From positions 1,476,997-1,527,736 of the forward strand of contig WELB01000001.1 in assembly GCA_009602725.1 (NCBI GenBank): 50,740 nucleotides of DNA, given 5' to 3'. Each line of letters starts with the position of its first letter. Position 1 is the first letter of the stretch. This DNA is from Spirogloea muscicola (lineage: Eukaryota; Streptophyta; Zygnematophyceae; Spirogloeales; Spirogloeaceae). Shown in pieces: positions 1 through 50,740 of the stretch. The notes beneath the pieces are model-generated. The model had not been told where the DNA came from and ran no database searches. It was given only the letters and a program-made list of their open reading frames with translations. Position numbers and translations under genes: made by a program.

Positions 1-2
1 CT

Positions 3-137
3 GTGCAGCGGTCCCTAGCTTTTGCGGTCCACTTGCGCGCAGGCCGCGCTCTGGCGGCGGCCTCCGGCTTCCGTCAGGGCGACGTCTTTCCGCCTGCTAG
101 CTACTCAGACTTGCATCTACTGACGAGAGGTTACTGA
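3..137 (+). pseudogene. LINE ORF C-terminal fragment (45 codons)
   Basis: This frame is open from the window edge to TGA at 135-137. It encodes the last residues of the LINE polyprotein, with the family signature LRAGRALAAASGFRQGD and the ending DLHLLTRGY. The same ending, with substitutions, occurs in the copies whose stops are at 10,324, 10,780, 12,085, 30,248 and 36,317. Only the extreme C terminus is present, so nothing enzymatic remains. Confidence 0.75.
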
Positions 138-354
138 GAGTTCGCTTACTGCTGTCTCAGTCCTTAGCACTCCGACTCCTTCAGACCTTGTCCATTCTTT
201 TGGGCTGGCCTCTCCCAGCCACCAGTTAATCTGGCCGCGCTTGCTCTCCTTCGGGCGGAGAATGCCGAATGTCCGGCGCAGTTTCGATTGGCGTCAGCGC
301 CCGAATTCACTGCCGCCCAGCTCGAAATTCAATTGCCGCCTAACTCCCCCTGAC

Positions 355-410
355 CATCTAGTATCCAGGCATCGGTTAGCCACCTTTATGTTTTGACCCG
401 TGGTTTCTGA
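355..410 (+). pseudogene. LINE ORF terminal remnant
   Basis: About 18 codons match the LINE C terminus (ending HLYVLTRGF) with TGA at 408-410. The downstream bases 411-480 match, in reverse complement, the 3' UTR of the copy at 36,240-36,430. It lies about 270 bp after the stop of the copy at 3-137, so one LINE end sits behind another. Confidence 0.7.
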
Positions 411-656
411 GCGGGTCAATCTACTGTAGGTTATGTAGGTCTTAAGATGTGCGTGCCTTTGTACTTGGCCATTTGGCCTTCGTTTGTTTCAAATACACGA
501 TATCTCCCTGACGAGGCCACACGGCTCGAATCGCTCAAAAAAGCCTCGAATAGAAGCCGAAAAGCCCTCAGGCCCGCTCTGAGTGGGATGACCCACCCTG
601 ACGGGCGAAGGCGGGTACCGGCCAAGCTAGCGGCGGGTAAAGGTGTAAGGGGGGGG

Positions 657-788
657 GATAGCAATCCCAGGCTACACTGGCCTTGGAAAGCGTGGGTATT
701 AAGAGATGAAGGGCCTGTGTGGCCAAGTAAGGGATTAAGGGTGGAGGTGGAGAGCAGCGATAGCAGTCTCAGGCTACACTGGCCTTGG
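657..788. repeat. 30-bp direct repeat flanking a LINE 3'-UTR scrap
   Basis: A 30-base unit (core GGCTACACTGGCCTTGG) occurs at 657-686 and again at 759-788 with about three mismatches. Between them, 696-729 matches the LINE 3' UTR in minus orientation (compare 10,237-10,270). The surrounding stretch 480-1,600 otherwise contains short unrecognised repeats and no convincing gene. Confidence 0.6.
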
Positions 789-1238
789 GCTTGAGGGTGA
801 AGGGTGGAGCCAAATAGGCCAAAGAGCCTGCTCCATAATCAATGCCATTCTTTCTGACCGGCATAGGCGAGCGGAGGGCTGGCTTCCCGAGCAGTTCTAC
901 TCAGTCCAGTCTCCTTCCCTGAGCCGATTCGCCCGCCTCCTCCGCCGCTGTCGTCGTCGCTCCCGCCGTTGCCGCCGCCACCGCTGAAAGATCAGCGGGC
1001 ATCGAGCGCGCATTGGCCGTGCCAAGAAAGCACGGGTAGGCGTGAAGGTCTGGATCTGCTGTTTGAGGAGCCTTCTGCCGGAGAACTCCGTCAACCGGTA
1101 CGTGAACCGGTGCATTGGCAAGGCACGCTTGTTTTGCTCGAAAGTTTTGTCTCAGAAATCTGAATCGTTTAGTCAGCATTATTTAAAGGTATCATCTAAC
1201 AGAAGTTGCGTTGTGTGCATCTTTGCAAGTACTAAGTA

Positions 1239-1290
1239 AAGTCCCGAATAGGGCACGTAGAGATACTGTGACGCAAGTCCCGAATAGGGC
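1239..1290. repeat. 16-bp direct repeat, spacing 36 bp
   Basis: AAGTCCCGAATAGGGC occurs exactly at 1239-1254 and 1275-1290. It lies upstream of the Gypsy internal region. It could belong to a degraded leader or 5' LTR, but no matching 3' LTR sequence was found. Confidence 0.6.
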
Positions 1291-1637
1291 GAACCTTCTT
1301 ACCGGCACTTTACACATTTGCTTACCTTGCACTGAGATGATTGGTGACAGTGCCCGAGACCCTACGTGGCCATTAATTAATTACTTTCGGATACAGTTCA
1401 TTGCACTGCTGTTGACTGCTTGTTGTTTTCCAACCCACTTCTTTACTGGACCGAGTAGAACTGCGGAAAACGGGGACACGTTTAAGCAAATTGCAGGTCT
1501 CTACATCTAACTTCGGGTGCTGTATGCTCGTTCTGCTCTAGACTCGGTCATACAGACTCCCACTGCTGGCAGAAACACCCTAGAAAATTACCCGTCTCCA
1601 TGAAGGAAAATATGGTCAAGAAAGGGTTTCTAGTCAG

Positions 1638-1961
1638 GTGGCACAGTCGTCCGGGTCCTCTCCTTCAAAAATCGATCAAATGACAAAACAGATTCAGGAA
1701 TTAACTAAACAATTGGCAGTTGCCAAGGCGCAGACAAAGTCTAAGATAGTCTCGACTGCGTTGCCTTATTCAGATCAGCAGGAGGATGAGGATACTTACA
1801 CAGGACAGCACAATCCCCACAATCCCGATGGGTATGATGCTCATCACCGTTATGCTTATACAGCATTTCTGCCCAGTCGTAATCCTCTAAAGCGAGGGGA
1901 AACGAAATGCAGCAAAGTGTCAGGTCTGGTAACTTTCGGTACCCGGCGAGTTTTCAGTTGA
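1638..1961 (+). pseudogene. N-terminal (gag-proximal) remnant of the Gypsy polyprotein
   Basis: This frame encodes about 107 residues. It starts with a Ser-rich segment, then a heptad-like Gln/Lys stretch (around IDQMTKQIQELTKQL) that looks like a short coiled coil, then a Gln/Asp-rich segment. No CCHC knuckle or capsid signature is visible. Assignment to gag rests only on position upstream of the protease. Confidence 0.35.
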
Positions 1962-2295
1962 AGGATATCAAAGCCGACAGCCTACCTCGCCGCGTTAAGC
2001 CCGTGTTACCCAAGCCAGTTATTGAGACAGTTCCAACGAATTGTTCTGTGTCGACTGATAAACTACTGAATAGGATGTATTCCACCCCTATTCTAAGCAT
2101 CAAAGACCTTGGCATGGCAAAGGCACAGTGGCACAGTTGAGGGAATACATACAAGCCTCCGATAGTCGTAATCAAATAGTCACAGGGCGAGTGATCAACT
2201 CGCCTGCAGTGATGACCACAGCAGTCTCAAAATCTTTGGCTGTTGACAAGATTTCATGCAGGCCACCGATTGCAGGAACCGAGTAGCTAGCTGCT

Positions 2296-2691
2296 GTGGC
2301 CATGCTGGAAAATTCAGAAGGAGCCATCCAGGTCTCCAACAGAAATGCAATAGAGGCACCTATCCATGTCCTTCTGGACACAGGTGCACAACCCATCCTG
2401 GTTGGTTCTCGCTTTGCTAAGTTGCTGGAAATCGAGAAGGATGAGATGCTATGTAACAAGGTCCGGATCACCACAGCAACTGGTACTACAGATAACGTGG
2501 TTGGAGTCAAACGCCCGTTGCATATCCCCTTCAATTATCAGGATCCTGCTAAGCATACATCCTTTTCGGCCATATGCATGATAACAAAAGCCACAACATA
2601 TGATATAATATTGGGTACTGAGACTTTAATACGCTTAGGTTTTGGACTAGACTACTACTCTGAAGTGGCCTGGTACAGACCTCAATGGTAG
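2296..2691 (+). pseudogene. Retropepsin-like aspartic protease domain of the Gypsy element
   Basis: The catalytic motif appears as LLDTGAQPILV (about residues 25-35 of this frame). The second conserved strand, YDIILGTETLIRLG, is the usual C-terminal hydrophobic-Gly signature of retroelement proteases. The domain cleaves the retrotransposon polyprotein and is active as a dimer in its family. It precedes the linker and methyltransferase, as expected for a pol polyprotein. The frame breaks at both ends, so this is a relic although the active-site triad DTG is intact. Confidence 0.8.
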
Positions 2692-2780
2692 AATTTAGGT
2701 ACCACAAGGGTCATCTTACCTCTACTGATGGGGTGGAGATCGAATTAATATGAGCTAATATATCAGCTAATACTTGTATC

Positions 2781-3464
2781 GTGATTGTGGATTCAGCTGA
2801 ACATGAACCAGTAACTCCAGAGGAGCTTTCCTCCGCTCAAGAGAAGGACGTTCCTACAGACCAGAAGGCCATCGATGACTTTGTAGAGGCGGAGGAGACA
2901 TTCACCGATCAGCAGAAGGATGAGATTGAAGATTCTGCAAAACTTCCTCAACAGGATAACAAGGGTAAAGGGCCTCAGGAAGATGTGCCTGTTGTACCAG
3001 AACCCAACAAAGTTCGGGACATGGTGGTGTATGGGCAAGCCCAAGGTGAGTCATCACAGTCTTCGATGCGTGCCAAGAGGCCTTTGCAGATAGTTCCCCT
3101 TGATCCAGACCAGGCCAATCACCAGACAGGCCGCATACGTCCCGTGCCCAACATGGGTATATCGCGCACCTACATGAAAGATTTGCAGGTTGCCAAGAAC
3201 CATGAGATGGTCAAGGCGTCACGTCTGTGTTTTCCTGTGGTGGGCCACATGCAAGCTGAAGAAGCGTGGACCGAAGACACCCTGACAGCACAGCCCCCAA
3301 TAGTACACTCAAATGCTGGCAGCGAATTCGTGGATCGGCTGGGGGTATTCTACCACGGTGTCGTGACTGAGTTTGCCTCCAGAGGGCATTGTATTAGTGG
3401 AGTTGCTTGGCGGCACCGCAAATGGTTTGAAAGCAGCATGTCAAAGCCACATCAAGGTGGCTAG
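2781..3464 (+). pseudogene. Acidic linker between protease and methyltransferase
   Basis: An open frame of 227 codons. The first about 100 residues are Glu/Asp/Gln-rich and low in hydrophobics, typical of a flexible linker. From about residue 110 the sequence looks folded and probably forms the N-terminal flank of the methyltransferase. The frame stops matching near 3360, where methyltransferase motif I continues in another frame, so a frameshift separates them. I recognise no domain in the acidic part. Confidence 0.5.
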
Positions 3465-4432
3465 ATATATTTCTACATTGACATCGATGATGAAGCTCGT
3501 CAAACTGCGCAACACCACATCGACTATCTGCTCCGCCAACATCCAACCTTGCTCCACCCATCAACGTTTGCGCAGTGGGATACCTTACTCCCACAAGACA
3601 TTACAAAGGCCGCACAGCCAGGAATGTTGCGCCGTCTTCCTTCAGTTGATCTCGTTGTGGCAGGTTTTCCCTGCCAGGGCTTCAGTGCCATTGGCAAAGG
3701 TCTGGGGTTGCTCAAAAGGACACGGCTCTTTTCCAGCCCATGGTGAAATTTATGCATGCGGTGCAGGCAAGACAGACCCGACCAGTGCGTTATATTATTG
3801 AAATGTTGATGTTGAAAATGTTGAATGTTCAAAATGTTGAACCTCGGGAAAATAAACTGACGGCGCGGTTCAGTATTGCGACAGTTTGCGACATCCTTGG
3901 ACCTCATACAATATTAGGTGCAGCCTTTGTTGGTTCGCTTGCAGACTGCAGGCGGGTTCACTGGACGAACTTGGCACCGGCAAAGATGATGCAGATTTGC
4001 ATCAACAACCAATACTGGCCTCCTGGATTATATGCTTATATGGTGCTAGATGCTGGAAGAGAGGTTATGCCAGTGTACGGGTCCAAGCGTGAGCACCACT
4101 TCAATCAGCCAGGTTCAGAACGTGTCACCTTTCCAACTCTTATGGCGACGGTGGACTCCGAGGGTTTCAGATCGCACTATAAAAGGAAAGGACCAGGCAT
4201 GGTTAGGTTGAAGGGTACCAACATCTTCCAGGAACCCTATTCTCGAGAGAGGGAGAGAGCCATGGGATATGAACCCAGGGACATTACTCTACCCCATCAC
4301 TCTTTTAGAACCCATGTCAAACTAACTGGGCAGGCATTCGATGCGAATTCCATGTCTTGGATATTTAGCGTCACAAATGCCATTCAGTCTAAGAGGAAGT
4401 TTAAACGACAGCTTTACAACAATGATCCTTAG
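3370..4432 (+). pseudogene. Cytosine-5 DNA methyltransferase domain inside the Gypsy polyprotein
   Basis: The domain would transfer methyl from S-adenosylmethionine to cytosine in DNA. Motif I is near 3385-3425 (GIVLVELLGG, the SAM loop), followed after a frameshift near 3465 by an acidic strand containing IDIDDEA. Motif IV, with the catalytic cysteine, is GFPCQGFSAIGKG, Cys codon 3672-3674. Motif VI (ENV) is split near 3800-3845. A later block containing CRRVHWTNL (about 3950-3975) resembles the motif VIII region of DRM/DNMT3-type enzymes. The C-terminal block near 4250-4380 (RERERAMGY, then SMSWIF) resembles the end of such enzymes. Three reading frames are needed, so this copy is broken. 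The DRM/DNMT3-like affinity is inference; the PCQ and SAM motifs are seen. Confidence 0.8.
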
Positions 4433-4639
4433 AGCGTTTCATCTTTAGACATCAGTCTTCTGAAATTGTTTGATCCTGGTGTTGATAAAAATGAGGACTT
4501 CTGACGATCACAGCCTATCAGGAAAGTTTGCCATTCTTTACTTGGGTACCAGTGGCAGCTTGGTCCCGATCTGTCTGCAGAAATGAATTTCTGTACGGTT
4601 AGGTTGTTAAATGTTAAACTTACCTCTTTTGCTTTCTCA

Positions 4640-5475
4640 TCGGCTGATTTGGGTACTTATACTGGTTCCAAGTTTCATATTCAGCTTAGAGATGAACGTC
4701 CGATGTTCAGTCAACAGTATCCATTATCTAAGGTTGAAAATGACTTCATAGATAACAAACGCCAAGAATTGCTTTGATACAATCATCCAACAGTTCCTTT
4801 GCTGCCCCCACAATTCTCCTGGCCAAGAAAGATGAAATTGGCAATTACACAGATAGGAGAATGTGTGGTGATTATTGTCGACTCAATCCGTCCACACCTC
4901 TCGATCGATATCCTATGCCTACCCCCAAAGAGATTTTTGCCTGTGTGGGGGACAGCAAGATCTTTTCAGTGTTAGATCTTAGGCAAGGATTTAACCAAAT
5001 CGATATTGAGCCTGGAGACAGGCATAAGACCGCTTTCTGGGGGGTCCGTGAAGGTGTTGGAGATCGTTATGAATGATATAGAATGCCATTCGGTCTCAAA
5101 ATGGCTCCCATCATGTTTCAACGTGTCATGGACATGGTATTGAGACATGTTCCATTTGCACGGTGTTACATCGCCGACAATTTAGTGTTCAGAGAGAATT
5201 TTGCAGAACACTTGAATTATGTTGCAGTTGTGCTTGATACCATACAGCAGGCTGGACTCAGATGTCACCCAGGAAAATGCTGTTTTGGCTTGTCTGAAGC
5301 TACCTATTTGGGTCACCAGATTTCAAACAAGGGTCTGCCCCCACAAGCTGCCAATGTGCAAGCTATTCTTGACATTCCTCCGCCAACTAATCTTGAATCG
5401 TTGCGATCTTTCCTTTGCTTGGCTAGTTATAATCGAAGATTCGTCCAGAATTCAGTTCCATCGCTAGGCCTCTGA
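4640..5475 (+). pseudogene. Reverse transcriptase domain of the Gypsy element
   Basis: The palm and fingers are recognisable: FHIQLRDERPMFSQQYPL at the N-terminal edge, a block with MCGDYCRLN, motif A as FSVLDLRQGFNQIDI, and MPFGLKMAPIMFQRVMD. The catalytic YxDD box reads YIADNLVF (5167-5190): the first Asp of the pair is Ala. Stop codons occur at the frame change near 4775 and in frame at 5074-5076, directly before the MPFGL block. The thumb follows with YLGHQIS. This domain copied the element RNA in the family; this copy cannot. Confidence 0.9.
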
Positions 5476-5499
5476 ATGATTTGCTCAAGAAAGTTGCAT

Positions 5500-5961
5500 C
5501 ATGGCAGTGGACTACTTCTCGTCACCAAGCATTCAGCTTAAACAGGCTCTCACTCAAGCTCCAGTTCTGCGACATCCCGATGATACCAAACAATTGTAAT
5601 TGCATACAGGTTGGAGCAAAGTGGGGATGGGTGCTGTTTTGACTCAGCGTGATGAGGACAACCATCAACATTTTATCGCTTGTGCGAGTTGCAGTAACAA
5701 TTCTGCACAGCAAGATTATTCTGCATATCATGGGAACGCTTGGCTGCCATGTGGGCCATCACACATTTCCGACCGTACCTACATCATTACTGATCATCAG
5801 CCTTTACAATGGTTGTTAACAACTGATAAAGTCACAGGAAAGTTAGCACGCTGGGCTCTTCAACTGCAAGAGTATGATTTCAAAATTGTTCATCGTCCTG
5901 GTCTTCAAAATATGGATGCTGATGCTCTCAGTCGAAATCCAACTTCCGATGCTATTTCTTA
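5500..5961 (+). pseudogene. RNase H domain of the Gypsy element
   Basis: The frame holds HTGWSKVGMGAVLTQ, TDHQPLQWLL and the closing HRPGLQNMDADALSR, the standard end of Gypsy RNase H. The first catalytic residue, Asp in the usual HTD motif, is Gly here (about 5605-5610), and a TAA interrupts the frame just before it. The later Asp of TDHQ is kept. It ends at TAA around 5962, after which no chromatin or integrase zinc finger (HHCC) is visible. Confidence 0.85.
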
Positions 5962-6433
5962 ACAATTTGCTCACATGATCATTTGTCATGAACCCATGAT
6001 TCACTGTCGATTGGCCCATGCTCTTACGACCTCTACACATGCTGATCATTCAGTAGGCGCTCTTGAAGTGTCTAATGATTATGATGAGGTAAATTACACC
6101 TTGCGACGCGCTTTCTTGGGCTTTCTCGGTCTATGATTGAGGGCCTCTCTTTTGTGTGGTGTGGGTGGCAAGATGGCACTGCTCACTGGTCAGAAATTGG
6201 GGTGGGGAGACATCTAAATCAGCAGCAGTGCCCTAGACACCAGATAATCGCAACTACCATACCGTACGTGTCGTTCTATAATATGCAAAGTAAAACCAAA
6301 ATATCGCAAGATTTCTTATACGCTTTGTTTGGTTCGGCTCTGCCCAACACAGGCTGATTTGTCGACTACTTCTATGCTATTCCAATTATCGACGTTATCT
6401 GGCAGCCGACATCATATGGCCGACAGTCCGTGT

Positions 6434-6460
6434 AAATTAGGGGGTGGAGTGTGTAGGGGA
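6434..6460 (+). other. Possible polypurine tract and 3' LTR start
   Basis: A purine-rich run ending GGGGTGGAG is followed at 6450 by TGTGTAGGGG. A tract of this kind directly before TG is what a Gypsy 3' LTR boundary looks like. No repeat of the following sequence was found upstream of 1,600, so the LTR itself is not shown. Confidence 0.35.
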
Positions 6461-6602
6461 TGAATACAAGGGGCCGCCGCCCTTCTGGACTGCTATGATG
6501 CCCGCTTCCAAGAGCAGCTTCTTCTAGGGTGCGACGTGCCATCGAAGCCAGGATCGCATCCTCGCTTGCTCCGCTCTGTCGTCTGATACCTCTACACAGC
6601 GG

Positions 6603-6791
6603 ACCGTCAACCTAGAATGTGCATTTGGTGGCGTGAAAGAGCATCTTTTGGCGAATGGAGGGCCGCACTTGGATATGGGCAATGTTTTCCTGCGAAAGAG
6701 CTTGCCCGAGGCCCAGTATGCGCCCACGTCATTGCATTGCTGCCAAATCCTCCTGCGTTCGCGTTGGATCTGCGTACTGGCCATACCTTGA
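6603..6791 (+). other. Unassigned 62-codon open frame
   Basis: A frame running to TGA at 6789-6791 has protein-like composition, with segments such as FGGVKEHLLANGG and FLRKSLPEAQYAP. It has no clear start and no family I can name. It lies just past the Gypsy element and before a LINE-like hairpin at 6841, so a fragment of another transposon is the likeliest explanation. Confidence 0.3.
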
Positions 6792-9790
6792 CTGCCGCCT
6801 TCATTTACAGCGGCACAATTCTTTGTTCATTTCCACTTTCGGCTGGCTTTTCACAGCCCTCGCCCCCTTTGGATGAGCTTACTTCCTTGCTGCGAGTTGT
6901 TCCTACATATGCCTGTTGTATGCTAAAGAAAGATAGAAAGGAAGTGCTAAGAGATCATCTGTGGCAGCCACTGGTTGTGCTAGCGATTGTCCTATCCAGT
7001 TGGGGCCCTCGTTGGCGTTCTGTCCAATCTTGCAGCTGGCACTTCCCAGTCACCGCCCTCCTGGAAGAGCTAGCTCTCTCTGCTGTGGCAGAGGTCATAG
7101 CTCATGCGAAGAGGCGGTAGGTCGTGCAGAAGCTCACGCCCACGCTTTCTGCAAGGACTAGCGTGCAAACCCGCCCCCATCCCACAGCCGCCTTACCTGC
7201 AATACCTTGTCTGCAGACCGTGACCTGCCGTGACATGCCGTGTGGAGCTTGTACGACCATGTGAGCTCGTGAGAACTCTGAGCTTCTATTTGCTTGACAA
7301 GAGACTCGATGTCAAGGTCAAGAAAGATGCGTACTGGGATCATGACTTTAGTATGCCGCTAAGCTTCTTCTATTGGCAAGCCAACCGTTGCTGTAGTGAC
7401 CCGACCCCTACAAAGGCAAAGAGGCGGTCTGGTCCTGATTGGTTTTGGACGCGGGGATTTACGAGCAAACCCCTACACCGTGAAGCACCTTGCGCATCAG
7501 CGCGCAGCAGAAGTCTTGCCTTATGGCGCCGCCGTCAGTCGGCGTCTCCACCTCCCGATCACCAACTCGCAGCTAGAGAGAAGTGCTCGCTCATAGAGAA
7601 TAGGGGCCGGGCACGGGCAGCCCAAAAAGAATGAACAAAGTGCGAAAGGGCCAGGAGAAGCGCCAAAGCTAGCACATTGGACTCAAGCAGCTACGAAACT
7701 CCGAGCTAGCCCTCCAAGGGCCGGCCATGGACGCCTTGCAGCGAGCCGGCAGCGGCCTGCCGGCGACGGGCTGCAGCAGCAGGCGCAGCAGCCGGGCTGC
7801 GCCTCTCTCTGGGCTTCACTGATCCGAACTGCTGTCTGTGACTCTGACCCCAGACTCCTAGTGCTCCCCGGTGCCGCCGCCCTTGTCGTGCGATATCCCG
7901 TCGGTGGCTCATTGGTTGACGGTGCTGACAAGGATGCGGAGGTGGCTGCTTACGTGCCATCCGAGGGTGCGTCATTCCTCAATCTGGTGTGAAGGTGGGG
8001 TCGCGAGCGCGGCATCTCCAACCCGCTTCGGTCCAGAAAAGATTTATTTCAATCCGGCTCGGCGTCGGAGCATCATGGCCGGCGTGAGCGCCTACGGGGC
8101 ACGGCAACTGACCACATAGTGAAAGAGAAGCACCTCTGAGCATGTAGCAGTCTAAAAACATTGTGAGGACTACTGGAAGAGAGCAGAGGGCAATTTATCT
8201 GTGCCCATCAAGAAAAACATGATGTTTGTTGGCTTGGGTATCTGCTGGCAACCATGTCTGGTGAAAGTTGTAAAGTCAGGCACGTAGACAGCAATAAGTT
8301 GGAGTTGGCTTGAGTGTCGAGCCCTAGCTTGTCCAACTTGTAGCATGTGACGATAGGGTTTATTGTGATCTCATGGCTAGGTGGCAGCCTGCATTGCTTG
8401 CTGGCTTCGAGACTCAAGGCTGCATGCATTCAAAACTTTCTGCCATAAGTCAGATGCCCAAGGCAGGCCGTTGGCATCTGCCAAAATGGGGATCTCTGGC
8501 ATGCCAAGCACCGCCCCACTTTTCAATTAGCATCATGCAGCATCTTCCACGACTGCGTGACAGTGACCTGGTAAGCGTTGAGGTGGCGGCAGGCCATGGT
8601 TGAGATGTTGACATGACTCGCATCCTACGAAGAGGCACAGAGTCTGCCTGACTTGCCACAATAATGCAAGCTTATTGGGCGTGTGTCATTGGACTGGAAA
8701 GTGGGATTGCCAAGCTACCCTAGCCTAGGAAAAAGGGGGACATTTACCAAGCCTGGCAAGTGATGTACTTGGCTACCTACCAACTACTTGCCGACCACCA
8801 GTCATAAGTGCCGCAAGGCCACAATGCAACCGCATGAAGTCCAGCCTGTTGGTAGACTGGGCCAGATCAAGTCCGTTGCGTCTGAAACAGGAAGGCCCCC
8901 GGTAGTTGCTGCTCAACTGTCCAGGAGTTCTTGTTTGCTCGTGTTTTGGTGTAGCAACTGAACCAGTGCAAGGCTGCAACTTGTGGTTACCAAGGGCATG
9001 TTGACTGCCTGCTGTTTCGCTTAATGACGAGGCTGCTAGGCTGCAAGGCTTTTCCTGTACGTCTTGTTCCCATGCACAAGGAAGCTCCTAAAGTTGAAAT
9101 GAGCATACTCTCTGTCTGACTCAAGCAAGAGCTTGATGTGAGCGACATGAGCTACAGATGTAGCAATGCATCCATCCATGCAAATGGCATCAAAAGTAGA
9201 GTGTTTCACAGGCCCCATGCCTTCGTCGAGTGCCCTTCTGTTCTCCTGACTGGAGCAGTATTCAAGCCTCAGGACCACCTTGTTGGCGCAGATTGGCTGC
9301 AGCGTAAGCAAGGGCAGTCCGGAGCTCGAAGAATCTATCAGAACAGCCATGAATGACTATATAGAACATTAGTGTAGTGAGGCTCTTTGCGGAGTAGGAA
9401 AGGCTCTTTGCTGCCAGCCAAAAAAATGTTGGGCTGGAAAGGTGTCCATCATAGGAGGACAAAGGCGGCTGCCGAGACATTAGAACTCGGACTGAGCTCA
9501 ATAGCCCCTGTTTGACAGCGATTGGAAGGAGGTACTGGGCTCCAATGAGTGGCAGTGCCAGTGAGGGGCCGGCCGAATGTCATATAATCTCAAGTTGGGC
9601 ATGAGCTTGAGCCAGCCAGGAAAGGCGAAGGCCTGATGCAGTACTTGAGAGGAGGCCACTGGTGCATTTCAGCGGCAGCCACCACTTCGCCTGATTCCTG
9701 TTTGCCTGTTTGCTCGTGTTGCTGGCAGTCCCCCTGAAAAGTTGATGGCTATTGCAGAATGAAGCCGTATGGATAGTTTCACTCTACTCG
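6792..9790. other. Gene-free repetitive stretch
   Basis: Short open frames on both strands have no recognisable product and no consistent splice phases. Scraps of the LINE family are visible: the stem-loop GGCTGGCTTTTCACAGCC at 6841-6858, and a stretch near 7620-7680 similar to the reverse complement of 181-220. A short imperfect tandem (CCGTGAC/CCGTGAC/CCGTGTG) sits at 7218-7242. I see no RNA gene. Confidence 0.5.
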
Positions 9791-10025
9791 ACATTTACTT
9801 ATAGCGATGACCAATATCATGCCTCGGATTGACATAGGCAACAAGGACAGCCCACTGGTAGCAAGATGGCCAACACAGTGAGCTCCCTATGCAGCGGGGT
9901 CGCATCAGCGCCGCGTCTTGGGGTCTTGCCCGCCGTGTCCCAGCTGCGCAGTTGATTTGTGCTCGTTGTGACGCCAGGAGGTGTGATTGGAAAGCACCAG
10001 TACTATCGACGTACTGCAATTTTGA

Positions 10026-10115
10026 GCCTTCCCTCCCTGAGCCGTTCAGTGAGGGAAGGCGCGAGTTGCGCACGAAACGAGGCCACATCAAGCCCATACA
10101 CTGTCCACGCAAAAG
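10026..10115 (-). repeat. Repeat family B copy with internal hairpin
   Basis: Minus-strand sequence resembles the 90-bp unit found at 11,640-11,720, 11,765-11,850, 16,590-16,660 and 35,925-36,025 (core CAATGTATTGGCTTGAATTG). Arms GCCTTCCCTC (10,026-10,035) and GAGGGAAGGC (10,051-10,060) form a 10-bp stem with an inner CTGA/TCAG pairing. Confidence 0.5.
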
Positions 10116-10228
10116 CTAGTGCGGAGTTGGTGCTAGACATTGAAGCGTAGACTGAGAGGGGGGCTAACGTAGAGAAAGCGTTGCTAAGAGGGGGAGATGG
10201 CGTGACGTGAAAAAGCCGGCTGCAGGAA

Positions 10229-10460
10229 AATGTGTGTATTAAGAGATGGGGAGGCCATGTGTGGCCAAGTACAAAGGCAAGCACATTGACAAATGCACGT
10301 CACCTGCTGCTAAGCCGACCCGCTCAGTAACCACGAGTCAGCACATAGAGGTCGCTAACTGATGCTCGAATACCGGATGGCAATCGACAAGCTCTCGGAC
10401 TACCAGCCAAGGCTCGACCAGCTTTCTGATGCAACGCATGAGCCTGAGCTCGCTGCAGGG
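10229..10460 (-). mobile_element. LINE 3' end, truncated copy
   Basis: On the minus strand about 45 codons of the LINE C terminus (signature LHQKAGRALAG, ending SDLYVLTRGY) stop at 10,324-10,326. The 3' UTR follows, with the shared tail ending near 10,229 (CATCTCTTAATACACACATT in that orientation). It lies directly downstream of a longer copy of the same family. Confidence 0.75.
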
Positions 10461-10696
10461 GGGTTCTCAATATGCACGAGTGGTAATATACACGCTCGAC
10501 AGGCTAACTTGGGGAGCCTGAGCACCGCCACAGAAGCGGGTGGCCAAGCTCAGAGCCCAGCACGCCGATGAAGCCCTATAGATTGGGAGGGCTGCGGAGG
10601 GCGGGGAGCGTGCGCCGGCAACTCGCAACTGGCACCTTGCAACGGCGGTCGTAGTAGCTGGCGTGACAACTAGGGAGGGAAGAAAGTGAGCGTGTA

Positions 10697-11865
10697 TGAA
10701 GAGATGGAGGGCCTGTGTGGCCAAGTACAAAGGCAAGCACATTGACAAATGTACGACACCTGCTGCTAAGCTGACCCGCTCAGTAACCACGAGTCAGCAC
10801 ATAGAGGTCGCTAACTGATGCCCGAATACCGGACAGCAATCGACAAGCTCTTGAGCTACCAGCTAAGGCTCGACCAGCTTTCTGATGCAACGCATGAGCC
10901 TGAGCTCGCTGCAGACAAGCTGACACTCGACGTCGCAAGAATGACAAGTAGGCTGCTGGCATGCCCATCGGAGCTGGAAGCATATCCTCACGTCGAGCAT
11001 ATCCCAAATTTGCAATATTCTCCAGTAGGGTATGGAAGCGAGGACCCATGCAGCCGAAAGTGTCAATTGCCGCCGGCAGGAGGTGATCGCTGCGGGGGTA
11101 GTCAGAGTAGTGTCGGAGCTTTCTCTGCTCAGCACCTCCCACTGCGTGGCCAGCAATGTGCGTCGATGCGGAACTCTTGTATGCCTTCGTCCAACCTTTA
11201 CCACCACATCAACCAAGGCTCCTGGGCCTCCGCCAGGTTGTTCACTCACAATGTCCAGGGTGCGACAGTGATGGCGTCCCTGAGAATCCGTGGTGATGGG
11301 CATTATATCTTCCACAATAGCGCGGTAGCCGGCGTCGCGCATCAGGTTCGCGAGGGCGTCCTGTAGGAGATTATGGACGCCCACCACCTCAGGGCCTGTG
11401 AGACACCGCAGCATGTGGGTGGCAAGGTCTCCGCCCTCCGCACGGAAGCCGCACCCACACTGAGTTACTCCAATCAGGCAGGTCGGGGGCAGGCCCAGGA
11501 ACAGCTGGAAAAGCGTCCGATATTCCTCGGGGCTAATTTTGAAATGCTTTATAGATGGCGTGCGTTGTGAGCCAGTCTGTTGCCCCAGGTGTTGCGAGCG
11601 ACGTGAGACGTGCCAGACTCCTTGGATTGGTCCTGATATCTGGCAGCTGAAGGTTCGCGGTGCGCCTGAGATTAAAGCGTGGCCATTCCAAGCCAATACA
11701 TTGTTCAGACGAAAGAATAGCGCAAAGAAAAGGGGCCTTAAGGACCCGTCCTACGTCTACTTCTACAGATTTGGCGCGCGGTGCGCATGAATTAAAAGGG
11801 TGGCCAATCCAAGCCATAACATTGTTCAGGCAACAACTGGTGCAAAAGATGTGAGGTAAGCTCAT
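10697..11865 (-). pseudogene. LINE ORF 3' portion with zinc-finger and endonuclease-like domain
   Basis: Minus strand, three frames are needed: about 11,865-11,560, 11,590-11,130 and 11,142-10,780. The order matches the C-terminal end of algal LINE polyproteins: a segment ending near the RT thumb (TPGATDWLTTHAIYK), SPEEYRTLFQLFLGLP, a CxCG...HxxxC finger (CGCGFRAEGGDLATHMLRC), a basic helix (VHNLLQDALANLMRDAGY), and paired acidic strands (LDIVSE, then VDVVV) resembling a restriction-like endonuclease core. It ends with IDTFGCMGPRFHTLLENIA and a terminal helix. In its family the protein nicks DNA and primes reverse transcription there. This copy lacks the RT core and is frameshifted. Its 3' UTR (10,697-10,779) abuts another copy of the family. 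Confidence 0.75.
11640..11850 (-). repeat. Two tandem repeat-B units
   Basis: Two diverged copies of the 90-bp unit lie in tandem (about 11,640-11,720 and 11,765-11,850), each with CTGAACAATGT-A-TGGCTTG and a downstream GCGCACCGCG in minus orientation. They overlap the LINE frame upstream of the zinc finger, so repeat B may be LINE coding sequence. Confidence 0.55.
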
Positions 11866-11939
11866 CTTTTTTGGGTGAGGGAGAGGGATGTGGAAACCGC
11901 TGGGAAAACCCAGCCCGAAATATTGGAAGAAGTGGCACT

Positions 11940-12010
11940 CCCAATGGGGGCAAGGGCTGTGAAAAAGCCAGACCGAAAAGAATTGACAAAGGTTCGAAGG
12001 GGCCAGAAAA
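11940..12010 (-). repeat. LINE-associated hairpin block
   Basis: The reverse complement (GGCCCCTTCGAACCTTTGTC, hairpin GGCTTTTTCACAGCC, CCCCCATTGGGAGTGCCAC) is nearly identical to plus-strand 20,430-20,500. This shows a dispersed unit in two orientations. Confidence 0.65.
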
Positions 12011-12084
12011 CGCTTAGCAGCTACGAAGGGGCAAGAAGAAGGGGCGTGAGGAAGCTATGGCAGTACGGGGGGAGGATGGACCAC

Positions 12085-12295
12085 TCAGTAGTTACTAGTG
12101 AGGAGCCTCAAATCCGACAGACTAGCTGCCAGAAAAGTATCCCCCTGACGAAAGCCAGAGGCCGCAGCGAGAGCACGGCCAGCACGCAGATGCAAGGCTT
12201 GGGCCATGGACGGCTGAAGAAAGACCGCCAACCTCATACGATAGACTTGGGCCCAAGAGCCAGCGGCGTTGAAGTTGGCCGCTCACCGCGCCAAA
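12085..12295 (-). pseudogene. LINE ORF C-terminal fragment
   Basis: One uninterrupted frame of about 70 codons on the minus strand ends at 12,085. It contains AQVYRMRLAVFLQPSMAQAL, then LRAGRALAAASGFRQGDTF, then DLRLLTSNY. It matches the copy at 30,248-30,735 almost residue for residue in the AQVYRMRLAV region, which fixes the frame. It is the third LINE end within 2 kb, all on the minus strand. Confidence 0.7.
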
Positions 12296-12299
12296 AAGC

Positions 12300-13030
12300 A
12301 AGCCTGGCTAGCAGGTCGAGCCACTGGGACCCGAGAGCCCCGTGCACGTCCACAGCCAGGGGGACGAACTCATCAGCAGCAGGGTGGTCGGCGTGTTTGG
12401 CCGCCTTGCTGCGAGCAGCCTTCGCCGCGAGCAGCCTTGGCCAGCCCGCGAGGCAGAGAGCCCCGGGTTGGAGCGGTCGACCACATCAGTGGTGACCACA
12501 TCCGTCTAATAATAAGAGTCGTTCTTCGAAAACAAAGATTGGAGAAGATGTAGCTGCGGCGAAACGGGAACTTCACTGACAGCCCGTTCTATTACAGATT
12601 GTATGAGCTCACATATATCTCAGACATAAACTTGTATTTAGCCAAACCAATTGATAATGAGATACTGTGTTTATGTCATCTGTGTGAATCCAGTTGTTTA
12701 CTTGTCCTTGACCTTACATGTACTTTCATTATCTGCAGTCAATTGTAATTTCTCAAATTCGGCAGTCCAGTTTATCGCCGAAGACGTGTACCACGACGTC
12801 GTCGCGCTGCGAAGCGCCACTGGCCGTCGGGATGGACGACGGGGGGGAGGGCGGGCCCCTCCGGCCAACGCGGCCACGCGGCGGGCCCGCGCGGCCCACA
12901 ATGACGGCCGCTTGACGTCAGGCCGCGCCACGTGGGGGTCTGCGGAGCGAGTTGCATAATCAGGTGCCCACCAGGGCTCCTCAATCAGCTACCACCCTCC
13001 CCCCCATCACTCCCCCCCGTACTCTCCCAC
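12300..13030. other. Upstream region of the CAD-like gene, no gene seen
   Basis: Contains an AT-richer stretch (12,595-12,780) followed by a GC-rich block. No coding frame with family similarity is present on either strand. The palindromic regulatory motifs are listed separately. Confidence 0.45.
12913..12935. promoter_or_regulatory. CRE-like and G-box palindromes
   Basis: TGACGTCA (12,913-12,920) and CCACGTGG (12,928-12,935) lie 7 bases apart, about 375 bp upstream of the CAD-like start. In plants both cores bind bZIP factors. The motifs are seen; a role in this gene is inference. Confidence 0.4.
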
Positions 13031-13032
13031 GC

Positions 13033-13105
13033 CTTATGTGCTTGCCTTTGTACTTGGCCACACATGGCCTCCCCATCTCTTAATATACATGCATTTTCTT
13101 GTCGC
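13033..13105 (+). repeat. LINE 3'-UTR fragment upstream of the CAD-like gene
   Basis: TGTGCTTGCCTTTGTACTTG at 13,037 and the following CCACACATGGCCTCCCCATC are the reverse complement of 10,232-10,290 with few changes. No coding part is attached. It ends about 205 bp before the ATG at 13,310, so it lies in the promoter or 5' UTR. Confidence 0.7.
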
Positions 13106-13149
13106 CCGTTCTAACCCATCAGCTCCCCATTACCCGCTCGCAGTTCATC

Positions 13150-13180
13150 GCGAGATCGCCGCCGCCGCCGCCGCCGCCAC
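13150..13180. repeat. GCC trinucleotide run
   Basis: About seven GCC units lie roughly 130 bp upstream of the CAD-like ATG. Similar runs sit next to most gene starts in this window. Confidence 0.7.
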
Positions 13181-13309
13181 CAGCTCCTGCGGCCCCGCCG
13201 CCTGTGCCGTCTGATCGCGCCGTGCGCGCGAGCTCGTCTCCCCGATCTCTCGTCAGGCCTGCCTTTGGCGCTCCCAACGCCCCGCTGCACTCTACCACCA
13301 GCTGCTGCC

Positions 13310-15337
13310 ATGGTTAGCAAGGGAAGCATCAAGGTGAGCGCAGAGTACATGGGCTCCTCCCTTTGCCTTCCAAAGCGGGCGAGGCTGGGCGCCGCAGGTC
13401 CACGATTAGGGCGATCGGAAGGGCCCAGGATCTTTGGCGTGCTTGATATGCGCGTGGCTCTGCTGAAGCAGGGGTTTGACATTGAGGACCAATATCCCTT
13501 CTGGCTTGTCTCATCTGACAGTCTGTTTAGGAATGTATGATGGAGCATGTCCGAAGCAGCTCGGAGCTCACGTGACTGGTGTTGTCACCATGATGCAGTC
13601 GTACGCTGCCAGAGATGAATCAGGCAAGCTATCCCCCTTCTCTCACCAGCTTCGCGAGGTGATGGAGACTGATGTGGTCATCAACATCAAGTACTGTGGA
13701 ATATGCCACAGCGACCTACATCAGGTCTGGGCCTCTGTCATTTGTACACAGTGGAGTGAGTCATTGCTCAGCTGACTGAGCACCAGTCTGACATGCAGAG
13801 GTGGAGTTTGCAAGTTCCTGTTGATGTGATGGTGTCCCAAATCTAGGACGTAGTTGACGTGCTGAACGCCTTCACGCTTCTGATAGTGAGACTATCTTTA
13901 CAGGCAAAGAATGAGTGGGGCTCGACCAAATACCCAGTGGTTCCTGGTCATGAGATCATTGGCATAGTGGAGAAGATGGGGCCGAAGGTCAGCAAGTTCC
14001 ATGAAGGTGATCGCGTGGGCGTGGGTTGCTTCGTCCGCTCCTGCCATGAGTGCGATGCCTGTGACAAGGGGCTGGAGAACTACTGCCCTAAGGTGGTGCA
14101 GACATATGGCAATCCAGACTGGATGGTGGGGGGAGAACCCACTCGCGGAGGATTCTCCTCAATGATAATCGTTGAGGAGAAATTTGTTCTCCGGATCCCT
14201 GAGAACCTTCCATCAGCAGCGGCTGCACCGCTGTTGTGCGCTGGCATCACAACATACAGGTGCACGACCAAAGCCTGTTGAGATTGTTATCTGCTCTGAT
14301 CTCTCATACTGCGTGTGGAGTGTCTAAAACCGTTGCTTCTCATGTCTGACTGCCTTCAGTCCACTCAAGCACTTTGGGATGACGGAGCCTGGGAAGAAGC
14401 TTGGTGTTGTTGGCCTCGGAGGCTTGGGGCACATGGCTGTCAAATTTGGCAAGGGCATGGACTTGCATGTCACAATTCTGAGTACCTCTCCAAGCAAGGA
14501 GGACGAGGCTCTGAATACTCTTGGAGCTGATGCTTTCATTCCAAGCAAGGACGTAGAAAAGGTTTGGAAATTTAACCAAATTATTTCAAAAGTCTTCACA
14601 TCCCTTTCTGTTCTCTACGTAGCAGCAGAAATTGTAGGGCGAGGCGGACGAGCCACATACAATTTGCGTGGTTGTCATTACATGTCCTAAGAATCAACAG
14701 ATTGCACCTGCTTTCACATCCAGCACTTGGAATTACCTGTATGGAAGATGCCCTTTTCTTCATCTCAAATATTGAGCAAGTATCAATCTGGATATTGTGA
14801 CACTTGACATTTGTGCAGATGAAGCAAGCAGCTGGAAGCCTTGACTACATCATTGACACTGTGTCAGCTCCTCACCCCCTTGAGCAGTACCTTTTGCTTC
14901 TGAAAGTGGATGGAAAGGTTTGTTTGCTGACCTGTATTGACCTGTGCATATGTTTGTACCTATGCTAGCAATAGGTGTAACTTAACTTTGACCATAGCAA
15001 ATCTGCTGTGAAGCTCATCGGCACCTCTAAAGTTGCCTCATTCCCACCTCCACTTGTGCAGATGGTTCTTCTTGGTGTGCCCCCCGAGCCTTATGAGATG
15101 TCGGCCGCCTCGTTGGTCTTCGGGAGGAAGATGTTGGCTGGAAGTTTGGTGGGTGGCATCAAAGAGACACAAGAGATGCTGGATTTCTGTGCTAAGAAGA
15201 ACATCACGTGCATGATCGAGATGATAACCTTGGACGACATCAATACAGCATTTGAGCGCATGGTCAATAACGATGTCAAGTATCGATTTGTTATCGACAT
15301 GGAGAAGAGCTTCTTGTTGAACAAGCCAGAGGAGTAG
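13310..15337 (+). CDS. CAD: Zinc-dependent alcohol dehydrogenase, cinnamyl-alcohol-dehydrogenase type
   Basis: NADP-dependent medium-chain dehydrogenase that interconverts aldehydes and alcohols; green algae lack lignin, so the substrate is unknown. Exons: 13310-13333, 13599-13724, 13904-14259, 14360-14561, 14819-14917, 15062-15337; phases close and give 360 residues, normal for the family. Catalytic zinc ligands are visible as CGICHSD (Cys44) and GHE (His66, Glu67). The four structural zinc cysteines lie in [15 protein letters not shown] (about 100-114). The nucleotide loop GLGGLG is at 187-192 and STSPSK follows, typical of NADPH use. The start is chosen because MVSKGSIK joins in phase to SYAARDESG, the family N terminus; ATGs at 13,533 and 13,590 are alternatives. 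A TGTAA signal lies at 15,422. Typically cytosolic. Confidence 0.9.
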
Positions 15338-15339
15338 GG

Positions 15340-17097
15340 CAATTATTCTACAACCCATAGGCCTGAAGTGAACAGGTTCTCACCCTTTGCATGACGTATA
15401 TTGGTGTCCTATTAACAATCATGTAAGCAGTAGCAAGCTTGTGCGTACTTGGTCCATGCAGTGGTTACACTCCTCTGTCTCATTGTACTCTACTAGACGA
15501 TCTTTCCACGATTGCACTGACTGTGGCCTGCATATAAGAGAAAGGCAGCTGTCGTGAGGTGCTAGTAGAAGCGTATGTATCATGTATCATGGAGCAGATT
15601 CTAATATCATCACAAGTTGCAAGTGCATCGACAAGTACATCATGCACTGGTTGGTTTCAAGAAGTCCTTATTGTGCATTTGCCTAGTCAGTACTTATTCA
15701 TCCATGCGCCAGGCTTCTATTGAGCTAGTGGGATGGAAATTTTGTAAAGCGTCGTGGAAACTCGAGTAATCTGTCATGAAATGGTCCTGTACCACTTATG
15801 TCAGGCTTCCGAACAGCCTTCGCTTTGCACGTGCCGCCTTTCAAATGCTAAAATCTTAGCGTTCACAATTTGGAAAAAGTTGTGGCGATGCTACCATTGG
15901 CTGTATTCTTGGTCTCTGGACAGGTATTATAGGGGTGGTCAATCTACCACAACCACCCCAGGGACGCCATGTCATGCCTCCGTGTGATCACGAGGCCGCT
16001 AATAACTACATCCATGATGCTCTGAAAATCCCAGCAGTCCAGTACGTGGCACGACGACCTAATCGCTTACACCACACGGCTATGCACGAGGTTACAGCAA
16101 AAAGACGAATGTTCTCTTGGTTACTCAGCTTGAAAAGAAGGCCAGATGAAGCCTCTGTACAGAGTTCAGGCATACACTAGTATGGAGGAGCTACTGGAGG
16201 ACGTCACGTCTCCACGCCAGACCCGCTCGATGGACGATTATCACCGCATGACAAATGCATCACCATGGATGTTGACATTGTAACGTTCTCGCCGTTGGGG
16301 CGTGCTAACGGTGGCAGTAATTTATCCAGTATCGTTTCTTCACCGTTGGGGCGTCGGTGTCGGTAATTCCGCTGCACCCTGTGTAGCTATTCCCGATGTC
16401 GGGTGAGTGAGTCCTGCCGAGGAGGGCCGCTGGGGCTCCCCTCGTCACCCACGCTACTTCGTGTCCCCATTGTTGGGCCCGCACCTCCGAGGGTGGGCCC
16501 TGGGACGACCCTCTTCAACCCCCCCGACTAATGTCCTCTTAGGTACCTTAGATTAGGTCTCCGTATTATGTAGCATTGTTTAGTCTGCACTCGACTCTGC
16601 CTGAACAATGTATTGGCTTGAATTGGCCTCCCTTTCAATTCATGCGCCCCGCGCGCCTTCTCTCCCCCGGGGAGGGGTGGCAGGTGGAACGCTATCAGTA
16701 GAGGGCCGAGGCCAGACTGCTCAGTCGGACCCGTGACGCCGAGAGAGGCACAGCCCTGCTTGCCTGCTGCCGCAGCTGCCGCCACAGCCCTGCTGCTGCC
16801 GTCTGCTGCTCAGCCCGTCGCCACAGCTCGTCGCTGCATCCATCGCCGGCTCGCCGTAAATGCCATGCTTGCGCCACATCTGGAGACAGCTATTAAGCCA
16901 GACCACCAGTAGAGTCGCCGCCTTCCTGTGGTGCTCAGGGTAAGACTTCCGCTGTGCGGTATGCGCGTATGTGTTCTGTGTGCACTGGCGTTTCCACTCT
17001 GTAGGGGGGTAGTCCCTAACCCCCTAGGTCCGAACTCCGATCAGGACGTACTATCCCCTAATTGCATGTCTAGGGCTTAGGACGTTTCAGGCATGCA
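15340..17097. other. Intergenic repetitive DNA
   Basis: After the CAD-like 3' UTR no gene is recognisable. At 16,285-16,370 a unit CCGTTGGGGCGT occurs twice, followed by GTCGGTAAT/GGCAGTAAT variants. GC-rich imperfect inverted repeats lie at 16,390-16,510. Repeat B is at 16,560-16,660. Confidence 0.5.
16560..16665 (+). repeat. Repeat family B copy
   Basis: Starts GTATTATGTAGC, contains CTGCCTGAACAATGTATTGG and ends ATGCGCCCCGCGCGCC. It matches 35,922-36,025 almost base for base, and 11,640-11,850 in reverse complement. Function unknown; a dispersed retroelement fragment is likely. Confidence 0.7.
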
Positions 17098-17102
17098 GCT
17101 GT

Positions 17103-17763
17103 TGTAACGAATGCTGTGGATCGCCAAGCCCGGGCTGCCGGCGACGCAAGGAAAAGCGGGAGGCATTGGGATGGGGCCGCAACGGTAAAACTGAGCAACG
17201 GTTACTGCAGGGGCAAGGGTCCAGGGGTCCGAGGTTGGGTGAAGAACTCACCCCCTCTCCCCATCTCGGGTGCCCCCTTTATAGCCCGACGGACTGCGAG
17301 CCCGGCCATACGGGCCCGGGTGGGATGTTCGGCACCCAGTCTCTCGTTGATGACCCGTCCACGACCTGTCGACGGCTATCAACGGCTACCACCGACAATC
17401 TACCCGTCACTCGCAGCTGACGGTCACTACCCCCAGGCTATCGTCAGCCGTCTATCATCCCCGTCAATACTAACGGCTAACAATGCCGTCAAGGCAGTCT
17501 ACAGCGCTGCCACCTCCCGTCGCCGTTCCAGCGCCAGCACCATGCTGTCTCGCGTGTCACGACTCCGGGTTGCGCCGCTCTCAGCTCTATATCAAAGCCA
17601 CGCTGCCCAGCCTGGTGAAATTGTCCGTCTCCAGGCATCTGTCAAGCCTTTCCTGCGGCACTGACAGTCAATTTATTTATCAGCCGGATGAGGTATCTAA
17701 TCTCCAGGCATCTGTCAATACATTACAGCTGCATTGACATTCCAGCCATGTAAATTCGTTACA
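17103..17763 (-). repeat. Long terminal repeat (3' LTR in element orientation)
   Basis: 661 bp, beginning TGTAACGAAT and ending ATTCGTTACA. The long open frames inside (17116-17664 plus) occur identically in the other LTR and are GC-rich accidental frames. Confidence 0.95.
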
Positions 17764-17776
17764 CAACGCCCCCCTT
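17764..17776 (-). other. Polypurine tract
   Basis: On the minus strand the bases before the LTR read CTAAGGGGGGCGT, a purine run next to TGTAACG. It primes plus-strand DNA synthesis in LTR elements. Confidence 0.7.
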
Positions 17777-18199
17777 AGAGGCGTAGCGTCCTCGCACGCC
17801 ACATTTTCCTTAGGCCTCCTTAGGCCAGACCTCAGTACACTGCCCTGTCTCGTCATGGAACCGGATGCATTGGCGAGTACAAGAAAGATTGGTGTGGGGA
17901 TGAGAGTCAAGAGCCACCCTGTAGCCCTTATCTTGGCGTCGTGCACAGTGCCTTGTCCAAGGGCCCTTGCACCGCGAAGTTGCTCAACATCCTCCACACA
18001 CCAATGCCATCATGGCTTCCCCATTGAAGACTCAGTTCTTCGTTTCTGGGGTGGTACTCCCTTCTTCACCAGAAGCTCCAGTCCACACGGAAAGCCGTCC
18101 ACTGGTTGTCGCCAGTGGGCACGTCGCTTCTTGGGCCAGCCACATGGGCTTCTAACCCCGGCAGTTTGTCAAAGGTGGACCTGATCCTTCAACACAAAC

Positions 18200-18330
18200 A
18201 TCAAGGGAGGTCGGATTCCAGCAGCAGCAGCAGCCATAGTGCAGCAGCAGCAGCAGCAGCAGCAGCCAAAATGGCAGTATCGGCTACTATAGCAGCAGCA
18301 GCATGAGCACCAGGACCAGCAACAGCAGGA
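18200..18330. repeat. CAG/CAGCAG microsatellite in the LTR element
   Basis: Several interrupted runs of AGC units (18,222-18,265 and 18,290-18,335). They encode poly-Ala or poly-Leu in chance frames and mark a low-complexity part of the internal region. Confidence 0.7.
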
Positions 18331-18845
18331 ATACAGCCAGGCGAGATAGCATCACCGTCATCCTCTGACTCTTCAGGATCGTTCCCATGTCGAGGAGCTC
18401 CCTTATGCCATCCGTTGCCATGCTCGCCGACGCGTGCCAAACGTCGAGTTGGTGGCGCGGTCGGCACCACAGGGCTCCATGGAAATGACCCTCATCTCGT
18501 GTGGTATAAAGCAGTTGGCTCCCCCAAATTGAGCTGAGCCAGTCCTGCACTTTCCCCTAGCCCAATACAGAGGCTACTCTGGCACTGGTGCCACTCTTGC
18601 ACAGTCCAGCATTGGAGCCAAAGCTCCTATGGCAATCTCAACAGCATGAAGACTCTCGGCCTCAAAACGGCTAAGTCACATATGCATGCAAGCGACACAC
18701 AGTCTTGCACAGGCTGTTGTTTTGCCATGGCAGGAATCACCATTCAGAGCATCAAGGACAAGAAACACAAACTCGGCCTTGAGCACATAGTCAACCTTCA
18801 CCTCCCAACCGCCGCTGAATTGGACATGCTGACAAGCAGCCAGTC

Positions 18846-19250
18846 CTACCAATAGCAGGGGATGTGCGCGTGAAGGGTTGACCCGGCGACAGCTGCCGTT
18901 GGGGTGCCAGTGGCGACGACGGCACGACCGACTTCACCTCGACGCCATGGTTGACAGTTGTGGCCCTTCCGGACCTCTGCCGACCCCCTGTTGTCGCCAC
19001 TGCTGGCGGCAACGGTCCCTCCGGACCCCTGTGGACACCAGCGGTTGCTAGCCGCTAGGTCCGCGGACTCACCCACGATGCAGGCAGAGAAGCTCGTCCA
19101 CCAGGCATCGTCGCGAGTGGTGTACCCGGCCGCTCGCGTGCAGGAGTTGTTGCACACGCGCCACACATCCCGCTTCCGCAGCGCCTCCTTGCCCGCCATG
19201 GCGCACACACCGTGTGAGCGCTGGCGAGGGCTTGTCTCCTCTGATACCAT
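18846..19250 (-). CDS. Unassigned ORF of the LTR element starting in the primer-binding site
   Basis: An open frame of 134 codons begins with the ATG formed by the primer-binding site (ATGGTATCAGAGG) and runs away from the 5' LTR. Its early part has protein-like composition (MAGKEALRKRDVWRVC, then TTRDDAWWTSFSACIVGESA); the rest is Gly/Ala/Ser-rich. I recognise no gag motif or zinc knuckle. It is the only frame in a gag position in this element. It may be a shortened gag, a captured gene piece, or chance. Confidence 0.35.
   Translation of the reverse strand: MVSEETSPRQRSHGVCAMAGKEALRKRDVWRVCNNSCTRAAGYTTRDDAWWTSFSACIVGESADLAASNRWCPQGSGGTVAASSGDNRGSAEVRKGHNCQPWRRGEVGRAVVATGTPTAAVAGSTLHAHIPCYW
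19239..19249 (-). other. Primer-binding site (initiator tRNA-Met)
   Basis: The minus strand reads TGGTATCAGAG one base after the LTR end ATTCGTTACA. This is complementary to the 3' end of plant-type initiator Met tRNA, the commonest primer of plant LTR elements. Confidence 0.9.
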
Positions 19251-19910
19251 TGTAACGAATGCTGTGGATCGCCAAGCCCGGGCTGCCGGCGGCGCAAGGA
19301 AAAGCGGGAGGCATTGGGATGGGGCCGCAACGGTAAAACTGAGCAACGGTTACTGCAGGGGCAAGGGTCCAGGGGTCCGAGGTTGGGTGAAGAACTCACC
19401 CCCTCTCCCATCTCGGGTGCCCCCTTTATAGCCCGACGGACTGCGAGCCCGGCCATACGGGCCCGGGTGGGATGTTCGGCACCCAGTCTCTCGTTGATGA
19501 CCCGTCCACGACCTGTCGACGGCTATCAACGGCTACCACCGACAATCTACCCGTCACTCGCAGCTGACGGTCACTACCCCCAGGCTATCGTCAGCCGTCT
19601 ATCATCCCCGTCAATACTAACGGCTAACAATGCCGTCAAGGCAGTCTACAGCGCTGCCACCTCCCGTCGCCGTTCCAGCGCCAGCACCATGCTGTCTCGC
19701 GTGTCACGACTCCGGGTTGCGCCGCTCTCAGCTCTATATCAAAGCCACGCTGCCCAGCCTGGTGAAATTGTCCGTCTCCAGGCATCTGTCAAGCCTTTCC
19801 TGCGGCACTGACAGTCAATTTATTTATCAGCCGGATGAGGTATCTAATCTCCAGGCATCTGTCAATACATTACAGCTGCATTGACATTCCAGCCATGTAA
19901 ATTCGTTACA
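19251..19910 (-). repeat. Long terminal repeat (5' LTR in element orientation)
   Basis: 660 bp, nearly identical to 17103-17763. It would carry the promoter for minus-strand transcription of the element. Confidence 0.95.
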
Positions 19911-19915
19911 GCTGT

Positions 19916-21300
19916 TGTGTACTTATGGTCCACCTTCAGAGCGAGAGACTGGTTTGCCAAAATCAAGAGCTTACATATATCGACAAGATGGAGATTGCGT
20001 GTTGCACTGGCTGGCATAGTGTTCGGCTCTTTGGACCTTGTCCGTCCTTCTTGGGCAGGCCTTTCACAACCACTGCCTTCACCATCAATTGAAAGAGCTG
20101 TACTCTCTTTTTGCCCATGGCGGCCCTTCAGACCTTGTTCACTCCTGGGCTGGCCTCTAGTAGAGCCGCACCACGTGCCCTCTCAGTGGCTTGTGTAACG
20201 AGTGGTATTGGCTCATCGACACAGCGCGGCATTTTTTCATTGATTCATCGATTCATTTATTTATTTATCTATATATAGCCCCCCTTAGGAACTGTCGGCC
20301 GATCAGGCCGGCCGTGATGCCGACTGGCTCAACAACGTGTACAACAAGCGTCGCTCCGATCTGCAGCGACCAACTAGCGTCATTGCACCGCATCTGCGTG
20401 CCAACACCGTTTGACCTGCTGAGCGCTTTTGGCCCCTTCGAACCTTTTGTCAATTCTTTTCGGGCTGGCTTTTCACAGCCCTTGCCCCCATTGGGAGTGC
20501 CACCTTTCTCTTTTGACCCCTGCCACCCTGACGACGAACGTCGAACTCCGGCCCGTTCCGTCGACCGCGGAGTGTGATGTCACCCGCAGCTGCGTGGCAG
20601 ATGCGGTGAGCCTTCCGTTCCCCAACCCCCGGCTTTCACAGCCGCGCTCTTGGAACATCAGCAGCCGCGTTCGTCAGACCTTGCGCACTCCGTTTGGGCT
20701 GGCGGCTTACAGCCAGATTGCCTCCATACCAATAAGCTATTACTTCCTTGCCCTGGCGTTGGCCTGCCGGAGCTTCCCGGCAGGTCGGCTCAGCCCCCCC
20801 CCGGAAAGCCGCGTCGCCGTGCCGCACCTCTCTCAGCAGGAGGCCTCAAATAGCACGTCGCCTCGGTGAACGGGCAGCGCTTCAGTGCAAGCCCGTGTTG
20901 CTGTGCGGACCTCGAGCCGCCGGTGATCCCCCCAGCTGGGCTGCAAGGCTGCAGCGCCGAGCTTGCCGCCCTCCTCTCCTCCAGGCCTGCGCACCAGGAG
21001 ATCCTGCTCGCCAGGCACCCGTCGGCCGGCGACCCCGTGTGCTTCTCCCCAAGGAGCGCCTCTGCCCCCCTTCCAAGCCTTGAGGGGCTGATGGTTCTCT
21101 TCCTCCTTCCCCTCCTGCTGTTCCGGGGACTTGGCCAGCGGCGACGCCGACGTTGTGGCCGCCGCAGAACCCAAGCTGGGCCGGGGCTGTCTGCAGCGCC
21201 CAGCTGGTAATTCGCTGCCTTTACTTGCTTGCGGCCAGAAGACGTCCAAGCCCAATTCACGTTGATAGAAGTTGTCAAGCTGTGAGCTGAGAGCCCCTCT
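19916..21300. other. Retroelement scraps and GC-rich DNA before the next gene
   Basis: LINE-type stem-loop blocks occur at about 20,040-20,060, 20,140-20,165 and 20,430-20,500 (plus orientation). An AT-rich segment with TATATATAG lies at 20,260-20,280. The GC-rich part 20,580-21,210 has long frames on both strands and could hold an upstream exon of the gene at 21,305: a donor at 21,206 joins in phase to an acceptor at 21,318. I cannot confirm that exon. Confidence 0.45.
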
Positions 21301-21304
21301 TTAG

Positions 21305-22181
21305 ATGGCTGGCTGCAGGCAGCCGAGCCCTTTTGGTTACCTGGACGCGCAGTTGGGCGCTTTGTCGCTGGCCCTGCCGCGCATCCCGGCAGCATCACCT
21401 TCCCACCTCAGCATCGAGCTGGAGCACGACGGCGTGCTGTGGGCGTCCAAGGTGCCTGGTGGTGGTGGCTGCAAGCGGATGAGCCCTGCCGGTGGCGCCA
21501 ACAGCAGCGTGCATATCATCTCGGCCGCTCTTGACGATCACACGCGCTTTGCGCTGTCCGCTTCCGATTTCGTCGGCGGTGGTGTCAGTAGCTACCTCCA
21601 CATTCGCGTACTGGGCTGGAGGTGCGTGCTAACAATCTCTCGTCCCTTTGAGCCAGAGGAATGCTGTGCTTCTCTTCACTTGCCACTCCAATTGATTCTT
21701 TATGCCCCGTAATGGTGCTGCAGTGGTCGGCGAGACGATCACAAGGTGGTGCTTGCAGAGGGCGTAGCGGCCATTCCGCAGCTGCAGGCAACACCTGCTG
21801 CACCCTCTACCACACAGCTGTGGTGTACGTTGCGGAGCCCGGCAGGCGAGGATGTTGGGCGGTTGCAGCTGGCTCTTGCTGCCAGACTTCCAGCAGGCAG
21901 CCACACCTTCCAGGTATGATGCCAAGCAATGGAGCTCGCAGGCATGGTGCGTGCGCTTTTGCTGGTCTGTCATCCGTTCTAAAGCTGCATCCAGGCCTGT
22001 GTGATGTAATTCTGATTTTTGTGTGCTCTTGCAGGCATCCGCGCAACCGGAAACGCCAGCCAAGGACAGTAAGAAAGCCTCCAAGTCCAACCAGCCCGCT
22101 GAGACATATGTTGTTTACTCGGCTGGTGAGGAGAAGCACCTCGCGGTGCCTGAGCATGCAGACCCCCAGCTGCAGCTGTAA
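21305..22181 (+). CDS. Hypothetical protein, three exons
   Basis: Exons 21305-21621, 21724-21913 and 22035-22181 join in phase with clean GT-AG borders and give 217 residues from the first ATG. The central part alternates hydrophobic strands (HLSIELEHDGVLWASK, SSYLHIRVLGW, DVGRLQLALAARL), suggesting a compact beta-rich domain, perhaps C2-like, but I recognise no family. The C-terminal third is Lys/Ser-rich and then acidic. The ATG follows an AG, so an upstream exon is possible (see 19,916-21,300). The last exon ends CTGTAAGT, which contains both the stop codon and a good splice donor, so the gene may continue beyond 22,181. It lies upstream of, and converges with, the carrier gene. Confidence 0.5.
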
Positions 22182-22874
22182 GTTGCTCAGGTCGGATGCT
22201 ACTGGCCCTTAATTTAGACGTTCACAGAATGCGCTTGGAGAAAGGCAAACTCTTTCTCTAGACACTTGTGCTACTAGCCACCTGCGCACTGGCCTCAACC
22301 TTGAGCCCAGCCTGCGTTGTACCCACACCTAGATTTTAGCACTTAACTTAGCACCAAAATCGGGCTGAGTGTTAGCAGTTGCTTGCGGCGCTCTCACCAT
22401 CCGTCCCGAAGTGGCTTTTATTCGTGAATCGAACACATTGTCCCCCATACATAGCAGATTAAAGGCTTCTCTGCACAATCCTCATCTGCAGCCTTTTGTG
22501 GTCGCATCTGTACAGAAGACTTTGACATGGCAATATCTATGAGTACTCTTTTGGCCACTTGATAAAATTTGGGTTGCTGCATTGCGAATCTAGCCTTGCC
22601 AGGTAATCATGGTCCAACTTGTGCTGTAGATTGCGACATTCAAATTCCATTCACGATGAGAGGAGCGCCGTGCATCCCCTAGCTCTTACTTGGCTATTAC
22701 AGGCTGTGCAGCACATGAAAATCCATCAGCAGGTAATCACCAGCACAGACAGAATGTACTTTCCACAGAAACCATGAAGACAAGAATTTCCAGTATTCAC
22801 ATATTACGCTGTTGTGAGCTTGCATGTTGCACTGGTGCAAGGCTGCTCGGGTGGCAGCCAAGCCCATAGCAGCG
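22182..22874. other. Convergent intergenic region
   Basis: No further exon of either neighbour is convincing. A possible 30-bp exon at about 22,703-22,732 is not in phase with the upstream gene. A minus-strand TGTAA (TTACA at 22,697-22,701) fits the carrier's poly(A) signal. Confidence 0.4.
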
Positions 22875-24894
22875 TCAGCCATGTTGCCAGCTGAAGGCAC
22901 TTAGCGCCAGGTGGTATGTGCCAACAAGAGCCGCTGTGCCAGTGCCATGCTGTAGTGCCCGAAGTGCAGTGGCTCGCCAGGGTAGCATCCGGCTCTCAGC
23001 GACAGCTCGTAGGGCCCGTGCCCACCACGGGCCCCCTGCTGCTGGCAATCGCAGCAGCCTCCGCTCCATGGCAATGTGCTGGGTTCACACAACAGAACGG
23101 TGAAGGGTCCATGGCGAGTACTGCAGAAGAGTACTAGCTGCGGAAGACTTGCTACAGAAGGAGGCAAGCACAAAGAATTGCCCACAGTGCATCCTTGGCA
23201 GGCGTTTATAAGGTAAAGCAGTGATGCTGCCAAGCCTCGCACACGGAGGCCAGAGAAAGCAGCTGGACCTTGGGCACTACTGTGAGGTGGTTCCGAATGA
23301 CCGCAGCATCCAGGGGCGCTGTCGCGGTGGCAGCGGCGGCGGCAGCAAGGCCGGCCTCCGCTGTCATCTCCATGGGCGAGGGACCAACGAGTCTGCACAG
23401 GGCAGTGCAGGCACACATGGCAGCTCCTTCCTCAGCTGCTGCAAATGGGTTACGATGCTGCACACCACTGTATTCTGCCAAGGGCGTGTGATCAACTGCT
23501 TAACCCAGACCAATCACCCCCGATGCTTTAACTCCTGAGAGTTTAGTCCTGTACTCCCCAAGTGTTACTGTAATCTCATCCAGCTGTTTCTGGTTGTGGA
23601 GTGCTTACTTACATGGTGTCACGGGTGTTGTGTCGCAAAACCCTGAGCTCGCGTGCGCACTGCTCCAGGTAGGCCCAGCCGCCAAAGAAGACGCCGGCGT
23701 AGAGCGAGTCGTGGAGCGCTGTTGCAGGAAGGCCCCGAAACAGCCGCCCGAGGCCCTCGCCTTGCACGATGGTCGGCACCGCAACGGGCACCGTGTGCGT
23801 GCTGGCACGCCAGTTCAGACACGCTGGCACTGGCAGCGGCCCGGCAAGCTGACGCTGGACTGACGCTGTCGCCTGTGAGCGCAGGTGGGCAGCCATGTCG
23901 AGAAGGGACACCGACGGCTGCGGCGCGACCGGCCGCCCCACCGCAGGCTGCAGCTGCGCCCTGGCATGGAGCAGCCCCGCGGGAGTGGTCACGGCAGCCT
24001 CGGCGGCTCCGGCGAGCAGGCCCGCTAAGAAGGCCGTGCCGGCCATGCGCGGCGAGCCCTCCCTGCCATCTGCACCGAATTGAGCGCGGCTGCTGATATC
24101 AGAAGAGCGGCTGTAAAAGCCATCCAGGTGCACCTAGAGGAAGTTCATGGCTATATCAGCGGAGCCAGAGGAGACAGAGCAGAGTAGAGGCACACGTCTC
24201 AAGCGCCACACTGTTGCTGCATTCGATGGTCAGCGAACGCCCAATACTGCTGCCAGTGGTCATGGCAGGTGGGGTGCTGGCGATGGTGCTGGTCCTAAGA
24301 CGGGCCGCGGCAGGGCGCACCTTCTTGGAAGGACGCAGCGAGCTCGTAAGTGCCGTAGCGGAGCGCCAGCACGGGGCTGCGGGCGAGCAAGTGCAGCGCC
24401 ACGCCGCCGCCGCCGCCGCCGACATTGCCGCCGCCGCCGCCCCCCCTGTGCAGGCCTGGCGGGCCTGGCTATCAGGCCGGAACAATCCTGAGATGGGGGC
24501 CGCCTCCGTCGTCTCAGCGGCCCTTGCCGACGCCATTCCAGCCTTCACGGGGGCCGCTTACCAGCGACGCCCTCGGCGGCGGCAGCCATGGGGCTCGACG
24601 AGGAGGCGGAGGCGGCGGCGACCATGGGGGCCTGCGCTCGCCCATGGAGAAGCCGGCCTCACACATCGTCAGCGCATCGTCAGCCCGTCGGGCAAAGGCG
24701 GCGCCGGCTTCGCCGCCGGCGGCGAGCGAGCGCGACACCTGCAGAAGGCGCATGCGCAGGCCTTCCAGCGGGAGATGCGCTGCGGCCTCGGCGCCCGCGG
24801 CCAGCGCCGCCGCGGNCCGCCGCCGGCGGGGCGAGGGCCGGCGAGGCGCTCCATGGCCGCGCCTCGGGTCTCGGCTGTGAACTAAGCTCTGCAA
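22875..24894 (-). CDS. Mitochondrial carrier family (SLC25-like) transporter
   Basis: A membrane carrier with three repeats of paired helices; substrate unknown; normally in the mitochondrial inner membrane or, in algae, plastids or peroxisomes. Exons on the minus strand: 24894-24562, 24468-24321, 24069-23613, 23467-23281, 23078-22875; all phases close (about 442 residues). Repeat 1 is ALAAGAEAAAHLPLEGLRMR, then ALRYGTYELAASF. Repeat 2 is FLAGLLAGAAEAAVTTPAGL, then LFRGLPATALHDSLYAGVFF. Repeat 3 is GLAAAAAATATAPLDAAVIR, then WRATALRALQHGTGTA. The PxD/E signatures are degenerate except PLE and PLD, so this is a divergent member. The single N at 24,816 lies in exon 1; the start is uncertain (another ATG at 24,853 would fit if N hides an indel). 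Confidence 0.75.
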
Positions 24895-25079
24895 CTTAAC
24901 CCCAATGTCCTAGAGCGAGCGCGACAAGGGGGGGCCTTCGGAGCGCCGCCGCCGCCGCCGCCGCCGCCGCCGATGGAAGCGGCACGGGAAAGACCGAAGA
25001 CGGGAGGCGTCTAGTCGGAGGAAGCAGTCGGCGAGGCGGGCGTCGGACACGGCGGAGGTGGCCAGCTCGAGGCGTGGCG
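24895..25079. promoter_or_regulatory. Divergent promoter of carrier and CELF-like genes
   Basis: Only 185 bp separate the two predicted start codons, so both transcription starts must share this block. It holds an uninterrupted run of about nine GCC units at 24,944-24,972. No TATA box is visible, as expected for GC-rich housekeeping promoters. Confidence 0.6.
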
Positions 25080-28000
25080 ATGGCCAAGCGCAAGGCCGCC
25101 GGGAAGGGGCCCGCCAACGCCAAGAAGGGCAAGAAGAGCGCCGGTTCTGAAGGCGCCGCCGCCGCCGCCGCCGCTGCCGCCGTCGCCGAGGATGAGGCTG
25201 CCGTCGCTGCCGCCGCCATTGCCAGCAATGCCTTAGCCGCTGCCGTTGTCGACGGCGCTGCTGTCGACACCGTGGCCGACGCTGCCGTCAACGCCGCAAT
25301 CTACGCCGCCGCCGCCGACGCCGCCATTGCCGCTGCTGCCGCCGCGCTGGCAGCCGGGGGCACTGCCGCTGGCACAGACACTGTCGCCGGTGCTGCCAAA
25401 ATCGCTCCCAATGACTTCGTCGAGGCCGAGGCTACCACAGTACAGGAGATTGGACCGGAACCCGTCGGCATGGAAGTCGATGTGGCGGCCAGCAACATCG
25501 ATGGCGGCAAGGGTGGTACCGGCAACGGCAGCGGCCATGTCCTGCAGCGTGCGAGCGGAAACAGAGGCCCCATCGCCGAGACAGAGGTTGATGCTCTTGT
25601 ACAGTCGTGTGATGCCTCTGAAGCTGGTCAGGCTGCTGTCGAAGCGGCACTGGTGGCCGCCGGGGCTGCGACCGCGGCAGCCGAGGTTGCGGATGCGAAT
25701 GCCGAGGTCGCGCAGCCAGAGGTCAGCAAGGGCGCCGAAGGTGCTACTGCCGCAGAAGCCGACGGTGTCGTTGAGGTCGCTGCTGCCAGCTCCAACGAAG
25801 TAAATGGAGGCGTTCAGGGGGCAGTAAGTGGTGAGGCCGACGGCACCGCCAGAGAAGCAGGCGATGGCGTGAAGGCCGCCGGCAACTCTTGCAAGCTCTT
25901 TGTGGGACAGCTGCCAAGGGCCATGACTGGTGAGGCGGTGCGGGAGCTCTTCTCTGTGGCCGGCGATGTCACTGATGTGGCTATTATCCGGGACCGCGTG
26001 ACGCAGAAGCCCCGAGGTGAGAAAGGAGCGAGTCGACATGAACAAGAAGCGAGCGGCAACTTGTCTGCATGCGACCGCTGTGCTTGCTTGCGGTCAAGGA
26101 CGAGCTTGGCTCGCTCAATGTCTGAGCGGGACCAGCTGACTCTAGTTTGGAGCTGCCGCTGTATTTCTCTTCGCTCTGCTTGCAGGCTGCTGTTTTGTCA
26201 CGTTCAGTATGCCCGAGAACGCGGCCAGGGCCATTGAGCTGCTCCATGCCAAGCGCACGCTTCCGCCGGTGAGGTTATCTTCGCAAATGCTTTTCTATCT
26301 TGCAGGTCTCATCCCAAGATGAGAGAGACTGTGCATGCACATGCTCGTCAGCTGCAGCTCCGCTCCTGACAGCTGATCGAGTGGAGACATCGGCCATCGA
26401 GTCTGTCAAGATGCGAGACCCTGCGGCCCTTTGTGTCCCCCGTTTTGCGTTCATCAAGCAAGAGTGCTTGAGTTGGACTGACAGGACGCCGCAGGGCTTC
26501 CTTCTCATGTCTGCATGCCCAGCTGACAAGGCCCCTTCAAGTCAAGTATGCCAACACGCGTGCAACGCCTGGGCCGCACCCAGCAAGGGAGGACCACTTA
26601 CACATAAGCCGAGGTCAGCTCAATCTCGGTTTTACTCCTCGCTCCTGCAGGGGGTGGCAGTTACGGCGGTAGCCAGTGATGACCAGTTGGTGACTAGACT
26701 GCTCGTTGATGTGCACCACAGGGCAGCAGCGCCGCTTGTACCTCAGCAACTTGCCAGATGTGACCGGGCAGGATAAGCTGCAGGAGCTTCTGGCACAGTA
26801 CGGGGCAGTCAAGGACCTAGTCATCAAGAAGAGCCAAAAGGCTGGGCACCGCAGTGAGCTACACTGTAGCCAAGCCCGCCAAAACCTGTGCGCGTCTCTT
26901 TTAACTGTCAGAGCTTTCTTGACTGCCTACTTGCAAGATTCAGTATCATGGTTTCTAGGTGAAACCAAGAATTTTGATTTAGTGGCTTATAGCTATACAA
27001 GAGGCAGCTGATCACCCTGCGAGGGGGTTTGCGATCTGCTGCAGCATTTGCTTTAGTATCCTACTCAACAGAGGAGGAAGCACAGGCTGCCATTGATGGC
27101 CTCAACAGCAAGCACGTCTTTGAGGCAAGCGTTTACCTGGTTATCGTCCAGCATGATTTGCTTTGGGTTGTACTGCTGTGCGTTTTGGGCACACGGCAGA
27201 CTCGCTCTGCATTGCACACATATTCCTTACATTGCTTGTGGTATCACGTCTTCTTGGGCTCCCGCCGGACTGGACCAGGGAGCCGTGAAGCCCATGCTCG
27301 TGAGGCACGCCACAGAGGAAAGGGCGAGACGGCTGGACGAGGGGAGGGGCCTTGGCAGCAGCCCAGTAGCCAAGCAGCGGCCAGGCTATGATGGGTCCGG
27401 CGGCTGGCGGCCACAATTCCGGCCGCTGGGCACCCATCACCCCTCCCAGGTACAAGCAGTCTTGAGGAAGCTACTTGATCAGCCCTGGTGAGATGAAGCA
27501 ATAGCCATTTGGGATTTTCAGATCAGGATTTAGGGATGTAGGGACGTTTGAGTTCTGGGCACTTGAGTCGAAGACTTCGTGGATGGGCAACCGAGCAGGC
27601 CTCTCCCTCACCTCGCATGTGCTTCCTGTCATCGCCACTTTCCTTCATCAGAATAATAGCATGCTACCAAGTGCATCATACCCCAGCGTTGTACAGGCGT
27701 TGACGCTGGAGGGCGGCCCACTTCCAGCAGCTTGGGTGGTGGAGCACCTTCCAGATGGCACACCAGTCTTCTTCCCAGTGCACACCGCCGCCATCAACCC
27801 TCCAGCCTTTCCCCAATTTCCTCTTGCTCCTCTCGGCCCTGCTCCTTTTGTCTACGGAGCTCCCAAGGGTGCCTACGCTGGGCCACCGCCATTTCTGGCT
27901 CCTAACGAATTTATGCCAGAGCCACCTTCTTCAGATGGCTATGCAGCACAACGACCCCCAGCTGCGCCTCATGTGGAAGGTGAGCTTAAAGATAGAGTGC

Positions 28001-28827
28001 AGAGACTTCTAGCTTCTGCAGATGGCTGTATATCTTGTAGTTGTGTGCATTGCTATGGTTACTTGAGGTGCACAATGCTTGCGTATCTAGCTAACATACC
28101 TAGTGAAGCTCAGGAGATGGTATAGCTCTTGTGAGAGTTTTCAACCTGGCAGATGCTTGACTTGTGCTTCTCCTTTGTCTCAGTTACTCTGGCCATTAAG
28201 ACAATCATGCATGCTTTTCTTATGCTGTGGTTCACACTCTGTAACCACCCCCCATGCAGGCCCTGAAGGTGCCAACCTCTATGTAGCCCACATTCCTGCG
28301 GAGTTTGGAAATGAGGAGCTTAAGACGGCTTTTGGCGCGTTTGGCAAGGTCCTCAGCACAGAGGTGCTTGTTGACAGAGGCACAGGCGAGAGCAGGTGTT
28401 GTGGTAAGCTACAGGCCTTGTGATGCTCCTCACACAATTTTCGGTTGACCCCCGCGGGCTCAAACTTGATGGTCCTACACATACTGCCAATTGAGGAGGA
28501 ATTTCTAGCTGGAATAGTCAAGCTTGTGGCTATCACAACAGGTGTCTCTTGTGGTCCAAAATGGCTTAAAGATCTGAAATTCCTGGAGGTTTGGGGTTTT
28601 TGTTCCGTCTTTGAGTAAGGCTAGACAATGCCTCTGCAAATCAGCCTTGACAGGGTGCTTAGAGATGCTGTCAGATTCAATGTGCAGGCTTTGTAAGCTT
28701 CGACGCGGCTGGTCCTGCCAAGGCTGCTATCAGCGTCATGGATGGCTTTGAGCTCAACGGCAAGAAGCTGAAGGTGGCTCTGAAGCAGGAACATGAGCCA
28801 AAAGTGGTCGTCGCGATGGCGCACTGA
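25080..28827 (+). CDS. CELF/Bruno-like RNA-binding protein with three RRMs
   Basis: Binds RNA; relatives control splicing, stability and translation. Exons: 25080-26016, 26186-26268, 26523-26559, 26722-26853, 27045-27124, 27279-27449, 27652-27979, 28260-28403, 28688-28827; phases close and give 683 residues. Residues 1-270 are a Lys-rich start (KRKAAGK) and a long Ala/Glu/Asp-rich low-complexity region. RRM1 (from 271): RNP2 LFVGQLP, RNP1 GCCFVTF. RRM2 (about 357-430): LYLSNLP and FALVSY, closing MLVRHATEERARR. A Pro/Ala-rich spacer follows. RRM3 (about 594-670): LYVAHIP and CCGFVSFD. The tandem RRM1-RRM2, spacer, RRM3 plan is the CELF layout. The fifth intron uses a GC donor. A longer third exon (to about 26,610) is also in phase. 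Confidence 0.92.
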
Positions 28828-29220
28828 CACTTGTGAGTGCTACTGGCGATTAGCCTGCCTAACTGCAGGCTCCACACAGCCTGGCAGCTCTGCTAATCAT
28901 TTATACCTGGATTGCGGGCTTCTGCTCGAGCATTGTGCAGACTAGCATTTAAAATCTACAACACAGTTCGCAGGGGCAAATAAGAGAAGCAACTTGTGCA
29001 ACTATAGATAATGCTATAATCTTGCGCGCCTGTGATAGAAGATGGATGATGTATCAAATTCCTGACGTCGACTGCCACGAGCATTACTTGAAGCCGGATC
29101 GGCGCAAATTCTTCAATCGCACGACCGTGAGTCTTGAACTAGATTATTTTTGCAAGTTCGAATAATTCCAAAAATATGACAGCTTGTGACATCTAGTCAC
29201 CAGAAGTCATGAAGTCAGTG
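28828..29220. other. Convergent 3' intergenic region
   Basis: AT-richer than its neighbours, with no open frame of note. It holds the 3' UTRs of the CELF-like (+) and TLC (-) genes. A TGTAA overlaps the stop codon of the TLC gene on the minus strand. Confidence 0.5.
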
Positions 29221-30056
29221 TTACAAGGTCTTCTGGATCTTGGGAGGATGTCTCCGCAAGACGTCGGGCCAGAGCCTGGCCACCCACGCGGCGCTGCCAG
29301 CGATGGCAAGCCACGACATGGCCATCCAGCAGGCAGAGAGCCAGGGGGGGATGACGGCGTCCGCCTTGCCTGACATGTAGAAGCTCTGCAGAAACCACAC
29401 GCCGATAGGGCAGGCGACTAGCCTGACGAGCGTGTAGATGACCACGAAGGGGAGGGTGAGGGCCTCGTAGAGCGCGCGCGCACCACTCGAGCCGCGCGCG
29501 CTCGCCATCTTGGCGATCGTCCACACGTTCTGCAGCGGGTTGGTGACCTCGCCCAGGAACACGAGCGCCACCACCGACATGGCTCCATGGCCTGCACGAC
29601 ACTCGGCCAGAGAGGGAAGAGATGATGATGGCGGCCCCGCGGGATGGTAGCGGCGGCGCTCTGGCCACAGCATACTCGCTGTTCATTTGTTCTCGAAATG
29701 TGGATTGCAGGGGGGACGGACCTGTGTAGTAGCGGCAGGAGAGGAGGTAGGCGAGCGTCACGGCGTGATGGGCGATGAAGTGGAGGTCGTCGCGCGCGGC
29801 GGCGAGGAGGTGCGCCATGTCGGCCGCGAAGTAGGCGATGCTGAACTCCATGACTGCGCGCTCGTGGGCGCTGTTGGGCGCCGCCAGCGCCAGCGGCGAC
29901 GCCGCGAGGTGGCGCGCGCAGAGTGCCGAGGAGACGGCGCCGTGCAGCAGTGAGATGGCGCAGCTGGCCGCCTCGCACCGCTGCCGGCCGCGCCACGACC
30001 CGAACGGCCCCGCATACGCCGCGCCGTACGTCGCCGCGAACAGCGCCGCCGACGCC
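29221..30056 (-). CDS. TLC-domain (TRAM/LAG1/CLN8) membrane protein, 5' end missing
   Basis: A multi-span membrane protein resembling TMEM56/TLCD4; TLC proteins include ceramide synthases and lipid-handling factors of ER and endosomes. Exons on the minus strand: 30056 (gap edge) to 29722 and 29591-29221; the junction codon is Gly and phases close. Hydrophobic segments recur (AISLLHGAVSSAL, MEFSIAYFAADMAHLLA, HHAVTLAYLLSC, SVVALVFLGEV, LPFVVIYTLVRLVACPIGVW, WMAMSWLAIAGSAAWVA). The pattern DxHFIAHHAVTL is the family's central histidine motif. The C terminus ends in a Lys-rich tail. The N-terminal part lies in the 168-base gap. No acyltransferase-specific Lag motif is seen, so ceramide synthase is less likely. 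Confidence 0.8.
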
Positions 30057-30224
30057 NNNNNNNNNNNNNNNNNNNNNNNNNNNNNNNNNNNNNNNNNNNN
30101 NNNNNNNNNNNNNNNNNNNNNNNNNNNNNNNNNNNNNNNNNNNNNNNNNNNNNNNNNNNNNNNNNNNNNNNNNNNNNNNNNNNNNNNNNNNNNNNNNNNN
30201 NNNNNNNNNNNNNNNNNNNNNNNN
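30057..30224. other. Assembly gap (168 N)
   Basis: A run of N interrupts the 5' part of the TLC gene; beyond it the sequence is LINE-derived. Frames running through it are not real. Confidence 0.99.
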
Positions 30225-30735
30225 AAAACAAAGCAGCTACTAACCACTCAGTAACCCCTGCTAAGCAGGCGCAGGTCGGAGAGGCTATGCTCCTGGAAGT
30301 ATGTCCCCTGGCCAGAGCCAGAGGCAGCAGCAAGGGCTCGGCCAGCACGCAGGTGCAGCGCACGGGCCATGGACCTCTGCAGCGAGACGGCCAGGCGCAT
30401 GCGATACACCTGGGCCAACGACCCGGCGGCGGGGAAGTCCACCGGCTCCCCATGGAAGCGGCGGGCAACGGCGTGACGAGCAAGTTGGTGGAGAGAGGAG
30501 CCCACAAGCAAGCCCTGCCTTTCCTCCAGACCTTCCTGAACCCTGAACCCTCGGCCAAGTGGACGGGGACACCTTCCGGCTCCCGTGAGCGCCAGCGTGG
30601 CCGGTGACGGTGGCCGCCCAGCAGGAAGCTGGCCATCGGAAACAGCGCTTCCATATTGACAGAAGCGGCTGTGAGAGGCCAGCCCAAAGGAATGGATGGA
30701 CAAGGTCTGCAAAGGCCGGATGGCGCAAAAAGCAA
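30225..30735 (-). pseudogene. LINE ORF C-terminal fragment
   Basis: Minus strand: the frame ends at 30,248-30,250 (signature LRAGRALAAASGSGQGTY, ending DLRLLSRGY) and runs up through AAGSLAQVYRMRLAVSLQRS. A frame change lies further upstream. The reverse complement of the LINE hairpin is at 30,667-30,684. It matches 12,085-12,295 across about 60 residues. Confidence 0.7.
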
Positions 30736-31050
30736 GATACTAATCCTTAAGAGCCAGCAGGGAGGCTCTCAGTGACCTCAAGTCAGTAAGTGCAAGTCGG
30801 AGTAGGCAAAGGGCGGAAAGACGTCGCCCTGACGGAATACAGAGGCAGCAGCCAAGGCACGGCCTGACCATTCACAGCCCCAAACCCCTTTGGAAGAGCT
30901 CACTCCTTGGCTACAACAAGACAACGGCTCTTCCAGATTGACAGCAATGACTGTGAGAGGCCGCCAGCCCAAAGACTTGGACAAGGTCTGGAAGGGCCGG
31001 ATGGCGCAAAAAGCAGGATACTAGTCTCTACAGCGCCACCGTCACCCCAA
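30736..31050 (-). pseudogene. Second LINE end, head-to-tail with the first
   Basis: Minus strand: about 40 codons with SGRALAAASVFRQGDVFPPF, ending DLHLLT at a stop at 30,787-30,789. A 35-bp segment around 30,700-30,740 (GGCCGGATGGCGCAAAAAGC) recurs at 30,990-31,025. Each copy therefore ends with the same 3' UTR unit. Confidence 0.65.
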
Positions 31051-31599
31051 AGACCTCAAAACACCGAAGGCACCCATGGATTCGGGCTCCACACTGCATC
31101 CTCTGGCTGTTGGCCACTCCTGGCAAAACTCCGCAGGCTCCGAGCTCTCGCTTGTGCTGCAGCTTCGAGGCTGCAGAGCGCTTGCTGCAGCGACCTGCCC
31201 ACAGAGCAGCCTTGGGAAGGCGCCTGCAATGCCGGGTGGCCTTCGGCAGCAGGGGCAGGTCAGCCAGGGCTGCCAAAGCATGGAGCTTCAGCCAACGAGC
31301 GCTATGTAGCCTCTGCCAACCCAACATCTCAATGACTCCAAGGCTAAGGGCACTAAGCTGCTGCGAAAAAGGAGGGTTGAGGTCTGCAAAGAGGACTCCT
31401 GCGCATAGCTAGCTTGAGGGCATGCTGCTAATGCAGCTTGAGTATACTGGAGCTCTAGCTCTGACGTTTGCAGGAATGGAGCAAATGCCTGACGGTCGTG
31501 ACAGTAGTGAAGCAGGCGATAAGAGCGGGATCGCCAAAGCAGTTGGGTACTGCTGCAGGATTGGCAAGTGCAGTAATGACACGGGCACCAGCACCAGCG
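31051..31599. other. 3' region of the SnRK1 gene
   Basis: Short frames on both strands have no recognisable product. This stretch separates the LINE ends from the kinase stop codon at 31,600. No TGTAA signal for the kinase was spotted here. Confidence 0.45.
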
Positions 31600-35129
<3,530 letters not shown>

Positions 35130-35130
35130 N
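35130..35130. other. Single N at an apparent contig junction
   Basis: One N lies exactly between the open 5' end of the SnRK1 exon and the intron that follows KIN17 exon 1. Both genes are broken here, so this N probably marks a join of unknown length. Confidence 0.6.
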
Positions 35131-35310
35131 CCAATGAATCCGGGTTTCTGGAGTAATAACCGCTTGCCTTTGTCTGCATATTGAGGGCTGAGATCCCTCA
35201 ATCAGCGAGCCAAGGGCGGGCAGCTCAAGCAGTTAGGGGTCAAGGCTTGGATTTCCTGATGTGCTTTGGCTAATCATGAGTGTAAACCGGCCGGGCGATG
35301 CGGAGCTCAC

Positions 35311-35581
35311 CGGCGACGCGCGAGAAGCGGTGGGAGCGTCGGACGTGCTCCACGAACGTGCGCTCGAACTCCTCGGTGTACCCGTCGACGACGCGCTCCG
35401 GCGCCTGGCCGAACACCTGCATCTGCCGCTGGTGGCCCTCGGACATGCAGTGGCACTTGAACCCGTTCTCATCGCGGCACTGCTTCTGGCACATCTGGCA
35501 GTACCACCGCAGCTTCTGCAGCCCCTTGGTCTTGATGCGGTTCGCAATCGCCTTGGGTGTCAGGAACTCGTTCTTGCCCAT
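35311..35581 (-). CDS. KIN17: KIN17 first exon only (zinc-finger DNA/RNA-binding protein)
   Basis: KIN17 is a conserved nuclear protein of spliceosomes and DNA repair or replication. Visible are 90 residues from ATG at 35,581 to a GTGAGC donor after 35,311. They begin MGKNEFLTPKAIANRIKTKG, followed by the CX2C...HX5H finger in WYCQMCQKQC and FKCHCMSEGH. The segment EEFERTFVEHVRR begins the winged-helix domain, which in relatives continues for a further 40 or more residues before KOW domains. The next 180 bp are intron, then N at 35,130, then SnRK1. No other KIN17 exon is found in the window. A CGG run sits immediately upstream of the ATG. Confidence 0.85.
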
Positions 35582-35921
35582 GGCGCCGCCGCCGCCGCCG
35601 CTGCCGCCGCCGCCGCCGCAGCGGGCGGGCGCGGCGCCGAGCGTGGAGAAAAAGCGAACAGGGGGTGTAGGGGATGAGGGAGGCCCGGGCCACCTCCGCC
35701 CTGCCCTCCCTCCCTCATCCCATACGTGGGTCCCATTCACACTTGTCTAGTCATGTGCCCCACCACCGTCTCGTGTCAGATCTTGTGTCACGGCGCTGGT
35801 GGCTGTGCATGACGAGCCCAGACGACGACTTGAAGCACACGCTGTCTTGTCTTACATTGACTCCAGCCACCACATTGCTTCCTTCTTGATGTCACCTTAG
35901 GCACCTTGATTTCGTTTTCCG
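35582..35921. promoter_or_regulatory. KIN17 upstream region
   Basis: GCC/CGG-rich directly before the KIN17 start (35,583-35,625), then mixed sequence to repeat B. No TATA-like element is clear. It would contain the KIN17 promoter. Confidence 0.4.
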
Positions 35922-36025
35922 TATTATGTAGCCCTGTTTAGTTTGCCCTAGACTCTGCCTGAACAATGTATTGGCTTGAATTGGCCTCCAATTTACTCAT
36001 GCGCCCCGCGCGCCTTCCCTTCTTG
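35922..36025 (+). repeat. Repeat family B copy
   Basis: GTATTATGTAGC, then CTGCCTGAACAATGTATTGG, then ATGCGCCCCGCGCGCC. Nearly the same as 16,560-16,665, about 19 kb away. Confidence 0.75.
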
Positions 36026-36149
36026 AGGTCGTGTCGGTAGTAGGATGTGATGCGGGACCGACATTGTGTTTCACTACTGGGCCAACTCCCGATGCCGCCA
36101 CACGTCTACCAAAATGCTAGGTTGTCAGATTCAGTACATCGCTCATTCT

Positions 36150-36205
36150 TATTCATTCTTTTCTGGCCTGGCTTTTCATAGCCCTCGCCCCATTTCGAAG
36201 ACCTG
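36150..36205 (+). repeat. LINE-type hairpin block
   Basis: ATTCTTTTCTGGCCTGGCTT followed by TTCATAGCCCTCGCCCC is a variant of the block at 20,455-20,500 and 6,835-6,870. It sits before a minus-strand LINE end. Confidence 0.55.
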
Positions 36206-36239
36206 CTTCTTCTTGCAAAGAAGGCACCGAGTATTAGAA

Positions 36240-36440
36240 AGAAATTTAGTCCAAATGGCCAGGTACAAAGGCAAGCACATCTAAAAATCTACATAACCTA
36301 CAGCAGATTGACCCGCTCAATAACCACGGGTCAAAACATAAAGGTCACTACTCGATGCATGAATACTAGATGCCAGGAACGGAGCCCTTCTGCCACCTAC
36401 TAGAGCTCGCCCAGCTTTCTGGTGCAAGGCACTAGCCTGA
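36240..36440 (-). pseudogene. LINE 3' end
   Basis: On the minus strand about 20 codons (ending SSSDLYVLTRGY) stop at 36,317-36,319. The 3' UTR follows to the tail at 36,258-36,275 (rc of AGGTACAAAGGCAAGCACAT). This 3' UTR is the closest relative of the one at 411-480, inverted 36 kb away. Confidence 0.7.
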
Positions 36441-37548
36441 AAATGCTCGCGGTGCTGATTTCGCCTTGTGGCCTTTTCTCGTCAGATGTACCTTCATCTC
36501 ATAGGCTGCAAGCATCTGGATGCTTGCGGCCAAATCCTTGCCGACACTGACGAGGCTTTTCTGGCGGGACGTGAGTGCGTAACGCAACCGGGTTTACCTT
36601 GCTGCATAGAGAAACTGCTGCTGCTTACTGTACTTACAAATGAGAGTGATCTACTCAATAAGCATTGAGTATTTTATTTGGTGACATGAGCTTTGACACG
36701 TCCATCCGAATGAATGACCTAGCCTGTGGACTTCCTTGTCAGCCAGGAGGCAAGTATCTGCCACGTGTTCCCACTTGGTCCAGAAACGACCTACGATTGC
36801 CAATTGCTCGATTACTTTCTGATTAAATGAGCAGAAGTATCGAAGCAGTGGTCATGGGGTTTCCCGCCTTCGGCCAAAAAGTCGGTGATTGAATGTACAG
36901 TGCAGCATGACCGCCTCCTAAAGTGGCCCTTTCTCCTTAAGACAAAGCGGAAGCAGGCCTCCAGGCATCCTCTACTTCAAAGCTTTGTTCCTATGTTTCA
37001 GCACTGATCCTGGCTCTTAGAACCTGGTAGTGGTCAGCTTCAAAACATTGGCCCAACTTTAGGCTGCCTCTTTTCCTTGGTCATCCATCGACCTTTGTCA
37101 ATTCTCTGATCTTGGACCCAGAAAGCCCCACTGCGATGGTATTAATGCATACTTGAAATTTGCCATGCTGCCTGCTCTCCTAAACTCGCTCGTTCATCTA
37201 TGTTGGCTGCGTCAATTCCAGCTCCAAGTTGAGAAGAGCTTGCTCGGATGATGTCCACTGACACAGATGTAAGGCAAGGAGAGAAGAGAGCAGTACCAGG
37301 AGTCACAGAGCCAGCCTCAAAGGAAGCAGGAAGCACGTCTTCTATAAGGTCTTGGCTGCTCCCACTTTTCTGCCATCAGCACAAAACCTGGAAGTAGCTG
37401 AGCTGAACACCAAAGCCTTTCCTCTCCTGGGTAAGGGTGCAAAGCCAACCATCACGCTCCTTGGCTGATATCCTTGAGCTCATTGTCCAGGGCCTTTGCT
37501 AGCCATTGCAGCTGCCTGCTCAAAGCTGACATTTATGGGACGCCCTTG
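36441..37548. other. Intergenic stretch without recognised gene
   Basis: Moderate GC, only short frames, no repeats shared with the rest of the window that I could see, and no RNA gene. It separates the LINE end from the BRF1 3' end. Confidence 0.45.
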
Positions 37549-37610
37549 AAAAATGGCACTTTGTGCCCGTTTATGCTATATTGGACTCCCATAATGAGAG
37601 TGCCATTTTT
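37549..37610. repeat. 12-bp perfect inverted repeat downstream of BRF1
   Basis: Arms AAAAATGGCACT (37,549-37,560) and AGTGCCATTTTT (37,599-37,610) enclose 38 bases. It lies 66 bp beyond the BRF1 stop. It resembles the ends of a small MITE or a 3'-end hairpin; neither is shown. Confidence 0.7.
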
Positions 37611-37675
37611 GGTGCTCACAGACAAAGTAAGACATCGATACACGTTACACCAAAGGTTGTGCACATACACGCCAG

Positions 37676-40600
37676 CTAGTACATCTTGTATTCATCTTCA
37701 GGGTCCATCTCGACTTCCATGACCTCCCGGATATCGCTATGTAACCCCACTGATTCCTCAGCCGCTCTCCTCTCCTCCGCCTCTTTCACTCGCTTTTGCA
37801 GTTTCTGCTGGCTAAATGGCGGTGACTGCATCTCCATCTGGCCAGTTGGACGCCAGTCTCTGGCTTGATCTCCTTGCAGTCCCAAAACTTCCCCTTGCCT
37901 GGCTGATCCACATGCCTCCCGATTCTTTCGATGTTTAGAGAGTTGTGAATGATGTTGGCCTGATGCTGGTGCCAAATCATCTCCAATTTCCACTTCGTCA
38001 ACAGCTCTGCACAGGCCAGAGGATCTTACAAGTCAATATTTGCCCAGGTCTTGTCAGGACACTGCGGACAAAGAGAAGAAGGTCAGCATCATGCTGCACA
38101 TAAGCACAAGCTCAACACCTAAACACCGCTGTCGCTGTGAGTTCGAGCAAAAGGGGACCTTTCTGTTTTATCAATGTGCATTCTGGCGCCAACTTGTTGC
38201 GTAGCCCGCTTTCTTCGCCCTCGGTCCCCTTGCATGCCAATGGCAGTGCCTGTTGCCTTTGCCCCTTGACCTTCTGCTGTGCTTGTTGCTCTTGGCTTTT
38301 GGTGGGATGATTGGGACCTTGCAAGGGCATCAGACGTGGCACCTTCACCAACAAACTCCTCCTGCCCAGGCCCTGTGACAACAGGCAAGCCTTGACAGAA
38401 TGACCTTACAGAAGGAGCGCAGGCAATAGCAATAACGATAAGCCTACTCACTCTTCGGGTACAGCATATCTAGGACTACTCATTTGGACACTATCAAGCT
38501 ACATATTAAGCTGGGTTAATTTTAAGGTGGGCAACGTCAGAATAGGTGCTCAAGCATTCTTCCAATCTGCTCTGGACGAACCACGTTATTTTCTAGTTAG
38601 TACAAGCTCAATTCTACCTGATGGGTGCGCTGCTGTTTTGGGGCTGCCAATGTCATTGTTGAAGAGCTGGGCCAGAGCACTGTAGTTGACTTTCGAGCTG
38701 AGTTTCTGCAGGTGAGAACAATGGCAGCCAACAACGTGCGCCTCAGGACCAGAATGGCTTCATTGGGTTTCATACCGAAGAACCTCAAATCATCACCAGC
38801 ACTGTAAAGCATGCTACACAGAATCAGTCAGACAGGGGGCCCCCGAGGGCCCCAAAGCAGCACATCCCCAAGCAGCTCGTGGCATGTGCCCTGACCCTGC
38901 TTGCAAGCATCTGCTGCGTGGCCTCTGCAGCTGTCTCTGCTGGCTGACGCTTGATGGTGCCTGCCTCTTCAGCTCTCTTTTGCTTTCGTTCCTACACACG
39001 CAGGCTAAAGTGTCATCAGCCACCACTTAATGTACTGACTCCAGAAAGTGGGAAAAATCTTGAACAAGATTTATGCAAGCAGCACTTCTAATCACCAACG
39101 TGGGCATGAAGAGATAGGGCAAAGGATCATAATCAGATCACCCTTTTCATCATGGCCACTGCAGCAGCTGCAGCTGCTGCAAGCTCAGAAGCACCCGCGT
39201 TATTTTGCGCGGCAGCAGCCACAGCAGCAGCATGCGCTGCCTCCCCTGCAGCTATGGCAGCCTCCTTCGCCTCCTTCTGCTGGAGATACTCTTTATTCAT
39301 CTCTGTCCAGACAATGGTCTTCAAGCGTACCTCCTCCTCCTGCAGCAGATAACCAGTCACCTACAGACAACAAAGTTGATCATCAGCGACTAGGCCTTGC
39401 AAAAGAGATGTTTACCTGGACAAGCCATCTCATAGCTGAGAAGAAGGATCGGCGGCGACAATACTTACTTCGTCATCATCAATGTCGGAGAGCGTCTCCT
39501 CTTTGTCAGCAGTGGCCTCATAAACGTTCTCTTCGTCATCTTCCCCTCCTCGTACTTCAGGGCCAGATGACGCTTTCAAAGTTGCAAGATCAGCATCCTC
39601 AGCATCGCCAACGTCGCTTTTCGTGTCAACAGCCTGTGCACTCTCCAACTCCCTAGCCTTGCTCTCGATCCTCCCCGCAGCAGGGTTGGCAACAGCAGAT
39701 GTACACTCCGTGTGCGCCAGCTCAGAGGCATTATCTGAGACAACCCGCGGGGGACACAATGCTTCTGATAACCCAAGGCCCTCAAGTCGCGTGCTTGAGC
39801 CTCTGAGTCGAGTGTTGCTTGCAGCCAGAGCGTCACAAGGGCTGGCAGCAAAATCTGGTGGCGGAGTTGAAAGCAGACTGCATGCTCTGAGTGGTGGCAA
39901 AGATCTGGAGAATGCCGAGGAAGGCAGTGCTGTAGCTGCCAACTGGGAGAGGTCTTCCCGTCCAAGCGCAGCTTCCAAGTCCTGCAACTCGCCAGGACCA
40001 TGTAATAGTTGTATGAGACGTATGAACGTGATGCCAACATCAATCATCATGATCAAGCTTAAGTACGAGCTTGAAACTAGGAAAACCTGACTGGCCAGCG
40101 GTAGCCACTTCAAGTTGGTTTATTTGACATCTTTGGCCTTCATGGTTGGGGAAGTCCACTTCATTCAAGAAGAGCAGTGAACATCACTATCATCGACACA
40201 ACTTCGCCATTGAAACCCTCAATCCATTAGATGCCAGAGTCTGGAACTGCATACCAACTGCGCACCTGAGTGAAACAGTTGTGCGTGGATCAGATAGTGT
40301 ACCTTTTCCAAGTTCTCCTGCCGCTTGGTTGTCAATCTTTGGCCTGCAGTCCCCTTTGACTCTCCTTTACCTCTTTGCTGTCCTCGAATGGTTCTGCCCT
40401 CACCTGATTCACCTCCTAGAGTCTCCAATGACCCTTCACGCTCACCAGCTCTAGCCTCTGCTCTCAGCAATTCCTCCTCATAACTACCATCTTCAGCAGG
40501 AATGCACCTGTTCGGAAGAATCTCGATGACTTCCACTGCCAGGGTCTGCTCTCTGAATCGGGAAAGCAGTGGTCGAGATGTAGTGATTCACAATCATGCC

Positions 40601-43526
40601 ATGCTTACAGAAAAACATCTGAAGAACATTTGCCAGGAGACAGACAGCAAGCCTTCTAGCTTACCCTTGACTCAGCTGCTTCTGGACGAGCCGGAGCTTT
40701 TCAGCCCTTTGGAACGATGGTGGAGCTGACCCGCCACCGACGCCCCCACTCACTGACACAAACTGCGCAGCAGAGCACACTCCAACATTTGCATTGTGGA
40801 ACATGCATGGTCAGTGAGCATGCAAATGACAATTGCAACCGTCTCTGGCCAACAGTTGGCTATGCAATAATGCTGTCTACTTATAACCGTCTCAATTTCC
40901 AACAGAGCAAGTTGCGACCATGGCACAAGTCAATAAACAGCACATGGCACAGTCCACCGTCATGGAGAAATTGGGCAAAGCGCTTCATCATATTCAAGCA
41001 GCAACTAACCTCGTCATAGCAAGCACGGCAGAGGCCGTGCGCATGGTGGAAGGCCCCAGTGGTCCTGTGCTCACACAGGACCTTGTTCAAGCTAGACGCG
41101 GCTAAAACTAGTGCTTGCCCATTCTCATGATGAGCAGGAAGACACTGCATGGCTCGCTGCTGACATTCATATTCTTTGGCCTTCTTGTCAAATTCCTCAG
41201 CAGTTAGGCTGCCAGACTCAGTGCTCTCAAATTCGGTCAACCGCTTCTTCAGAGTTGCCTCACAAACGTGCACCACACTGACCTGCACATGCAATAAATG
41301 CACTGCTTAGGTGGCCATCGGCAGACCTGTTAACATAGTATGAACGAGCACAACACAAGATGCATATCTGCATCTTGTGGAGATGCTAGACAAGCTCAGC
41401 AGCATGACTGGGTCCATACCACGTCGCGTTTAGATCGCTCAAAGCCATGGACATGGGAGGATATGAACAGGGCAGCACCACAGACACCACTTGGTCGTCG
41501 GCCCGTCTGCATCCAGTCCCGCTTCATGCTGGCCATCAGCCGAAGAGCGGTATTTGCGACACTGTGCATCTTAGACCCAAATTCAAGCCCTGCATTTACA
41601 GACCAAGACAACCAACACCCTTCCCGCTTGTAAGAACTCAGATGATAGGCTAAGGCAGAGGTACCTTTTGAGCATGCACAAGAAGGGCCCTCAAGAAGGT
41701 AGACGGACATAGGTGAGTAGTAGGAGTAAGGAATATTGATTATAAAGGAGGAGGTCAAGGTGCCTGAACCTACTGTCAGCAAATCTGTGGATGAAGAGTG
41801 ACGGGTCGATTGGGCGCTGCATTATGGGATGCTGCTCCAAGCGGAGCAGACGGCAGAGCTGCAGGAAAACTGCCCCAAGCACGTAGACATTTGTCTGGAG
41901 CGTGTCCGAGAAGTCAATCAGCATGTAGGGCTTGCTCTCCTGCCTGCGCCAGCATGCCGCACAGGGGCTTCTCAGTGTATGGCAATGGATGGCAATGGCG
42001 ATGATAGTGTTCCACCCCTTTGTAGAGCTGATACTTCAATGAAGCCTTCAAGTAAGCCTCTTGACTTGCACCTTGCCCTTTTCGAGTCCTTCTTTATACA
42101 CTAGTCATGCTGCTGCTTGGCTGTAGCAATGTCATGCAGTTAAAAGAAATTGTCACTGCAGGCTGTTTGAGGTGTCTGGATGATGAGTCACCTGCAGACA
42201 ATGTAAAGGCAGGCGCCAGCGACATGCTGCGTTCGGCGACCCCTTGTGAAATTGCGCTGCACAGCAAGCTGAACGGGCCCAATGGCGCGAGTACTGATCA
42301 GTCAACTGGGGCTGGTAGGGTTTTGAGATGTAGGGCTTCGGTTTACACCGTTAAACAATTTAGGATTCAAGCTGGGGCGCCCCAAGAAGCAGCAGGTACT
42401 GCAGGTTGTCCACAAATCCACCTAGCCCTTTGCTCCACCAATCATGGTGCATGTTGTAAATGCAGCCAATGACCTAGGCTCCAACCCTGGAGACGCATTC
42501 CAGAACTCTCCAGACCTTCCAAAGCCCAGGCCTTCACCAGTTCGCCAATTATCACAAGTTCTACAAAGACTTGGAATATTGAGACGTGCACCTTGTAGAG
42601 CCTGTGGGCAGCATTGACCATCTCATCCTTGGGCCGAATCTTGAGACGTTCCGTTATCTCCACAATCTCATGCTTGCCCTTGCTGACCGTCTTCTCGTGC
42701 GAGTCAGCCTGGTAGCCAAACACGCGGCCCCGTGCGCCCCCCAGCCGACCGAAGCTGCTGGGCACAACTCCGTCGGCCACAAAGTTGCCATCCACTTGAC
42801 TCTGCACATATATGAACACTCTTCAGGCAACTCATCTACAGCACAATGGAGGTATGCCCTTTTCCCTGAAGAAGGGGCGAGAGAGGATCGCATCCTTGAC
42901 GGATATTGGGTTTGCTAGGGCCTGATGTAAGGAGCTTCCCATCACATCATCTTTTCACACTGACACGAGACAAAACCCTTGCGAGTAAATCGCTTCAATT
43001 TCTTTCAACCAAGTCTGTCAAGCTGGCCAAGGGCAGTGTGCCTAGACAGACCCGGATGGCGAAGACAAGCTCAGATGATTATAGGAACAGGCGGACTGTC
43101 CTGCAGTCCTGCTTCGCCAGTCTATGTCGTCTGCCTTGGCGAGCACTCCACGGTGAAGCAACTGCAATCGACTTGGCCCAAAGCGGCGGGTAGGGACTAG
43201 CCACGAGGACGTGCTGGAGCCGTTCTGAACCAGGCGGAGCATTGGCGCAGGCTCACCGCACCACCAGCGCCCTTGCTGAAGGTCGGGTCGGTGGAGTAGA
43301 TGTTGTCGTCGAGCACGCGCCCGCAGCCCGTGCAGCACCTGGAATTCAGCAACAACCCCGTCGGGGTCGTGACGGTGTAAGTGCCTCAGTGGGGCAGCCT
43401 GCTGGCAAGGCGGACAAAGCGGCGTGGACGCCATGTGCAGCCACCCAAGGCAAGCACTCACGTGAAGCCGTTGGCCTCGTCGATCTCCGCGTCCTGGTCC
43501 TTGCCGCAGTAGCTGCACCACACCAT
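37676..43526 (-). CDS. BRF1: Transcription factor IIIB subunit BRF1
   Basis: TFIIB-related factor that, with TBP and BDP1, recruits RNA polymerase III to tRNA and 5S genes. Sixteen exons (minus): 43526-43462, 43338-43257, 42801-42592, 42268-42192, 41943-41774, 41589-41420, 41282-41165, 41101-41010, 40762-40665, 40507-40303, 39981-39469, 39360-39142, 38991-38896, 38705-38618, 38372-38159, 38006-37676; every phase closes, 915 residues. Zinc ribbon: WCSYC and CCTGCGRV. First cyclin fold: NAAHRLYK, then LAVQRNFTRGRRTQHVAGAC. Second: MKRDWMQTGRRPSGVCGAAL. A Cys cluster follows (LCEHR and LCRACYDE). The BRF1 homology block that clamps TBP is in exon 12 (LKTIVWTEMNKEYLQQKEA, about 600-673), after a long acidic region. 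A minus-strand TGTAA lies at 37,649-37,645. Confidence 0.94.
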
Positions 43527-44202
43527 GGCGGCCGGCTGCGGCGGCGGCGGCGGCGGCGGCGGCGGGCGCCGCGGGCGCCGCGGTGAGGAGGCAGCGCGAG
43601 GGCGTCAGTATTAGAGTCTGCCGTCGGTAGGGCTGAAGGGGCTGGCGCTCAAGCGCCTCGGCCAGACGCAACCGGGGCCGGCTCGGACGGCCGCCAGAGC
43701 GGGGCGGCCGGTTGGAACCTGGTTGACTCTGGCACCGCTCAGTGACTCACAGTCACAATGTGGTATTCTGCAACCGTCGATTATTAGCAGCAGTTGTGCG
43801 GGAACACAGGCCCCCCATCTAGCCCGCCACCGGCCCCTCTCGTCGGACACACTAAGCTCTTTCGTGAGTTCGGGTTTACGCGTTTTGGGCTGACTGCCGC
43901 TTTTGATTTGACCACCCAAGCGGCCAGCTGCCCGAGCCGCCCGGCCTGCCAGCCCCCAGCGCTGGCGATCTGCCGGCCCGCCGACCCCCCCGCTCCACCT
44001 AGCCACCGCCGCCGCCGCCCCCGCAGCCGCCGCCGCCGGCGTTGGCTCTGACACCTCGCGCAGACGGCAGCGCCTTCCTGCCCGCGGCGCGACTTTCGCC
44101 AGAGCCGGCGTCCGTGGCTAGTCGACGGCTGATCTGGCCATCCGCTGTCTAGGGCTTGCGGACTAGCTTGGCCCATCGATACAAAGGGCCTGGTACTCGT
44201 GG
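43527..44202. promoter_or_regulatory. Divergent promoter of BRF1 and TMEM214
   Basis: 676 bp between the two start codons. A CGG run (43,538-43,565) abuts the BRF1 ATG, and GCC-rich clusters lie at 44,005-44,040, about 165 bp before the TMEM214 ATG. No TATA box is apparent. Frames here are GC-rich shadows. Confidence 0.55.
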
Positions 44203-47200
44203 ATGGAGCCGCAGGAGTCCGTCGCCACGGCCGCCGAGGACGACGCGCCAGCCGCCGCCGCCGACAGCAGCTGGCAGGAGGTGACCAATGTCAAGCGTGT
44301 GAGGCGGCAGGAGAGCCGCCAGCGGCGGCCAGCGGCGGCTGCAGGAGGCGCTGCCGCGCAGCCGCTAGTGGCGGCTGCCGCCTCCAGAGGCGCGCGCGAG
44401 CCGGAGTTGTCCATCTTCTCGGCGCTCGAGAGCGAGGGCGACGAGCGGCAGGCCAGGTACAAGGCAAGGGAAGCGGCGGCCGCTGCTGCTGCTGCTGCCA
44501 ATGGGGAGTATCAGCGCGATGGCTTCGACGACGACGAGGACGAGGAGGAGGCCATCGCCCGGGGCGAGGGATCAGAGCTGGAGCGGCCGGATGCAGGGAA
44601 AGCCAGGAAAGCGAGGCGGCCTAGGATCTCCGTCGCAGACTGCGCCCAGGCTATGGACACGGCGGAGCTTACCTCCTCCCTGGCTGAGTACTCAGTAAGC
44701 CTCCCTTCTGGCTCCGGAATGGGGGTCAAATACAGGTCTTAGCATTTGGTGCCTCTTCTACTCTGCACGCTTCTGAGCATTACCTTGGAAGAATCTTCTA
44801 TCCTGCAAGATTTTGTGCCTCTCTGGGAGCCACCTTCGCGTACATCAGCTTCAGCTGTGCTCCAGGGCAGAAGTGTCGTTGACCTTGACCTTGTGTTGCG
44901 TTCTCTGTGCTTCAGCGCCAGTACAAGACGTCAGCAACAGTGCAGCTCATGCGCTGTGCAGACTACTTTGACCGAAAGTTCAGCACAATCACCCCATCAC
45001 ACTTCAGCTGGTCCAGAATATTCAAAAACCTCACAGTTGCCAAGGCTGCAGAGGTAAGCTTTAAGATGGGGCAGGCCGATTGGCAGAGTGCAATGCATGA
45101 GGCACCAATTTTCATATTCACCTTGATGCTGCTCTCCTTAATGCTTAAAGTTGAGAGACAAATACCGAAAACTACGGTCAATTTATGTGATACTCACCTC
45201 CTATGCTGCATTACCTGATTAGGTACCTCTGATACACATCCCAGAGGCTATTGTTGCTATCACATCAGATTGGTTGCTGTCACAACCTCTTCAGGAGCTT
45301 GCCAAATTCAACCTCACACTTGTCAAGGCATTGCTGGAGGATGCTGCAGCTGCAGCACCAGCTGGGAAGTCAAAGTTGGCCACAGGCCCTGCGAGAGCTA
45401 GGGTTAGTCAATTTAAGTTCATTGCTCATTGTCAATGGTCAATGGGATGTCATACCCTTGGTTTTGGAAGCAAATGCGTTACAGAAACAGATGCATCAGC
45501 AGAAAATTAGCATCATGAATGAGTATGCAAGCCTAGCACTGCTGAGTCCTGTTTTGCTGACAGGTGGGAGTTGCAGTTCTTTTGGCCATTGTCCTTCGGA
45601 AGAGGCCAGAAGTGTTGTTGCAGGAGGCTGAGCTTCTCCGCAGCAACGCCCAATTCCAGGGGCCTGAGAAGCTACCCTTCATGATCTGGGTCTACAGTCA
45701 AGTACGACATATGCATGCCCCTGGATTTGGGCCCTTGCTTCTCTGATACACGCTTCGATAGAAGCCCGGACTCTCAGGAGCTTGCAGCCTCTTGGACTGT
45801 TGCTAAGTGCATGTGAATGTTTATTGTGAATGCGGCTTGCTTTTGTTTATGCGCAACAATCAATTGTACTGCAGGCTGCACTTGGAGACTTGGTAATTGG
45901 CATGATGCTTTGGATACAAAATGTTGCACCCCTGGCCTGTGGGAATGCCAGTTCACCTCTATCTCGAGACCTCGCTCTCCAGCTCCTCGAGAGGTACTTC
46001 TAACAGAGCCCGCATAGACAGACAATCTCTCTATGGAGATTGCAAGCATAAGAATCGTGCAGAGATCTTCATGCTTGCTTTGCGTTGCTTTTGTCAACTC
46101 TTTACACCGTCGGCCCTTCTTATGCGCTCCATTACTGAAGCTGGTGTCAAGTGAAGCCAGAGAGTTGAATGTGCACTCCCATGTATGTTGCAATATTGTC
46201 GAAGGCCAGTAGGTGAGAGATTCAAATACTGAGTTGCACTGTAGAGCCCCTCCTCAATCTTGTGTCGCCCTTGGCAGTGTCATATTGGAAAACACGACGA
46301 AGGCACGTGCTGTACTTTTGAAAGGTGCTTCCAGAAAGGGCGAGAGAGTGGTGCCTCCAGCAGCTCTGAATGTTGTCATGCGTGCCAGCTTCCCTAGCCC
46401 ATCAGCAAAGACAAAGGTGCGATCCATGTTGAAGCATACAGGGTTATGCAGGCTGTGCTGAATTCACAAACTAGTGACTGCTGTGATGGGTGACCACAAG
46501 TGTCCATCTTCATTTTGAACTGCAAGAGAAGAAGGTTGGCAAGCGTGTCCAGCAGGCTCTTGGCTCATCTAATGCAGAAGTTTGGTACTGGTGTGCCAGG
46601 CCTCAGACCGTTTTCAGTCAATCTATCCTCTTGTGCGGGAGATTGCTCTGGCAGGCGGCATGACGAGCAGAGCTACGAAGCCAGTTGCCCTACAGCTTTT
46701 CCCACTTAGTCTGGTAGCTGCTGCAGAGGGTGAGTAACATGTTGATAACTGCTACTTCCTAGCATCCCAAATGTCTTGCTGTTGTTGCTGCACATGGTAT
46801 CGAATGTGGAGTCAAGCCGCCTGGTCTTGAACAATGTTGGGTTGCCTGGACAATGACCAAGAAATTAAAAGCTCCAAAATGTTGGTCAACACTAGATGTC
46901 AGATGAAGTGTGCTGAAAGATATATCAGCTTGCTGATGGTATTACTCCAAGTCTATTGCAACTGTGATCAACTTGCTCACTGTACTTACAGGTAGTACAG
47001 GCATTGTTTTGCACGCCACTCTCTCCTGAAAGCTTCTCCTTTGCTCCTTGATGTAGAGCCAGGAGCGCTCGTCAATGAAGCCTGCAGTCTTATTGTGTGG
47101 TCGCTGGCACACAATTTCGATTGCTACAAACAGTGGGTAGGTTGTAAACCACATCTTCGAAAGTGAAAAGGCAGTTGTCTTCTGTGACAACCTTGGCATC

Positions 47201-47757
47201 TTCCTTGTCCTAGCAGTTAGCTACTTTGGCAAAATTGGCTGTCAGGAGAAGCTGACAGAAGCTGAATGGCGCCTTCCAGGAGAAACACCACCTGGAGCAC
47301 CTGAAAGCCAGCACAAGGGTGCTTAGCCACTTGGCACGAAATTGGCAGGACTGCAGAAATTCCCTCGTACCCCTGAAAGACTTGAAGCTTACCCTCTTGA
47401 CGCTGCGACGAAAGGTGGGCACCTGTTGTGGATTGACTTTGGTATGCAACAGACTGCGTGGTCAATGTGGCAGCGAATTGATCCGGACTGCTTGTGATGC
47501 AATGACAGCACGCAGAAGCACTCAAGGTGGCCAATGGGGACAAGGAGCTGGAGAAGGCACTTGCCACAGCGGATGGCTTTTGCCGGAGTCTTCTGAAGAA
47601 GTGCTCTGGCCTGCCTGCTTGCATCTCTGCCACAGCTGCGTTGGCAGCCGCGGCTGCTGTAGGAGTCGGCTGCTACATGCTCAGTCCCGATAACAATCCC
47701 TGGGGCTGGGATGGCTACATCATCCTAAGCCACACACACAAGTTGCTGCCTTTCTGA
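44203..47757 (+). CDS. TMEM214: TMEM214-like ER membrane protein
   Basis: Plant and animal TMEM214 proteins are ER-anchored; the animal one recruits procaspase-4 in ER stress, while the ancestral role is unclear. Exons: 44203-44694, 44916-45053, 45223-45402, 45564-45701, 45875-45993, 46278-46416, 46600-46729, 47057-47136, 47280-47414, 47509-47757; all phases close, 599 residues. The N-terminal third is Ala/Arg/Glu-rich and ends with an Asp/Glu run. The helical-repeat core has the family marks FMIWVYSQ, AALGDLVIGMMLW, RKGERVVPPAALNVVMR, FQSIYPLVREIALAGG and IVWSLAHNFDCYKQW. A hydrophobic segment (ACISATAALAAAAAVGVGCYML) near the C terminus is the likely membrane anchor. Exons 7-10 are small; later exons cannot be excluded. 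Confidence 0.88.
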
Positions 47758-48159
47758 GCTAAAGATGGGATAAAAATTGGCAAGAGATTGCTGTTCATCA
47801 AGCTCATTGCTGTTCATCATGCTGCGAAGGACCCGCAAGTGCTTTGGTCATGCAGGAGCTTGGCGTCAAGAGTGGTATCTATTGCATGCTCATGAGTCTG
47901 TGTCCTGATCAGACTTGCAGCCTGTGATGGGCTATCTCGACGGGCTACGAGATAGCCCATGTCCCTCTACAACGCTTCAGATTTACAACGTGTTGCAAGC
48001 ATTACACCAGCTCACTGAAAGCAGTGTCTCACGAGCCTGCAGAGGTGGTAAGGACGACAACTAAAATCCTCTCTTGCGTATATACATGAGGTATGCTTCC
48101 AGCATCTAGCTGAAAAACTACAAAGGCCTTGGTTCCTACACCTTTGAGCTTGGCCAGGG
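47758..48159. other. Convergent intergenic region with a strong hairpin
   Basis: 3' regions of TMEM214 (+) and ERA (-). A minus-strand TGTAA (TTACA at 47,983-47,987) fits ERA. Frames on the plus strand at 48,050-48,190 are antisense to the last ERA exon. Confidence 0.5.
47927..47960. terminator. 13-bp perfect hairpin between convergent genes
   Basis: Arms ATGGGCTATCTCG (47,927-47,939) and CGAGATAGCCCAT (47,948-47,960) with an 8-base loop. Position midway between two converging genes suggests an RNA 3'-end structure; that role is inference. Confidence 0.45.
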
Positions 48160-50740
48160 CTACCGTGACCCTGACCATGTCCGCCGAACCTTCACATCAA
48201 TGACTAAGTGCACTGCGCGCACAAAGAGCGCCTGCAGATCGAGACGGGCTCCCGTCCCAATCTGTCTGCAGCACAATCATCGTTAAAGAGAATGTCATAA
48301 GGTACACATCCACTGGTTCTAGCAGAGCAGAGTATGCATTATGAAGCACCTCATTGAGATGCTTAGTTGCTCTGGGGCAATTCGATTTAGCTGGGAGTTG
48401 CGAATTTGAAGACTGAGCTAGTGTTGATTCCAAACAAAACAATGAAAAGTAGAAGCATATTGGGACAGCAAACCTGACATGTGCAATGCAACAAACAAGG
48501 CCGCAAGCAGTGGAGACATATTGGTGGTGGGCGCCTGACTCGAAGCAAAGGATCAGTGAGTTCATAAATGGTTCATGCTGGACACTCATAGGGAGGCAGC
48601 ACCCCCCGCTGTGAGCATAGTCCCACCTTATGGTGGCGCCGTCCCTGCCCAGCACGATGGCGCGGTGGGCAGAGGAGTCAACAAGCAGCAGCACAGTGAC
48701 ACGGAGAGCTCCGTCGTCCAATTCCACCCACGAGACTAAGTCCAGCTCCACAACGTACGGCAGTTCCTGCACCACACAGGTGCAAGCAGCTTCTGTCAGG
48801 CGCACTGATGTCTGAAAAAGTCCCAAAAGTGAAATACGGTCCTTTCAAAGACCAGAGCAGCCACCAGTAGCAGCATCACTATTGTAGATCGAGCAACAAG
48901 GACCTGTATATGTGCAGCGACTAACCGCAACTTACAGCATGGAGGCGGTTGAAGACGTGCTCCCTGATTATCTCCAGAGCAATGGTCTGCGGAGGCTGGT
49001 CAGTGGAGAGCCTAGGGTCCTCTTGCCAGGGCCTCAGCACGGCCTGCGAGAGGCAGCTCCACTCCTTCCCAAAGTCAAGCCTGGCCAAGATTATGGCGCC
49101 TCATGAGGTGCCCAGGCCTTTGAACAGTATCCCAACGACTCAGCTCAGCATAATGCCCTCTTTAATTGAGGCAAGCTGTCAAACAAGCCTTACATCAAGC
49201 TGTCAGACAACCTTGCGGAAGCTTCTATCAGCAATCAAAGTAATACTCAGACGCAGGGCCAGCACGACCCTTGTGCTTGATGCACCGCAGCTACGTCCCT
49301 GAACCAAGACCCTGAGCCTCAACAGATACTGTGAACTCGGCGGAGGGCATGGAAGTGCGCACCAGTGACCGCAGGTGCTCCACAAGGTCCCTAGTGCCCT
49401 TCCCTTTCAGACCGGAGATCATGAACACCCTGCACAGAGCATTCACGATTTGGCGCCGCAATCAGGTGAAGCTGAGAGTAAAGCTGGCAAGCTGGCTGAA
49501 GAAGGCAATGGAGCTTGCGGGCGTGAGCGCAAGGCACACCTGTCAAAGGCGTGGTAGTGCCCCAGCTCCTCGGCAAGTGGGAGGAGCTTCCGCTTGTCCG
49601 GGACCAGGTCGATTTTGTTCAGCACCACGAGCCGTGCCTGGCCGCCGAGGCGCTCGGAACCGAGCCGTTCAAGCAGTCGCCGCACGCGGGGGTCGGGTCT
49701 GCGGTGCCGCTATGGCAAATGGACGGCAGGCCCTCAGCAAAGATTCGTCCTCTGAGGGTGTCAGAGTGCTCTCGAGCTGTCCAAAGCCCCTCTCCTTCAC
49801 TTGGAGCATCTCAAGCCAAGTACAGCATTGAAAATGTTTGCTTTGAGCTGTGTCGCAGAGCTCCCACAACACTCACCTCTCCAGCTGGCGCTGCACATCG
49901 ACAAGGACGAGCATCGCTTCGCTGTCCTCGGCAGCCCGCCAGGCGCGCGAGACGCCTCGCCGCACGTCGCGGCTGAGCGGCTGGTGCCGGCCCGCCTCTT
50001 GGACCAGCCCCGGGGTATCATAAAACAGCTGCGCGAGCGGTAGCCACAGTGCCGGCGGCTCAAGTCAGGCGCCTGACAATGTGGGTCAGCAAGAAAATGA
50101 CAGTGGTGGCAGCGGCGGCGATGGAGGCGGCTGGACACTGCACGGTGGCGGCTGCAGTCAGTGAGGGCTCACTATCTGAGTGTTCCCACGCGTGAGAATG
50201 CCCAGCGTCTCCACGCGCGTCGTGTTGGTCTTGCGTGAGACTGCTGACACCTTGGCGCCGACCTGCCATCAGCATGACCGTCGTCAGGACGCCGGCATGG
50301 CCCAAAGGCCGGCCCGGTGGGCGGCCCCTCCATAAAGGCCGCAACAGGTGAGTGAAGTTGGGCTGGACCCAAACAGCAACACAATTAGCGTCGCATATCA
50401 CGAATACACTGTAGCTAGACGGTCTGAATCAGCACACTCATCTTTAAGCTGGTCACTGAGTGGCGGCGGCCCTCACCAGGTGGTTGACGAGCACGGACTT
50501 GCCGGCATTGGGCGCGCCGATGATGGCGGCCCGTAGGGACCTCTGCTGCTCCTGCGGCACGTCCAAGCGCGCCTCCGCCGCCGCCAGGCCGCCGCCGCCG
50601 CCGCCTGCTGCGGCGCCGCCGTGGCCGTCGTCGCGGTCGTCGAAGGCCCCCGCGGCGATGGCGGCGACGAGCTCCCTCGCGCCCTGCAGCCCGTCCCCGG
50701 CACCGCTCAAGCCGCCGCCGGCTCCTCCGCGGCGGCGCCC
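48160..50740 (-). CDS. ERA: Era-type GTPase, ribosome assembly factor (5' end outside window)
   Basis: GTPase that binds the 3' end of small-subunit rRNA during ribosome maturation; in eukaryotes it acts in mitochondria or plastids. Exons (minus): past 50740-50477, 50262-50173, 50028-49877, 49698-49540, 49429-49330, 49043-48936, 48811-48627, 48265-48160; all phases close. G1 is GAPNAGKS, G2 lies in VSAVSRKTNTTRVETLG, G3 is FYDTPGL, G4 is VVLNKIDLVPDK and G5 is ISGLKGKGT. The Era-specific RPW and EIIREHVFNRL follow. The KH domain has LPYVVELDLVSW and IVLGRDGATIR in place of the usual GKGG, and ends in VHLVIDVKVRRTW. The exon upstream of G1 is Ala/Gly-rich, as in organellar transit regions, and runs off the window. 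Confidence 0.93.

Follow-up and report, generated by a model that had tools for sequence, protein, structure and literature searches.

The window analysed here, a stretch of 50,740 nucleotides of Spirogloea muscicola DNA, contains a decayed Ty3/Gypsy element spanning approximately 524–8,076, in which a DNMT3-like cytosine-5 methyltransferase (MTase) lies between the protease and the reverse transcriptase (RT), with every feature on the forward strand. Remnants of the 5′ LTR end and leader occupy 524–990, where blastn aligns the 5′ LTR and leader of the C341 copy (L029) at 75% identity over 524–687 and 68% over 766–990. They are followed by gag remnants, including the zinc-knuckle region, at 1459–2128 (tblastn with gag of copies L022, L029, and L032; pieces of 32–76% identity in several frames); the N-terminal part of the same gag queries had no match in the window. 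A retropepsin covers 2227–2736 (PF13975 at 7.1e-5, under the curated cut-off; 64% identity to L029 over 2374–2736), with its DTGAQP motif within 2287–2691 in a piecewise reading. The broken MTase extends over 3135–4429 (PF00145 at 1.4e-6 on 3465–3746, over the curated cut-off; 33–52% identity to other copies), and direct reading places motif IV, GFPCQGFS, with the catalytic cysteine at 3663–3686 and the WTNL block of the motif VIII region at 3962–3973. RT (4511–5451; PF00078 at 1.2e-12 on 5077–5472; pieces of 45–70% identity to other copies) and RNase H (5534–6079; PF17917 at 6.9e-18; 58% identity to L022 and L029) come next, and LTR-like sequence at 7883–8076, 69–70% identical to both C341 LTRs, is probably what remains of the 3′ LTR. 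The window gave no integrase match, and scanning it for tRNAs, tandem repeats, and Rfam families likewise turned up nothing.

Other copies align by tblastn in matching order over these same gag, protease, RT, and RNase H intervals, the MTase match reaching from 3135 to 4498. Pfam matches and direct reading bear out the domains that a sequence-only reading had recognised on this strand (retropepsin, motif I, GFPCQGFS, WTNL, Gypsy RT, and RNase H), and the tblastn order agrees with its placement of the MTase between protease and RT. For the 3.7-kb segment it described, a single strand holds and a single reading frame does not, as motif I, the PCQ motif, and the ENV/WTNL half fall into three different frames of the ORF list and stops occur inside; the element also exceeds 2,296–5,961. 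Further to that, the ENV motif is split in the alignment by ten extra residues (IIE at 3794–3802), a stop codon stands at 4430–4432, and stops together with a shift of frame break up the RT, whose active site reads YIAD, not YIDD. Because of the several frames, the ENV insertion, the altered active site, and the integrase that was not found, we conclude that the window holds a dead member of an MTase-carrying Gypsy lineage.

A triplicated streptophyte genome is in keeping with Spirogloea muscicola; the RuBisCO large subunit had no match in the assembly. A genome search for the MTase gave 89 places after merging, spread over 55 contigs. The MTase lies upstream of RT at 33 of the 49 listed places with a closely related RT, the remaining 16 having no MTase match, and at 0 of 60 places with a more distant Gypsy-type RT. 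Protease, MTase, and RT follow one another on one strand in 10 of 20 loci of ~10 kb examined, so the window is not the sole copy with the MTase in this position. The 20 loci include one copy with both frames whole and another, different copy with a clear LTR pair. L022 is open, encoding Gag-protease-MTase, one in-frame stop, and then RT-RNase H-integrase-PHD finger in frames of 1411 and 1037 amino acids; its zinc-knuckle and protease Pfam matches are under the curated cut-offs, and the integrase of its second frame matches PF17921 (H2C2) at 6e-14 and PF00665 (rve core) at 2.8e-11. An integrase was likewise found in L023, L025, and L032. In L029, L027, and L028, gag is in a different frame from protease-MTase, which we read as decay.

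Direct LTRs flank the C341 copy (16766–17066 and 25262–25561, 98.3% identical), the one clear pair among 15 loci scanned, and reading by eye showed no clear target-site duplication at its LTR ends; a tRNA primer-binding site was not established either. Shorter pairs were found in L028 (165 columns, 83%) and L021 (58 columns, 83%), and direct repeats of 82–90% flank the C2 copy. Together with the order Gag, PR, RT, RNase H, INT, seen in the frames and Pfam matches of L022 and in the order across loci, this identifies the element as a Ty3/Gypsy LTR retrotransposon, the Gypsy assignment being one by Pfam and domain order.

In our MTase alignment (A1), motifs I, IV, VI, VIII, and X occur in unpermuted order. 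DNMT3A is the family's best match in profile and in fold comparison alike, DNMT3 is the closest characterised family, and the DNMT3A/DNMT3B catalytic domain is among the nearest known counterparts; a single-sequence query scored M.HhaI (30.5 bits) above DNMT3A (24.9 bits). On motifs, profile, and fold, the element MTase is of the DNMT3-like C5 type, and the 3,370–4,430 segment belongs to a family matching C5 methyltransferases, not solely to an unrelated one. The earlier guess of a DRM/DNMT3-like enzyme thus survives in its DNMT3 part and fails in its DRM part, since motif I precedes IV, VI, VIII, and X with no circular permutation; of DRM2 chains only the C-terminal end aligns, to the first half of the MTase profile. 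As a whole, the family stands at a considerable distance from characterised DNMT3 enzymes.

At the motif IV column of A1 the window row is a chance piece from another frame, and the alignment served, with this piece included, as the query for the protein search, the viral contigs, and the profile comparison. A metagenomic protein relative proved to be a protease-MTase fusion. No match in the protein searches bore the name of Klebsormidium nitens, most matches being without a name, and in viral contigs 21 stretches matched the pattern and none encoded a relative. The MTase tree is largely congruent with the RT tree; the two conflict within the window's clade (support 86/89 vs 98/98), and the L022 clade is weakly supported in the RT tree (40/95). 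As part of an explanation that we consider probable as a whole, the MTase would be a regular domain of this Gypsy lineage, acquired before its split into the three present clades.

The stop between MTase and RT is TAG or TGA in 20 of the 23 copies compared, with TGA at five junctions, and the hexamer CARYYA, the tobamovirus-type readthrough signal, is present in 21 of the 23, figures to be read with the common descent of these junctions, which are therefore not independent, and the decay of many copies. Among 18 stretches of the junction sample, four stayed unplaced (L045, L046, L055, and L058), and three placed copies were set aside. The window has a homologous TGA at 4502–4504 (anchored on the RT N-terminus), followed by CGATCA, a decayed CARYYA, at 4505–4510. 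A reassigned host stop codon was rejected, as both L022 frames are free of all three stops inside and the junction uses TAG as well as TGA. With the type I context directly after the stop, the junction predicts that the MTase would be produced at the level of Gag, and RT and integrase by readthrough alone.

We favour, with reasonable confidence, a Gypsy lineage with a regular DNMT3-type MTase expressed at Gag level ahead of a leaky stop, methylating its own cDNA and integrating under the guidance of a PHD finger. The domain order, copies, selection, stop context, and PHD finger are observed; the readthrough, catalysis, packaging, cDNA methylation, and PHD role are what we infer from them. ORF1, made up of Gag, protease, and MTase, would end at the TAG or TGA in its type I context, and a minority of ribosomes would pass this stop and add RT, RNase H, integrase, and the C-terminal PHD finger. 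The MTase would thus be made, and presumably packaged, at Gag level, packaging being favoured by the single frame in which Gag, protease, and MTase lie. The most likely substrate of the enzyme would be the double-stranded cDNA of the element itself, methylated inside the particle ahead of integration; new copies would then already be marked on entering the genome, and the PHD finger would probably steer integration via a histone mark. A bolder formulation, to which we give somewhat less than even chances, is that the structural polyprotein itself constitutes a DNA-methylating particle, with the MTase dosed with Gag and with RT, integrase, and the histone-reading PHD finger as the readthrough minority, through which the element would set its own epigenetic state at insertion.

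Alternatively, the targets of the MTase might lie in trans, either in competing elements, which it would silence, or in the host genome, whose silencing it might alter. Gag-level production makes an excess of enzyme plausible, and possible rivals exist in the Gypsy-type elements with no MTase beside their RT; however, none of our tests points that way, the frame shared with Gag and protease favours packaging, and the host methylome of K. nitens is described as plant-like despite such elements (PMC5890265). We consider action in trans unlikely.

Methylation could also have been lost and the domain kept as a nucleic-acid-binding or structural accessory of Gag. The residue following the catalytic cysteine does vary in A1 (Q, E, or G), and the distance from characterised DNMT3 enzymes would suit such a role. 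However, the motif IV cysteine is present in 11 of the 11 A1 rows covering motif IV in frame, the ENV motif (split by the insertion in the window row) and the motif VIII arginine in 12 of 12, and the WTNL columns are invariant in 12 of 12. At the same time, dN/dS of the MTase is 0.13–0.18 in two near-complete, best-preserved pairs, by which the domain is under purifying selection in these pairs; values of 0.5–0.8 occur in some close pairs, mostly of decayed copies. Protease and integrase rows of the dN/dS comparison were left out, as their query pieces lay out of frame. An accessory role is therefore, in our view, improbable.

We give equally poor chances to expression of ORF1 and ORF2 by reinitiation or from separate RNAs, with the stop context kept for another reason or merely inherited. 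This reading draws on the common ancestry of the copies and on the nature of readthrough here as a prediction from sequence. Against it, ORF2 lies in frame right behind the stop, UAG occurs as well as UGA, with TAA at 0 of 23 junctions, and the hexamer is kept although the amino acid it encodes shifts between Leu, Ser, and Pro; L031 (clade C) also has TAGCAATCA at the junction, in another local frame. Finally, the dead, multi-frame window copy would by itself agree with a chance arrival of an MTase gene in a single dead retrotransposon, or with unrelated remnants that happen to lie side by side; we reject this reading on the many same-order copies, the largely congruent trees, the purifying selection, and the metagenomic fusion.

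Retrotransposon capture of C5 methyltransferases, which the sequence-only reading had mentioned for a few algae and dinoflagellates, is documented in K. nitens and Symbiodinium (PMC5890265). KnitGypsy-Dnmt3 of K. nitens is described as an LTR Gypsy element whose DNMT3-type MTase has no introns, is not rearranged, and is under purifying selection (de Mendoza et al. 2018, PMC5890265), and shares with the present element a DNMT3-type MTase in a Gypsy element of a streptophyte. Going by the main-text description, its MTase is inside the Pol polyprotein ORF and its repeats are DIRS-like, whereas here the MTase shares the Gag and protease frame with a stop before RT, and one copy has ordinary direct LTRs. 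A PHD finger follows the integrase here, and the main text on KnitGypsy-Dnmt3 mentions neither "readthrough" nor "PHD" (PMC5890265). SymbioDIRS-Dnmt3 and SymbioLINE-Dnmt of Symbiodinium likewise encode C5 MTases, the DIRS enzyme being of Dnmt3 type, and de novo CG methylation is reported for retrotransposon DNMTs (PMC5890265); these are DIRS (tyrosine recombinase) or LINE elements, unlike the present Gypsy with its DDE-type integrase. Type I readthrough of tobamoviruses and benyviruses is given as UAG CAR YYA, with UAG CAA UUA listed for benyviruses (PMC3542737). The hexamer directly after the stop is identical here, and UAG CAA UUA occurs in several copies; unlike in the viruses as described there, the predicted readthrough signal belongs to a retrotransposon, where it separates MTase from RT, and its stop is TGA at 5 of 23 junctions. 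Our literature search found no paper on MTase domains in streptophyte LTR elements, CARYYA in retrotransposons, or a PHD finger in algal Gypsy elements.

Elements of this kind are already known from KnitGypsy-Dnmt3; the MTase/RT stop with CARYYA is a refinement for which we found no published precedent. The present case adds to the small number of retrotransposons reported with a captured DNA methyltransferase, and it proposes a mechanism open to testing. If the leaky stop does yield MTase at Gag level, the enzyme would be meant for the particle, and why an element methylates DNA would become an experimental question: is 5-methylcytosine already present on the cDNA before it integrates, and does the element depend on it? 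The presence of several lineages in one genome, and of relatives in environmental samples, suggests an old, stable arrangement and not a curiosity. One of these metagenomic relatives, P0013, ends earlier than the others.

The element's layout is clearest in a copy at locus L022, which is open in two frames separated by a single in-frame stop: the first frame (1,411 aa) encodes Gag with a zinc knuckle, protease, and the cytosine-5 methyltransferase (MTase), and the second, past one TAG, encodes reverse transcriptase (RT), RNase H, integrase, and a PHD finger (1,037 aa). Zinc knuckle and MTase share a frame in L021, L023, and L024 also. The PHD finger, which may be a histone-guided targeting module, lies 3' of the integrase in L022 (8621-8815), L023, L027, L029, L032, and L035 and is kept among copies; in L030 it is interrupted. 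The LTRs of L029 (the C341 copy) are direct, ~300 bp long, and 98.3% identical.

A PF00145 profile search of the genome (471 contigs, 153.1 Mb) returned 71 matches, part of which resemble ordinary DNMT exons of the host. With the L022 MTase as query, at least 110 matches were obtained (a lower bound, with 107 of 281 candidates scored), merging into at least 89 places on at least 55 contigs; these places include fragments and are therefore not a count of elements. Six of the 110 listed matches have a stop-free span of at least 370 of 385 residues. Twenty loci of ~10 kb each were fetched, picked from the PF00145 matches mostly by long frames, and ten of them (L021, L022, L024-L027, L029, L031, L032, and L035, the last with a partial protease match) carry protease, MTase, and RT in this order on one strand, so that the position of the MTase between protease and RT, proposed in the sequence-only reading, recurs in other genomic copies. 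Gag, MTase, and RT were matched in L030 with the protease unmatched, and L023 retains integrase with RT unmatched. L040, which gave no match in the domain-order comparison of the 20 loci, is probably an ordinary DNMT gene. MTase fragments in L038 and L039 (contigs C66 and C91) are arranged inverted and in tandem, as would result from copies inserting into one another or recombining.

The MTase belongs to a single RT lineage. In a sample of RT matches, those listed at ≥49% identity numbered 59 and merged into 49 places. For 33 of these places an MTase match lies no more than 3.5 kb upstream on the same strand, compared with 0 of the first 60 listed RT matches at ≤42% identity. Sixteen of the 49 places had no upstream MTase match, and in one of these, which was read, a run of N covers the expected position. 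The MTase is under selection: dN/dS (Nei-Gojobori) was 0.13 for L021-L025 (376 codons) and 0.18 for L022-L030 (385 codons), with RT values of 0.09 (318 codons) and 0.32 (334 codons) for the same pairs, and 0.3-0.8 in several further close pairs, chiefly decayed pieces. The MTase tree (14 rows) and the RT tree (15 rows) have in common the groups L022+L030, L021+L025, L012+L014+L024, L026+L032, and L027+window, and the distances correlate (Spearman 0.77, 91 pairs). They conflict in branching order within the window's clade, where the RT tree joins L026+L032 to L027+window (support 98/98) and the MTase tree joins L027+window to L029 and L035 (86/89); support for the L022 clade in the RT tree is only 40/95. 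The residue after the catalytic cysteine is Q, E, or G across copies (MTase alignment of L021-L029) and N in DNMT3A.

The window copy itself is dead. The four domains claimed for it on one strand were all recovered when 2,287-5,959 was read piecewise on the + strand: retropepsin with DTGAQP (PF13975, 7e-5, under the curated cut-off), the C-5 cytosine methyltransferase segment (PF00145, 1.4e-6, over cut-off), RT (PF00078, 1.2e-12), and RNase H (PF17917, 7e-18). Alignment of other copies against the window lengthened the element and placed homology to an LTR end and leader within 524-990, gag pieces at 1,459-2,128, protease at 2,227-2,736, MTase at 3,135-4,498, RT at 4,511-5,451, RNase H at 5,534-6,079, and an LTR-like stretch at 7,883-8,076; nothing in the window matched integrase in this alignment. 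Internal stops interrupt the copy, its MTase is split over three frames (motif I, PCQ motif, and remainder) with ten extra residues in the ENV motif, and the RT active site reads YIAD. The ~1.8 kb separating the RNase H remnant from the 3' LTR-like stretch (6079-7883), where integrase was unmatched by alignment and Pfam gave no match in the two frames tested, is replaced or scrambled sequence.

The stop between MTase and RT is conserved together with its context. With the RT N-terminus as anchor, the junction could be located in 26 copies; of 18 stretches fetched to this end, four (L045, L046, L055, and L058) gave no placement. Exclusion of L031, L051, and L059, whose alignments start further in, left 23 junctions. 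The junction codon is TAG in 15, TGA in 5, TAA in 0, and another codon in 3, and the hexamer after it conforms to CARYYA in 21 of 23 (CAATTA 9, CAATCA 8, CAACCA 3, CAACTA 1, CAACGA 1, and CGATCA 1). The second codon past the junction encodes Leu (10), Ser (9), Pro (3), or Arg (1), and despite these residue changes its third base is A in 23/23. The codons on either side vary at the third position. Across eight open frames from copies of this kind, 386 of the 1,494 codons for Leu, Pro, or Ser are YYA. As the copies are related by descent, no p-value is given. L031 (clade C) has TAGCAATCA at the matching place, in a locally disturbed frame. In tobamoviruses and certain other plant viruses, CARYYA behind a stop acts as the type I readthrough signal, effective on UGA and UAA too (PMC3542737).

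Relatives from metagenomes came up in protein searches, 7 proteins in one and 38 in another, the weaker of the 38 including bacterial enzymes by the names of P0040 and P0042. P0015 combines protease (PF13650, 2e-4, slightly under cut-off) and MTase within one protein, and P0009, P0010, P0013, and P0015 align over the protease region plus MTase. In a comparison of eight relatives with a single copy per clade plus a second copy of the window's clade, seven (P0002, P0003, and P0009-P0013) came closest to the genome's third clade (L028, 41-54%); P0015 was the exception by identity, with 33% identity to L028 over 446 columns and 41% to L029 over shorter pieces. Ten relatives (P0001-P0004, P0006, and P0008-P0012) extend well past the MTase and finish in similar tails, and the agreement of these ends suggests that they are stop codons; P0013 terminates earlier, with a different end. 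The label Candidatus Obscuribacterales MAG protein on one relative is probably a binning error.

That retrotransposons carry such enzymes is already known: de Mendoza et al. 2018 (PMC5890265) describe KnitGypsy-Dnmt3 in Klebsormidium nitens, DIRS and LINE elements with DNMT in Symbiodinium, and CG methylation established de novo by DNMTs from retrotransposons, and a 2025 paper (PMC12344493) restates that streptophyte and dinoflagellate retrotransposons carry DNMT3, with Copia and DIRS named. For MTase-bearing elements, we found neither a conserved readthrough-type stop nor a PHD finger described in the open main texts searched, PMC5890265 included. Three papers mention stop-codon readthrough along with Gypsy, gag, and pol, so we do not present readthrough in Gypsy elements in general as new. 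We suggest that ribosomes could read through the junction stop, so that the MTase would be dosed at the level of Gag and could be packaged; if catalytically active, it might methylate the element's own cDNA ahead of integration. The PHD finger might steer the element to chromatin.

RNA polymerase largest-subunit exons form threefold sets on separate contigs (C173/C71/C32 and C360/C59/C210), with one further pair (C73/C113) and singles on three more contigs, and DNMT exons outside the elements occupy three similar places (C256, C168, and C234). A triplicated streptophyte genome would fit Spirogloea muscicola, whose triplication is stated in PMC7994812. An LHCII protein of the genome matched best one multi-domain LHCI chain, followed by the chlorophyll-binding chains 7xqp, 8htu, and 8c29, which are from moss and spruce. 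Elsewhere in the window, a 256-nt unit occurs twice in direct orientation at 10203-10914 (87% identity, 456 nt apart), adjoined by an open frame of 295 aa (10863-11750, - strand) with no Pfam match. An Ala-rich open frame at 24900-26237 with a terminal partial RNA recognition motif (PF00076, 3e-6), lying within GC-rich sequence (69% over 24001-26000), is probably a host gene exon, and a TLC-domain exon on the - strand at 29207-30247 (TRAM_LAG1_CLN8, 1.1e-5) probably likewise belongs to a host gene.
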